From a virus, in IMG/VR virus record IMGVR_UViG_3300031565_000077, positions 1 to 46,097 of that record: DNA of 46,097 nt. One strand, written 5' to 3'. The notes beneath the pieces were generated by a model, which did no database searches, was not told the DNA's origin, and saw nothing but the letters and a program-made list of their open reading frames with translations. The translations under genes were made by a program, and so were the position numbers. Of this stretch, positions 1 through 46,097 are shown piece by piece (the stretch's first letter is position 1; each line of letters opens with the position of its first letter).

Positions 1-538
1 TTACTGTTAATACTTGTATAGTCGCCCCTGCTCCTGCTCCTGAATCTATAACATTAACTACATCTCCTGGCAAGTAAAGTGTACCTGCAGTTAAAATATT
101 ATAATCATATATTTCACCAAGACCTACGGTGCATTCAGCTGTAGCTGACCCATCTACTGTAAGGGCTAACGTTGCCCCAGCGGTATAATTTATACCAGGA
201 CTAATTACATCTATTCTTTCTAATTCTACTGAATTACATGTTACTTGATAAGATATACAGGTAGGGTTAGCTACTAATGTTGCTGTAAAAGGTATCCTAC
301 CTGTTAAACTAATTACATCATTACATAATGGTTGGACATATCCTTCTATGACTGTATCTTCACACTCTTCAGGGTTCACATATAAACCGATCATAGCGTC
401 ACAAGTAACACCTACTGGACAGTTAATTATAGTTGTACAATCATATGCACCTACACCTTGAATTCTCCAACATACTCTATGATCACCAAGTGTCTGAGAT
501 GTGAAATTTACGGTTAATTGAGCATTATTTGCTGGCAT
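1..538 (-). CDS. Virion/tail protein, C-terminus beyond window edge
   Basis: An open frame starts at the ATG at 538 and runs leftward without a stop to base 1, so about 179 residues are present and the C-terminus lies outside. The protein is rich in Thr, Val, Ile and Gly and predicted to be mostly beta strand, with about eight cysteines in the first 110 residues. It continues the series of Cys-rich minus-strand genes to its right and is separated from the collagen-like gene by 25 bases. No family is recognised. A structural role in the tail or fibre complex is inferred from position and composition only. Confidence 0.6.
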   Translation of the reverse strand, partial: MPANNAQLTVNFTSQTLGDHRVCWRIQGVGAYDCTTIINCPVGVTCDAMIGLYVNPEECEDTVIEGYVQPLCNDVISLTGRIPFTATLVANPTCISYQVTCNSVELERIDVISPGINYTAGATLALTVDGSATAECTVGLGEIYDYNILTAGTLYLPGDVVNVIDSGAGAGATIQVLTV

Positions 539-563
539 AATATATTATTTATTTTTAATTTTT

Positions 564-1868
564 TTAATCTTTAAATATGTATCCTTGAAATTGTAAGTGC
601 ATTGTAAAATTTCTAATGGCGGGCGCATGATACCCGTATGTTGCAGTTAATTGTGATGTAACAAGTCCATTACTACCTGTCCCATTAAATGGAATTACTT
701 CATGTCCCTCATATGCACCTGATGCATCTGGATAATCTATATCATTAAGAAATCCGTGGAAATGTGCACCAATATTTAAATTATAGTTATAACCAGTCCC
801 AATACTATTTCCCAATTTAGGCGTAAAAGGTAACCCGGTAATTTGAATAAGATTTTGGGGATTTACTAATCTTCTATTCCATGTAAGAGCCCCTGTACCA
901 ACTACTCTATCTACATTGACTATCATAAAAAGGGATACATAACATAAAGAACTACTTACATTCCAGTATAAAAGTTGACCATATTTTGTTTGAGATGGAA
1001 GATAGGCTGGATTAACCCACTGTGATGCAAATGCAACATTAGATGTATTTAAATCCAATGTTACGTCTGGTGTGTTAAAGTTTAAATCTAATCCCGGACC
1101 TGCTGGACCTTGTGGGCCTGTCGCTCCTGTTGGTCCTTGTGGACCATCCAAACCTCTTAAGCCCGGTTCACCTATAACTGTAACAGTGTGATTACTAACT
1201 ACTATACTAAGACCATTTTTTCTATCAAATGTAATATTACAAGCTCCTGTTAAAACATTATAAGAATTAACAATACCTTCCGCCCATGTGTTTACGTCAG
1301 ATACATCTACGTATCTAAGTCTAGTACCTGCTGTTACAGCTTTTTGCGGGTCAATAGTAGTTGTTAATGTATGAGGTATAATAACATTATAATATATTGG
1401 TGTTACTGAGGTCATATTATCATAACCTAAGCCGTCTACACCATCAGTACCATCAACACCATTTGTACCATCAGTACCGTTAATTCCTGGAGTAACTTCT
1501 ACTGTAACATTACCATTAATGTCTGATGTTGCTGTTATAGGTGCTCCTATAAAATTAATACTAGCCATTGATGGTGTAATTAAGTTACCCTCATCAAAAA
1601 CTTCTATAGCATAATCTGAAGCATTACATAGAGCATTAGCAATATTATATAAGATATCATTTAATCTTTGCTCATGTTCTATAGTAATTACACCTGGACA
1701 ATCTAATGTTTCACCTGAATAACATATACAAGCAGCGTCAAATGTCTCAGAACATGTTTCAGGATCAGGACAATTATCTGTTGATGCAATATAATCTGGC
1801 GGTGTTACCAAAGGATTATCTTTACATAAACACTTGCTATATTTTTTACTACATGTATTACAATTCAT
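564..1868 (-). CDS. Collagen-like tail fibre protein
   Basis: 434 residues. Residues 1-20 hold a cysteine cluster (CxxCxxxxxCxC). Around residues 50-85 is a module of the form G-x-x-L-x-C-P-G followed by ILYNIANALC, which recurs in the next gene to the right. Two collagen-type Gly-X-Y tracts follow (near residues 128-148 and 233-262), then a beta-rich C-terminal domain of about 170 residues. In phage fibres Gly-X-Y repeats form trimeric stalks, so this is probably a trimeric fibre with a C-terminal receptor-facing or assembly domain. The fibre role is inferred from architecture and from its place in the late virion block. Confidence 0.75.
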   Translation of the reverse strand: MNCNTCSKKYSKCLCKDNPLVTPPDYIASTDNCPDPETCSETFDAACICYSGETLDCPGVITIEHEQRLNDILYNIANALCNASDYAIEVFDEGNLITPSMASINFIGAPITATSDINGNVTVEVTPGINGTDGTNGVDGTDGVDGLGYDNMTSVTPIYYNVIIPHTLTTTIDPQKAVTAGTRLRYVDVSDVNTWAEGIVNSYNVLTGACNITFDRKNGLSIVVSNHTVTVIGEPGLRGLDGPQGPTGATGPQGPAGPGLDLNFNTPDVTLDLNTSNVAFASQWVNPAYLPSQTKYGQLLYWNVSSSLCYVSLFMIVNVDRVVGTGALTWNRRLVNPQNLIQITGLPFTPKLGNSIGTGYNYNLNIGAHFHGFLNDIDYPDASGAYEGHEVIPFNGTGSNGLVTSQLTATYGYHAPAIRNFTMHLQFQGYIFKD

Positions 1869-1877
1869 AATCTATTC

Positions 1878-3356
1878 TTAAGGTAATATTACTAATGTTG
1901 CATTATTTACTGTAGGTGGTTGACAAGAAACAAACATTGTTGTGAAAGTTTGTCTTGGACATGTCATCATGTTACCGTTAGCTCCTGCTACAGTTACTTC
2001 TACGTCATATGCTGTGTTTATAGGTAATCCTGATAAAGTAATATTTTCAGTTGCAGCGGCAGCTGGGAAATTAGTTGTTTGTGTTGCAACAGCAGAACCA
2101 CTAACATATGTTTTCACAATATAAGTTGTACCTATGTTTAACGATGTAAATGCTAATATCGCTCCATCAGGTAATGCATTAATTGTCATATTAGGACAAG
2201 CTAATGATGGATAGATATAATAAGTATATGTTTTCTCACAAGTAGTTTGTGTTAACGGGTTATACAAGCAAGAGTTTAACGTAATAGTTAAATCAGCTGT
2301 TGTGTTAATAGGTGTAACATCTAAATCAAAAGTTTGACCTGCTGGAGTATTAGATGTTGTTATAATATTTAAGTTTACTGTTGTGTTGTTACCTAAGTTA
2401 TCCATTATAGTCACAGATGAACCTAAAGGTGAACAATCTTGAAAACCAGAAGGTATTGTAGAACCATCTAAATATAGTGACAAGTCAGAACCACCTGTTT
2501 CTAAAACTGCCCTGAAATTTAATGTTATTCCTGAACAACCTGTACCACCTCCATCACAACAATCTCCACAAGTAGACTTTAAATCTAATACAGCTAACCA
2601 CATGTTATTAAAACTATCAGCTAAGGATGCTGGACTTGTAACCCACCCAGGAATAGACGACATAATACCTAATCCATCACATCTATCTGCTGTGTTTATA
2701 TTAGCACCTGAAGCAAGCATTGCTTGGTAAATATCTCCAGAATTTCCTGTTGCATTAATAAGGTCTAACAGTAAATCTTCTATAGATCTTACTCCTTCAG
2801 ATAAAGGGCCTGTGGTATTTGTGATATTAGAGTAGTACTGTACTTCACCATTATTTATAATAATAGCATCTATTTGATTTTGTAAATTTTCTGTTGTAGC
2901 ATTAAGCTGTATAATCGCTGTACTGTTAGTGTCAACTTGATCAATAAGATCACATATTCTTTCAGCAATTAATCTTGCGTAGTCTATTAATGGTAACTCT
3001 GTTATAGTATCACCAAATTGATTTTGATACTGAAAACAATCAGCTAAAGTTACAGGGCATGTACATGTTTCTGTTCCAGGTGTAACTGGTATATCAGGAT
3101 TTTGTTGATTTAATACATTTATAATAGCTTGTATTAACCCCTGCATATCATCAATGTCTGTAGGGACATCATCATAATTATCTAAGTTTAGTATATCTAA
3201 TACTTCACATAGTTCTGTAGCTATTTGAAATAAGATTTCATCTATAGTGTCACCTTTACATAAATTTATACAAGGTAAATCTGGACCATTCCAGATTACA
3301 CAGCTTGATGATTGGGGTGTGCAACCTTTTGCACTATTATTATTTGTAGGTAACAT
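1878..3356 (-). CDS. Large Cys-rich tail/fibre protein with Ig/FN3-like repeats
   Basis: 492 residues. The N-terminal part carries the module L-x-C-x-x-L-C-x-G-D-x-x-D-E-I-L-F-Q-I-A shared with the collagen-like gene. A second CPVTLADC-type segment follows, then helical linker sequence. From about residue 270 the protein is beta-rich, and residues 385-470 look like a fibronectin-III-type sandwich with an alternating Thr/Val pattern. The last residues (NATLVILP) resemble the end of the neighbouring 112-residue protein (SATLALIP). A promoter-like motif lies about 15 bases upstream of the start. Probably a virion surface or tail-tip protein; the exact role is unknown. Confidence 0.7.
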   Translation of the reverse strand: MLPTNNNSAKGCTPQSSSCVIWNGPDLPCINLCKGDTIDEILFQIATELCEVLDILNLDNYDDVPTDIDDMQGLIQAIINVLNQQNPDIPVTPGTETCTCPVTLADCFQYQNQFGDTITELPLIDYARLIAERICDLIDQVDTNSTAIIQLNATTENLQNQIDAIIINNGEVQYYSNITNTTGPLSEGVRSIEDLLLDLINATGNSGDIYQAMLASGANINTADRCDGLGIMSSIPGWVTSPASLADSFNNMWLAVLDLKSTCGDCCDGGGTGCSGITLNFRAVLETGGSDLSLYLDGSTIPSGFQDCSPLGSSVTIMDNLGNNTTVNLNIITTSNTPAGQTFDLDVTPINTTADLTITLNSCLYNPLTQTTCEKTYTYYIYPSLACPNMTINALPDGAILAFTSLNIGTTYIVKTYVSGSAVATQTTNFPAAAATENITLSGLPINTAYDVEVTVAGANGNMMTCPRQTFTTMFVSCQPPTVNNATLVILP

Positions 3357-3370
3357 ATTACTTATATCTT

Positions 3371-3385
3371 ATATTAATAATATAC
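3371..3385 (-). promoter_or_regulatory. Candidate late promoter motif
   Basis: On the minus strand this reads GTATATTATTAATAT. Near-identical motifs precede minus-strand genes at 5951, 11181, 19958 and 28281. It lies 15 bases before the ATG at 3356. It does not match the host-type TTTG/TAnnTTTG pattern, so a phage-specific late promoter is inferred. Confidence 0.45.
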
Positions 3386-3390
3386 TAAAA

Positions 3391-3729
3391 TTATGGGATT
3401 AATGCTAATGTTGCACTAACATTTGTAGATTCTAAACAGTACTCTACTATCTCTAATGTAGCAACTACGTGGCAAGGAGGTATACAACAAGCTCCTGATT
3501 CTATAGGTTTACAAAGTTCTGGATCATATATTTCATCTAGCTTTAAAAGCTGATAGTCAAGATATGCTAAATCTAGATCTTTTTTACAACAAACAGAAAT
3601 ACCATAAGTCTTACTTGTAGCTTCAGCTTCAGCAGCTGATGCAAAATTACAATGGATACTAACATATTGCTTAACGCTACATGTAGATACTTTGTTTTCT
3701 GGATTTATATATCTCTGTAAACCTGCCAT
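3391..3729 (-). CDS. Small Cys-rich virion protein
   Basis: 112 residues. About eight cysteines, including a CC pair near residue 47, another near residue 80 and a C-x-x-x-C following it. The central part is helical (residues 32-75). The C-terminus (NVSATLALIP) matches in pattern the end of the 492-residue protein next door. It sits one base after the 63-residue Cys-rich gene, so the two are probably co-transcribed. It has no recognised family. A structural role is inferred from the late block and from shared termini. Confidence 0.6.
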   Translation of the reverse strand: MAGLQRYINPENKVSTCSVKQYVSIHCNFASAAEAEATSKTYGISVCCKKDLDLAYLDYQLLKLDEIYDPELCKPIESGACCIPPCHVVATLEIVEYCLESTNVSATLALIP

Positions 3730-3730
3730 A

Positions 3731-3922
3731 TTAAATCATTATAAAAGAAGCACTTACTCCTGTAATTCCAGAATTAACGTTATTAGTTCTCTGAACAGCT
3801 GATGATTTACTAATTGTTTTGTTATATGTTGATACACACTTGTTACAACATGATTTACCATCTCTAGCAGTTTGTCTTTGACATCCGCAAGATAGTGTAC
3901 TATTACAATTATTACATTTCAT
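3731..3922 (-). CDS. Tiny Cys-rich protein, zinc-knuckle-like
   Basis: 63 residues from the ATG at 3922. I prefer this start because a longer frame reaching 3952 would overlap the upstream gene, while this one leaves an 11-base gap. The N-terminus (MKCNNC, then CGC, then CCNKC) has at least seven cysteines in 35 residues, like the N-terminus of the collagen-like fibre protein. Zinc binding or disulfide cross-linking are both possible. The tail ends in a hydrophobic strand (SASFIMI), which may be the same C-terminal strand seen in its neighbours. Function unknown. Confidence 0.55.
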   Translation of the reverse strand: MKCNNCNSTLSCGCQRQTARDGKSCCNKCVSTYNKTISKSSAVQRTNNVNSGITGVSASFIMI

Positions 3923-3933
3923 ATTATTGGTTT

Positions 3934-4494
3934 TTAGCAAAGATCTGAACAAGTTAATTTACCTAAAAGCTCTTTAGCGTAATTATATAAGTTCATCCCG
4001 GCCTCTGGCTCATGACACACTTCTACTTTCGCTTTAGCAGCTTCTATATACATTTTAACATCATAAAGATCTCTTAATGTTTTAGTTATTTCATTACTTG
4101 GTTTTCCTGTACAATTTCTTATTTCGCATAAAGCATCATAATAAGACTTTAGTAACTGTGTTACTCTTAAATGATTATATTCTACAAAAACATATTCATT
4201 AGGTGAAACACTATATCTTATAGTATATACGCCATCAGGTAAAGAATTAGGTTTTGTATCACAATTTGTGGTTTGTAGGTTTAAGTCACAAGCTGTTAAT
4301 ATTAAATTACAAAATCCAGGTGTTATATCTGGCTCTACAAAATCTACAGCACATATAAATCCTGGAGGAGTTATTTGTAATACTGGACATTTTACATTTA
4401 TACAGTCTTCACCGTAAACACTAGTATCCACTATACGCATTATACAGTCGTTTAATGTTTGTGGTATTTCAAGACTTAAATTATGTTTAGCCAT
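3934..4494 (-). CDS. Putative virion structural protein
   Basis: 187 residues from the ATG at 4494. The open frame continues upstream to 4548, but an intrinsic terminator occupies 4511-4545, so translation most likely begins at the internal Met (MAKHNLSLEIP). Residues 15-110 are beta-rich with several cysteines (VKCPV, GFICAVDF, LTACDLN), and the C-terminal 70 residues are helical. It belongs to the group of Cys-rich late proteins between the abundant 448-residue protein and the fibre genes. No family recognised; tail or neck structural protein is the best guess. Confidence 0.6.
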   Translation of the reverse strand: MAKHNLSLEIPQTLNDCIMRIVDTSVYGEDCINVKCPVLQITPPGFICAVDFVEPDITPGFCNLILTACDLNLQTTNCDTKPNSLPDGVYTIRYSVSPNEYVFVEYNHLRVTQLLKSYYDALCEIRNCTGKPSNEITKTLRDLYDVKMYIEAAKAKVEVCHEPEAGMNLYNYAKELLGKLTCSDLC

Positions 4495-4510
4495 TTTAAT
4501 TTTTTTAATA

Positions 4511-4545
4511 AAAAAAGGGGAGGAGATAACTCTCACTCCCCTTTT
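4511..4545 (-). terminator. Intrinsic terminator after the 448-residue gene
   Basis: On the minus strand GGGGAG and CTCCCC pair around a 13-base loop, followed by a run of seven T. It lies between the genes at 4571-5917 and 3934-4494, so it would end or attenuate transcripts of the former. Confidence 0.75.
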
Positions 4546-4570
4546 CAATTATGACAATAAAATATATATA

Positions 4571-5917
4571 TTACTCAGCAGGGAATCCGTTAGCAGTAAT
4601 ATCTGCACCAATAGGGTTATTAGCACCTACCAACCAATCTTGAATAAATTGCTCAAGTGCTGGTACAGCAGCGTTAGTATAGATACAAAGATCATATACG
4701 TCGCTGTCGTAAACACCTGATGGGTTAATTGGTCTAGGAATACTATGTAAAATATGATAAGCAGTATAAACTTGATTTCTATCAACTTGACCTAAGATAT
4801 CATAACCTTGAGTTATTTCTCTTACTCTCATGTCTTTAGAGTGAACAAAGTTTTGTCTGTAAGATTCTGATAAAATTACATCTCTTACAACTCTTTCACC
4901 AAATCCCATACCTTGAACACCTTCTTGTGTTTTAGTTACACAAATAGACTCAAATACACATGGGTCACCTGTTTCATCTGTTAAGCTAGCATAAATTCTA
5001 ACTGGCTCTACTTCAAAGAAGTCAGATACTTGGAAAGTACAATCACCAAATTTAGTTTCAACATAAGCTCCTTCAATAACTAAACCACCACAGTGATTAT
5101 CTGGAGATGCTGGGTTAAACGTACTAGTGTAATTATCCCATGTATCTACTGAAGCTGCAGTTGATCCAGCAGCTTGAGCATCAGCCAAAGCTTGAGCTTG
5201 TTCTGTTAAAGATAAACCTGGTTGTACATAAAGAATCCAAGTAGTACCACCATTTACAGTAGCTTCAAAAGAAACTCTAATAACTTTTTGATCATATTGA
5301 CCATATACTCCGTAAAATTCTGGAGTTTGTACAATCTCTTCTGCCCAAGATTTCATTACTAAAATAGGGTCAGATAATTCTGGTGTAGAACCTGAACAAC
5401 ATCCTGTGTAGGCATCTACAGTTTTATAAGAATTACGGTTCATTTGTCTTAAGATAGGTGATCCTTTAAGATCAATTCTCAAGTAATAAGTCTCATCACA
5501 ATAAAATACTGGACATGGACAAGAACCTTCTGTTACAGAAGTTTTACCAATATGTACAATGTTGTTAGTAGGTAGTGCAGAGTCTACTCTATAAACACCC
5601 TTAATCATTTTTGGATTAATTCTTTTAGACTTGTTAGTCTCATGAAAACCTCCATGAAAAGGACCAACTTTATCATTAGTTTGAAGCGCTGTTCCTACTA
5701 ATACTAATTCTTCTCCATTTGCAGGAGCTGTTATACCAACTGTTTCCCAAGTTTTAGGGTTAACAAACTCAAAACCTCTAGCACCGTAAGTAGCTAATAG
5801 ATCAACAGTAAGTTCACCACCTGCTCCAGTTTGGTCAGCAATATACCCTGTAGGATTAATAGTAGGTTGCCCTGTTCCTAAGAATACTTTACTAAATGCG
5901 TGATTAAAATAACTCAT
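4571..5917 (-). CDS. Virion structural protein, 448 residues
   Basis: Own promoter-like motif upstream (5951) and own terminator downstream (4511), an arrangement fitting a strongly made structural protein. The N-terminus contains ADQTGAGGELTVDLL and GARGFEFVNPKTW, a Gly-rich start followed by a beta strand as seen in sheath-, tube- or decoration-type phage proteins. Cysteines cluster near residues 133-140 (CPCPVFYC) and 172-173. A helical Ala-rich stretch (residues 222-243) lies between beta regions. I cannot place it in a family. Major tail, head-fibre or decoration protein are all possible. Confidence 0.65.
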   Translation of the reverse strand: MSYFNHAFSKVFLGTGQPTINPTGYIADQTGAGGELTVDLLATYGARGFEFVNPKTWETVGITAPANGEELVLVGTALQTNDKVGPFHGGFHETNKSKRINPKMIKGVYRVDSALPTNNIVHIGKTSVTEGSCPCPVFYCDETYYLRIDLKGSPILRQMNRNSYKTVDAYTGCCSGSTPELSDPILVMKSWAEEIVQTPEFYGVYGQYDQKVIRVSFEATVNGGTTWILYVQPGLSLTEQAQALADAQAAGSTAASVDTWDNYTSTFNPASPDNHCGGLVIEGAYVETKFGDCTFQVSDFFEVEPVRIYASLTDETGDPCVFESICVTKTQEGVQGMGFGERVVRDVILSESYRQNFVHSKDMRVREITQGYDILGQVDRNQVYTAYHILHSIPRPINPSGVYDSDVYDLCIYTNAAVPALEQFIQDWLVGANNPIGADITANGFPAE

Positions 5918-5950
5918 CTTTTTTTTAATTTAAATTTACAAACAATTATA

Positions 5951-5965
5951 TATAATAATATAAAC
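5951..5965 (-). promoter_or_regulatory. Candidate late promoter motif
   Basis: On the minus strand GTTTATATTATTATA, 34 bases before the ATG at 5917. Same A/T pattern as at 3371, 11181, 19958 and 28281. Confidence 0.45.
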
Positions 5966-5985
5966 AAATACTTACTAATAAGCAA

Positions 5986-6402
5986 CTATTTAAGAAATAA
6001 TAATTTATACTTAGTTGAGTTAATAAGACTTTTGATTAAGTCTAACTCATTAATTATTTCTGAATAACTGCATTTATCCTGCGCTCTACATACTTTACTG
6101 TATAATAAAGTTAAATAAGCAACAGCTTCTTCAGGAGTCTCTATAGGACTAACTGTAACATCAGCATAATCTAATAACTGTTCAGTAACTCCTTGGTACT
6201 GTTCGGCAATACTATCAACCATGTCAGGAAGAGCATCGTAAAATGCACCTAACGCCATGTGAGCAGCATAACTTGTAGTTTTCAAATGTGTCATATGTGT
6301 TTTAGTAGCACCATGTAACATTTCTGTAATAAGTTCTGACATAAAATTTGCACCACTTGTTTCTATTCTATAATCAGGTCTTTCTAATTTTCTCTTTAAC
6401 AT
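5986..6402 (-). CDS. Late helical protein, possible connector component
   Basis: 138 residues, almost entirely helical: residues 17-75 and 90-135 form long amphipathic helices with few Gly or Pro. It lies directly behind the adaptor-like gene (10-base gap) and ahead of the abundant 448-residue protein, in the head-tail joining part of the block. No motif is recognised. A small connector, chaperone or minor virion protein is possible; the call rests on position and helical content. Confidence 0.6.
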   Translation of the reverse strand: MLKRKLERPDYRIETSGANFMSELITEMLHGATKTHMTHLKTTSYAAHMALGAFYDALPDMVDSIAEQYQGVTEQLLDYADVTVSPIETPEEAVAYLTLLYSKVCRAQDKCSYSEIINELDLIKSLINSTKYKLLFLK

Positions 6403-6412
6403 TATTTTTTAT

Positions 6413-7120
6413 TTAATTATTTCTTTCAGCTTGCTCTAAGCCTCTACCATATTGATTAGGAGATTCTATATCACCGCCAAGTATACTTACTGTTTCATCA
6501 ACCAATAATTCTACTATATCATCTTTAAATTCACATTCTACATCTACTGCTGTAATATTCCCAGTATAAGGGTCAGAGCATCCTAAAATTTCTATGTTAA
6601 TAGGTTTCCTGTAATATGTAAAAAAACCTTTAGATATTTCAAAATCACCATTAGTGAATATTCTAGCTTTATTATCTATAAGAGTTGCAAAAGTTTCTCT
6701 CCACTCATAAGAAGGCTTCTTATGTTCATCTCTAAGTAATTGAGCTCTGTTATCTTCCTCTGCTAAATATACTACCATAGGTTGATTATCAGGACAACAT
6801 TCTTTATTAACTAATACATCTATACGCTTGTATTCTAGATAATTATCTGGAAGTGTATCACTTTGATAAAATATATTAAACTTAGTTAGTGACATTGTTG
6901 TGTCAGGTACTAGTAAGTTCTGTAAATCATCTATACGTCTTCTAGATTGTTCATCCCCAGTATTACGCTGGTTTTTACCATCAAGTTGTCTACGTACCCA
7001 TTCTATCTGAGCTTTATTAAATGCTTCGACTATTTGCCAACATTGGATGTTGTCATAATCTTGACTATCTAATTTATTTAGACGTTGCTTAATCTTAAGT
7101 TGTATAGTATTATTATTCAT
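6413..7120 (-). CDS. Head-tail adaptor / tail-stabilization-like protein
   Basis: 235 residues. The N-terminal 60 residues are helical with a pattern typical of podovirus-type adaptor proteins in Bacteroidota phages: AFNKAQIEWVRRQLDG, followed by RRRIDDLQNLL. A beta-rich middle follows (NYLEYKRIDVLV, FTYYRKPINIEI), and the protein returns to helix near residue 205 (DDIVELLVDETVSILGG). This order and its place three genes after the capsid gene suggest a ring or adaptor protein joining portal to tail. The family assignment is from memory of such sequences, not a search. The stop of the hairpin terminator lies just before its start. Confidence 0.65.
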   Translation of the reverse strand: MNNNTIQLKIKQRLNKLDSQDYDNIQCWQIVEAFNKAQIEWVRRQLDGKNQRNTGDEQSRRRIDDLQNLLVPDTTMSLTKFNIFYQSDTLPDNYLEYKRIDVLVNKECCPDNQPMVVYLAEEDNRAQLLRDEHKKPSYEWRETFATLIDNKARIFTNGDFEISKGFFTYYRKPINIEILGCSDPYTGNITAVDVECEFKDDIVELLVDETVSILGGDIESPNQYGRGLEQAERNN

Positions 7121-7125
7121 ATTAA

Positions 7126-7176
7126 AAAGAAAAAGACTCGCCCTGGGACGCTGTTCTAATGGGTAGCGTGGCGAGT
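7126..7176 (-). terminator. Strong stem-loop terminator immediately before a start codon
   Basis: On the minus strand ACTCGCC-ACGCT pairs with AGCGT...GGCGAGT around a central loop, with a small internal loop, followed by CTTTTTCTTTTT. It ends only six bases before the ATG at 7120, so it could act as an attenuator or processing site as well as a terminator for the gene at 7185. Confidence 0.75.
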
Positions 7177-7184
7177 ACTCTTAA

Positions 7185-8195
7185 TTACATATTAAAATAT
7201 TTATCTGTTTCTTCTTTTAATTGATCAAGTATGTCTTCATTAAGAGGATTCTTGAGAAATTCAATAACATCTTCATTAGTTCTTCCTAAAATAACATCTC
7301 CTTTTGTCATGTGTACCATACCATCTGACTTATAAACAATAAGCTTCAAGAAAGTGGCGTCTTTAACAATAGATCTTATGATTAGATTTTCCATAGACTC
7401 CTCTGCTATCTCAATAAAACTCTTAGCAGCTCTTTGTTTGTTAGATTCTACACCCGCTCCTCTAACATAAGCATCCATGTCTTTATAGATATCTTTTTCT
7501 AAAGTGCTCTTTGTATAACTTACACTATTGTTATTTAAACATTTAGCAATATACAATAATTTATTTGCATTTGTTTCTGATAAATCTACTAATTTAGAGA
7601 TAGCTTTATTTAAAATTATAGTATATGACGTTGTAGTATTTAATGTATCGTCATGTTTGTCTAAGTAAAATTTAGGTGGTTTTGACACAGACCTTGCGTA
7701 ATCTAAACTAGATGCTATACAAGAGAACCCTCCAGCTAATATAGCATAATATTTAATTAAATCATGAGGTTTATCTAAATGTAAATAAGTAGGCTCATTT
7801 CCTACTTTAATAGTTACTTTATTCCAGAATTCAGAATTATTAGGTTTAAGTAAAATTACTTTATTCCAAAAGTCTTCGTCGTCTATATTTAAAATATTCT
7901 GAGCTAATTCTTTTTCTAATTCAGAAACTATTTGTCTAATTTCTTTTATTTTGGCTTTTCTCCTTGTATCATCTAGTTTTTTAACATCTGGAGAATATTC
8001 ATTTAGACCGGTAATATATCTTTTAACGCCGTTCATTTCTAAGCATGCTAATTGCTCTTCATAGTAAGCGCCTTCAAATAAGGCCATATTGTGTGCTTCT
8101 AAACCCATGTTTTCTATATTTTGATCAACATAAGGTCTAATAGCAATAGTACTTTTTTTGTTTTTCTGTAGGGTATCTACTTGTGTGTAACTCAT
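7185..8195 (-). CDS. Late structural protein following the capsid gene
   Basis: 336 residues, largely helical, no signal peptide or membrane segment. Two similar phrases, EDFWNKVILLKPNNSE and EFWNKVTIKVGNEP, lie near residues 107 and 122, suggesting a short internal duplication. Residues 68-100 are a charged coiled-coil-like helix (TRRKAKIKEIRQIVSELEKE). It sits between the capsid-like gene and the adaptor, each boundary marked by a terminator. Probably a head-completion or connector protein; no family recognised. Confidence 0.6.
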   Translation of the reverse strand: MSYTQVDTLQKNKKSTIAIRPYVDQNIENMGLEAHNMALFEGAYYEEQLACLEMNGVKRYITGLNEYSPDVKKLDDTRRKAKIKEIRQIVSELEKELAQNILNIDDEDFWNKVILLKPNNSEFWNKVTIKVGNEPTYLHLDKPHDLIKYYAILAGGFSCIASSLDYARSVSKPPKFYLDKHDDTLNTTTSYTIILNKAISKLVDLSETNANKLLYIAKCLNNNSVSYTKSTLEKDIYKDMDAYVRGAGVESNKQRAAKSFIEIAEESMENLIIRSIVKDATFLKLIVYKSDGMVHMTKGDVILGRTNEDVIEFLKNPLNEDILDQLKEETDKYFNM

Positions 8196-8218
8196 AATTT
8201 TGGTTTTATTTATTTATT

Positions 8219-8254
8219 AAAAAAATAAGGAGGGGTTTTTAGCCCCTCACTTAT
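8219..8254 (-). terminator. Intrinsic terminator after the capsid gene
   Basis: On the minus strand ATAAGTGAGGGG pairs with CCCCTCCTTAT around a short loop, followed by seven T. It lies 15 bases beyond the capsid gene stop and would define the end of a capsid transcript. Confidence 0.8.
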
Positions 8255-8268
8255 CTTTGCATTATATA

Positions 8269-9891
8269 TTAGAATGATCCTCCCGTGATTGGGTTTCTCA
8301 TAACTATTTTTAACACTTTAGTAGGATCTTTAACCCAAATTGCTGGGTGAGCTTGTGACATATAAACTCTATATCCATTAAATTGTCCAGATGATTGGAA
8401 ACCTTGTGATCTACCCATGTAGTCCATAGTTCCATTTTGGTACCACCATTTTAACTCACTATCCCATTTCTTCTTAAGTAAGAAAATATTATCATTACCT
8501 GTATCTGTAATATCAAAGATAACAAAAGAATAAGAAGATAAAGGGTAACCATCAATTAATGGGTTCTCAATATCATTAGTATGCAAGTTATCAAATGCTG
8601 GATTAAGAACAAACTGAACATTAGCTAAGAAAGGAATTGTGTAAGAAGTGTACGCAAAACCAAAGTCTAGATCCATTCCTTTTCCTGTAATAGCACCAAT
8701 GTCTGAACCATTAATTACTAAACCTGATTGAACTGCTTCTTTAGCAATAGACTCATTAACCATCTTCATCCCGGCCATACCTGTTTGTACAACAAGCTTT
8801 CTTTTAGGATCTGGTCCATCAAACTCTACTTTACCATTAAAGAAGTTAAAAATTTCAGACTTAAATAACTCTAATGAGAAATTAGATTTATTGTAAATTC
8901 TTTTGAAAGAGTTGTCTAACTGCTTCCAAAGACCTACAGACATTCTAATATCATCTGGACCATCTTGTCTTACTCTACCACCGTGACCCCACATAAGGTA
9001 AGTCTCAATATCTCTAGAGATTTTAGTTAAGTGAGCAGCTTCCATTTTAGTTAAGAATGTTCTAGAAAGAGTTCCTTCTTTCATAGCTTTCTTTACATAA
9101 GATGCTCCCATTTTACTTGCCATTTGATCAAGAGAAGTAATAGAAGGATCTTTAGAAACATTATCATCAAAGTTTCTCCAGATTTCTGTAACTGGTACAG
9201 TACCGTCTGCTTTCATCCCGCCTTTTAACATCATATCTGCTCTACTAGAGATAGAATAATGTACATGTGCTTCAGTATTTCCTACATAGTTGTAGTACTC
9301 TCTAAAACCAGCGTTAGTTTTAATATCTGAGAATCTCTCACCATACTCACCTCTAGCAGAAGACTTTCTGAAGAATTGAGTACCAGCATCAAGATAAATA
9401 TTATCTAAAAACTTGTAGTTATCGTTATTTACTAACTGAACTGTATAGATGAAACCATCACCTAATACGTGAATGTCAGCATCTGTAATATAAAGTTCAG
9501 CACCATTGTACTTATCATAAGTAATGATATCTCCGTGTCCAAAGTCACGCTTATTAAGCTTGATTCTGAAAGTAGTACCATCAACACCTTTATTAAGATT
9601 TAAAGGTTCGATATCTTCTATTACATAAGGAAGATCCTGAGAAATAGGCGTCTGCCATTTATATTCTCCTCTAGCATTATCAACTAAGATAACGTTCTTA
9701 CCGCCAAAAGACGACATTTGGTATAAAGGCATTTCTACCTTTTGTTTCATGGCCCATATATCAACTGGCCCCATATCTGTAGGCTCAACATCACCAAGCA
9801 TGTTTGTCAGGTGATAAGAGTCAATGTGGGAGCTAGCTTCATAGGCAGTATCTCTCAAGTAGATACCATTATTCAAACTGGGTGTGGACAT
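8269..9891 (-). CDS. Probable major capsid protein
   Basis: 540 residues. Order packaging ATPase, portal, acidic scaffold-like protein, then this gene, is the standard head-gene order, and its length fits the 490-550 residues usual for crAss-like capsid proteins. It has no Cys clusters, mixed alpha/beta composition, and begins with an Asn/Thr-rich N-arm (MSTPSLNNGIYLRD) followed by SSHIDSYHLTNMLGD. The terminator right after it suits a highly expressed gene. I cannot verify the HK97 fold from sequence. The 448-residue protein at 4571 is the only rival for the role. Confidence 0.75.
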   Translation of the reverse strand: MSTPSLNNGIYLRDTAYEASSHIDSYHLTNMLGDVEPTDMGPVDIWAMKQKVEMPLYQMSSFGGKNVILVDNARGEYKWQTPISQDLPYVIEDIEPLNLNKGVDGTTFRIKLNKRDFGHGDIITYDKYNGAELYITDADIHVLGDGFIYTVQLVNNDNYKFLDNIYLDAGTQFFRKSSARGEYGERFSDIKTNAGFREYYNYVGNTEAHVHYSISSRADMMLKGGMKADGTVPVTEIWRNFDDNVSKDPSITSLDQMASKMGASYVKKAMKEGTLSRTFLTKMEAAHLTKISRDIETYLMWGHGGRVRQDGPDDIRMSVGLWKQLDNSFKRIYNKSNFSLELFKSEIFNFFNGKVEFDGPDPKRKLVVQTGMAGMKMVNESIAKEAVQSGLVINGSDIGAITGKGMDLDFGFAYTSYTIPFLANVQFVLNPAFDNLHTNDIENPLIDGYPLSSYSFVIFDITDTGNDNIFLLKKKWDSELKWWYQNGTMDYMGRSQGFQSSGQFNGYRVYMSQAHPAIWVKDPTKVLKIVMRNPITGGSF

Positions 9892-9933
9892 ATTAAACTG
9901 TTATTTATTATTTATTATTTATTGATTACTAAT

Positions 9934-11166
9934 TTATTTAAAAATATTCTTTTGTTTTTTAGATTGTAAACCTCTTCTAGATGTAGAACGTGTTGTGTCT
10001 TCTCTTACATCTGTATCTAAAGAACTTGTTGTTTTCTTATCTTGTGCAGATTTAAGTCTTTTTACTGTTTCTTCAGTAACTTTGTTACCTGCCATATTCA
10101 TAATTTCTTTTCTATAACCTTCTGGATCTTGTAATAACCATGTAGCTTCTGCAATTAATTTATAATTAGGTTCTACATGTTGATATTTTTCAAGTAAGTG
10201 TCCTAACAAGTTTGTGTTTGTACCTTTCATAGTTTCGTATGATGGGTTAACTAAACCTGAATATAACATCTCTTTTGTTTTTCTACTCATCTTAATACCA
10301 TTAAGATCATCTGGTTCTAATGCTTTATAAATATTACCTACAAAAGCATTCATAGCTTTTTGTTGAGCAAGCTTAGCTTGGCTTTGTTTAGCCATTCTCA
10401 CATCAAGCCTTTTCTGTCTAATGATAGCAAGCTTATCTTTAAATTTTTCAGCTTTTTTATCTAAAACTTCAGCGTCTTTCCAGCTATTAATTTCATCTTC
10501 TATATCATCTTGAGACCATCCTGTTTCTGCTAGATACTCTGAAACTATTCTTTCAGCAGAATCTTCTTCACCAGGGTTTAGATTCTCAACAGACTTCACA
10601 CTAGCTAAAGCTTGGAATAAACCTTGCATGTCACTACCACCATCCATAACATATTTCGCAGCATATTGTAACTCTTGAGGAAGACTGTCAAAAAAATCTA
10701 AAGAAACTTTTTCTCTTAAAGTATTTTCTTTTTCTTCTAAGTTGTCCTTAATAAGGGCCATCATATCTTTCTCAGTGTAGTCTTCTAATGCTTTATCATC
10801 ATCATCGTAAGGCATTAAAACTCCTTCATCTATTAAAGACTTTATAACCTTAATACCAACTTCCTTAGTTTCTTTTGGCCTACCTGAAAAGCTTTCCTCT
10901 TCTTCCTCTTCTTCTACTTCGCCAATGATGTCGTCAAGTAATGTGTCTAAATCTGAAGATTCATCTCCTTTAGCTTTAGACTCACCATCATCATCGTCAC
11001 TATCTTCGTCAGCTTTATCTAGAAAGCTTAGATCTGTTTCAGCAGGTTTTTCAAAGAACTTATTTTTTTCTGTAGTATCCCCTACGCCGGGCATAGCTAA
11101 TAAATCATCTAAAGAATCTACTTCTACTTCTGTAGTAGCAGATTCAACTGTTGTGTTTTTACTCAT
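9934..11166 (-). CDS. Probable scaffolding protein
   Basis: 410 residues, highly charged and helical. The first 100 residues are very acidic (DEDSDDDDGE, EVEEEEEEE), the middle is predicted helix with coiled-coil character (residues 225-280, rich in Lys, Gln and Ala), and the C-terminus is basic (STSRRGLQSKKQ). Acidic N-part, helical middle and basic C-terminal capsid-binding tail match phage scaffolds, as does the position between portal and capsid genes. A promoter-like motif lies 15 bases upstream. No protease domain is visible. Confidence 0.7.
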   Translation of the reverse strand: MSKNTTVESATTEVEVDSLDDLLAMPGVGDTTEKNKFFEKPAETDLSFLDKADEDSDDDDGESKAKGDESSDLDTLLDDIIGEVEEEEEEESFSGRPKETKEVGIKVIKSLIDEGVLMPYDDDDKALEDYTEKDMMALIKDNLEEKENTLREKVSLDFFDSLPQELQYAAKYVMDGGSDMQGLFQALASVKSVENLNPGEEDSAERIVSEYLAETGWSQDDIEDEINSWKDAEVLDKKAEKFKDKLAIIRQKRLDVRMAKQSQAKLAQQKAMNAFVGNIYKALEPDDLNGIKMSRKTKEMLYSGLVNPSYETMKGTNTNLLGHLLEKYQHVEPNYKLIAEATWLLQDPEGYRKEIMNMAGNKVTEETVKRLKSAQDKKTTSSLDTDVREDTTRSTSRRGLQSKKQKNIFK

Positions 11167-11180
11167 TTAATTATTGGTTT

Positions 11181-11196
11181 ATATTAATAATATATA
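11181..11196 (-). promoter_or_regulatory. Candidate late promoter motif
   Basis: On the minus strand TATATATTATTAATAT, 15 bases before the scaffold-like gene, in the 117-base gap after the portal gene. One of five copies in the late block. Confidence 0.45.
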
Positions 11197-11283
11197 AAAT
11201 CTTAAGATCAAATAAACTATGATAGTTTATAAACTTATAAAAAAATATAAGTAAAATCTGACTATATAGCTATAAGAGAGGTC

Positions 11284-14046
11284 TTATTTTTTCTTATCTT
11301 CTTTCTTAGATTTTACGTCATATTTATTTTTGTTAGCCTTAGCTACTTCAAGCTGTTTGTCGGCTATATATTTCTTTACATCTAACTCATCACGTTTAAT
11401 AGACATTTTATCAGAATGCTCTCTTTGTTTCATAATGTCACCCTCACGTTTAACATTAATAGATTCTTGATAATTAGCTTGTTGTTGTATGTCAGCCATA
11501 GCATCCCTATAATCTGATTGTTTATTTTCATTAATATCCATCATAGAACCATAACCGGCAGCTTTGATTTCTGCCATAACAATATTAGCTTGTCTATCTT
11601 TAGCATTTTCAGAAGCTTCAAACTGTTGTTCAAGTTGTTTATCTCTTTCTTTAGCAGCAATCATGTCTTCTTGCATTTTTTGCTGATGCGCTCTATCTTC
11701 TTGAATTTTTTGTTCTGTTTTAACCTCAGCGTCTTTCATAATAGATTCTATTTCTGAAACAGACTCTGCTTTGATTACTTTACCTAAATCATATATGCTA
11801 GCTCCTGTGGTATTATTGTTTAAAGCTAAACCTCTAAGTCTTTCCATAATAACTCTATAGTTTGCCTTAGTAGCAATGTGTATACTAAGATCTCTTAGCA
11901 TTAATGATGTGCCATTAATTTCAAAGTTCATCTTCTCTTCTGAATTAACTAAACCTTGTAACCTTACCGACGGTTTATTAGAATAGTAATACTGACTTAG
12001 ATTTGTTCGCATTTCGTGAACTCTTGGCATTAACTCATCACAGTGATTAATAAAATATAATTCTGTTTGAGCATATGAAGATTCTCTAGCTTGTCTCACA
12101 CCTTCAGCGGTAGCAGCTTCTATTTCTTGTCCCATTCTTTGAGGGGCAAGGCCTATTGTTTCAAAAGCTTGTTGTTTAAAATAGTTAGATAACTGTATCC
12201 TAGACATAAGTCTATTAGTTTGCTCTAAGTTTAGTGTTTGGTAATGTTGAAAATTTAAACCATTCTCTGTATTAGTTAAAGATGTATCTAATGGTAACAT
12301 ACTAAAATCTTTCATAACTGTATAAGCTTTAGCTAAGTTATTAGGACCCCAGTCTTCACCTAATGAATGTTTAGGTAACGCATTTTGATCAAATAATAAT
12401 ACTGTACCTATTTCATCAACTAATATATCAGCTATTTGGTTATTAACCATATTATAAGCTACTTGGTAAGGTTTCATCCTGTCTACAAGAGATCTAGACA
12501 TAGTATTTCTATCTGAGAATACTCTACCTTCTACTGGAAGTTTGCAGCCGTATAAGTTATTATCTCCTTTAAATTGAAATTTAAGCTTATCCGGTTTATT
12601 ACCATTTACACCAATATATATTGGATCTACACCACCTGGATTAGACATACCCCACCAAGATGGTCTATTAGGTCCTATTTTAATACCTCCCCAGACTTCA
12701 TTAATCCATAACCAATCTATGTGCTCACCGTAAGCTAAAGTATCTTTAGTCTTGTTCTTATATAGAGTTAGATCATATACAGGTTTTTGTGTTATCTTAT
12801 AATTTTCGTCTATAATAGTTTGTGTAAGTGTTCCAGCATCATCTATTTTAGTAAGATGTCCTAACTTACGTTGAGATTTCCAATAAGTAGTAGTTACTCT
12901 TAATAAATAACCATAACCATAATCTTGTTGATCTTCTGATTGATTAATAATAAAATTAACAATATCTCCATTTATACTATTAGTTCCTCCATCTAATTCT
13001 GAAGTATATTGTCTAAAGGCTAACGAAGGTCCTCCTACATTCCAGTCATGAGATCTAGTAGGGTCATAAAAAGATCCATCATTTTGATAACCAGTTACGC
13101 TGTATCCAGCAGATTTAGCAGGGTATAATGTCTCTAAAGCTTCTAGTTGTTCAACATTCATCTTCCATCCGTGAATATCTATAACATCACCTATAGTCAT
13201 CATATCTACTTTACCTACCCAGTTTCCTTCTGAAATATAATCATTCATAGGAGCTTTATGGTAAAATGTAAGACAAGGATTCCATAGTTCTACGTCATAG
13301 TCATCCTCAAGCATTCTAAAGTGCCAGAATTCTCTATCTGTAATTAGCATGTCACGAAAACCTCTAGTTTCAAGTTCGTCCATTCTAAACCTTTCTTTGT
13401 CTACATTATGTTGTTTAGTAGCCCACTGTTCGCAAATAGCTTGATAGTCTTTATTATAAAAGTTTTGTATTTCTGGTAAAGTTTTAAGGGCTTCTGGTTG
13501 TAATTTAGCTTGTAATTCAGGATCATTAGGATCAGCACCCATAGAGATCATCTTTTCTACTATTTTAGCTTCAGCATTTCTGAGTAGATTATTTTCTACT
13601 TCAGAATACTTTTGGTCCATTAGTTCATTATAGCTAGTGTCATCTGTAGCATAGTAAACTATATTAGAATTTCTTTGTGCAAATTCTGTAGTTAATGTAT
13701 CTACTACATTTGGTATAATAGGGTAAAACTTTAAGTCAAATGCTGTACTGTCTTCATCAGTAAGTGTGTCTATTACATCCACATATTCGTTGTCATCTTC
13801 GACAATATAATCTGACTTATCTATAATACCTTCAGCAAGTTTATAATTTTTTAATAATCTTCTGGCGTTACGAGAAAGCTGTCTTACCCCTTGCCACTCT
13901 AACCAGTCTAAGTTCCATGCTGTCCACTCTTCATCTTTATCAAAAGCTGAGATCATCTGTATAGGTTGTGTAAGAGTACCCATCTTATTACGGTCGGGTT
14001 TAGCTGTCTTACCGTTTTTTAAATCTAGTGCGTTAAGTATTTGCAT
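11284..14046 (-). CDS. Portal protein
   Basis: 920 residues. The call rests on position directly after the terminase (3-base gap) and on sequence features: an N-terminal region with RNARRLLKNYKLAEGIID, a long mixed core, and an extended helical C-terminal part from about residue 765, where Gln/Lys/Glu-rich coiled coil (KTEQKIQEDRAHQQKMQEDM and similar) runs to the end. Crassvirales portals are long and share this layout. The C-terminal coiled coil may form the internal barrel of the portal. The last residues are very basic (KNKYDVKSKKEDKKK). Confidence 0.8.
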   Translation of the reverse strand: MQILNALDLKNGKTAKPDRNKMGTLTQPIQMISAFDKDEEWTAWNLDWLEWQGVRQLSRNARRLLKNYKLAEGIIDKSDYIVEDDNEYVDVIDTLTDEDSTAFDLKFYPIIPNVVDTLTTEFAQRNSNIVYYATDDTSYNELMDQKYSEVENNLLRNAEAKIVEKMISMGADPNDPELQAKLQPEALKTLPEIQNFYNKDYQAICEQWATKQHNVDKERFRMDELETRGFRDMLITDREFWHFRMLEDDYDVELWNPCLTFYHKAPMNDYISEGNWVGKVDMMTIGDVIDIHGWKMNVEQLEALETLYPAKSAGYSVTGYQNDGSFYDPTRSHDWNVGGPSLAFRQYTSELDGGTNSINGDIVNFIINQSEDQQDYGYGYLLRVTTTYWKSQRKLGHLTKIDDAGTLTQTIIDENYKITQKPVYDLTLYKNKTKDTLAYGEHIDWLWINEVWGGIKIGPNRPSWWGMSNPGGVDPIYIGVNGNKPDKLKFQFKGDNNLYGCKLPVEGRVFSDRNTMSRSLVDRMKPYQVAYNMVNNQIADILVDEIGTVLLFDQNALPKHSLGEDWGPNNLAKAYTVMKDFSMLPLDTSLTNTENGLNFQHYQTLNLEQTNRLMSRIQLSNYFKQQAFETIGLAPQRMGQEIEAATAEGVRQARESSYAQTELYFINHCDELMPRVHEMRTNLSQYYYSNKPSVRLQGLVNSEEKMNFEINGTSLMLRDLSIHIATKANYRVIMERLRGLALNNNTTGASIYDLGKVIKAESVSEIESIMKDAEVKTEQKIQEDRAHQQKMQEDMIAAKERDKQLEQQFEASENAKDRQANIVMAEIKAAGYGSMMDINENKQSDYRDAMADIQQQANYQESINVKREGDIMKQREHSDKMSIKRDELDVKKYIADKQLEVAKANKNKYDVKSKKEDKKK

Positions 14047-14049
14047 AAT

Positions 14050-16257
14050 TTATTTATAATTTCTAAAAGCGTTTTTATGCTTATTATGACCGTTAGAGTT
14101 CTTCTTAGACTGCCCTAAATTACGAAAAGCTCCTACATTTAATTTATATAAATTTTTTGAGTTTTCCAATTTATTCTTGCTTAGATCTTCATTACGTCTA
14201 TTGAAACCTCTATTACTTTGTTGTATTCTTATAAAAGAAACTAAAGCACAATATGTAACTAATCTATCGACGTTTAAACCTAAATAATACTGTGTCATTT
14301 CTTCTAATAACATATCATCTGGTATTCTTTCTATACCATAGGTGGTTTTTACCACTGTACCATCTTCTTTTGTTTCTTGATCAATTTCTTCTGTTAAGAA
14401 CTCTATACCGTAAGATAATAAGTGAGCTTTAAATAATGTTCCTGTATTTTTCCAACCATACTCTTGAAAGACGTTCATATTAGATTTTAGTTCTTTAAGA
14501 AACATAATCTGATCTTTAGGTACTAAATACTTCTGTTTACGTTTGTGAATCATGTATTGTATAAATAAAGAAATATTATTTTCAACTATTGCCCAAGCAT
14601 TATACCATTCTATAATAAGTTCAAGTCTTTCATGTGTTTTGTTAATATCATCAAATCTACCTGTCCATGCTGCTACTATTTTACCTGGTTCTACAAAGCT
14701 TTCCATTTCTCCTGATTCTAATTTTCTAGTTACTTCTGTATCTGCTTTATATACATATATAGAACATAGTGAATCACTTGTTGTAGTTTTACCTTCTGAT
14801 ACGGGATCTATGGAAGCATAGTATGAACCAAACTTAGTATTTTTACTTGGTTTTTCCCACACTTGTAAAACACCTGTTTTATCTTCCATTTTTTTATCTA
14901 CAGGGAATTGTAATATAGGAGCTTTATTAGATGTCTTATATTCTACCCCTGTTTCTGTTTTATATAATTCTATTCTTTCATAAGGATATAATCCTTCTTT
15001 TATACGTTCTCTTTGTTTAGCTATTAAATGTAAAGGAAAAGGAGAATCTTTTCTATGATTAAAAGCTTCTTCTATATTAGTAGGTTTTTGAGATATCCTA
15101 AGTTGATATTGCTCAGGGGATAATAACTTTTTATCTTCTTCTCTTTGTAGTAGTATTGCTTTTAAGGCTTCATCTACTTGACTGTTACCATATTCGTCTA
15201 TGTGTGGTCTCATAGACCATTGCTCTGGTATAAATAAAGCATGCTTTGATGTAGTACCTTCTTTATCTAAAAGATTATCTTCTACAGCAAACATTTGATA
15301 TCTTTCAGGACGTAATATAAATTCTTTAAGTGGTCCACACTGATCAAGATCACCAACAGACCCTGCTGCTATAAACTGCCCTGTAGTTATCATACCATCT
15401 TGTAAAGCTGGTCGCATGTATTCATAAGTATCCATCATCTTAGGTGCAATACCTGCCTCTTCGTGAAAGAAGTAAGTTGCAGGCCCACCTACACCGGCAG
15501 TGGCGTCTTTTTCAAAAGAAGTAAATTCCATAAGAGATTTTAAACCTACTTCTATATTTCTACCTTCTTTTCTAACTTCTATTTTTTGCTCCCACGCTCC
15601 TGCAGAACCTTTAATAGGTCTAACCCATGCAGTATGTTGGTTTAAATGATTAGCATATTCTTGTAAGTATTGCCATGTACCTTTACTATTAACATACTTT
15701 TTAAGTGATGCCCCCATCTTAAGTCTAGCTCCTTGTTCAAACCAAAACTGGTTAAGTAGTTTAGCTGCGTGGAAGTAACTACTAGCTATCTGTCTTTTCT
15801 TTAATATACTAGCATGTTCGTACCGTAATTCAGCTATAAACTCATAAAGAGCCATATGATATTGCGTATCATATATTTCAGGAAATGTATAGATTTTTTT
15901 AGTCTTATCATAAATAGGTAAAAAATTTAACCACATGTAATATTCTCTAGGAAGATACCATATATGTTTACCTGAAATAAATATTACACCTTTACGATTT
16001 TTTTCTTTTTCAGAGTCCCAGTAAGTGATATAATCTTTAGATTTAAAAGGCTTACTACAGTAAAATTTATTTTTTAAAAAATAATTACCTTGTTCATTAA
16101 ATTTTCTACTAGTTTCGTTAAACTCATATTTACCCGGCTCCTTAAAAATAGCTTGTAAGTAATTTCTAAATTCTTCTCTACTACTAAATGTAGTAACGTC
16201 CCACGTATCTAAATCAGCATTGTAAGTAGGGATATTATGATCTTTATATATGTCCAT
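14050..16257 (-). CDS. terL: Terminase large subunit (packaging ATPase-nuclease)
   Basis: 735 residues. ATPase half: a deviant Walker A region KKRQIASS at residues 153-160, Walker B TYFFHEEAG at 261-269 with the acidic pair, and a motif-III-like IAAGSVGD near 296-303. Nuclease half of RNase H type: YASIDPVSEGK with Asp at about 484, AIVENN with Glu at about 559, and NVDRLV with Asp at about 664. It would pump DNA into the prohead through the portal encoded next to it and cut the concatemer. Length is at the large end, as in Bacteroidota phages. The classical GKS/T of Walker A is absent. Confidence 0.85.
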   Translation of the reverse strand: MDIYKDHNIPTYNADLDTWDVTTFSSREEFRNYLQAIFKEPGKYEFNETSRKFNEQGNYFLKNKFYCSKPFKSKDYITYWDSEKEKNRKGVIFISGKHIWYLPREYYMWLNFLPIYDKTKKIYTFPEIYDTQYHMALYEFIAELRYEHASILKKRQIASSYFHAAKLLNQFWFEQGARLKMGASLKKYVNSKGTWQYLQEYANHLNQHTAWVRPIKGSAGAWEQKIEVRKEGRNIEVGLKSLMEFTSFEKDATAGVGGPATYFFHEEAGIAPKMMDTYEYMRPALQDGMITTGQFIAAGSVGDLDQCGPLKEFILRPERYQMFAVEDNLLDKEGTTSKHALFIPEQWSMRPHIDEYGNSQVDEALKAILLQREEDKKLLSPEQYQLRISQKPTNIEEAFNHRKDSPFPLHLIAKQRERIKEGLYPYERIELYKTETGVEYKTSNKAPILQFPVDKKMEDKTGVLQVWEKPSKNTKFGSYYASIDPVSEGKTTTSDSLCSIYVYKADTEVTRKLESGEMESFVEPGKIVAAWTGRFDDINKTHERLELIIEWYNAWAIVENNISLFIQYMIHKRKQKYLVPKDQIMFLKELKSNMNVFQEYGWKNTGTLFKAHLLSYGIEFLTEEIDQETKEDGTVVKTTYGIERIPDDMLLEEMTQYYLGLNVDRLVTYCALVSFIRIQQSNRGFNRRNEDLSKNKLENSKNLYKLNVGAFRNLGQSKKNSNGHNKHKNAFRNYK

Positions 16258-16793
16258 TATATTTCTTGGTCATAACCAATTTCTAAGTCACCTCTTACTC
16301 TTGTCTTATTTTCTTCTTCTAAATCACTTTCTAATAATTTAAAACTATCACGTAATTTAGGATACTTTTCAGATACAGCTATAAAATCTTTTATATTACC
16401 ATCTCTTCCAGCGTCTATACTGTGCGTTTCAAGATATTTTGCTAACTTATCCATTGCTGATTTCACACCATTATACATACGTACAGTAGGTGTTTCAAAT
16501 AATTCTTTGGTATTTTTAAGAGCATGTATTATCATCTCGCATTCTAGCGAAAATTCACAATCTAAGTGTTGATAAATTCTGTCAGCTTTTATAAGATCAG
16601 GAAGATTATGAAAAGGGTTTACATCAGGAGAAGGGTGTGTCATATAATGTATATATGTAAATACTTTAAGATATTCTTCATCTTCGGCGTACTCTTCCAT
16701 TATGTTTTTTAACCATGTTATCGTATAACAATGTTCTGAAGGTATTACTTTATTATCTTGTATATCAAACAGTTTTATTAGCATTGTATTCAC
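16257..16793 (-). CDS. Conserved-position helical protein before terL, possible small terminase
   Basis: 178 residues, helical and acidic (LLESDLEEENKTRV near the end). It abuts the start of terL and overlaps the nuclease gene on its other side by 29 bases; a second ATG at 16784 would shorten the overlap. Position immediately ahead of terL is where small terminase subunits usually lie, but no helix-turn-helix is obvious and the sequence is not one I recognise. Treat the terminase idea as a positional guess. Confidence 0.55.
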   Translation of the reverse strand: MNTMLIKLFDIQDNKVIPSEHCYTITWLKNIMEEYAEDEEYLKVFTYIHYMTHPSPDVNPFHNLPDLIKADRIYQHLDCEFSLECEMIIHALKNTKELFETPTVRMYNGVKSAMDKLAKYLETHSIDAGRDGNIKDFIAVSEKYPKLRDSFKLLESDLEEENKTRVRGDLEIGYDQEI

Positions 16794-17574
16794 TTATTAA
16801 GTTTATAACTTCTTCTTTTAAATAAGGTACATTATAGTTTGTTATATCTTTAACTACAGGGTTACCCATGTCATCATATTTAGTAATAGGATAACCATAC
16901 TGATCATCTTTTTCTTTTTCAAAAGTAATATGTTGTATTACTAAGTTACCCACTTTCAATTTTGGGTTATGTCTCAACATCATATACATGTATATACTCA
17001 TCTGTAAAGTATAATGTGTCATATGACAATCTTGTAAATGAGAAAGAGGACCTTTCATCATTTTGTGTATACCTTCCCAATTCTTATAACTTTCTGTATT
17101 TATTTCTTTATTTGTTTTATAGTCTGTTATATTTATTGTATTATCAATTACGTCAACATAGTCAGCTTGACCACATACTCCTGCTGATTTTAAAAATATA
17201 AAATGCTCTGGGTAAACACCATTTTTAAGTTTTTGTTCAGGGGCAATTTTTAAGCCACTATCCTCTATAATAGGTTTATTTACAAGTAAAGAATTTTCAC
17301 CTATAGTATAACAGGAAAGTAAGTCTTTTTCTCGCATATTATGATACCATGTACCTAGGTCAGTAGCGCGTTTACCTTCTTTATTCCATAAATCTTTTAT
17401 TTTAGCAGGCTCTAGGCCGTGCCACTTAGATTTTTTATTTTTAGATGATTTAATAGCAACTGCGTCTACGTCAAAAGGTTGCTTATACTTACTTACTAAA
17501 CTTGTAACACTTGTCCATATTATACCATCATCTGAAGTATAACTATGATCTTCTTCCCTAAACTTTAAAGACAT
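16765..17574 (-). CDS. PD-(D/E)XK (RecB/Cas4-like) nuclease
   Basis: 269 residues. The motifs follow the RecB-type nuclease order: His at about 78 (GTWYHNM), a Glu at about 113 (APEQKL), Asp at about 138 (GQADYVDV), and DYKT with Asp and Lys at about 151 and 153. A distal Gln/Tyr helix (HMTHYTLQMSIYMYML) near residues 187-203 matches the C-terminal QxxxY motif. Nucleases of this family occur in crAss-like late blocks and may work in genome processing or recombination. Catalytic residues appear intact. Confidence 0.75.
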   Translation of the reverse strand: MSLKFREEDHSYTSDDGIIWTSVTSLVSKYKQPFDVDAVAIKSSKNKKSKWHGLEPAKIKDLWNKEGKRATDLGTWYHNMREKDLLSCYTIGENSLLVNKPIIEDSGLKIAPEQKLKNGVYPEHFIFLKSAGVCGQADYVDVIDNTINITDYKTNKEINTESYKNWEGIHKMMKGPLSHLQDCHMTHYTLQMSIYMYMMLRHNPKLKVGNLVIQHITFEKEKDDQYGYPITKYDDMGNPVVKDITNYNVPYLKEEVINLISEYNANKTV

Positions 17575-17575
17575 A

Positions 17576-17854
17576 TTATTTAATTTGGTTTTGAATAGCT
17601 TTCCACTTACTTATATCACAAGCAGAAGCTGGATCTCTTAACTTGAGCTTTAAAGAGCAACCACATAAAGAACAGCAAGGTTGTGTTTTAGGCATCATAC
17701 ACCCTTCATCTGTTTTAGATAAATGAGGGCATTTAGCACATATAGACATTCGTTCTTTATATAGTTGTTCAGTATAGTTTTTTCTAATCAACCAGTTCTT
17801 TATTCCGGTGATTATATTTCTTCTGTTCTTAATTATCTTTCTTATTTTTGTCAT
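17576..17854 (-). CDS. Small zinc-cluster protein
   Basis: 92 residues. Basic N-terminal 35 residues (KIRKIIKNRRN), then cysteines in the order CAKC, CMMP, CCSLCGC and a final Cys near residue 79, giving two likely zinc sites. It overlaps the IHF-like gene by 26 bases, so the two are probably translationally coupled. A nucleic-acid-binding role is plausible from the basic N-terminus plus zinc ribbon. It may be a conserved Bacteroidota phage family, but I cannot name it. Confidence 0.65.
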   Translation of the reverse strand: MTKIRKIIKNRRNIITGIKNWLIRKNYTEQLYKERMSICAKCPHLSKTDEGCMMPKTQPCCSLCGCSLKLKLRDPASACDISKWKAIQNQIK

Positions 17855-18221
17855 AACTTGTTCTAGTTTTAGCTACTTCGTCTAGCCTTTCTTTTTCTAA
17901 GTTTATTATTTCTTTAACTTTCTTTATGTAATCTAATTTTTTAGATATTTGGTCAATTTTAGTATGTTTCATAAAAGTCATCTCATTAACATCTATGTAA
18001 CCTAACATTTTTGTTAACTTATGTTCCTCTTTATCAAGAGACGGTTCTTTTAATGAAAACGTACCTAAGTTATCTAATTTAACACGACTATACTCTAAAG
18101 TTGTTAAAGAATTCCTAACTTTCTTATAATAAAAACTTATTATGTCATCAACAAGCACTGAGTCAAGATTTTTCTTTTCAGCAATCTTTTTAACGTATGT
18201 TTTAGCTTTCTGGGGTGTCAT
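17829..18221 (-). CDS. HU/IHF-family DNA-bending protein
   Basis: 130 residues. The first 60 follow the HU/IHF pattern: an N-terminal helix, VDDIISFYYKKVRNSL as the second helix, then the beta turn RVKLDNLGTFSLK, comparable to the I-x-G-F/L-GxF signature of the family. The DNA-minor-groove arm is short and a helical Lys/Glu-rich C-terminal extension follows (residues 85-130). IHF-like genes inside the structural block are a known feature of crAss-like phages. It could bend DNA during packaging, recombination or transcription. Confidence 0.7.
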   Translation of the reverse strand: MTPQKAKTYVKKIAEKKNLDSVLVDDIISFYYKKVRNSLTTLEYSRVKLDNLGTFSLKEPSLDKEEHKLTKMLGYIDVNEMTFMKHTKIDQISKKLDYIKKVKEIINLEKERLDEVAKTRTSYDKNKKDN

Positions 18222-18615
18222 CTTTTCTTAAGAACTTTATATCAAGTAATATATTACCTTTAACTACTACATTGATATCAGGATTAATTTTAATTTTCTT
18301 TTTACTAGTACCTTCTTTAACTATAATATTTTTATTCTCCAGTCTAGTTAAAGCATTACGTGCACTTTGAGGTGTTTTAAATATTTCTTTAGAAATACTT
18401 GTTATAACGTCACTGTTTCTATAATCTTTTGAAGAAACAGCATCACAAAACTGACTTAAGTCAGAAGGGCCAAGTATTGAAAGTAAAACTAGACTTTCTA
18501 AGTCATATTCTGAAACTTTAATATTAGCGAAATAAAAGTGCAGAATTAACTGCACCTTTATCATTTCATCTAAATTTAATATTCCAGATTTTTGTATTTT
18601 ATTTAATTTAGCCAT
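18202..18615 (-). CDS. Winged-helix DNA-binding protein
   Basis: 137 residues from the ATG at 18615. I prefer it to the start at 18690 because it overlaps the previous stop by only eight bases. Residues 40-115 have the helix-helix-helix-wing pattern of a MarR-like domain: FKTPQSARNALTRLENKNI is the recognition region, followed by the wing VKEGTSKKKIKI. It may regulate phage transcription or bind DNA during assembly. It lies between the hydrolase and the IHF-like gene, overlapping the latter by 20 bases. Confidence 0.6.
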   Translation of the reverse strand: MAKLNKIQKSGILNLDEMIKVQLILHFYFANIKVSEYDLESLVLLSILGPSDLSQFCDAVSSKDYRNSDVITSISKEIFKTPQSARNALTRLENKNIIVKEGTSKKKIKINPDINVVVKGNILLDIKFLRKDDTPES

Positions 18616-19213
18616 AATTAGTAATGTCTTCCATTTCCAAAAGGGTATAAGTAAATTTATTACCCCACTTATGTTTAGCTTTATTAACAATGCTCATAAA
18701 TTCTTTAAAATCATTAGGATCTGCAAATACTTGACATCCTGCAGACCACTTATCTACAATGTTACTAGCTTTATAAGGATTAGATCTATGAATATTAATA
18801 CCAAACATACCTTCATCAGTAGTTACTTCTTCAGGGTTTACGTTATGTTCATTATCTCTGTCGTTATCTCTATATACTTTTACTTTACCTACTTGAACTA
18901 AAGCTTCATATTCACCTCTGTGTAAACCTACAGAATGAGATTTTCTGTATTGTCCAGGAATTAATATAGCACAACCTTTAGGGTTCATTGGATTATTTAA
19001 CCAATACTTACCCGGATCAGTAGTAGCTTCATAAACTTTAAGTTTAGCCGTACCATTATCATCCCTATACGCTACGAAAATAAAGTCATCATAAACATTA
19101 TAGTCTACTTCTACACGAATACCACCAATGTTTAAGTTATACTCTCCCTTATCAAAAAACGCATAACCTTTACTGGTATATACATTTCTTAAATTTTCAT
19201 AACTAAAGCTCAT
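18608..19213 (-). CDS. L,D-transpeptidase-like (YkuD-type) cell-wall protein, putative endolysin
   Basis: 201 residues without a signal peptide. The C-terminal half contains GINIHRSN (His at about 142) and WSAGCQVF (Ser 157, Cys 160), the His and SxGC motif of YkuD-type catalytic centres, with the usual VF-x-x-P-x-x-F helix after it. The N-terminal part includes a beta domain. In a phage this fold could cut or remodel peptidoglycan at lysis or entry. The usual Arg after the Cys motif is absent, so the activity may differ from host transpeptidases. Confidence 0.6.
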   Translation of the reverse strand: MSFSYENLRNVYTSKGYAFFDKGEYNLNIGGIRVEVDYNVYDDFIFVAYRDDNGTAKLKVYEATTDPGKYWLNNPMNPKGCAILIPGQYRKSHSVGLHRGEYEALVQVGKVKVYRDNDRDNEHNVNPEEVTTDEGMFGINIHRSNPYKASNIVDKWSAGCQVFADPNDFKEFMSIVNKAKHKWGNKFTYTLLEMEDITNYG

Positions 19214-19503
19214 TACTTAGATTTTTTAATTTGAGTTCCTTGCTTGATAGGTGCTGATTGTCTTGCCTCTTCTTCTAAAGCACTAGCAATATTGTTCTCT
19301 GTGTAGGCTTTTTGAGCCATCTTCTCCCATCTAACGTGGCGTTGCTCATCAATTTTAGTAAGTAGTTCCTCATACTTAAGTTGAGCTTCTAACATAGGAA
19401 GTCTAGCTTCAAATTTTACTCTTAGTTCTTCTGATTGAGCTTTTAATTCCTCAATAGTTAATTCAACCTGCTTTTCTTGAGGTTGTTCGTTGGTTTGTTT
19501 CAT
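19213..19503 (-). CDS. Small coiled-coil protein
   Basis: 96 residues of charged, nearly uninterrupted helix (ELTIEELKAQSEELRVKFEA, MLEAQLKYEELLTKID). It overlaps the stop of the hydrolase start by one base (ATG/TAA arrangement), so it is translationally coupled. Possible chaperone, minor virion or lysis-regulation protein; nothing more specific can be said. Confidence 0.55.
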   Translation of the reverse strand: MKQTNEQPQEKQVELTIEELKAQSEELRVKFEARLPMLEAQLKYEELLTKIDEQRHVRWEKMAQKAYTENNIASALEEEARQSAPIKQGTQIKKSK

Positions 19504-19581
19504 GAAATTATTTTTATAAGTTTATTATATAAAGATATATATAATTATTAAACTTTGCAAGTTTAAAAGTTTATATGAAAT

Positions 19582-19609
19582 AAAAAAGGTACTGCAAAAC
19601 AGTACCCTT
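19582..19609 (-). terminator. Intrinsic terminator
   Basis: On the minus strand GGTACTG, loop TTTTG, CAGTACC, then six T. It ends the transcript of the 95-residue gene at 19633-19920 before the start at 19503. Confidence 0.8.
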
Positions 19610-19632
19610 AAATATTATTAACTTATAAAGTC

Positions 19633-19920
19633 TTATAAAGCAGTTACAAAATTTACTAGTTCTACAAAACTATTATAATCTTCTCTTGTTTCCATTTTAA
19701 TGTTATCTAAGAGTTCTTTACCTACTTGTTGCATCCTAGTATCAAGATTATCTGTAGAGCCTGTACCTATAAATGGTTCTCCCCAAGTATCTAATTTAAT
19801 TTGTAAAAGAGCAGTAAGTTCAGCTAACTCGTCAAGCTTACCTTCAGCTTTAAACTGTATAGCGTATGTTTCGATAAACCTGTATCTTTTCAATAAACCG
19901 TTTCTTGTAAAATCTCCCAT
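19633..19920 (-). CDS. Small late protein, hypothetical
   Basis: 95 residues, helical, with a promoter-like motif 39 bases upstream and a terminator downstream, so it may be a single-gene unit. Residues 8-55 form a helix with KRYRFIETYAIQFKAEGKLD. No motif. The isolated unit inside a late block suggests it is made in unusual amount or at a different time from its neighbours. Confidence 0.55.
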   Translation of the reverse strand: MGDFTRNGLLKRYRFIETYAIQFKAEGKLDELAELTALLQIKLDTWGEPFIGTGSTDNLDTRMQQVGKELLDNIKMETREDYNSFVELVNFVTAL

Positions 19921-19957
19921 AATTTCTAATCTTTCTGTTATATAGCGTTGATTCCTA

Positions 19958-19973
19958 TATATTAATAATATAC
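19958..19973 (-). promoter_or_regulatory. Candidate late promoter motif
   Basis: On the minus strand GTATATTATTAATATA, 39 bases before the ATG at 19920. The best-conserved of the five copies. Confidence 0.45.
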
Positions 19974-19979
19974 AAATTT

Positions 19980-20531
19980 TTATTTACTTTTAAAAGTGTT
20001 TTTATTTAAAATTGAGAGCAAGTCGCCTACTGTACCTTTATAAATAGTATTATCTTTAGAAGCTCTATATAACGTAACCGGGTTATATTTATACGGTTGG
20101 TTATATCCAAATACACTTGCTGCTAATTCTGAACAAATATAACTATCATTTTGTTTAGGTCTTTTAACCCATTTACCGGTTAGTATGAAGATAGAATGGC
20201 TAAGTATGGTCAATATACCATATTTCTTCCCTAAGTACTTTAGACCTCGTCTAACAGCTCCTTTAGAGTTTTTATCTCTTGTAATTATTATTTCTGTTTC
20301 AGGATCTATTAATTTCATATTCTCTAGATTAACTCCTTTCAACATACTAGACTGTAAAACTAAAGGTTGACCTGACACATAAGCATATATCCCTGAATGG
20401 CTGTAATTTTCCTTATATCTGAATTTTAACCAAGATCCTACTAAACCATTACCCCATGTTCTAGGTTTTAATAATTTAAACTTAAACCTAAACGTTATTA
20501 AATCTCCTGTATATATTTTTAAATCTTTCAT
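19980..20531 (-). CDS. NlpC/P60-related permuted papain-fold hydrolase
   Basis: 183 residues. Order GDLITF (residues 9-14), YSHSGIY with His at about 45, then DSYICSELAA with Cys at about 133. His before Cys is the circularly permuted arrangement of YiiX/YebB-like papain-fold enzymes. Members act as amidases or lipid hydrolases. Here cell-wall degradation at entry or lysis is likely, next to other envelope-directed genes. Its start overlaps the stop of the 54-residue gene upstream (ATGA). Confidence 0.65.
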   Translation of the reverse strand: MKDLKIYTGDLITFRFKFKLLKPRTWGNGLVGSWLKFRYKENYSHSGIYAYVSGQPLVLQSSMLKGVNLENMKLIDPETEIIITRDKNSKGAVRRGLKYLGKKYGILTILSHSIFILTGKWVKRPKQNDSYICSELAASVFGYNQPYKYNPVTLYRASKDNTIYKGTVGDLLSILNKNTFKSK

Positions 20532-20692
20532 AGTTCTGTTTGTCTAGGTATGCATATTATTAATTCATTAGATTCCTTATCATAAATTTTATAACAGTCA
20601 TCTACGTCATCTTCATATATTTTTATGTCTTCTCTGTGAGGTATCCCAGGGTATATTGGGAAATTTTCCTCATTTAATAATATTTCAGCCAT
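20528..20692 (-). CDS. Tiny acidic protein, hypothetical
   Basis: 54 residues, acidic (EDIKIYEDDVDD near residues 21-32), ending IICIPRQTEL. It overlaps the fibre-like gene upstream by one base (TAATG) and the hydrolase downstream by four (ATGA), so it is tightly coupled in an operon. No motif. It may be a partner or inhibitor of the hydrolase, but this is only a guess from the coupling. Confidence 0.55.
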   Translation of the reverse strand: MAEILLNEENFPIYPGIPHREDIKIYEDDVDDCYKIYDKESNELIICIPRQTEL

Positions 20693-21138
20693 TATGCTCT
20701 AGTATATTCAATATAAAAAGCATAGTCATAAGCACCGCCTCCTGTCCAAAAAAATCTAAAATTACCAACACCATCTACGTAGTTAGCATATGTAGAATAC
20801 TGCGGACCTCCTGACGTACCAACATAACCTGAACTAGATATTAGTTGTTCTAAGTTATCTACTCCATGAGCTATAATAGAGTAAGACCCTGATACACTAA
20901 AACCAGTGCCTGTTAATAATTTTTTATATATTGGTTTACCGTCAACCCAAGTATTCCCTGTATCTACTTCTTTATTAATTTTTAAATTAACGTCTCTTTC
21001 CACTACCCAAGTATTACCTTCTGGTACACTCGTTTGTGTATATATTAATCCATTTTTTTTCCATAAGTATCTAGCACCATTTTTTCTTTTAATATTTGCA
21101 GGTGCTGAATATCCTGAATAAAGTTCGTTATAAGGCAT
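20692..21138 (-). CDS. Fibre-tip-like protein
   Basis: 148 residues. The phrase GNTWVDGKPIYKKLLTGTGF around residues 61-80 is typical of distal or chaperone-proximal segments of phage fibres, where W-x-D-G-K-P-I-Y precedes a small beta domain. The rest is beta-rich with many Gly, Ser, Tyr and Thr (SSGYVGTSGG) and ends in IEYTRA. Probably a short fibre or receptor-facing domain encoded as its own gene. Confidence 0.6.
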   Translation of the reverse strand: MPYNELYSGYSAPANIKRKNGARYLWKKNGLIYTQTSVPEGNTWVVERDVNLKINKEVDTGNTWVDGKPIYKKLLTGTGFSVSGSYSIIAHGVDNLEQLISSSGYVGTSGGPQYSTYANYVDGVGNFRFFWTGGGAYDYAFYIEYTRA

Positions 21139-21158
21139 AATTATTTATATTAATTTTT

Positions 21159-21587
21159 TTAATGTTCCCAAAAACATATTTTAAACTTACCTGTTTTATC
21201 ATAATAGTAATAAGACCATCTTTCATAATCAGGAATTACTCTATATACATCGCCATGTTTATCTCTATACCAAAGATCCCCCGCAGTATCTACTCTTAAG
21301 CTTAGCGCAAAAAATTGCTGTCCTTTAACTTCTTGATCTGTATAATGTTTAATAAAAGTCTTAACCTCCCTTTTTAATCTATAAGTATCAACTCTATGTA
21401 TATGTATAGAATCTAATAACTCTCTACGAATTTCATCTACTAATTCTTTTTTTACTAAATCATCATCATGAAGCCATCCTTTGATATAACCTTGTAAAGT
21501 GTTAATACCTACAATAAGACCAATAGCTAGAGCTATAGTAGCAGATATCTTCTTAACAGTCCAACTGTTGTCTTTTGATTCAGGCAT
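21159..21587 (-). CDS. Membrane-anchored protein, possible spanin or holin partner
   Basis: 142 residues. One membrane segment at about residues 13-33 (ISATIALAIGLIVGI), then a charged helix (LVKKELVDEIRRELLDSI) and a beta-rich C-terminus with tyrosines (YERWSYYYYD). Topology of a short cytoplasmic N-terminus, single helix and periplasmic domain fits an inner-membrane spanin-like or lysis accessory protein. The neighbour at 21594 is also a one-helix membrane protein. Function inferred only. Confidence 0.55.
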   Translation of the reverse strand: MPESKDNSWTVKKISATIALAIGLIVGINTLQGYIKGWLHDDDLVKKELVDEIRRELLDSIHIHRVDTYRLKREVKTFIKHYTDQEVKGQQFFALSLRVDTAGDLWYRDKHGDVYRVIPDYERWSYYYYDKTGKFKICFWEH

Positions 21588-21593
21588 ATCTCA

Positions 21594-21899
21594 CTATTTT
21601 TTAATGTTTAAGTTCCCACCTATAGCAGCTTTTACAAAAAGATCAATACTTGAGCTCAACTCTCCTATTTTTTTAGACATAGTTTGTATCTCAAGTTCTG
21701 TACGTTCTTCTATACGCTTGATATCATTCTGTTGCTGCTGTTTAACAAGATCAATCCTACCTTTGTTTTCACCTATGTTTCCCGTGTTACTTTTAACGTC
21801 GCTAATTACTCTACTAATAAAAAATCCTATAATGGTAAAGCATATTAGTATTACTGATCCTGCTACGGCTATTAACAAAGTTAGTGTTTCTGTGTTCAT
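21594..21899 (-). CDS. Membrane-anchored coiled-coil protein, possible holin/i-spanin
   Basis: 101 residues. Membrane segment at residues 5-29 (LTLLIAVAGSVILICFTIIG), then a coiled coil of about 60 residues rich in Gln, Lys, Glu and Ile. Size and layout match inner-membrane spanin subunits and one-helix holin-like proteins. Its start overlaps the stop of the gene at 21899-22201. It probably works with the adjacent membrane protein in lysis. Confidence 0.55.
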   Translation of the reverse strand: MNTETLTLLIAVAGSVILICFTIIGFFISRVISDVKSNTGNIGENKGRIDLVKQQQQNDIKRIEERTELEIQTMSKKIGELSSSIDLFVKAAIGGNLNIKK

Positions 21900-22201
21900 T
21901 ATTTTACATTTAATTGTTTTAAGTAATCGTCAAATTCTATTACATTTTTGTGTATAAAAGGCCAACGTAGACCTAAGCAAGTTTTAACTATATAAGTATA
22001 TTCAGTATCCTCAAACTCAACAGATGAGTCTAAGTCTACATTTTCAAGTTTATCTAATATTCTAATACTCATTCTCATTTCGTCAGGTGTCCATCCTCCT
22101 TGAGGAGCTTTATTTAAACCTACTTTAACAAGATCAGAATAACCTAAAGTATTCCCCTCTTCATTTTTAATTAGTGTACTTTTATTTACGAAAGTTTTCA
22201 T
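21899..22201 (-). CDS. Small late protein of fibre region
   Basis: 100 residues. Contains KAPQGGWTPDEMRMSIRILDKLE (helix after a Gly-Gly-Trp turn) near residues 32-54 and ends KQLNVK. I recall such an N-P-Q-G-G-x-x-x-D-E-M-x-x-R-x-x-I-L-D pattern from small phage genes near tail fibres, but not a function. Cytoplasmic, no membrane segment. Confidence 0.55.
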   Translation of the reverse strand: MKTFVNKSTLIKNEEGNTLGYSDLVKVGLNKAPQGGWTPDEMRMSIRILDKLENVDLDSSVEFEDTEYTYIVKTCLGLRWPFIHKNVIEFDDYLKQLNVK

Positions 22202-22221
22202 ATTGTTGGTTTATTTAATAT

Positions 22222-22773
22222 TTATCTTGGATCTATTATAGCGTCTACTTCAGCTTTTGTTATAGCTGCTCGTATTGCTTCTTTTATAGATGTACCTGAG
22301 TCTAAGTATGCTTTTTTAGTACCAAGGGCCGTTAAATACATTCCTTCTAATGTAGATGCATCCGGAATATTAAAAACTTCTTCATCATCTTTAGTGTTGT
22401 AACTAATAGGGTAAGATATTGCCGGATGATCTTTAGTAGTATATAAAGCTAATATATTTGTTTGGGCATTAGCAGATAAAGAAAACTGTTTACCAGCAAA
22501 AGTATATCCTGTAAGAATTAATTCTTCTGTCTTATCATCAATTTCTACATACCGGATGTGTTTGTATTCTGATAAAGGTGTTAAATCATCTACAGCATTC
22601 TTTTCTGCTTGATTCATCTCAGAGATATTATCTCCTACTATTTTCCAATATTTGTTTAATACCCCATTTACACCTGACATGTCCGGATCTATAATCCAAT
22701 CGTCAGTGCTGTATTTTTCTAGAACAATATTTTTAACAAATTGTTTAGTAGTTCTATTTAATGCATTACTCAT
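22222..22773 (-). CDS. Fibre-associated protein
   Basis: 183 residues. Helical start (TTKQFVKNIVLEKY), then a beta-containing middle with DDWIIDPDMSGVNGVL, and a C-terminal helix (TSIKEAIRAAITKAEVDAI). It directly precedes two duplicated beta-sandwich genes. Possibly a fibre assembly or capping protein. No family recognised. Confidence 0.55.
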   Translation of the reverse strand: MSNALNRTTKQFVKNIVLEKYSTDDWIIDPDMSGVNGVLNKYWKIVGDNISEMNQAEKNAVDDLTPLSEYKHIRYVEIDDKTEELILTGYTFAGKQFSLSANAQTNILALYTTKDHPAISYPISYNTKDDEEVFNIPDASTLEGMYLTALGTKKAYLDSGTSIKEAIRAAITKAEVDAIIDPR

Positions 22774-23178
22774 CTATCTTGATTTTAAATATATATCACA
22801 ACTAGGGTCTGTGCTAGTCCCTGTACCTTGTCTAATTGATATCAAATCACCTTGATTTATATCTATTGCCAAACCCGTATCTGTTTGTTTATTATCTGCT
22901 GTTCCTGTTATAGTGTGTATAAGAACAGGACCAGTACCACTATCTGCTAAAATTTCTACTGACCATGTTGTCACTACTTGATTAGTAATACCTACCGCTA
23001 TTATAGTCATGTCAGTAACAGCCACAAAAGGACAAGTATCAGAAGAAGTCCCTGCTTGCCTCCTGAACCATTCTCCGGTAGCTGTGACATTATTCTTAGC
23101 AACAGACCAGCATGAAATGATATCCCCGTCTTCTACTATAATTGTATTTGTATTTATATTTCCTAATTCTTCTGGCAT
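22774..23178 (-). CDS. Fibre beta-sandwich protein, copy 2 of tandem pair
   Basis: 134 residues. About 35-40% identical by eye to the next gene at 23178: shared xxxEDGDxxxCWxxAxNN, TWLDRQ/EWFRRQ, VAVxDMTIxxxxI, HT, DTGLxIDINQGD and the identical end CDIYLKSR. All-beta, no membrane segment. It probably forms a small trimeric head or knob on a fibre. The one-base start/stop overlap supports recent tandem duplication with coupled translation. Confidence 0.65.
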   Translation of the reverse strand: MPEELGNINTNTIIVEDGDIISCWSVAKNNVTATGEWFRRQAGTSSDTCPFVAVTDMTIIAVGITNQVVTTWSVEILADSGTGPVLIHTITGTADNKQTDTGLAIDINQGDLISIRQGTGTSTDPSCDIYLKSR

Positions 23179-23585
23179 TATCTTGATTTTAAATAAATAT
23201 CACAGTTGGGATAGTCAGGGTTACCTCCACCAGAAACTCTCATGGCTAACCTATCTCCTTGGTTTATATCAATACTCAATCCTGTATCTTGAGCACTTTT
23301 TGAATTAACAGCGCTTACTGTATGAATTACAACAAATCCTCCTCCACCGTCTAGCCATATAGCAATGCCCCAAGTATCAACGGCATTTGATGAAATTGCT
23401 ATTCCTGTTATTGTCATATCTTCAACAGCTACATAAGGAGAGTTAACTGTAGGCGTCCCATTTTGTCTATCTAGCCATGTATTATCAGGATTACTAGTAG
23501 AGTTATTAGCTGATGCCCAACATACAGTAAAATCACCATCTTCAAGGATAGTAGTAGTTGAATTTATTTGCCCAAGTACAGCCAT
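23178..23585 (-). CDS. Fibre beta-sandwich protein, copy 1 of tandem pair
   Basis: 135 residues, paralogous to the 22774 gene with matching start, middle and identical last eight residues (CDIYLKSR). Divergence is concentrated around residues 28-45 and 70-100, the likely surface loops. Duplicated knob genes allow a phage to display two receptor specificities, but this is inference. Confidence 0.65.
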   Translation of the reverse strand: MAVLGQINSTTTILEDGDFTVCWASANNSTSNPDNTWLDRQNGTPTVNSPYVAVEDMTITGIAISSNAVDTWGIAIWLDGGGGFVVIHTVSAVNSKSAQDTGLSIDINQGDRLAMRVSGGGNPDYPNCDIYLKSR

Positions 23586-24424
23586 TATAATATAATGTTT
23601 ACTGTTTTTAAATCTGTAATCAAAGTCCCTACTATATCAGCAAGTTCATTAAGAGTAGTACTATCAGCATCAAATGTTCTGTCTAATGTTGCATTAGATA
23701 CAGTATAAGTTTGACCGGTAGCAAATAATTGATCTACATAAAGCTTCGGTACAAAAGACTCATCCACAAAAGCACCATTTACAATATACTGACCTACAGA
23801 TTGGTAAGTACCACCATCTGTGTTAATTCTAAATGTATCTTTATCTAAGCTTATGTATGTTCCTGTTACTGCATTAGTCATAGCCCAAACACCGTCAGGA
23901 ACAGCTGCGCCTCCAGTACCTGTAACTTGCATTCTAAACCAAGCTTTTTGATTATTGTCATCAACTAATTCAGCTAATATACTTTCATTAGTTGCATCTG
24001 ATGCAGTAGACACTTCTGAATTAGCTCCTACTTTTTTATAAGAACTTACTCCTACACTATTACCTGCCCCATACTTAGTATAGAAACCAGATCTATCATT
24101 ACCATTTGTACCTGTATAACAGAATATATCATTTACAGTTAGAGCGAAAGAACCTGTATCAAGCACTGCTTGTAGATCATGCCCTGAAACCAATGTTTGT
24201 ACTGCTTCATAATCAGGTATCCATCTAGGGTCTAATGTCCCTGTTGCTGAATAATCAGCATCATATTTTGCACCAAAATTATCAGTAATCTCTATATTGT
24301 TAAATATAATAGGTTGTCCTCCACTATTAATAGTTAAAGGGCCTGTTAATGTAGCTATACTACCTGTATCTAATACAGACTGTAAACCTTGAGGTGCTGT
24401 GAAAATTATACTTGACTCTGCCAT
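23585..24424 (-). CDS. Tail fibre protein with LQxVLDTG repeats
   Basis: 279 residues. Two copies of the phrase LQ-[AS]-VLDTGS-[FI]-A (near residues 14-24 and 79-91), a repeat common in Bacteroidota phage fibre proteins where it precedes a beta-helix-like turn. A helical C-terminus (DSTTLNELADIVGTLITDLK) may be the trimerisation segment. The gene lies in the fibre cluster and overlaps the following gene by one base. Confidence 0.7.
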   Translation of the reverse strand: MAESSIIFTAPQGLQSVLDTGSIATLTGPLTINSGGQPIIFNNIEITDNFGAKYDADYSATGTLDPRWIPDYEAVQTLVSGHDLQAVLDTGSFALTVNDIFCYTGTNGNDRSGFYTKYGAGNSVGVSSYKKVGANSEVSTASDATNESILAELVDDNNQKAWFRMQVTGTGGAAVPDGVWAMTNAVTGTYISLDKDTFRINTDGGTYQSVGQYIVNGAFVDESFVPKLYVDQLFATGQTYTVSNATLDRTFDADSTTLNELADIVGTLITDLKTVNIIL

Positions 24425-24426
24425 AA

Positions 24427-24810
24427 TTAATATCCTAAGTGTTTTTTCATACCCGCTATTAATAACGGTTTAATTTGTGATGCAAATAAAGCATCTAATT
24501 GATCTATCCTGTTATCAGCCTCTTCTATTGTTTCAATGTCCTGAACCCAGTCTCCTGACTCATCATATTCTGCTTCTATAACTGCTGGTTTGTTGTAATC
24601 CATATAAGTAGCGTAATATGTTGATTGAAATACATTAGATGAATTGTAGATGTCTACCTTAAATATATGCTCTATTCTGTTATTATCATAATCATATATA
24701 GATTTCACACATCTAGCTTTAAGAATATCAGTACTATTATGTACAGTTTCTTCAAAACTTACTTCAGTAAATCCAGTACCAGTATTTCTTTCTATTGTCT
24801 TTGTTATCAT
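24427..24810 (-). CDS. Small fibre-cluster protein
   Basis: 127 residues: N-terminal beta strands (residues 1-65) and a C-terminal helical part ending MKKHLGY. Two bases separate it from its upstream neighbour, so it belongs to the fibre operon. Possibly a fibre chaperone or adaptor. No motif recognised. Confidence 0.55.
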   Translation of the reverse strand: MITKTIERNTGTGFTEVSFEETVHNSTDILKARCVKSIYDYDNNRIEHIFKVDIYNSSNVFQSTYYATYMDYNKPAVIEAEYDESGDWVQDIETIEEADNRIDQLDALFASQIKPLLIAGMKKHLGY

Positions 24811-24812
24811 AA

Positions 24813-26504
24813 TTATGCTGTTATTACATTAAATCCTTTTGCTATTAAATTAGCTTTGGCTGTTAATCCATCAAAACCACCCGATATACTGTCTGGTGCT
24901 GGGTTATTATTTATTTGTATAGTTCTTCCTGTATAACCACCAACTGATATAGTATCATAAAGTACAAGCATTTCGTTTACTTGAGCTGTAGTCCAACCAT
25001 TATATATTAGAGTAGAATAATGATTATTGGTATCTGTCATATTAGGTAATTGTGTAATATCTATAATACCTACACCACCGCCTGGTGTATTACTAATATT
25101 TGTTTGATATACTGCGAATCCACTTAACACACAAGAGCTTAAAGGAAATTGTATCCCAGCACTCATATTATCATGCCGAAAAGTGGAAAAAGACGTTAAA
25201 TTATCTAGAGATGCAACAGGCATTACTGAAAAATCTAACCCAATAAGATTTTCTAAATACTGGGTATTCCATAAAGTTATACCATTTCCGTTAGTAGGAT
25301 TAAAAATAAAGTTAGTAACATTACTAACTCCAGGTATTCCTCCAGGGGATAAATCACCCATGTTTTGAGGGCCGGTCAGATTAACCTTACTTAAATCCCA
25401 AGTGGACATTAAATCACAATCATAAGCTGCTATACTTATAGATCCAGTACCTTGTATTGGTGGAAAATATACATCAGTCATAGATCCATTAGAATATAGA
25501 CTTAAACCACCATTAATATTAGCAAATCCTGCTAAGTTAGCCTCTTCCAGTTTTGGGTTATTATGTAACCATGCAGATGTAGTTGGTGTTGCTGTACTTA
25601 AAGGGAAAGTAATACTTTCTAAATCAGGGCAATTGTATACTCTAATACTACCACCCATAGCTCCAATCATACTTGTATCAAGATTGACAAGACCAGTGTT
25701 CCAAGCAAAATATCTATTCATTGCTATTGTTGTAGTAGCTTTGTGTAAGATATCAATCATGTTAGGGTTATCATAGAAAGAATAAAAAGTTTTAATTTCT
25801 ATTTGCGATAAATCAAGAACTCCTGTAATATTAGACTGATGGCAGGCATAACTTGTTATACTTTGACCCGCTGCTATTTTATGAGATATTTGTGTTAAAT
25901 TAGGACATTGGTGTAACCAACAGTTACTACCATTTACTGACACTCCTTTAAAATCAAAAGTTCCAGTAAATCCAGAGTTATATCCTCTAAAATCTGTACA
26001 TACTTGGGAAACATCAGTATTTAAGTCAATACTTGTAATACTAGGCATGCTATACAAATAAAGCAAACCTGATATTCTAAACGGTGTTAAGTCTAATACT
26101 CCAGCATATGGATTGTTATCCATTCTAAAGTTACTAAACCCTGCAGTAGATGTAGGTGGAATAAAAGTTGTAATATTATTAGTACTAAAATTAAACGCAC
26201 CCGTCATATTAGTAGTCATTGATAAATCTACATAAGTTAGATTTCTCCCGTTATTAAAACCACTTCCTGTTATAAGAGCTGGATCATCAGCATATATAGT
26301 AATTGTTTTTTCTCCAGCAAGAACATAATTATGAAGAACAAAATTACTTGTATAAGTAGAACCATCACCCATATCATAATACAAAGGAGAACCTGTTTTA
26401 AGAAAATTAAAAGTTATAGGGCCCACTGCAGTTGTCTTTAATACAACAGATGCTATTAATGGAATACTTCCTGTTCTTCCTGCTATGTCTTCAATAGGCA
26501 ACAT
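24813..26504 (-). CDS. PKD-plus-leucine-rich-repeat surface adhesin
   Basis: 563 residues. Residues 15-75 look like a PKD/Ig-type domain, with YDMGDGSTYTSNFVLHNY carrying the Gly-Asp-Gly and His-x-Tyr strand pattern. From about residue 85 the chain is a long series of irregular leucine-rich repeats of about 22-25 residues, with phrases such as LxLYSMPSITSIDL, WLHQCPNLTQIS, RVYNCPDLESITF and LSLYSNGSMTDVYF. The N/C-P-x-L pattern resembles bacterial BspA-type repeats. In a phage fibre cluster this suggests a carbohydrate- or protein-binding adhesin. LRR fibres are unusual. Confidence 0.65.
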   Translation of the reverse strand: MLPIEDIAGRTGSIPLIASVVLKTTAVGPITFNFLKTGSPLYYDMGDGSTYTSNFVLHNYVLAGEKTITIYADDPALITGSGFNNGRNLTYVDLSMTTNMTGAFNFSTNNITTFIPPTSTAGFSNFRMDNNPYAGVLDLTPFRISGLLYLYSMPSITSIDLNTDVSQVCTDFRGYNSGFTGTFDFKGVSVNGSNCWLHQCPNLTQISHKIAAGQSITSYACHQSNITGVLDLSQIEIKTFYSFYDNPNMIDILHKATTTIAMNRYFAWNTGLVNLDTSMIGAMGGSIRVYNCPDLESITFPLSTATPTTSAWLHNNPKLEEANLAGFANINGGLSLYSNGSMTDVYFPPIQGTGSISIAAYDCDLMSTWDLSKVNLTGPQNMGDLSPGGIPGVSNVTNFIFNPTNGNGITLWNTQYLENLIGLDFSVMPVASLDNLTSFSTFRHDNMSAGIQFPLSSCVLSGFAVYQTNISNTPGGGVGIIDITQLPNMTDTNNHYSTLIYNGWTTAQVNEMLVLYDTISVGGYTGRTIQINNNPAPDSISGGFDGLTAKANLIAKGFNVITA

Positions 26505-26977
26505 TAAGCTACATTTTTTACAACTGATATTAAAACTAAACCTTTGACTTCAGATGCTGACCAGTATAACACATCCACCATCCCTATAGTTTGGGATAAT
26601 TCTATTGCGTCTCCGTCACTAGTAACAACATTAGTCCCTTTAGTAACAGTATTAGCACCAACAGTATTAGTAATCCAGATTTTACCCGAAGAAGCTCCTT
26701 TAATATTTAATGTAGGAACATTGATAGTTAAAGACGCATTATTTAAGTTGCCATGTTTACTATTAGAACCTTGCGTAAAATCTAAGTTAAGAGTGGCACC
26801 TAAGTTACCTAAGTCTTGCTCTTCAACATATAGCATAGTATTATTAAGATACAGCTTACCATCTTTAAATTCTTGTTGAAAGTTGTTGAAGTCTTGTGTT
26901 TGATTAGCATCTTGTACTAAACTATCTTCTACTATATTTTTATCATGGCCTAAAAAGGCTATTCCTGATCCTGACAT
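26504..26977 (-). CDS. Fibre-cluster beta-rich protein
   Basis: 157 residues. The start is helical and charged (EDSLVQDANQTQDFNNFQQE), then beta strands rich in Asn, Thr and Val, ending EVKGLVLISVVKNVA. The pattern of short helix plus beta tail resembles short fibres. The stop overlaps the LRR gene start by one base. Confidence 0.6.
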   Translation of the reverse strand: MSGSGIAFLGHDKNIVEDSLVQDANQTQDFNNFQQEFKDGKLYLNNTMLYVEEQDLGNLGATLNLDFTQGSNSKHGNLNNASLTINVPTLNIKGASSGKIWITNTVGANTVTKGTNVVTSDGDAIELSQTIGMVDVLYWSASEVKGLVLISVVKNVA

Positions 26978-26989
26978 ATCTTAGTGTTT

Positions 26990-28252
26990 TTATTGTACTC
27001 TTACTGCAGTTACTACCGCTAATGCGTCCACTGTTGCATCATATGCTATACCTCCTAATGTACCATTACTATCTGCACTAAAAGTTACTCCATAAGGTGC
27101 TGGTTTAGTTAAGCCTCCGATTGATGCAGTACCAGACTCTATAATAATAGTAAATGATTTACTACCATTACCAAATATTCCTGTAGTATTACTTAGATCT
27201 ATATGACCGCATGATTGTAATAAAGCAGGTTGAGTATTTGCTTCAATAGCTGCAAGATCAATAACCATTGCACCAGTGTCTGATTTAACTGCATCAATAG
27301 CTGTTTCAACGTCTAACAAGGTAGCTTCAGTAGCTAAGCTGGTAAGCATATTTCCAGTATCTGCCTTAATAGCGTCTAATACATTATCAATACCGACAGT
27401 TAAAACTCTAATAGCTTCTAGAGTAGTCTCAGTAGCTAAACCGTCAACATCTAGGTCTAGATTTTCAACAGCCGTCTTAATAGCGTCAAGAATAACTTGT
27501 TGTTCTGTAGATAAGACTACTGGTGTAGAAGCTGATGAAAGCTTTTGACCTAGAGTATTCAATTTAGCACTAAAAGCTGCAAGAGTCGCTTCTTGTGCAA
27601 AATCCTCAGCATTAAAAGCTGAAAGAATATTACCAAGCTCAATATTAGTTAATTGTATATCTGTGTTAATTGCTGCAAGACTGCTATCTACTAAGTTAAG
27701 AGTAGCTTCCGTTGCAGCTCCTGTTGGTAACACAGATGATGTAACATTAACTTCTAAAGCTGTACCTAAGAAGTTAAATAAATCCGTTTGTGTTTTAATT
27801 CCTGCTAATGTAAGCTCTGTAGCAAAGTCTTCTGCTGCAAATGTAGCTTCTGTTAACAAAGGCCCGCCTGCGTTAAGTGCTAATAATTCAGAGAGCATTA
27901 AGTTTAGTACTGCAGAAGGATCTAAATATTCTAAAGGACCTACAGGTACATATGCTGCGCCACTAACATCTTCGTATCTAGTAATCCATGTTCCTGTTCC
28001 TTGGTCATATTCCCTAATTTGCTGAACTACTTGATCAGAATTACCAGTATCTCTTACTAATAATATTTCAATATCTTGAGTAGCAAGTATACTATTAAGT
28101 ACACTATTCAGTGTAGATTCAGTAGCCCATCCGCCTGGAGGTTGTGGTCCACCTGAAGACGCTAGTAAGTCCTTCATAGCTAATAGCACCTTATGCTGAA
28201 AAGGAAAGTTATTACCCTTATTACCTTTAGTTTTAGTGTTCCCTGTACTCAT
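26990..28252 (-). CDS. Long coiled-coil stalk protein of the fibre cluster
   Basis: 420 residues. The middle carries at least four variants of the unit [AT]-TE-[AT]-TL-x3-[VI]-x3-L-x-x-I (ATEATLNLVDSSLAAI, QEATLAAFSAKLN, ATETTLEAIRVL, ATEATLLDVETAIDAV), a heptad-like helical repeat typical of phage fibre stalks. The C-terminal 80 residues are beta-rich (GVTFSADSNGTLGGIAY) and may be the trimeric cap. First gene of the fibre operon, with a promoter-like motif 29 bases upstream and an upstream terminator at 28330. Confidence 0.7.
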   Translation of the reverse strand: MSTGNTKTKGNKGNNFPFQHKVLLAMKDLLASSGGPQPPGGWATESTLNSVLNSILATQDIEILLVRDTGNSDQVVQQIREYDQGTGTWITRYEDVSGAAYVPVGPLEYLDPSAVLNLMLSELLALNAGGPLLTEATFAAEDFATELTLAGIKTQTDLFNFLGTALEVNVTSSVLPTGAATEATLNLVDSSLAAINTDIQLTNIELGNILSAFNAEDFAQEATLAAFSAKLNTLGQKLSSASTPVVLSTEQQVILDAIKTAVENLDLDVDGLATETTLEAIRVLTVGIDNVLDAIKADTGNMLTSLATEATLLDVETAIDAVKSDTGAMVIDLAAIEANTQPALLQSCGHIDLSNTTGIFGNGSKSFTIIIESGTASIGGLTKPAPYGVTFSADSNGTLGGIAYDATVDALAVVTAVRVQ

Positions 28253-28280
28253 TATATAATATTATTTAGTTTCTTCTTTA

Positions 28281-28294
28281 TATAATAATATATA
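28281..28294 (-). promoter_or_regulatory. Candidate late promoter motif
   Basis: On the minus strand TATATATTATTATA, 29 bases before the ATG at 28252 and 36 bases after the terminator at 28330-28363, the expected arrangement for a transcript start. Confidence 0.5.
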
Positions 28295-28329
28295 AAAATT
28301 TTAGGAGTTTACCAATAAAAACTAGATAT

Positions 28330-28363
28330 AAAAAACCCTCCCCGAGGTATAAGGGAGGGTGCG
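28330..28363 (-). terminator. Intrinsic terminator
   Basis: On the minus strand ACCCTCCC pairs with GGGAGGGT around a loop, followed by six T. It would end transcripts of the gene at 28395-28733. Confidence 0.85.
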
Positions 28364-28394
28364 TAGTATGAACATGAATCAATCTAAAGAACGT

Positions 28395-28733
28395 TTACCT
28401 CTGAACTTTATTATATTCTTCAATAACATCAAAAAATATTTTATACGTATCCTCAATAATAACGTCAATGCCATCCCAATAAACATGTGTACATTCTTGT
28501 TCAGAATCATCTTCGTTCATTTTAATAGTCTTATAAAAACCAGAAACAGCAGATAAGTCTAAACTAAATTCCGTCCAAACTTCTTCTAGTTCAATTGATT
28601 TTGAGTTAGAATTCTCATCATCCATAGATATACCTAACTCTTCTAAATACTTTCGCTGCTTATCTTCAGCAGACTCTTTATTATTGCGTGTTATTATTCT
28701 TGTTAATAGTCTAGTTTGGTGAAATTTGCTCAT
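28395..28733 (-). CDS. Acidic small protein, hypothetical
   Basis: 112 residues. Basic first 18 residues (HQTRLLTRIITRNN), then very acidic (SMDDENSNSKSIELEE, MNEDDSEQE), with helix at the C-terminus (YKIFFDVIEEYNKVQR). It is the last of three minus-strand genes starting near the divergent control region, and is ended by the terminator at 28330. No recognised motif. Confidence 0.6.
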   Translation of the reverse strand: MSKFHQTRLLTRIITRNNKESAEDKQRKYLEELGISMDDENSNSKSIELEEVWTEFSLDLSAVSGFYKTIKMNEDDSEQECTHVYWDGIDVIIEDTYKIFFDVIEEYNKVQR

Positions 28734-28734
28734 A

Positions 28735-28899
28735 TTATATAATGTTTATATTATTTTTTTTTTGATTATAATATTTAGTAGTGTCAATAGGCATAATACC
28801 TAAGTCATTATAATATTTTAACATTTGTGCTGATAAATCTGAAGAAATTAAAGGTGGTTTGTATGTTTCAGGTTTTATATTTATACTGATATTTATCAT
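28735..28899 (-). CDS. Microprotein with MINI start
   Basis: 54 residues from the ATG at 28899. Begins MINISINIKPETYKPP, like many members of the microprotein array on the other strand, but lacks their C-terminal Leu-Tyr end. ATGA overlap with the upstream 53-residue gene supports it as a real coupled gene. Function unknown. Confidence 0.5.
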   Translation of the reverse strand: MINISINIKPETYKPPLISSDLSAQMLKYYNDLGIMPIDTTKYYNQKKNNINII

Positions 28900-29057
28900 A
28901 ATATATTTTTATTACCGTACATTACTAGATTTTCCATCTCTCTCATGTATTCTGCATGACGCCTTTTAATAATAGGACAAGTGTTCTTTAACCGTATGAT
29001 GTGTTTATTTATAGGTCTATAGGTTCTAGGCGTTGTGATAATGTTTATATTGATCAT
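28896..29057 (-). CDS. Basic microprotein with MINI start
   Basis: 53 residues, start ATG at 29057, basic (IIKRRHAEYMREM) with an N-terminal MININ repeat. First gene of the minus-strand block after the divergent region. A possible first-expressed late or middle gene. No family. Confidence 0.5.
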   Translation of the reverse strand: MININIITTPRTYRPINKHIIRLKNTCPIIKRRHAEYMREMENLVMYGNKNIL

Positions 29058-29348
29058 GTTCTATTTTTTAAGTTCACTGTAAATATACAAAAATTATTTA
29101 AATATTCCCCGGGCATTAGATAAGTTATTTTAGACCCCCCCCATTTTTAGACTTAGTTTAGTAATTTGTAACTTAAGTGATGTTGCGTAAGTTTTGCTAG
29201 TTTATAATAGGCGTGTGTATGCTATGGGTAAATACCATATAATATGTTGTTGTCTTTGTGTAGGGGTAATAACAATTAAACCCCAGCTTAAAAAAAAATT
29301 TGGTGCTCCCCCCTTATTAATTTTAAATTAATTTTTAAAACTAGGACT
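29058..29348. promoter_or_regulatory. Divergent control region between late and early arms
   Basis: 291 bases without a gene, separating divergent blocks. It contains a candidate host-type promoter on the plus strand: TTTG at 29165-29168, then 19 bases, then TAAGTTTTG at 29188-29196, close to the Bacteroidota TTTG-N19-TAnnTTTG pattern (one extra base in the second box). Also present are a run of eight C at 29135-29142, a CCCGGG, and a run of six C near 29310. It probably directs early transcription rightward. Confidence 0.5.
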
Positions 29349-29504
29349 ATGTACACACTTAAAAATGTTATGAAGTATATTAATGATAACTTAGAAAAGG
29401 TATCTGAGATAGACAAGGACACTCTGTATAAATTAGTTAGAGAAGAACTAAGTAACAGAATTCAAAACAGGTTGCTATGTAAGTATATGGCAGATTTTGT
29501 ATAA
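29349..29504 (+). CDS. Early microprotein 1
   Basis: 51 residues, mostly helical and charged (YINDNLEKVSEIDKDTLYKL). It is first in the plus-strand block, downstream of the candidate promoter. Its leader has the TTATTAATTTTAAA pattern shared with later early genes. No family; a host-takeover role is inferred from position only. Confidence 0.55.
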   Translation: MYTLKNVMKYINDNLEKVSEIDKDTLYKLVREELSNRIQNRLLCKYMADFV

Positions 29505-29512
29505 TAATACTA

Positions 29513-29538
29513 TATAAGGGGAGTGTTCTTCCCTTATA
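29513..29538 (+). terminator. Hairpin between early genes 1 and 2
   Basis: TATAAGGG and CCCTTATA form a perfect eight-base-pair stem around a 10-base loop. It is not followed by a T-run, and its right arm overlaps the recurring CCCTTA leader motif, so it may be a processing or regulatory hairpin rather than a terminator. Confidence 0.45.
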
Positions 29539-29557
29539 AGTTTTAAAACTATATATT

Positions 29558-29731
29558 ATGGACAACAACGTTAAAGTTATATTAGAGATGGTTAGCACTG
29601 AACACTTAAGTAAGGTTCAGCAAAAGATTAACCAATGGATTACTATAGGGCACATTAAGAGCTGGAAGATTACTCCAGTTAACAGTGAGCTAGTACTAGT
29701 AGAGTACATAGTATTAAAGAGCGAGGTGTAA
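29558..29731 (+). CDS. Early microprotein 2
   Basis: 57 residues, N-terminal helix (VKVILEMVSTEHLSKVQQKI) followed by a beta hairpin (HIKSWKITPVNSELVLVEYI). An alpha-beta-beta fold of this size could be a small inhibitor or RNA-binding protein. Leader with CCCTTA at 29531, 22 bases before the ATG. Confidence 0.55.
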   Translation: MDNNVKVILEMVSTEHLSKVQQKINQWITIGHIKSWKITPVNSELVLVEYIVLKSEV

Positions 29732-29789
29732 TAACCTTGTTCTTTTTCCCTTATTATTTCTAAACTATTTATTATTTAAAACAATTATT

Positions 29790-29900
29790 ATGTTAACATT
29801 ATGTATTATGCCAGTATTCTCTGGTACAAGAAAAGAAAAGATTCAGACGTTAGCAGTGTTGTTAACTCTTGACATATTTGTAATGTGGATGTGTGCTTAG
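29790..29900 (+). CDS. Early microprotein 3
   Basis: 36 residues, the second half hydrophobic (LAVLLTLDIFVMWMCA), so possibly a membrane-associated peptide. The leader carries CCCTTA at 29748. The stop lies within the stem of the following terminator, which supports a real short gene. Confidence 0.45.
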   Translation: MLTLCIMPVFSGTRKEKIQTLAVLLTLDIFVMWMCA

Positions 29901-29918
29901 TGCATCCACATTCTTCTT
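29882..29918 (+). terminator. Intrinsic terminator
   Basis: AATGTGGATG and CATCCACATT form a perfect ten-base-pair stem around an 11-base loop, followed by CTTCTTCC. The stem overlaps the stop codon of the 36-residue gene. Confidence 0.7.
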
Positions 29919-29956
29919 CCCTTACTATTTTTAAATATTAATTAAAACTATATATT

Positions 29957-30163
29957 ATGAAGTATTTATTATTGATTAACTGGTGTGTACTTAGTATAGC
30001 CATGATTGTATTAGGCAGCGAAACTATGGCTGTTATAATGACAGGTATTAACGGGACAATATTATTGTTCTATTTAGTGCATGTTACAACGACTGAAGAC
30101 TTAGACGTTAGGCGTAAGCAGGTAGACAAACAGAGTAAAAACATATATAAGCCTCGTAAATAG
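29957..30163 (+). CDS. Early membrane protein
   Basis: 68 residues with two membrane segments at residues 3-20 and 23-43, and a basic C-terminal tail (RRKQVDKQSKNIYKPRK). It has its own CCCTTA leader (29919) and terminator. Small two-helix early proteins of phages can act in membrane take-over or superinfection exclusion; this is a generic possibility. Confidence 0.6.
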   Translation: MKYLLLINWCVLSIAMIVLGSETMAVIMTGINGTILLFYLVHVTTTEDLDVRRKQVDKQSKNIYKPRK

Positions 30164-30177
30164 GGGCTTATATTTTT
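30145..30177 (+). terminator. Intrinsic terminator
   Basis: ATATAAGCC pairs with GGCTTATAT around an 11-base loop, followed by TTTT. Begins within the end of the preceding gene. Confidence 0.75.
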
Positions 30178-30189
30178 AAATTAAAAGTT

Positions 30190-30459
30190 ATGAAAACAGT
30201 AACTGTATTAATGATGATGATGGGTTATATTTGTATAATAAATATAGCGTTATTATTATATATGGATAATAGATTTAAGGAGATTAGATCAGATATACAT
30301 ATAGACAAAACTGAACCTAAACATGACTACAAGGTAGACCTCAAGCCTAATTATATAATAGTTTATTCTAAAGGCGGTAACGTTGACACTATACCTTATA
30401 GTATAGACAGAGGTTGTATGTCACCTATTGAAGGTTTCTTTGAAAGAGATAACCTGTAA
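30190..30459 (+). CDS. Early membrane-anchored protein
   Basis: 89 residues. One N-terminal membrane segment (residues 3-25, many Met) then a charged soluble part with a beta strand (NYIIVYSKGGNVDTIPY). Follows the terminator at 30145 and has no CCCTTA leader of its own, so readthrough or an internal start is possible. Confidence 0.55.
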   Translation: MKTVTVLMMMMGYICIINIALLLYMDNRFKEIRSDIHIDKTEPKHDYKVDLKPNYIIVYSKGGNVDTIPYSIDRGCMSPIEGFFERDNL

Positions 30460-30472
30460 CAGGGTTGTCTTT
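30447..30472 (+). terminator. Hairpin terminator
   Basis: AGATAACC pairs with GGTTGTCT (one G-U) around an eight-base loop, followed by TTCCC. It overlaps the stop of the 89-residue gene and runs into the next CCCTTA leader. Confidence 0.55.
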
Positions 30473-30499
30473 CCCTTATTACCTCTAAAACTATATATT

Positions 30500-30637
30500 A
30501 TGAAGAAAAGAATAGTCTTAGACTTTATACCATTTAAACACTTCATGATCTTTGCACCTTGTGTAATAGAAGAAGTTGAAGGAGGTATGTTCTATAAGTA
30601 TAGAGCATTACAGAAAGTATTAATTATATATAATTAG
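30500..30637 (+). CDS. Early microprotein 6
   Basis: 45 residues from the ATG at 30500, chosen over an upstream in-frame ATG at 30428 because the latter lies inside the preceding gene and before its terminator. Beta-rich with FKHFMIFAPCVIEEVEGG. CCCTTA leader at 30473. Confidence 0.55.
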   Translation: MKKRIVLDFIPFKHFMIFAPCVIEEVEGGMFYKYRALQKVLIIYN

Positions 30638-30659
30638 AGAGCTTAGTGCTCTCTTTTTT
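30637..30659 (+). terminator. Intrinsic terminator
   Basis: GAGAGC, loop TTAGT, GCTCTC, then six T: a textbook terminator overlapping the last base of the preceding stop codon. Confidence 0.9.
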
Positions 30660-30720
30660 AAATATCTCGTGTTTTTCCCTTACTATTATTAAACTATTAT
30701 TTACTAAAAACCAAGAAATT

Positions 30721-30969
30721 ATGAGCACATTTGTTAGAGCAAAAATAGAAGGTCAAATGAGACTTCTAGAAAGATGTGATACAAGGAGTAAATCACACGT
30801 TAGAGTATTAAATGCTAATGGTATACCTGAAGAGATATTATCTGTAGATGATTATAAACCAGGTTATACTGTTATCACAGAACAAGTATATTTAGCCATT
30901 AGATATCAAGGATTAGTTAGTCCTGTATCTAGAGTAGCTAAAGGTATACTAGTAAAGCTATTGTTTTAG
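30721..30969 (+). CDS. Early small protein 7
   Basis: 82 residues from the ATG at 30721; the in-frame ATG at 30646 lies inside the terminator and is unlikely. Mixed alpha/beta, basic start (VRAKIEGQMRLLERCDTRSK), hydrophobic end (GILVKLLF). CCCTTA leader at 30677, terminator following. No family. Confidence 0.6.
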   Translation: MSTFVRAKIEGQMRLLERCDTRSKSHVRVLNANGIPEEILSVDDYKPGYTVITEQVYLAIRYQGLVSPVSRVAKGILVKLLF

Positions 30970-30978
30970 TATATAGTT

Positions 30979-31010
30979 GTAAACCGTGGGAAAGTTCTCG
31001 CGGTTTACTT
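30979..31010 (+). terminator. Extended hairpin terminator
   Basis: GTAAACCG and CGGTTTAC form a perfect eight-base-pair outer stem, and GGGAA/TTCTC an inner one. A stable hairpin after the 82-residue gene; no long T-run follows, so it may also be a stabilising 3' end. Confidence 0.65.
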
Positions 31011-31019
31011 AGTGTACTT

Positions 31020-31032
31020 AAAGATAGTCTAC
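31020..31032 (+). promoter_or_regulatory. Repeat AAAGATAGTCTAC, copy 1
   Basis: Identical 13-mer to 31340-31352. In both, TA precedes or CCCTCA follows within a few bases. It lies about 110 bases before the gene at 31142. A promoter box or activator site for a middle set of genes is possible. Confidence 0.35.
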
Positions 31033-31075
31033 AGCCCTCACTAATACTGATTTAATTTTAATTTAGTTAAATGCT

Positions 31076-31104
31076 GCTACTCTCTATAAGCTGTAGAGGG
31101 TAGC
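31076..31104 (+). terminator. Hairpin in leader before the 54-residue gene
   Basis: GCTACTCTCTA pairs with TAGAGGGTAGC (11 base pairs, one G-U), loop TAAGCTG. It is followed by only a short T run, and lies inside a 5' leader, so it may be an attenuator or a small RNA end. Confidence 0.5.
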
Positions 31105-31141
31105 ACAATTTTCTGACTAATACTAACTAATACACAAGCAT

Positions 31142-31306
31142 ATGAGCGACTTTAAAACATTTATTGTAAACATCATACTAGATAGCGGAGGAAAGCTCTC
31201 TGTTAGAAAGATGGCAAGAAGTAAGTATGAGGCTATGGACAAAGCTTATACTGAAATGAGTTCTAGACAACCAGATAGAACTAAATATATTGTTATACAA
31301 GCCTGA
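31142..31306 (+). CDS. Early microprotein 8
   Basis: 54 residues: beta strand FKTFIVNIILDSGGKLSVRK, then a helix (SKYEAMDKAYTEM) and a final strand (TKYIVIQA). A compact beta-beta-alpha-beta fold, conceivably an inhibitor. Leader contains the 31020 repeat. Confidence 0.55.
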   Translation: MSDFKTFIVNIILDSGGKLSVRKMARSKYEAMDKAYTEMSSRQPDRTKYIVIQA

Positions 31307-31325
31307 GATTATCTTGGGTTTGTAT
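31295..31325 (+). terminator. Hairpin terminator
   Basis: ATACAAGCC pairs with GGTTTGTAT (one G-U) around the loop. It overlaps the stop of the 54-residue gene. There is no long T-run. Confidence 0.55.
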
Positions 31326-31339
31326 ACAATAACTCTCAT

Positions 31340-31352
31340 AAAGATAGTCTAC
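31340..31352 (+). promoter_or_regulatory. Repeat AAAGATAGTCTAC, copy 2
   Basis: Second exact copy, 54 bases before the ATG at 31406, followed by TTCCCTCATTAATTTTAAA, which merges the repeat with the general early leader motif. Confidence 0.35.
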
Positions 31353-31405
31353 TTCCCTCATTAATTTTAAATTAATTATTTATTTATTATTTAAAAATCT
31401 TTATT

Positions 31406-31807
31406 ATGAAAGGTAGAAAAGTGAACGAGTACACTAAAAACGGGAATGTTGTTAGTGTTTTTGAATTAAGTGGAACGCCAGCAGAATTATCTGCATACGA
31501 GGCACACCAAGGTGCAAACTTTAGAGCGGACGAAGAAAGTGGAAAACCTTTGTTCTATGCTACTAAGCAAGCCAATGGTATCTATGAAGGTGACACTGTA
31601 GATATTACGTTTGTTGAAAAAGACGGTATTGGTTATATTATTGACCAAACTGAGACAAGACGTGTTAACCAGTTGTTAGAAAAGCACGCTGGAACAGCTC
31701 TTGGAAATGCTCTTGCTAGCCAATTGGCTAACGAAATGCTTGCTAAAGCTCGAGGTAAAGCTCCCGTGAAAGCAGCCCCTGTTGCACCTAGCTCTGGAGA
31801 AGAGTAG
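31406..31807 (+). CDS. Conserved-looking early protein with acidic C-terminus, possible ssDNA-binding protein
   Basis: 133 residues. Beta-rich core (NGNVVSVFELSG, GDTVDITFVEKDGIGYII), an Ala-rich helix near residues 95-113, then a Pro/Ala linker and SSGEE end. A beta-barrel-like core plus flexible tail with acidic tip is reminiscent of single-stranded DNA-binding proteins, but no OB-fold motif can be verified. It is the largest protein of the early block, with a double leader motif and the strongest terminator of the window, so it is likely made in quantity. Confidence 0.55.
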   Translation: MKGRKVNEYTKNGNVVSVFELSGTPAELSAYEAHQGANFRADEESGKPLFYATKQANGIYEGDTVDITFVEKDGIGYIIDQTETRRVNQLLEKHAGTALGNALASQLANEMLAKARGKAPVKAAPVAPSSGEE

Positions 31808-31828
31808 TAGAAGATTATTCTAGAAGAT

Positions 31829-31870
31829 AATAGTGTAATGCCTTCGGGTATTATGCTATTATTTTTTTTT
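31829..31870 (+). terminator. Very strong UUCG-loop terminator
   Basis: Fourteen base pairs (three G-U) close a CC-TTCG-GG tetraloop, followed by nine T in a row. It separates the early block from the microprotein array. Confidence 0.95.
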
Positions 31871-31943
31871 GATGAAGGGTCTTTATATATGCTAGACATA
31901 GCGGTGTGAAATAGCGGCGGGCGAGCGAAGCGAGGCTACCATC
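31871..31943 (+). other. GC-rich structured leader before the microprotein array
   Basis: GATG at the start pairs with CATC at the end. In between, ATAGCGG occurs twice (31898, 31911) and TAGC (31912) can pair with GCTA (31935) around a GC-rich segment. GC content is far above the surrounding sequence. No ORF. Possibly a leader RNA or small RNA for the array. Confidence 0.4.
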
Positions 31944-31970
31944 AGAAAGAATAATATATAATTAAACACT

Positions 31971-32105
31971 ATGATAAAATACTATAAGTTCCCATCAGGT
32001 AGAACATATCTTGTTATGTATAGACAAACGTATAGTAAAGTAACAACCATCTTTATATGCAACATAAATAATTATCGTATATATGACCATAACAGAAACT
32101 GGTAA
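31971..32105 (+). CDS. Array microprotein 1
   Basis: 44 residues, MIKYYKFPSGRTYLVMY start, three predicted beta strands. The end is DHNRNW, not the usual Leu-Tyr, which makes it the most divergent C-terminus. It is first in the array, after the structured leader. Basic (pI clearly above 9 by composition). Confidence 0.6.
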   Translation: MIKYYKFPSGRTYLVMYRQTYSKVTTIFICNINNYRIYDHNRNW

Positions 32106-32125
32106 TAAATTTAAACTATAACACT

Positions 32126-32251
32126 ATGATAAAATTACTCTCATATCGATTTAACCATTGTCTAAACTATTATCCTGAGATTACATGGCTTATTGAGATG
32201 CCTGTAAAATATGAACATATATGCACTTTTACCAGACGTAAACTATATTAG
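32126..32251 (+). CDS. Array microprotein 2
   Basis: 41 residues, starts MIKLLSYRF, ends TFTRRKLY. Contains two Cys (residues 12 and 33). Basic end. Confidence 0.65.
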   Translation: MIKLLSYRFNHCLNYYPEITWLIEMPVKYEHICTFTRRKLY

Positions 32252-32256
32252 CTCTT

Positions 32257-32388
32257 ATGATAAATTTGAAATTTAAAACTTATTATGGTGATTATACTTT
32301 GTATAGAGAGATGGATATTTATTATGAAAATACGTTTTATAGTAGATACTACTTAACAAGACGTGCTATTAAGTTACAACTATATTAA
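32257..32388 (+). CDS. Array microprotein 3
   Basis: 43 residues, starts MINLKFKTYYGDY, ends AIKLQLY. Ten Tyr in 43 residues, strongly beta. Five bases after the previous stop. Confidence 0.7.
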   Translation: MINLKFKTYYGDYTLYREMDIYYENTFYSRYYLTRRAIKLQLY

Positions 32389-32400
32389 ACAAACAACACT

Positions 32401-32544
32401 ATGATAAATATAAAAGCAGAGACACATAAATGGGGTATGATGATCCGGCTTAATGTAGAGAGCAACGCCATTATGGGGATATCATTATTTACATACTACA
32501 ACGATGCGCCAATAAAACCTACTAACAAATTTAATATGTACTAA
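32401..32544 (+). CDS. Array microprotein 4
   Basis: 47 residues, starts MINIKAETHKW; an internal APIK is followed by extra residues and a NMY end. Comparing with member 6, which ends APIKLHLY, suggests the C-terminus of this copy has shifted by a small insertion. Confidence 0.7.
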   Translation: MINIKAETHKWGMMIRLNVESNAIMGISLFTYYNDAPIKPTNKFNMY

Positions 32545-32545
32545 T

Positions 32546-32698
32546 ATGATAAAACTAGAATTTTATTTGTATAGACAGCATTTTGATAATATAACGGGTA
32601 TAACATTTGATCTGTGTATGGCCAAGTATAGGGATATATATGGGGAAGATTCTATATATATATTTGGTGACTTTTCAGTTCCTTTTCACTTATACTAA
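32546..32698 (+). CDS. Array microprotein 5
   Basis: 50 residues, starts MIKLEFYLYRQ, ends SVPFHLY. It begins one base after the previous stop and is more acidic in the middle (KYRDIYGEDS). Confidence 0.7.
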   Translation: MIKLEFYLYRQHFDNITGITFDLCMAKYRDIYGEDSIYIFGDFSVPFHLY

Positions 32699-32714
32699 AA
32701 AATAAAACAATACT

Positions 32715-32891
32715 ATGATGAATATAAAAGCTAATGTATTAGAAGGGTATTTTAAACAAAATCATGATAGTTATAGAGGGTTTGATATATATTTAGAACT
32801 TCTAATAAAAAGTTATACTGGTACTAAGGAAGTGAATTATAGATATATCTTTGTATTTCCTAATGCTCCAATTAAACTTCACTTATACTAG
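32715..32891 (+). CDS. Array microprotein 6
   Basis: 58 residues from the first of two adjacent ATGs (MMNIKANVLEGYF); the second gives the canonical MNIKA. Ends APIKLHLY. One of the longest members. Confidence 0.7.
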   Translation: MMNIKANVLEGYFKQNHDSYRGFDIYLELLIKSYTGTKEVNYRYIFVFPNAPIKLHLY

Positions 32892-32896
32892 AATAT

Positions 32897-33046
32897 ATGA
32901 TAAATATAAAGTTGATTAGTTATAGGAGTTTACCTTTTTCTGGGTTTACTACCACTATTTTATTAGATCTTAAACTAGATAATGGATTAAATTATAGAAA
33001 CATTACATATGTAACACCTGGGTACATCCCTTTAAAACTTTACTAA
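32897..33046 (+). CDS. Array microprotein 7
   Basis: 49 residues, starts MINIKLISYRS, ends YIPLKLY: a canonical member at both ends. The middle has an alternating Thr/Ile/Leu strand (TTTILLDLKL). Confidence 0.75.
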   Translation: MINIKLISYRSLPFSGFTTTILLDLKLDNGLNYRNITYVTPGYIPLKLY

Positions 33047-33047
33047 T

Positions 33048-33200
33048 ATGATGAATATAAATATACATGATATTACATACAGCGGAAAAGTATATCTAAC
33101 TTACGGAGCTTTGCCTATAAGCTTCATAACAGTAATATGTTTAACATATCACCGTAATTATTATACTAAACGTAACCATAGACTATATACATATGATTAA
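33048..33200 (+). CDS. Array microprotein 8 with extended C-terminus
   Basis: 50 residues, starts MMNINIHDITYSG. The usual RLY is followed by TYD before the stop, and that extra end overlaps the start of the truncated member at 33193. Loss of the original stop by mutation probably added the tail. Shares VICLTYHRNYY with members 10 and 13. Confidence 0.65.
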   Translation: MMNINIHDITYSGKVYLTYGALPISFITVICLTYHRNYYTKRNHRLYTYD

Positions 33201-33237
33201 TATAAAAGCACTAAATGTGAGTCTCCACCGTGTGTAA
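33193..33237 (+). pseudogene. Truncated array member
   Basis: Starts with the canonical MINIKALNVS but stops after 14 codons, where the array continues into a non-coding insert. A decayed member, or a copy interrupted by the insert. The start overlaps the tail of member 8. Confidence 0.55.
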
Positions 33238-33325
33238 CAAGTTGACTCAGCCCAGTGTTTATGCGGTGTTCATTTTTTAACAAGTGTTAAATATGGGTAT
33301 AATACCTGCTAAAAACAGATAAATT
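33238..33325 (+). repeat. Non-coding insert 1 in the array
   Basis: Eighty-eight bases without an ORF. AGTGTTTATGCGGTGTT at 33254-33270 nearly repeats 33473-33488 in the second insert. GTATAATAC may form a small stem. TGAGTC/GACTCA flanks it. Confidence 0.45.
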
Positions 33326-33466
33326 ATGATAAAACTTATTACTTTTTTTGATAATTATGGGACATATACGCATTATTCAGGTTATTTAGACGTATATGGT
33401 GGTTACTATGTGAGTATACTTAATATACCTGTTAGATTATATAATATTCCTAATGAAAACTCATGA
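33326..33466 (+). CDS. Array microprotein 9 with extended C-terminus
   Basis: 46 residues, starts MIKLITFFDNYG. The usual VRLY is followed by seven more residues (NIPNENS) that run into the second non-coding insert; the tail looks like sequence read after loss of the original stop. Confidence 0.65.
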   Translation: MIKLITFFDNYGTYTHYSGYLDVYGGYYVSILNIPVRLYNIPNENS

Positions 33467-33554
33467 AACCCTAGTGTTTATGGGTGTTGCAGACTGCACG
33501 TGAAAACCACCTACATAAAACATCACTTTAAACTCTTTCTAAAAACCACTCACT
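33467..33554 (+). repeat. Non-coding insert 2 in the array
   Basis: Eighty-eight bases. AGTGTTTATGGGTGTT at 33473 repeats insert 1 and can pair imperfectly with CACC...CATAAA...CACT further on, giving a long hairpin. Both inserts are the same length and lie after a damaged member. Confidence 0.45.
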
Positions 33555-33707
33555 ATGACAAGTATTAATATAGCTAAACATGACTACTTATGCATAATGG
33601 TCATCAATAGAAAGACCAGAATACGTATGTGTCTAACAACTTATCATAGTGACTATCGTAACTATCATACACTGTTTATTTATACTAAGCTTTATTCTGA
33701 GTATTAG
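33555..33707 (+). CDS. Array microprotein 10
   Basis: 50 residues, starts MTSINIAKHDY; TKLY is followed by SEY at the end. Contains LTTYHSDYRNYH, matching the VVTYHTTAYYPRHH of member 13. Confidence 0.65.
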   Translation: MTSINIAKHDYLCIMVINRKTRIRMCLTTYHSDYRNYHTLFIYTKLYSEY

Positions 33708-33708
33708 A

Positions 33709-33750
33709 TAAACCGGGATTATTTACTCACCACTAACACTTATATATACT
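33709..33750 (+). repeat. Duplicated leader TAAACCGGG, copy 1
   Basis: TAAACCGGGATTATT followed by CACCACTAA and ACTTATAT before the ATG at 33751. A near-identical leader precedes the next gene at 33923, and a shorter form starts at 34152. It indicates tandem duplication of whole gene-plus-leader units. Confidence 0.5.
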
Positions 33751-33915
33751 ATGTACAAAATTAAAATTAAAAAAAGCGTTAGTCTTCGTTCTTCTCATTA
33801 TCTTGTTATTCGAAGAACTTTTCGACCTGATTTTACTAATGATATAATATGTTTTATAAATTACTCTTATGATACTAGAAGTTTATATTATGCATCTAAG
33901 GTTAATCCTTACTAG
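33751..33915 (+). CDS. Array microprotein 11, paralogue of 12
   Basis: 54 residues, starts MYKIKIKKSVSLRSSHY, ends ASKVNPY. Shares K-I-K-x-x-KS-x-x-x-RS-x-HY, a central I-x-C-x-IN, and SK-x-N-x-Y with member 12. Very basic. Confidence 0.7.
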   Translation: MYKIKIKKSVSLRSSHYLVIRRTFRPDFTNDIICFINYSYDTRSLYYASKVNPY

Positions 33916-33922
33916 TCTACAG

Positions 33923-33960
33923 TAAACCGGGATTATTCATCCACCACTAAAACTTATATT
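33923..33960 (+). repeat. Duplicated leader TAAACCGGG, copy 2
   Basis: TAAACCGGGATTATT then CCACCACTAA and ACTTATATT before the ATG at 33961; about 80% identical to copy 1 by eye. Confidence 0.5.
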
Positions 33961-34146
33961 ATGCATAAAATTAAATTCAGCAAAAGCACTAAAATTCGTT
34001 CTTGTCATTATATCACTATCAATAGAGGTTATCATACAGGTTATAGTTATGAGGTAACAGATTATAATTATGAGATAATGTGTATGATAAATAACTGTTA
34101 TAATCCTATAAGTATATATGATGTATCTAAGATTAATCTTTACTAG
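33961..34146 (+). CDS. Array microprotein 12, paralogue of 11
   Basis: 61 residues, starts MHKIKFSKSTKIRSCHY, ends DVSKINLY. A seven-residue insertion in the middle (TGYSYEV) distinguishes it from member 11. Similar leaders show the duplication included the promoter-proximal DNA. Confidence 0.7.
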   Translation: MHKIKFSKSTKIRSCHYITINRGYHTGYSYEVTDYNYEIMCMINNCYNPISIYDVSKINLY

Positions 34147-34191
34147 TAGGGTAAACCGGGAATCTATAAAATTTCATTTAAATAAACAAAC

Positions 34192-34365
34192 ATGAGCTAT
34201 ATAAAAATCTACATAGGTAACTATCGTTTTGAAAAGCATATAGCGTACACGCTTATGCATGTAGTAACTTACCATACAACTGCTTACTATCCTAGACATC
34301 ATTTCTTTATTAACAATAATTATAGTAATGATATAGTAAACCCAGAAATTAAATATTATGAATAA
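34192..34365 (+). CDS. Array microprotein 13
   Basis: 57 residues, starts MSYIKIYIGNYRF, ends PEIKYYE. His-rich centre (HVVTYHTTAYYPRHHFF). The stop overlaps the start of member 14, allowing coupled translation. Confidence 0.65.
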   Translation: MSYIKIYIGNYRFEKHIAYTLMHVVTYHTTAYYPRHHFFINNNYSNDIVNPEIKYYE

Positions 34366-34468
34366 TTCATATATAATTATAAACTGTCTTACATATAATG
34401 ATAATATCACGTTTTATATGAGAAATAATGACCCAAAATATATTAAAATTTACCTTAAACCATACTAA
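34358..34468 (+). CDS. Array microprotein 14
   Basis: 36 residues, starts MNNSYIIINCLTYN, ends IYLKPY. Shortest of the canonical members; the first strand is very hydrophobic. Eight bases overlap with member 13. Confidence 0.6.
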   Translation: MNNSYIIINCLTYNDNITFYMRNNDPKYIKIYLKPY

Positions 34469-34497
34469 ATAATATTAACTAGAAATCTCACTTAATT

Positions 34498-34680
34498 ATG
34501 AATTTAAACTTCGAAATACAAGATGAAGGTCCTATAGTATATGGTTATATGTGTTTAAATATTGTTAATTATAAATGGTTAGGTGATCCTACTATGCATA
34601 TGATTATTGTTAATAATATTTATTTTGTTTATAATGAAAGACACGATATATATCATCGGGGTTTACTTAAACTATATTAA
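34498..34680 (+). CDS. Array microprotein 15
   Basis: 60 residues, starts MNLNFEIQDEG, ends RGLLKLY. Contains a hydrophobic strand MIIVNNIYFVY. It is more acidic at the N-terminus than most. Confidence 0.7.
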   Translation: MNLNFEIQDEGPIVYGYMCLNIVNYKWLGDPTMHMIIVNNIYFVYNERHDIYHRGLLKLY

Positions 34681-34681
34681 A

Positions 34682-34822
34682 ATGAAAAACTACATTAGAA
34701 TACATTGTCGTGAACCTTTTGGTGTTGCTATTAGTATATACGATAATAAAATAGGATATTATACGTCTTATAAAAATTATTATTTTAAGTATGCAAATAA
34801 ATCGCTTAAATTATATAGCTAA
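34682..34822 (+). CDS. Array microprotein 16
   Basis: 46 residues from the ATG at 34682, one base after the previous stop; a longer frame from 34607 would overlap the previous gene and is rejected. Starts MKNYIRIHCREP, ends KSLKLYS. Confidence 0.65.
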   Translation: MKNYIRIHCREPFGVAISIYDNKIGYYTSYKNYYFKYANKSLKLYS

Positions 34823-34833
34823 AATTAAATATT

Positions 34834-35043
34834 ATGAATGTACTTAAGATAAACATATATAATAAAGCTCTAATGAGAAATCATAATAGACATAATAATT
34901 CTAATCCTTTTAGTATAAATTATCTAACAATAGTTTATAATTATGGGTTTAAAGAGAATAATGCTATTACTTTCGAGTATACACCTTGTATAAATGGATA
35001 TAAACCTAACCAAGGAATCATTGACTCTTTTAAACCTTACTAA
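34834..35043 (+). CDS. Array microprotein 17
   Basis: 69 residues, the longest member. Starts MNVLKINIYNKA, ends IDSFKPY. A basic, Asn/His-rich stretch (RNHNRHNNSNP) near residues 15-25 looks inserted after the first strand. Confidence 0.7.
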   Translation: MNVLKINIYNKALMRNHNRHNNSNPFSINYLTIVYNYGFKENNAITFEYTPCINGYKPNQGIIDSFKPY

Positions 35044-35052
35044 CTAAACATT

Positions 35053-35205
35053 ATGATAAATATCAGGATGTTATCCAGCGAGAAATATGGGTGGAAAATA
35101 ACAGACAAAATTTATAATAGCCGTATACGAGTATTTATTACTCGTAAAATTGCTAGAACATACTTTACAGGAAGACTTAAAGAAACTAATACTAAATTAT
35201 ACTAA
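35053..35205 (+). CDS. Array microprotein 18
   Basis: 50 residues, starts MINIRMLSSEKYGW, ends TNTKLY. Basic (ITRKIARTYFTGR). Only two bases separate its stop from the next start. Confidence 0.7.
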   Translation: MINIRMLSSEKYGWKITDKIYNSRIRVFITRKIARTYFTGRLKETNTKLY

Positions 35206-35207
35206 TT

Positions 35208-35354
35208 ATGATTAAACTAGATATAGTAATACATAACGAATACATAGACATATATGATTCAATAGAAAATCATCGTAGGTATGATTTATTTAATGGGTCG
35301 CTCTTTAGATTTAACTATGATAATCTTGAATACATAGCCATAAACTTATATTAA
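35208..35354 (+). CDS. Array microprotein 19, paralogue of 24
   Basis: 48 residues, starts MIKLDIVIHNEY, ends EYIAINLY. Shares DLFNG in the middle and the EYI-x-x-N...LY end with member 24. Acidic compared with neighbours. Confidence 0.75.
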   Translation: MIKLDIVIHNEYIDIYDSIENHRRYDLFNGSLFRFNYDNLEYIAINLY

Positions 35355-35356
35355 AC

Positions 35357-35497
35357 ATGATAAAATTAATAATAGAAGACACTTTAGTGTATGATTTTAC
35401 TTATAAAGGTTATAAATGGTACGTAAAAGGGGAGTTTGTATATGGTAATATACAACGTTACATAGTTACTATTGATAACTTTGAACTTTACGATTAA
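35357..35497 (+). CDS. Array microprotein 20
   Basis: 46 residues, starts MIKLIIEDTLVYDF, ends NFELYD (one extra residue after LY). Central GYKWYVKGEFVYG strand pair. Confidence 0.7.
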   Translation: MIKLIIEDTLVYDFTYKGYKWYVKGEFVYGNIQRYIVTIDNFELYD

Positions 35498-35508
35498 CTC
35501 AACTAATT

Positions 35509-35667
35509 ATGGGCAGTTATATAAAAATATTTTACTTAGTACCCCGCTATATAAGAATAATAACACCTTGTAGTAATTTTTACACCCTTATAGAAGAAAT
35601 AAGTGAAGAAGACAAGGAAACAATAGCAGATAATTTAATGATAAAAAATTTTAAAATATATGACTAA
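35509..35667 (+). CDS. Array microprotein 21
   Basis: 52 residues, starts MGSYIKIFYLVPRY, ends NFKIYD. An acidic helix (IEEISEEDKETIADNL) in the second half is unlike the beta pattern of the others. Overlaps the next gene by eight bases. Confidence 0.65.
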   Translation: MGSYIKIFYLVPRYIRIITPCSNFYTLIEEISEEDKETIADNLMIKNFKIYD

Positions 35668-35824
35668 AAATACATATATAAAACTAAAAATAAAATCACC
35701 TTATTATGTAAGCGCTATAAAATATCCTGAAGATTATCTGGCTCATCGTATAATGGCTTTTTATATAAACAGATTATATCAATATCATGAATTAAACGGC
35801 AGAATGTATTTAAAACTTTATTAA
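35660..35824 (+). CDS. Array microprotein 22
   Basis: 54 residues, starts MTKNTYIKLKIKSPYY, ends RMYLKLY. The YIKLKIK strand is the family's N-terminal motif shifted five residues inward. Confidence 0.7.
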   Translation: MTKNTYIKLKIKSPYYVSAIKYPEDYLAHRIMAFYINRLYQYHELNGRMYLKLY

Positions 35825-35825
35825 C

Positions 35826-35972
35826 ATGATTAATCTTGAATTTAAAATAATAGAAGACCAACCATTCAATGTAATATACGCCTATAAATATATTATAGTA
35901 AACTGGGATCATGGTGGGTTTAGTGCCCTTAAAATAATGACTATTACTATAAATAGAAGCTCTTTATACTAA
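35826..35972 (+). CDS. Array microprotein 23
   Basis: 48 residues, starts MINLEFKIIEDQ, ends INRSSLY. One base after the previous stop. Trp and Gly-rich turn (NWDHGGF) in the centre. Confidence 0.7.
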   Translation: MINLEFKIIEDQPFNVIYAYKYIIVNWDHGGFSALKIMTITINRSSLY

Positions 35973-35995
35973 GCTTTTAAAAACAATAAAAACAT

Positions 35996-36163
35996 ATGAT
36001 TAATATACGATTAAACAAGTCTGACAATAAATTAGACATATGGTTGGATGATTTTTCAAATTTTTCTATAGACTTATTTAACGGGAAATACCTTTTAACA
36101 TATTTTACAGTGGATGAATACATCGTGGTTAATGCCATAAGATTATATAGTATTAATTCATAA
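35996..36163 (+). CDS. Array microprotein 24, paralogue of 19, extended end
   Basis: 55 residues, starts MINIRLNKSDNKLDIW; IDLFNGKY and DEYIVVNAIRLY match member 19, then SINS follows before the stop. Confidence 0.75.
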   Translation: MINIRLNKSDNKLDIWLDDFSNFSIDLFNGKYLLTYFTVDEYIVVNAIRLYSINS

Positions 36164-36178
36164 TAAAACTAATTTAAC

Positions 36179-36340
36179 ATGACTAACAGGTACATTTATC
36201 CTCTACCTTCTATATATATTAAACTTAATAATATTTACAAACAATCTTCTCTTATGAATTATTCATACGATTGTTACTTTATGCTTGTTTACTTTAAAAA
36301 TATAAGTGTACTTAATCAAAAAATGTTTAAACCTTATTAA
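36179..36340 (+). CDS. Array microprotein 25
   Basis: 53 residues, starts MTNRYIYPLPSIYIKL, ends QKMFKPY. Like member 22, the IYIKL strand is set back from the start. Confidence 0.65.
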   Translation: MTNRYIYPLPSIYIKLNNIYKQSSLMNYSYDCYFMLVYFKNISVLNQKMFKPY

Positions 36341-36341
36341 T

Positions 36342-36452
36342 ATGAGAATATTTTATATAGACAACGATGACATAATTATTATAAAATCACTTATTTGGCT
36401 TATATATGAAGAAAGTGATTATGAATATAATAAGTATGTTCAATGCTATTAA
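36342..36452 (+). CDS. Array microprotein 26
   Basis: 36 residues, acidic (YIDNDDIIIIK, YEESDYEYN), ends YVQCY. Short and off-pattern at the start (MRIFYI), but packed one base after its neighbour. Confidence 0.55.
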   Translation: MRIFYIDNDDIIIIKSLIWLIYEESDYEYNKYVQCY

Positions 36453-36463
36453 ATTAAATTAAC

Positions 36464-36640
36464 ATGATAAATTTAAAATTTTTTGTAAAAGATGAGATAA
36501 CCTTAAACTTAGTGTTATACGGAGTTGACGAGTATACTGACATATTATTAGATCACTACGGGCATCAAGCGGTTTTTATAATATTTAGTAATAGTACTAG
36601 TGCATATCATGGGGAATTATCCGGGTTAAGACCTTACTAA
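36464..36640 (+). CDS. Array microprotein 27
   Basis: 58 residues, starts MINLKFFVKDE, ends LSGLRPY. Alternating hydrophobic strands (TLNLVLYGV, AVFIIFSN). Confidence 0.7.
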   Translation: MINLKFFVKDEITLNLVLYGVDEYTDILLDHYGHQAVFIIFSNSTSAYHGELSGLRPY

Positions 36641-36651
36641 ACGTATAACAT

Positions 36652-36789
36652 ATGATAAATTTAAAATTAAGAAAATACTCTAGAGATATACGTATGCATT
36701 TTTATGATCCTTATGCTTATGGTTTTTTTGTAACTACAGGAGGACCTATGACTACAGTATTTAGAATGAAACCCATGAGACTATATTAA
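36652..36789 (+). CDS. Array microprotein 28
   Basis: 45 residues, starts MINLKLRKYSRD, ends KPMRLY. Last intact array gene; a decayed tail encoding H-N-L-R-L-Y-stop follows at about 36793-36813 without a start. Confidence 0.7.
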   Translation: MINLKLRKYSRDIRMHFYDPYAYGFFVTTGGPMTTVFRMKPMRLY

Positions 36790-36811
36790 CATCACATAAT
36801 TTAAGACTTTA

Positions 36812-36979
36812 TTAAATAGATATACAGAAGATATAATGGATATTGAAAGGAATCACTTAATCCCGGATTTGATCACCGAGACCACCAGTGATACTCTGTT
36901 GAGGGCCCTGCTCTGTTTTGCAAGACATCAGGCATAGGGTAATAACCTATAGTAAAACCCAAGAATCATATCTATTTAA
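36812..36979 (+). ncRNA. Structured RNA candidate with 12-bp closing stem
   Basis: TTAAATAGATAT at 36812-36823 pairs perfectly with ATATCTATTTAA at 36968-36979, enclosing 144 bases. Inside, ATCAC/GTGAT and ATAGG/CCTAT can form hairpins, and the sequence is more GC-rich than its surroundings (GAGGGCCCTGC). No ORF. Perfect long-range complementarity in an AT-rich phage strongly suggests a folded RNA. Confidence 0.5.
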
Positions 36980-37030
36980 ATAATAAACCTCAGACAAAGA
37001 TCTGCTGCTAGATAGGAAAGTCTAGTATTT

Positions 37031-37107
37031 CGCAACAAAGCTCTTTAAGGGTTAGGTTGACACGTCTAAATAATATGACAGGGCTAGTTTGAATCTAGCT
37101 GTTGCGA
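37031..37107 (+). tRNA. tRNA-like element, possibly degenerate
   Basis: 77 bases. CGCAACA at the start pairs perfectly with TGTTGCG near the end, followed by an A discriminator. Just inside, GCTAG-TTTGAAT-CTAGC forms a five-base-pair T-arm with a seven-base loop (C56 replaced by T). The length fits a tRNA. However, the D-arm is weak, the anticodon stem has a C-A mismatch, and its loop (CTAAATA) gives an odd AAA anticodon. CCA is not encoded. A decayed tRNA, an unusual tRNA, or a tRNA-like RNA. Confidence 0.35.
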
Positions 37108-37149
37108 CTATATAAAATAAAACTAAATTTTAAACTAAAATTATAAACA

Positions 37150-37443
37150 ATGGAATTAGTAAAAAATAAATTATACAAGGTAAACGGATATATACATGAT
37201 TATTATTTTAGATACTCTCACTTAAATGAGTCTGACGCTGTAGTTCCTGTTAAAAAATTTTATTTAAAAAACGGTGAAGAGAAACCTTATATTGTTGATA
37301 GTGCATTATATGATCCTAATCGAAATTATCCTATAAGAGAAATGACTAATTCTGAAGTTATTAGATTTCTTAAAGCAGAAAAAGAATATTTTGGTGAGAA
37401 TTATGGTACTACAAGTAATATACAAGAATTAGACATATTTTAA
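37150..37443 (+). CDS. Accessory protein with ELDIF tail (1)
   Basis: 97 residues: beta-rich start (VKNKLYKVNGYIHDYYFRY), a helix (TNSEVIRFLKAEKEYF), and the tail NIQELDIF. The tail pattern [ELT]-L-[DES]-I-F ends five more proteins of this arm. The body resembles a small SH3-like barrel plus helix. Function unknown; clamp or other partner binding through the tail is inferred. Confidence 0.6.
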   Translation: MELVKNKLYKVNGYIHDYYFRYSHLNESDAVVPVKKFYLKNGEEKPYIVDSALYDPNRNYPIREMTNSEVIRFLKAEKEYFGENYGTTSNIQELDIF

Positions 37444-37461
37444 AATTAAATAAAACTTATT

Positions 37462-37689
37462 ATGTTAAAAAAAGGAGATAAAGTAATTATAACAAGAAGA
37501 GCAACATACTCTGAAGGACGTAGTTGTAGCTGCCAGTGGATGCCAGCTATGGACAGATACATTGGTAAAACCTTGACTGTACAGGATATTAGTCCATATG
37601 GAAATCCTTGTTTTAAAGAGACTGGTCTTTATATACCAAGTGTAGTAGTGGAGAAAGCATCAATAATAGAAGAACTAGATATATTTTAA
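37462..37689 (+). CDS. SH3-like accessory protein with ELDIF tail (2)
   Basis: 75 residues. Starts KKGDKVIITRRATYSEG; shares GD-x-V-x-I, W-x-x-x-M, IGK and V-x-D-I with the protein at 42457, so the two are paralogues. Ends IIEELDIF. The KGDKV...IGK pattern suits a small SH3-like barrel. Contains a CSC motif. Confidence 0.6.
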   Translation: MLKKGDKVIITRRATYSEGRSCSCQWMPAMDRYIGKTLTVQDISPYGNPCFKETGLYIPSVVVEKASIIEELDIF

Positions 37690-37693
37690 AATT

Positions 37694-37867
37694 ATGAGTA
37701 AAAAAGTAGAAATAACAATAAGTGAAATGCAGTTAAACGGAACTACTGCAATAAGAATAATGAAATGCTTAAAAGAACACGAACCCGAAATATGGCACGA
37801 ACTTAAAGAAACGCTAAAGCAAAAATTACCTATAAACATATTCCAGAAGAGTTTAAATAAACTATAA
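37694..37867 (+). CDS. Small helical protein
   Basis: 57 residues, helical (TTAIRIMKCLKEHEPEIWHE, LKETLKQKL) with a short N-terminal strand (KKVEITISEM). No tail motif. It starts four bases after the ELDIF gene stop, so it is in the same transcript. Confidence 0.5.
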   Translation: MSKKVEITISEMQLNGTTAIRIMKCLKEHEPEIWHELKETLKQKLPINIFQKSLNKL

Positions 37868-37870
37868 ATT

Positions 37871-38146
37871 GTGAAATTAAAAATAAAATCATTAAATAAA
37901 AAACATTACGTTGATCGTGACGAATTAATGTTACATGCTTGTTTTCAGATATTACAAGATTATATTGAAAAAGAAAAAGGTGATACTCACTGTGATTATA
38001 AAGCCAACAAAGAGTTTGTAGATGAGATAAGATTTCTAAATAAATGGTGGAAAAAACGTAAAAAACCAAAGTATTCTGATGATGATGCACAAGATGACGA
38101 AATGTTATTAAGACTAATGAAAATTAGACTTCAGTTATGGACTTAA
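37871..38146 (+). CDS. Small helical protein, GTG start
   Basis: 91 residues beginning at a GTG at 37871 (three bases after the previous stop). Contains YVDRDELMLHACFQILQDYI and FLNKWWKKRKK, then an acidic stretch. I have a weak memory of similar phrases in other Bacteroidota phage proteins; function unknown. Its stop codon forms part of the following closing stem. Confidence 0.55.
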   Translation: MKLKIKSLNKKHYVDRDELMLHACFQILQDYIEKEKGDTHCDYKANKEFVDEIRFLNKWWKKRKKPKYSDDDAQDDEMLLRLMKIRLQLWT

Positions 38147-38251
38147 TCAGGTGCTGAGACGGACGCTTCGTAGACCTTTTGGTGCAGGGTAGGTAAGACT
38201 ACTTAGGCATAATCTATCATTGAGACCCGCGTTCTTGATAGAACCTGATTA
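38144..38251 (+). ncRNA. Structured RNA candidate with 9-bp closing stem
   Basis: TAATCAGGT at 38144 pairs perfectly with ACCTGATTA at 38243-38251. The interior has GAGAC at both sides, an ACG-CTT-CGT hairpin, and GTTCT-TGAT-AGAAC just before the closing strand. No ORF. Similar general design to 36812-36979: a single long-range stem around a compact GC-richer core. Confidence 0.5.
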
Positions 38252-38272
38252 TTAATTAAAATCTTAGAAATT

Positions 38273-38467
38273 ATGGAAAATACAAATTGTTATAAATGTA
38301 AACATAGAAGAGAGGTTCCTGGTAGTGCTCATAGTGCATGTTCTAAACCAGATCCTGAGATGACAGGACATGAGCATGGAAAGAAAAATGGATGGTTTAA
38401 TTATCCTATAAACTTTGATCCTGTGTGGAAAACAAAGGAATGTATTAATTTTGAACCAAAAGATTAA
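38273..38467 (+). CDS. Small Cys-rich zinc-binding-like protein
   Basis: 64 residues. CYKC (residues 5-8), then CSKP, and a final ECINFE, giving four cysteines in the pattern C-x2-C...C...C typical of small zinc ribbons, with H and K around them. Begins after the closing stem of the RNA. Function unknown. Confidence 0.55.
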   Translation: MENTNCYKCKHRREVPGSAHSACSKPDPEMTGHEHGKKNGWFNYPINFDPVWKTKECINFEPKD

Positions 38468-39161
38468 ATTATATACATCTGGAATTAATCAGGTTAGAAT
38501 AAGTGTTATAATGTATTGATACTATTAATATTGTGTTGTATTACACACGTTTGGCAACTACGTATAAGTTGTTGTGAGCAAAACCCTTATCTCACATAAA
38601 TCAAAGATAACCTACCAGTAATGGTAAAGATTGTAATTATGGCAGTATAGGAAGGACGAAACTACAACAGTTAAGACACGCCAGAAGTAAGGGCTGTGTA
38701 TTAAGTTATACAGTATTTAAACCGAGAATTTGAGTTTACCAGTCTCTATATGTTTAAACCTGTTATAAAATTACAATTAGGAATAGATGCAACTGTATTA
38801 GTATAATGAGTCTCACAATTTTAAAGTTTAGCAAGGTGAGAACATAACTGTTAGCCAGTGATACTAAATGAGATATGTTGCTTAGTGAATTAGGAAGATA
38901 ATCTTAATATGATTATAAGGCTCTTGGATTTAATCGCAAGAAAGGATAATTCACACTATTGGGAGTTCTCAGCAAGTAGTTATAGTGAAGCTGTAAAAAT
39001 ATGATTAAGGTAAAGGTTTACCTCATATTAAGTTCCTAGGAATTAACAGAAACCTCGAAAGACCCGAAGTAACTACGTGACCGTACCAAGTAATGTTGAC
39101 GGTGCTAATAATAGGGTCACACGTATTAGGAATTACCATTGTTTATACTTATATTTGTAAT
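38468..39161 (+). ncRNA. About 690-nt hairpin-rich region, candidate large structured RNA
   Basis: No ORF of note, stops in all frames, GC richer than coding sequence around it. Hairpins: AGGTTA (38491)/TAACCT (38608); TACCA-GTAA-TGGTA at 38613-38626 with a GNRA loop; TCTCAC (38811)/GTGAGA (38836); AACATA (38841)/TATGTT (38874); ATAATC (38898)/GATTAT (38911); AATATGA (38998)/TCATATT (39023) enclosing GGTAAA/TTTACC; GTGACC (39077)/GGTCAC (39115) enclosing GTACC/GGTGC. An HNH endonuclease gene follows. A giant phage RNA of the ROOL/GOLLD type, or a group I intron, are alternatives I cannot test. Confidence 0.45.
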
Positions 39162-39593
39162 ATGAAAAATAAAAGATTATATAATATCTATAATGGTATG
39201 AAGCAAAGATGTAATAACCCTAATCACAACAGTTATAGTTATTATGGAGCTAAAGGAATAACTGTAGAATGGGTTAATTTTGAAGGTTTTGAAATTTGGG
39301 CATTATCTAATGGATATGCTGATGATCTAGAAATTGATAGATTAAATTCAGCATTAAATTATTGTCCTTCTAATTGTAGATGGGCTACTAGACAGATTCA
39401 AAATAGAAATGCAACTATTAGAACTACTAATAAAACAGGAGTTAAAGGTTGTTACTATGAAAAAAGAGCTAGTAAATATAGACAGCAAATCAAAGTTGAT
39501 GGTAAAAATATATCATTAGGATATTTTGAAACTATTGACGAATGTAGGATTGCAAGAGAAACTTATATTGAAGAAAATAATATACTTAAATAG
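39162..39593 (+). CDS. HNH homing endonuclease with AP2 domain
   Basis: 143 residues from the ATG at 39162 (an earlier in-frame start at 39093 falls inside the hairpin region). Order: YNIYNGMKQRCNNP, then YSYYGAKGITV (the Y-x-x-YG-x-[RK]GI motif), EIDRLN (Asp 59), and CPSNCRWATRQIQNRN (HNH/beta-beta-alpha metal region). A DNA-binding AP2-type domain covers about residues 92-136 (GVKGCYYEKRASKYRQ...LGYFET). Such free-standing or intron-borne nucleases spread by cutting cognate sites. Placed right after a structured RNA. Confidence 0.8.
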   Translation: MKNKRLYNIYNGMKQRCNNPNHNSYSYYGAKGITVEWVNFEGFEIWALSNGYADDLEIDRLNSALNYCPSNCRWATRQIQNRNATIRTTNKTGVKGCYYEKRASKYRQQIKVDGKNISLGYFETIDECRIARETYIEENNILK

Positions 39594-39597
39594 TGAG

Positions 39598-39652
39598 GCA
39601 CCCTACTCTTATGACCTCTGCGTTGTATGTTAAGATGTAAGAAAGAGGGTGC
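39598..39652 (+). other. Stem-loop after the endonuclease gene
   Basis: GCACCCT (39598-39604) pairs with AGGGTGC (39646-39652), with TCTT/AAGA inside. It starts five bases after the HNH stop. It may be the 3' boundary of the structured RNA or intron-like element. Confidence 0.45.
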
Positions 39653-39684
39653 TAATACTAATTATTAATCTAAAACTTAAACAG

Positions 39685-39840
39685 ATGGAAGATATTAAAA
39701 ATAAGTTAGAAAATTACAAAGAAGAATTGAGAAGGCAAAAAGCCTCAAGACTTAAGAAAGGTGATATTACTAAAGGTAAACACATTAGAAAGTTAGAGGC
39801 GAAAGTAAAATTATATGAAGACTTTTTAAACGCTGAATAA
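39685..39840 (+). CDS. Small coiled-coil protein
   Basis: 51 residues from the ATG at 39685 (an upstream in-frame start at 39649 lies in the hairpin). Charged helix throughout (ENYKEELRRQKASRLKKGD). Its leader (ATTATTAATCTAAAACTTAA) is repeated before the next gene. Confidence 0.5.
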   Translation: MEDIKNKLENYKEELRRQKASRLKKGDITKGKHIRKLEAKVKLYEDFLNAE

Positions 39841-39852
39841 TTTTATTTATTA

Positions 39853-39876
39853 ATTATTAATCTAAAACTTAAACAA
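39853..39876 (+). repeat. Repeated gene leader, copy 2 (copy 1 near 39658-39684)
   Basis: TTAATTATTAATCTAAAACT and then TAAACA precede both this and the previous gene, just before ATGGAA. An identical-looking start region in two different genes suggests exchange or duplication of the 5' end. Confidence 0.45.
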
Positions 39877-40623
39877 ATGGAAAGTAATAGAAAAAGATGT
39901 AAGGTGGTTATGTTACCAGTAGAAGATCAAAAGTATCAAGTAAAGGAAGGAAAATTCTTTATTAATGATTCAAGAAAATATAACTGGGGTAAGCTTGAAG
40001 CACTTAAATGTGAAAGAGTTACAGTTAATGGGCATGCATGGAATGGTATTGGTATTAAAACACATATAAACCACCTATACTTCACAACAGATGAAGAGAT
40101 AAAGAAAGATGATAATATATATTCTAAATATTATGGTATAGGGAAAATAACTTCAAATAGTCATGCTAATTATAAAGGAGATTTCCCTCTTTTAGCAGAG
40201 TTTTTAAATAAACCTAATTATTTTGTACCTTATAATATTGATGGAAGTTATACTCAAAATAGAAAAAAGATATATTTAAACGACTGTAGAAAAATCATAG
40301 CATCTACTGACCCTAAGCTTACTTTACCGCAACCATCACAAGCCTTCATCGAGAAGTATTGTAAAGTAGGTGGTATTGATGAAGTGGATGTGGAGTATAG
40401 GGTTCATTTTAATAATAAAGCTTGGTTGCCTGAGCATAGGGTTTTATCTCTAAAAACAGACTCACACAATACTATCACTATTCATGCTATTAAGGATAGT
40501 TGGAATAGAGAAGAAGTGATTGAACTACTTTATAAATCTTTAGATACAACTAAAACTTCTCATCCTAAATTAAGAGAAGTATTTAAAGAGCAAATGGATA
40601 AATTTATAGAAGAAAACTTATAA
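39877..40623 (+). CDS. Accessory protein with IIASTD-LPQPS module
   Basis: 248 residues. The N-terminal half is beta-rich (KVVMLPVEDQKYQV...KFFIND) with WNGIGI and HLYFTTDEE. The phrase KIIASTDPKLTLPQPSQAFIEKYC near residues 137-160 is one I associate with accessory proteins of Bacteroidota phages, and NREEVIELLYKSL lies near the C-terminus. It looks like a nucleotide- or DNA-associated modular protein, but there is no established function. Confidence 0.6.
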   Translation: MESNRKRCKVVMLPVEDQKYQVKEGKFFINDSRKYNWGKLEALKCERVTVNGHAWNGIGIKTHINHLYFTTDEEIKKDDNIYSKYYGIGKITSNSHANYKGDFPLLAEFLNKPNYFVPYNIDGSYTQNRKKIYLNDCRKIIASTDPKLTLPQPSQAFIEKYCKVGGIDEVDVEYRVHFNNKAWLPEHRVLSLKTDSHNTITIHAIKDSWNREEVIELLYKSLDTTKTSHPKLREVFKEQMDKFIEENL

Positions 40624-40624
40624 T

Positions 40625-40654
40625 AAACAAAAGGCTTAATTGCCTTTTGTTTTA
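40625..40654 (+). terminator. Intrinsic terminator
   Basis: AAACAAAAGGC, loop TTAATT, GCCTTTTGTTT, then TTATT. Directly after the stop of the 248-residue gene. Confidence 0.9.
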
Positions 40655-40677
40655 TTAATAATTCAAAACAAATAATT

Positions 40678-40833
40678 ATGATAACAAATTGGAATGACAA
40701 AAAAGTATTGATTTGCAACAACTGTAAAGATATTTGGATAGCACCAAAAGAAAAATGCAAATGTGGATGTACCACATTAACTGAAACGCACGAGAGTAAT
40801 TATAAATATGCACAAAACTATAATGGTGCATAA
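40678..40833 (+). CDS. Small zinc-ribbon protein
   Basis: 51 residues with CNNC at 13-16, then CKCGC at 27-31: a compact zinc ribbon. The second half is polar (THESNYKYAQNYNGA). Possibly DNA- or RNA-binding. Confidence 0.55.
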   Translation: MITNWNDKKVLICNNCKDIWIAPKEKCKCGCTTLTETHESNYKYAQNYNGA

Positions 40834-40883
40834 CAACTGTATAAACCACATTAATAACGTTAAACTAATAAAAACTAAAAATA
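40828..40883 (+). repeat. Repeated 5' leader, copy 1
   Basis: AACAACTGTATAAACCACAT and then TTAATAACGTTAAACTAAT, against AACAACCGCATAAACCACAT plus TAAAAACATTAAAATAATT at 41641. About 80% identical over roughly 50 bases, each ending a few bases before an ATG. It marks recombination or duplication of gene leaders. Confidence 0.5.
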
Positions 40884-41108
40884 ATGAAAGACAACAGAAC
40901 TGAATTACAGAAAAAATTTGAAGAACAAACACCTACAATAAAAGGAGTAGGAAGAGTTGAATACTTACAGACTTTTGTTAGTTGGCTACATTTACAAATA
41001 GAAAACTCTATAAATTATAAAAAAGAAACTTGTGATTTTTGTGGTGGTATTTTTGAGAAAAATATAGTGAAACTTTGTTCAGGTTGTCAATCTGAAAACA
41101 ATATTTAG
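40884..41108 (+). CDS. Small protein with C-terminal zinc ribbon
   Basis: 74 residues: a helix (ELQKKFEEQT, EYLQTFVSWLHLQIENSI) then CDFCGGIF...CSGCQ, a CxxC-x13-CxxC ribbon. A helical region plus zinc finger suggests a small adaptor or regulator. Follows the repeated leader. Confidence 0.55.
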   Translation: MKDNRTELQKKFEEQTPTIKGVGRVEYLQTFVSWLHLQIENSINYKKETCDFCGGIFEKNIVKLCSGCQSENNI

Positions 41109-41109
41109 T

Positions 41110-41343
41110 ATGAGAAAAGTATTAAGATTAGACAAGAAAGAAGAGAACGAAAAGCCTGTTGAGTTTTTGGAGTGTTGGGATGAGGAAAAACAAGCATGGT
41201 GGTCACCAGGAATAAAACCTAATGGTTGGGACAATGTAATGTATAGAGAAACAATAGACGAATTAGATTACTTTGTTTGTTGGAATAATAGAGCTAGTAT
41301 TGTTTATAACTTCAGAGGACATTTAAACTCAGGTAAATTTTAG
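41110..41343 (+). CDS. Small protein with FVCW and EKQAWW motifs
   Basis: 77 residues, rich in Trp (five). The phrase ECWDEEKQAWWSPGI and an acidic lead-in (KKEENEKPVEFLE) are distinctive. No family recognised. One base after the previous stop. Confidence 0.5.
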   Translation: MRKVLRLDKKEENEKPVEFLECWDEEKQAWWSPGIKPNGWDNVMYRETIDELDYFVCWNNRASIVYNFRGHLNSGKF

Positions 41344-41378
41344 GGGTATGGAAACATCCACGATAAAAACTAAACAAA

Positions 41379-41642
41379 ATGAAGGCAAAACAATTACTAG
41401 AAATACTACCTAAACTAGACCCAAATAAAAGAATTAAATTCCAAAACAGTAGTGGATGGGGAAAAGATACAATGGCAATAAACGCAATACTTGAAGAAGG
41501 TGGTGTTTACATATTTATATGGGCTTGTCATCCACATTGTATAAAAGAGGATATGAATGAACGGCAAAAGCTAATATGGTACAACCCAAACAACGGAAAC
41601 TCTAAATTAGTAAAAGAGTACTTCCCTGAGTATGTTGGGTAA
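41379..41642 (+). CDS. Small alpha/beta protein
   Basis: 87 residues. Starts MKAKQLLEILPKLDPNKRIKF, a helix-turn-strand common in small phage accessory genes, then VYIFIWACHPHC with clustered His and Cys. Overlaps the leader repeat at 41641. Confidence 0.5.
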   Translation: MKAKQLLEILPKLDPNKRIKFQNSSGWGKDTMAINAILEEGGVYIFIWACHPHCIKEDMNERQKLIWYNPNNGNSKLVKEYFPEYVG

Positions 41643-41691
41643 CAACCGCATAAACCACATTAAAAACATTAAAATAATTAAAACTAAAACT
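41641..41691 (+). repeat. Repeated 5' leader, copy 2
   Basis: Second copy of the leader described at 40828-40883, before the gene at 41692. Confidence 0.5.
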
Positions 41692-42108
41692 ATGAGTATG
41701 TACAATATGATGAACGGAGTAAGTCAGTTGACTTTCTTTGTATTGCCAATGTTAGGGAAACACCCTGACGAGTATCCAAGATTTAGAAACTTCTTTTTAA
41801 AAGACGAAGAGCATCCTGAATACGACAATTATTTGCACGTTTATACTCGTGTAGGTGGCGGCAATAGAGGTTGTGATTTTGGCGAAGAAGAATTAATGAA
41901 GCACCCAAATTTCGTAACAACTTTTGATGATAGTTATGATAGCACTTATGGAACGTATATTTTTAGCGTACCTGATGAGTGGAAAGAAGATTTTGAAAAG
42001 ATTACAACTGGTAAAATATTAGAAATATCTGATGCTTACAAAAACCAAATCTATAAGGTGTTTCCAAAACTTGAAGAAAAGTTAAAAAGTATGTTTGAAA
42101 AAAACTAA
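41692..42108 (+). CDS. Accessory protein, hypothetical
   Basis: 138 residues from the ATG at 41692 (an in-frame start at 41632 lies within the preceding gene and leader repeat). Acidic, with LKDEEHPEYDNYLHVYTRVGGG, a FGEEEL helix and a C-terminal helix (YKNQIYKVFPKLEEKLKSMFEKN). No domain recognised. Confidence 0.5.
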   Translation: MSMYNMMNGVSQLTFFVLPMLGKHPDEYPRFRNFFLKDEEHPEYDNYLHVYTRVGGGNRGCDFGEEELMKHPNFVTTFDDSYDSTYGTYIFSVPDEWKEDFEKITTGKILEISDAYKNQIYKVFPKLEEKLKSMFEKN

Positions 42109-42112
42109 AACT

Positions 42113-42454
42113 ATGAAAACAATATTTAAAAAAGGCGATAGAGTGTTTGTTTATCCTTTTGGGTGGGGTGAGTATGATAAGCCCTCTAGAACAGAGAATA
42201 AATTTCATTATATTATTTTTGAAGGAGTGCAGCGTGCAATCCACAACGACCTAATTTCCTTCACAGAATACACCTTAGAGGGGTTTAGCCAAATAAGACC
42301 AGTAACATTTGAGAAAGGGGAATGGGTTGCTGCGAGTGATGGCGGTAGTCATTGGTATGTTGTAAAATACATAGAAGGTGATTTATGCGAAGACCCTGAT
42401 GGTGGTGAAGACCCTTGGAAACACATCAAGAAACTAACAGATTTTAATAAATAA
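42113..42454 (+). CDS. SH3-like accessory protein
   Basis: 113 residues from the ATG at 42113, four bases after the previous stop; an earlier frame start at 42095 would overlap. Begins FKKGDRVFVYPFGWGEYD, the same KGD-x-V start as the ELDIF proteins at 37462 and 42457, and later EKGEWVAASDGGSHWYV. Lacks the ELDIF tail (ends TDFNK). Confidence 0.5.
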   Translation: MKTIFKKGDRVFVYPFGWGEYDKPSRTENKFHYIIFEGVQRAIHNDLISFTEYTLEGFSQIRPVTFEKGEWVAASDGGSHWYVVKYIEGDLCEDPDGGEDPWKHIKKLTDFNK

Positions 42455-42456
42455 TT

Positions 42457-42693
42457 ATGGAAGAGCTTAACATAGGTGATGAAGTAATAGTTTTACGTAA
42501 ACCTACTGAAGATGAGGAATATGACACTTCTTGGATTAGTAGTATGAGTAATTCAATAGGTAAAAAATATAAAATTATTGATATTCATAATATTAGTCAT
42601 GACTATAAAGATATTAAACTAAATAATCACTATTGGTATCCTAATTTTGTGCTATGTAAAATACGTAAAATAGAATTACTTGAAATATTTTAA
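42457..42693 (+). CDS. SH3-like accessory protein with LLEIF tail (3)
   Basis: 78 residues, paralogue of the 37462 protein: GDEVIVLRKPT, SWISSM, IGK, YKIIDI and HYWYPNFVL align in order. Ends KIELLEIF. Immediately followed by two more proteins with the same tail pattern. Confidence 0.65.
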   Translation: MEELNIGDEVIVLRKPTEDEEYDTSWISSMSNSIGKKYKIIDIHNISHDYKDIKLNNHYWYPNFVLCKIRKIELLEIF

Positions 42694-42702
42694 AATAACA
42701 TT

Positions 42703-42966
42703 ATGAAACAAAAAATAAAAGAATTAGGAGCTTTTAGTGTATACGTCGGCTCTTGTCAAGATGAATTTACAAAATTAGATAATTTACTCTATGGTGTATT
42801 AAAGGAAAAAACATATAATGGAAGCGGTACTTATTATGGTTATTGTAACAATAAAGCTTCCTTTCATTGTAGGGATAATTTTTGGGGTATACACTTTAAA
42901 TCAGTAAATGCGTTTGAAAAATATCTAAATAATTATTCACAGATAGAAACACTAGAAATATTTTAA
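42703..42966 (+). CDS. Accessory protein with TLEIF tail (4)
   Basis: 87 residues. Beta-rich (GAFSVYVGSCQDEF, GSGTYYGYCNNKASF), helix near the end (VNAFEKYLNNYS), tail IETLEIF. The body differs from the SH3-like pair, so the shared tail is not just shared ancestry of whole proteins. Confidence 0.65.
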   Translation: MKQKIKELGAFSVYVGSCQDEFTKLDNLLYGVLKEKTYNGSGTYYGYCNNKASFHCRDNFWGIHFKSVNAFEKYLNNYSQIETLEIF

Positions 42967-42968
42967 CT

Positions 42969-43280
42969 ATGAAAAAAGAAGATTTAAAAGAAGGTGAAAT
43001 ATACACATTTCATTTTAATGATAATAAAACCTACATAGGTACCGTCCGTTATAGTGGTAAAGATATCATAGATTCTTATATTTCATATAATAACAAAAAC
43101 TTTACTAAGGTTATGGGAAACTTCAACTGTGGTAATAGTTATATGTATGATGGAATAGACTCATGTAAACTAGCATCACATGAACAAAAAATATGGTTTC
43201 AACAATGTGTTAAAGCAAAGAAGTTTATACCATATCATGATATTAATATGAGTATTGTAGAAACATTAGAAATATTCTAG
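42969..43280 (+). CDS. Accessory protein with TLEIF tail (5)
   Basis: 103 residues. Starts KKEDLKEGEIYTFHFNDNKTY (an SH3-like strand set), then polar loops, and ends NMSIVETLEIF. Two bases after the previous stop. The last seven residues, including VETLEIF, nearly match the next gene's VETLSIF. Confidence 0.65.
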   Translation: MKKEDLKEGEIYTFHFNDNKTYIGTVRYSGKDIIDSYISYNNKNFTKVMGNFNCGNSYMYDGIDSCKLASHEQKIWFQQCVKAKKFIPYHDINMSIVETLEIF

Positions 43281-43283
43281 ATT

Positions 43284-43520
43284 ATGTACAGAGAAATAAA
43301 AATAGGGGAACTTATAGAAAAAGGAGAAATCTTATACGCTACTAAATATTCAGTTAGTATGAATTTTGGAGACAAACTTTTAGTAGAAGAAGATAGTTTA
43401 ATAACAAGCGCAAACACTCTTATTCGTGGTACTAATATTACAAAGAATCAAAGACATAAAGCTCTTGAATCCTTTAAATTAATGAAAAAAATAAGTGTAG
43501 AAACATTATCAATTTTTTAA
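43284..43520 (+). CDS. Accessory protein with TLSIF tail (6)
   Basis: 78 residues. Beta strands (IKIGELIEKGEILYATKYSV) and a helix (NQRHKALESFKLMKK), tail ISVETLSIF. The fourth consecutive gene with this tail. All four probably come from one transcript. Confidence 0.65.
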   Translation: MYREIKIGELIEKGEILYATKYSVSMNFGDKLLVEEDSLITSANTLIRGTNITKNQRHKALESFKLMKKISVETLSIF

Positions 43521-43547
43521 TATAAACAAATAAAATCAAAAAGTAAA

Positions 43548-44024
43548 ATGGTTAAGAAAAAAACAACAGCAAAGACCGAAGTGGCAAAAGTTACTCAGTA
43601 TTCAGCAGATAAGATTCCTGCTATGTTAGATGACGTAAACGCGCAAATTAAAAAACTTACAGGCAGCGGTGCGAAAAAAGCAAGCACACTAGGCGTGGCT
43701 TATCCAGGGTTATCAGAAGTAGCTCATATAAACAAATTAGATGATCTAATTATGTTAAGTGCTACTATAACAACTAAAGAAAAGGCGTATAATCAAGAAA
43801 TTATTAATCTTAATCTTAGTATTAAAACACCAGAGTTTACTATTGCTGGTTTTTCTGCAAATGTTTGGAAAGAAGATATTGCTATGCGTATTCAAGAAGT
43901 AGCATTCCAAAGTCAACTAGAAAGACTTAACAGAATTAAGTCTACTCTTGAAGAAAACTTATCTGCTGATCAAAAATTAGCAAATGATATGCTTAAAATT
44001 CAAGCAGAATTAAACGAAATGTAG
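43548..44024 (+). CDS. Coiled-coil protein, hypothetical
   Basis: 158 residues. Basic Lys/Thr/Ala-rich start (VKKKTTAKTEVAKV) then helices, with a distinct region KKASTLGVAYPGLSEVAHINKL and a C-terminal coiled coil (ERLNRIKSTLEENLSADQKL). It could be a DNA-associated or scaffolding factor. The gene has a structured 3' UTR (44034) and terminator (44109), implying substantial expression. Confidence 0.6.
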   Translation: MVKKKTTAKTEVAKVTQYSADKIPAMLDDVNAQIKKLTGSGAKKASTLGVAYPGLSEVAHINKLDDLIMLSATITTKEKAYNQEIINLNLSIKTPEFTIAGFSANVWKEDIAMRIQEVAFQSQLERLNRIKSTLEENLSADQKLANDMLKIQAELNEM

Positions 44025-44033
44025 TATAAAACT

Positions 44034-44094
44034 ACCGGTGAGACTTTATTATTAATGTAGGGTTTACAGTTTTAATCGCGAAAAGTCTCCCGGT
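44034..44094 (+). ncRNA. Structured 3'-UTR element
   Basis: ACCGG-T-GAGACTTT pairs with AAAGTCTC-CCGGT: 13 base pairs with one bulged T, enclosing about 34 bases. It lies between the coiled-coil gene and its terminator. Not an intrinsic terminator because no T-run follows. Confidence 0.5.
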
Positions 44095-44108
44095 CAGAAT
44101 TAAACTTT

Positions 44109-44139
44109 AAAGGGTGGTCAAATAAGATCACCCTTTTTT
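44109..44139 (+). terminator. Intrinsic terminator
   Basis: AAAGGGTGGTC pairs with GATCACCCTTT around AAATAA, followed by TTT. Confidence 0.85.
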
Positions 44140-44151
44140 AATTACATTATT

Positions 44152-44304
44152 ATGAATATACTAAGAATAACTATTAAAATTAATTACATGGGCTCAATAA
44201 TCTATAAGCCTAATGATTATTCTAGACAACATTATAAATATCAATATTTTCTTTACATAAAAGGTTCTGATAAATATGATGAACTTTTATTTAATCCTTA
44301 TTAA
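44152..44304 (+). CDS. Outlying member of the microprotein family
   Basis: 50 residues, starts MNILRITIKINYMGS, ends ELLFNPY: the N-terminal strand and the Pro-Tyr end are those of the array, 7 kb away. It begins 12 bases after the terminator and its stop is followed at once by the next ATG. Suggests that single family members can move or be copied. Confidence 0.6.
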   Translation: MNILRITIKINYMGSIIYKPNDYSRQHYKYQYFLYIKGSDKYDELLFNPY

Positions 44305-44305
44305 T

Positions 44306-44518
44306 ATGAGTACAACATTTGGTATTAAACTCCCTTCAGGAGAAGTTAAACCTATAGCAAGAAGAGTAGGTATAGGGGGTGGTAAAGTGTCAGTATGGTT
44401 TACAGATGAATTAGCTGAACTATTACCGCATGAAATAGAAGTAGAAGCAATAGACAATAGTAATCAAGGTATTAATACTATTGGAGATTTACTTAAAGCA
44501 GCTAAAAATAATAGCTAA
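44306..44518 (+). CDS. Small acidic beta/alpha protein
   Basis: 70 residues from the ATG at 44306; a frame start at 44276 is inside the preceding gene. GGGKVSVWFTDELAELLP and EVEAIDNSNQGINTIGDLL. No family recognised. Confidence 0.55.
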   Translation: MSTTFGIKLPSGEVKPIARRVGIGGGKVSVWFTDELAELLPHEIEVEAIDNSNQGINTIGDLLKAAKNNS

Positions 44519-44567
44519 TATTGCGTATCTCGATATACGATAAACCAATAAACTTAAAAAATAAATT

Positions 44568-44861
44568 ATGAATATAAAAAATACATTAACAGCTATAATT
44601 GGATGTTATTTGATTAGTATGGTAATATCTTTAATGGCGAGTGACTATATACTAGCTTTAATTATTTTTGGTTTTGCTATTGTATTATACAATATACGTA
44701 AATATATAATTGAAAACATTAAAGAAAAGGAACCTGTTTATAATATATATAAACTACATCAAATGTATGAATTATACGCTAGAACAAGATCTGAGTCAGT
44801 TACAACAGGCGGATTTCTTGAATGGTTACACGTTAATGATTATGTAATTAATAAAAAGTAA
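44568..44861 (+). CDS. Two-helix membrane protein
   Basis: 97 residues. Membrane segments at about 7-26 and 28-42, then a charged helical tail (YIIENIKEKEPVYNIYKLH) on the cytoplasmic side. The stop overlaps the start of the next gene (TAATG). Possible superinfection-exclusion or membrane-anchoring protein. Confidence 0.6.
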   Translation: MNIKNTLTAIIGCYLISMVISLMASDYILALIIFGFAIVLYNIRKYIIENIKEKEPVYNIYKLHQMYELYARTRSESVTTGGFLEWLHVNDYVINKK

Positions 44862-46097
44862 TGATTGAAAATCAAAGATTGATAGAAGATACTATCATAG
44901 AAGTGCTATACCCTACATATCAAGATATAACTACTAATATGTTTCTTAGACATACTTTAGACACAGATTACAAAGCTTGTCAAATAAGAAATAGATTTGT
45001 AAATAGAGAACTATTAAATAAAGCTGATAAACACATAGTATATAAATACAAAATAAAACTAAGAAATTTAAACGGTAATAGTACTAAAATATTCGGCTTA
45101 TGCCAAGAAATAAAAGATGAATACTTAAACAAAAAAGTGAATAAGATGAAAAATAGTTATACAAGTAATGAAACTGCCATGATAGAAAAGCATGCCAGTG
45201 AGGGGTTAAACTCTGGAGAATCATATAAGTTATTTAATGCAAAATATCCAGGGAGAACAAAAGATAGTTATGCGCATAAATATAGTAAATATGCAAAAAG
45301 TGTTCATTCTAAAATTAGATCTAAATACCAAACTTATTCTAAGCAAGAGATTAACGATTTAATTTTATTATGTGAAAATCATAAAACATCAGCAGATGGT
45401 ATACGAGAATTTGTTAAAAAATATCCAAATAGAAGCTATTTTTCTGTTAAGTTTAAAGTCAATAGTTTAAAAAAACAAAATAAAATTAACTGTAAACAAT
45501 TGAAAAAAGCAAAAAATAATGTTACTAAGCCCACAAAATCTAATAATTTTCATTTTTATTCTAATGAAGAGGTAGCAGACTTAAAACTATTATGTGAGAC
45601 TAATTTAACAGATAAAAAGGCTGTAAAAGTTTTTATAGAGAAATACCCTAAAAGAACTTATTATAGTGTTTGTAGTAAACTACGTAAATTAAAAAAAGAT
45701 GGTTTAGTGAATTCTAAAATAAACACTAAAAATCTTAATAAAGCAACATCTAATAAAATAGTAGAAGTAAGTAGTGCGCGTATAGAAGACAAACCAATTA
45801 ATAACGTTATTTTACCGTTTACTAATGAAGAAAGTAATGTAAAAGACATTACTAGAAAAATAGTAATGAGTTATTTTAACCAAAATATAAATGGAAATAG
45901 CAGAATTCTTTCGTTACCTGCAGATAATTTTATATTTGAATTAGACATGCTTAAGATTAATCCCGGACTTAAGATGGTATGTGTTGAAAAAAATCAACAT
46001 ACTTACAGTAAAGGATTAGTTCAAGCAGTAAATCATAATATAAGTTATATTAAAGCTGATTGTCTAGACATGTTGAAAATATCTACAAATAGTTATA
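44861..46097 (+). CDS. Myb/SANT-repeat protein with possible methyltransferase-like C-terminal domain, partial
   Basis: More than 410 residues; the C-terminus lies beyond the window. Three repeats of about 70 residues near 98, 159 and 233: Y[ST]-x-x-E-x-x-x-L-x-x-L-C-E...F-x-x-KYP-x-R-[ST]-Y-x-S-V-x-x-K-x-x-x-LKK, each with the helix spacing of Myb/SANT DNA-binding units. From about 306 the sequence changes (RILSLPADNFIFELDML, MVCVEKNQ, NISYIKADCLDML), resembling motif I acidic loop and motif III of a Rossmann-type methyltransferase. The combination would be a DNA-directed modification enzyme. The Gly-rich SAM motif is not clearly present. Confidence 0.55.
   Translation, partial: MIENQRLIEDTIIEVLYPTYQDITTNMFLRHTLDTDYKACQIRNRFVNRELLNKADKHIVYKYKIKLRNLNGNSTKIFGLCQEIKDEYLNKKVNKMKNSYTSNETAMIEKHASEGLNSGESYKLFNAKYPGRTKDSYAHKYSKYAKSVHSKIRSKYQTYSKQEINDLILLCENHKTSADGIREFVKKYPNRSYFSVKFKVNSLKKQNKINCKQLKKAKNNVTKPTKSNNFHFYSNEEVADLKLLCETNLTDKKAVKVFIEKYPKRTYYSVCSKLRKLKKDGLVNSKINTKNLNKATSNKIVEVSSARIEDKPINNVILPFTNEESNVKDITRKIVMSYFNQNINGNSRILSLPADNFIFELDMLKINPGLKMVCVEKNQHTYSKGLVQAVNHNISYIKADCLDMLKISTNSY

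Follow-up and report, generated by a model that had tools for sequence, protein, structure and literature searches.

Between positions 31971 and 36789 of the window (the whole stretch of DNA analysed, 46,097 nt) the plus strand carries a tandem array of 28 ORFs that start with ATG and code for polypeptides of 36 to 69 amino acids (aa). These ORFs and the other features discussed below are located as follows, the C-terminal residues of each array product being given after its length:

31823–31866, plus strand: intrinsic-terminator-like hairpin between the upstream gene (31406–31807) and the array
31971–36789, plus strand: whole tandem array, 28 microprotein ORFs
31971–32105, plus strand: array ORF 1, 44 aa, atypical end (tag RIY, then DHNRNW)
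32126–32251, plus strand: array ORF 2, 41 aa, RKLY
32257–32388, plus strand: array ORF 3, 43 aa, LQLY
32401–32544, plus strand: array ORF 4, 47 aa, FNMY
32546–32698, plus strand: array ORF 5, 50 aa, FHLY
32715–32891, plus strand: array ORF 6, 58 aa, LHLY
32897–33046, plus strand: array ORF 7, 49 aa, LKLY
33048–33200, plus strand: array ORF 8, 50 aa, RLYTYD
33326–33466, plus strand: array ORF 9, 46 aa, RLYNIPNENS
33555–33707, plus strand: array ORF 10, 50 aa, KLYSEY
33709–33745, plus strand: leader before ORF 11
33751–33915, plus strand: array ORF 11, 54 aa, VNPY, recent duplicate of ORF 12
33923–33959, plus strand: leader before ORF 12, copy of 33709–33745
33961–34146, plus strand: array ORF 12, 61 aa, INLY, recent duplicate of ORF 11
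34192–34365, plus strand: array ORF 13, 57 aa, KYYE, 8-nt overlap with the next gene
34358–34468, plus strand: array ORF 14, 36 aa, LKPY
34498–34680, plus strand: array ORF 15, 60 aa, LKLY
34682–34822, plus strand: array ORF 16, 46 aa, LKLYS
34834–35043, plus strand: array ORF 17, 69 aa, FKPY
35053–35205, plus strand: array ORF 18, 50 aa, TKLY
35208–35354, plus strand: array ORF 19, 48 aa, INLY
35357–35497, plus strand: array ORF 20, 46 aa, FELYD
35509–35667, plus strand: array ORF 21, 52 aa, FKIYD, 8-nt overlap with the next gene
35660–35824, plus strand: array ORF 22, 54 aa, LKLY
35826–35972, plus strand: array ORF 23, 48 aa, SSLY
35996–36163, plus strand: array ORF 24, 55 aa, IRLYSINS, predicted five-strand beta meander (model pLDDT 65)
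36179–36340, plus strand: array ORF 25, 53 aa, FKPY
36342–36452, plus strand: array ORF 26, 36 aa, VQCY
36464–36640, plus strand: array ORF 27, 58 aa, LRPY
36652–36789, plus strand: array ORF 28, 45 aa, MRLY
37150–37689, plus strand: two adjacent small genes (37150–37443 and 37462–37689) with a second C-terminal tag, ELDIF
42457–43520, plus strand: four small genes whose products end in the tags LEIF, LEIF, LEIF and LSIF
44152–44304, plus strand: probable 29th member, solitary, 50 aa, N-terminus MNILRI, C-terminus LLFNPY

The array ORFs cover 4302 of the 4819 nt (89%). Gaps between them are mostly of −8 to 45 nt, with two exceptions (125 and 88 nt), and the spacing from stop to start is mostly 1–20 nt. 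The sequence-only reading had counted 28 small same-strand ORFs in 4.8 kb, a count confirmed here. Shuffling this sequence 200 times with dinucleotides preserved gave a mean of 2.7 ORFs of at least 36 aa (maximum 7). The excess is larger when the C-terminus is considered. A [LPIMFYC]Y tag lies no more than three residues from the end in 25 ORFs (shuffles 0.5, maximum 2) and an exact [LP]Y end in 17 (shuffles 0.025, maximum 1). The minus strand of the array stretch has three ORFs of comparable size.

Two short motifs are common to the members. The one at the N-terminus is a strand motif, M-I-[NK]-[IL]-K-[IF], and the one at the C-terminus a tag, hydrophobic-[KRN]-[LP]-Y. Position C-1 is Tyr in 27 of the 28 products (2.7 bits), C-2 is Leu or Pro in 22 (2.3 bits) and C-3 is polar (K/R/N/Q/H/E/S) in all 28 (2.1 bits). 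The information at the N-terminus is 1.2 bits at N+2 (I), 1.9 at N+3 (N/K) and 1.4 at N+4 (L/I), above the 99.9% limit for random columns (1.03 bits; mean 0.53 bits), which bears out the short N-terminal strand motif noticed earlier. The accompanying description of a Tyr-ending C-terminus is exact for the tags of 19 members; the tag is at most three residues from the stop in 25, despite the span of product lengths, and further in in members 1, 9 and 24. It is retained at a distance of 1 nt to the following gene as well as at 45 nt. The ORF at 44152–44304 is probably a 29th family member, apart from the array; the ATG of the gene that follows it is a possible start 1 nt past its stop.

Conservation of the tag is found at the level of residues and not of DNA: Leu is coded by CTA (5), TTA (7) or CTT (5), Pro by CCT or CCA, and Tyr by TAT (15) or TAC (12). 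The codon score is best in frame +0 for 23 of the 28 members. The amino acid composition of the bodies differs from that of the other five frames by more D/E/G/N and less L (p = 2e-26), while the overall composition is near that expected from AT-rich DNA. These features, the ORF excess and the sole indel between coding copies, which keeps the frame, agree with the earlier claim that these are real translated genes, as far as sequence can tell. Coding nature and relatedness of the 28 ORFs are well supported, and selection acts on them at the protein level. The array might instead consist of non-coding or recombination repeats (cassette borders, RNA repeats) with frames open by chance, and DNA repeats of 14–47 nt are indeed present around starts and stops. 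Those repeats, however, largely correspond to ATGAT-AA starts and KLY-stop ends that are degenerate at the codon level, gap lengths range between −8 and 125 nt, and 28 open frames, with only an in-frame indel, are far from the shuffles; we consider this explanation extremely improbable. Non-coding repeats were also rejected on the degeneracy of the conserved ends and on a search of Rfam, which gave no match inside the array. An integron-like cassette array was also rejected, as no conserved recombination site was found at the junctions, whose length varies as given above, and the conserved gene ends vary synonymously.

The source fragment is from a crAss-like (Crassvirales-type) bacterial virus, as assigned by profile matches to PHROGs of its major capsid protein (MCP; phrog_11589, 3.5e-32), portal (phrog_6547, 1.7e-78) and TerL (phrog_6681, 5.7e-57); TerL is ~24% identical to those of crAss-like phages (tblastn). 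A structural block occupies the minus strand (564–28733) and a small-gene block the plus strand (29349–44861), so that the array is opposite in orientation to all recognised structural genes. The replication genes proper lie outside the 46-kb fragment; the two oppositely oriented blocks otherwise fit the Crassvirales layout. This arrangement is consistent with the division of Crassvirales genomes into a replication half and a structural half, as described in PMC10136315. The array would then lie on the non-structural (replication/early) strand, and its strand and position are what suggests early expression. Stop-codon recoding was considered and rejected: TAA ends most members, and the structural genes are long with the standard code. 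T4-type internal proteins, like the array products, combine variable bodies with a common short terminal peptide, and many small diverse proteins sharing such a peptide fit capsid targeting. The array could, in this respect, code for virion-borne proteins, internal or ejected, that carry a packaging tag. The T4 capsid-targeting peptides, however, are N-terminal and cleaved whereas the array tag is C-terminal, and the array genes are not co-oriented with the structural block. crAss virions do contain cargo proteins, but the structural and most cargo proteins are late-transcribed according to PMC10136315. A virion-borne role is very unlikely.

No counterpart of the array was found in any collection searched, in line with what the sequence-only reading had anticipated. 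Comparison of the 28 members with PHROGs, Pfam and PADLOC profiles gave no significant match (the lowest E was 0.021, with a single member per family), and a PDB profile search gave nothing at E 10. The members had zero matches in 50,697 phage records, the array DNA had none in phages and plasmids, and the joined members had none in phages by tblastn at E 10. IMG/VR scans with ORF 12 and with the upstream gene (31406–31807) returned no relatives, while a conserved neighbour gene returned a single contig, that of the relative L099. A TerL scan recovered 29 relatives (57–61%). With the array profile, 15 records of these TerL relatives and 5 of other relatives gave no match; within the window it regains 13 places, which is a control solely by construction. 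DNA patterns of the junctions were found in at least 218 loci (1.75 Mb) of IMG/VR and genome contigs, among the matches listed. In these loci an ORF-chain detector found at most 5 chained small ORFs (13 in the array) and at most 3 Y/F-ended ORFs (8 in the array), and no comparable array in 194 further loci. Among the collections searched, the array is known from one genome only, and a literature search found nothing specific on comparable arrays. Synteny could be followed in one relative, L099, where the flanking homologues are 2.3 kb apart without the array, which marks it as accessory. Three adjacent genes of L099 end in IDYIKF, IDFIKF and IDYIKF.

The middles of the members have almost no sequence similarity to one another. 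The view that the genes are related is carried mainly by the shared termini: beyond these, similarity is clear in one pair only (33751/33961, ORFs 11 and 12), with a small excess of weak body pairs (10 of at least 9 bits, against 2.4 in shuffled-middle decoys). ORFs 11 and 12 are 73% identical in their coding sequences, where they differ by a single in-frame 21-nt gap, and 89% identical in their leaders, which mark the duplicated unit; a third, weaker leader copy is at 34152–34168. They stem from a recent duplication that included the leader. The dN/dS of this pair, the one that can be aligned, is about 1.5 (0.7–4.5), an interval that includes neutral evolution. The proposed fast diversification has in its favour the near absence of similarity between bodies and this dN/dS value, although the value is indistinguishable from 1. 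The latter result, a composition close to what random AT-rich DNA would give, weak body similarity and absence from the relative would also be expected of a near-neutral gene nursery, in which translated, mostly dispensable ORFs duplicate and drift under weak selection for soluble, harmless products, the conservation of their termini being due to translation signals and to recent shared descent. Such a nursery does not account well for a tag conserved in residues with synonymous variation, and the 28 frames kept open and the D/E/G enrichment point to selection on the products; we find it unlikely.

Structure prediction was carried out for two members. Both AlphaFold models are all-beta and of low confidence (pLDDT 65 for ORF 24 and 51 for the other, whose C-terminal third is below 50). 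Foldseek against viral models gave no match at E 0.001. VIA-align Z scores reached 6.0 at most, to lipocalin-type barrel halves and unrelated sheets, resemblances that indicate a common arrangement only. In a hydrophobic-moment test, strand or helix periodicity of the bodies was not above shuffles (z about 0.4); given this result and the AT-rich-like composition, folding of the bodies is without support from their sequence.

The explanation that we favour, with about even confidence, is a family of 28 genes (probably 29) that is lineage-specific, arose by tandem duplication and codes for small beta-strand accessory proteins, probably expressed early and directed at the host. Each product would be a beta-rich protein of ~50 residues, as the models suggest, in which the amphipathic N-terminal strand (I-N-[IL]-K-[IF]) and the C-terminal strand with its tag (hydrophobic-K-[LP]-Y) may provide a common scaffold and/or docking end, leaving the middle free to diverge. 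The genes are probably co-transcribed from upstream of 31971, presumably early, and their packing may allow coupled translation. New members would arise by duplication of a unit with its leader, as for ORFs 11 and 12, followed by fast divergence of the middles. The products would most likely form an accessory repertoire directed at the host, for take-over or counter-defence, with a different target surface per member on one frame. Adaptation against host defence or to varied host targets, as the sequence-only reading proposed, is plausible from position and pattern.

Early blocks of small genes are found in lytic phages, as in the SPO1 host-takeover module and the T4 early accessory regions. 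The array resembles them as a dense cluster of tiny same-strand orphan genes outside the structural block (28 ORFs, 89% coverage), presumed to be host-directed. Its 28 genes differ from those blocks, composed mostly of unrelated genes, by common N- and C-terminal motifs, with which they look like one duplicated family, a comparison made here from the genes alone. Anti-CRISPR (Acr) or anti-defence arrays are suspected also in crAss-like phages (PMC7886860). Acr clusters likewise consist of tiny orphan genes, variable among closely related phages, but these are unrelated to each other and shared termini are no Acr feature. No HTH (Aca-type) regulator was recognised among ten neighbours, a subset of the small ORFs, scanned against Pfam. 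Diversified paralogue arrays are known in large eukaryotic viruses (ASFV multigene families, poxvirus gene accordions). These also result from tandem duplication and divergence of accessory genes, while the present array is from a dsDNA phage, its members are of ~50 aa and only their termini are conserved. Phages carry many small orphan genes that are normally unrelated to each other. If paralogues keep only their ends, the array would show how orphan genes originate, with duplicates losing the similarity by which they could be recognised.

Six small genes of the same phage (37150–37689 and 42457–43520), whose bodies are unrelated to the array, end in a similar tag, L-[DES]-I-F, and a C-terminal docking signal shared by the two sets is possible. 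A tentative reading is that the hydrophobic-polar-[LPI]-[YF] end acts as a short linear motif that a single common partner recognises (a hub protein of phage or host, a chaperone or a protease), that the bodies are diverse cargo and that the L-[DES]-I-F genes carry the same or a sister address. It is favoured by the common end pattern (aliphatic, polar, aliphatic, aromatic) in two gene sets of one phage, by the three adjacent ends in L099 and by the array tag, which stays near the C-terminus in 25 of the 28 members despite their different lengths. The final beta strand of a common domain would, however, give an identical pattern, three members have several residues after the tag, and the tag charge differs between the sets (K/R versus D/E). 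We know of no reader for either tag. Doubtful, in our estimate, is a full diversified effector repertoire, with dozens of paralogous microproteins built of constant terminal strands around a hypervariable middle and with an address tag at the C-terminus, plus a second set with a sister tag; unit duplication and rapid divergence would then generate its members. The array would offer a system for testing whether many host targets can be covered by varying the middle of a constant frame. The parallel C-terminal tags of unrelated genes nearby point to a possible shared reader, which a single peptide could retrieve.

Twenty-eight ATG-started ORFs of 36-69 aa, found on the plus strand only, take up 89% of a segment whose GC content is 26%, against 31% for the window.

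31971-36789, plus strand: array of 28 microprotein ORFs, numbered ORF 1-28 in order
33751-33915, plus strand: ORF 11
33961-34146, plus strand: ORF 12

Neighbouring genes overlap by 8 nt or are spaced by 1-45 nt; the dense same-strand run of overlapping or nearly touching starts and stops described in the sequence-only reading is present, with two exceptions of 125 and 88 nt. In both of these large gaps (33201-33325 and 33467-33554) the short motif AGTGTTTATG precedes a G-rich stretch and may be a promoter or processing element.

The array ORFs are, with good confidence, real genes, as had been claimed. Dinucleotide-preserving shuffles of the array's own DNA contained a mean of 2.7 such ORFs (maximum 7) against the real 28, and 0.5 ORFs with the C-terminal tag, scored as [LPIMFYC]Y within 3 residues of the end, against 25 observed. 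Codon scores trained on the window's other genes were best for frame +0 in 23 of the 28, and the array bodies contain more D, E, G and N and less L than the other five frames do (chi-square p=2e-26). The tag is kept as residues, not as bases: its Leu is encoded by CTA, TTA or CTT at near-equal counts, its Pro by CCT or CCA and its Tyr by TAT or TAC. That the tags are merely the ribosome-entry site of the next gene was considered and rejected, since they are retained at distances to the following gene of 1 nt and 45 nt alike.

The genes resemble each other at their termini. The N-terminal consensus is M-I-[NK]-[IL]-K-[IF], in line with the short common motif noticed earlier. The C-terminus had been described as Tyr-ending; Tyr is the last residue in 27 of 28 ORFs when they are anchored on the tag, which is not always the true C-terminus. 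In the same anchored counts the preceding residue is Leu or Pro (22/28), the third from the end is polar throughout (28/28; Lys/Arg in 17) and the one before it is mostly Leu, Phe or Ile, which gives a consensus of hydrophobic-[KRN]-[LP]-Y. Information content drops to background no more than about 7 residues in from each end. The middles are indeed very different, because ORFs 11 and 12 alone are clearly similar beyond the termini (32 bits) and weak body similarity at 9 bits is in modest excess (10 directed pairs versus 2.4 in shuffled-middle decoys). ORFs 11 and 12 differ by a single in-frame gap of 21 nt and are 73% identical in their coding parts and 89% in the leaders just 5′ of them; their dN/dS of 1.5 has a bootstrap interval of 0.7-4.5, which shows divergence at the protein level but not positive selection. 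On the minus strand, at 28735-29057, two adjoining ORFs of 53-54 aa without the Tyr tag begin with MINISINI and MININI, resembling the array N-terminus.

Both terminal motifs show a strand-like hydrophobic/polar alternation; a hydrophobic-moment test of the bodies gave no signal. AlphaFold models of two members, with the family used as alignment, are all-beta meanders as far as their mean pLDDT of 65 and 51 allows them to be read, and structure searches with the better one returned generic sheet matches only. From the motif pattern and these weak models we infer that the proteins may have a common beta scaffold. Downstream of the array (37150-37689 and 42457-43520, plus strand), there are six small genes whose bodies are otherwise unrelated and which carry a second tag, L-[DES]-I-F, their ends being ELDIF (twice), LEIF (three times) and LSIF. 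At the equivalent place in the syntenic relative L099 (contig 3300013101_000046; 14731-15641), three adjoining genes end in IDYIKF, IDFIKF and IDYIKF. The two tags of the window follow a common order of aliphatic, polar, aliphatic and aromatic carboxyl end and could be either a common docking signal or the last strands of small beta domains.

The claim of no known counterpart held in the collections searched. Array members had no match among 50,697 phage records (tblastn, even at E 10), in plasmids, or in PHROGs, Pfam, PADLOC and PDB, nor did an IMG/VR scan with ORF 12 give one. A profile of the 28 members, a search proposed in the sequence-only reading, recovered 13 places in the window and none in 20 related records, a blank that is weak evidence since many of these are fragments. 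Junction-pattern scans revealed no similar array in 218 further loci, among the matches listed. Synteny, also proposed as a check, was informative: in L099, the only syntenic relative, homologues of 31406-31807 and 43548-44024 lie 2.3 kb apart, against 11.7 kb in the window, with no array between them, which makes the array an accessory block of the window's lineage. Phages are already known to carry blocks of small early genes that are unrelated to each other, whereas this array, from a single genome, consists of 28 paralogues with conserved ends; neither the databases nor the papers searched contained a paralogous array of this size that combines such ends with unrecognisable middles.

The window, a 46-kb virus record, is marked as crAss-like by its structural genes (MCP, portal and TerL), all on the minus strand. 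Its TerL is 57-61% identical to those of 29 IMG/VR relatives and about 24% identical to those of Flavobacterium phages; crAss-like records were matched too. Small plus-strand genes, beginning near 29.3 kb, form the non-structural side. On the best-supported account, the array would be a duplicated family whose termini are held while the middles diverge. Such small accessory genes usually act on the host, and by analogy the array products may do so as well. Some of the small orphan genes in crAss-like phages have been suspected to encode anti-CRISPR proteins (PMC7886860). The family would sit on the strand that in Crassvirales bears replication and regulatory functions. In crAss001, early, middle and late modules track ORF orientation (PMC8375218; PMC10136315). 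Taken whole, this account of a duplicated family with diverging middles and a host-directed role on the non-structural strand has about an even chance of being correct.

Three further elements lie 3′ of the array.

36824-36960, plus strand: freshwater-1 RNA (RF02979), just 3′ of the array, 50 bits and thus below the gathering score of 72
37030-37107, plus strand: tRNA-like fold with a 7-bp acceptor-like stem and T-arm GCTAG-TTTGAAT-CTAGC
39093-39593, plus strand: 166-aa ORF

In 45 of 48 IMG/VR viral loci compared, freshwater-1 has same-strand tRNA genes within 400 nt, at near-constant spacing (the upstream tRNA is mostly 105-114 nt away and the downstream one 50-72 nt). The conserved, covarying RNA reaches about 85 nt farther 5′ than the Rfam model, adding two helices; of their 12 pairs, most have compensatory changes on both sides. 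The tRNA-like fold, called by neither ARAGORN nor Rfam, is possibly a degenerate tRNA from a former cluster. The 166-aa ORF has no Pfam match at E 0.1; by eye, its N-terminal part (..YNGMKQRCNNPNHNSYSYYGAKGITVEW..) resembles an HNH/AP2-type homing endonuclease.
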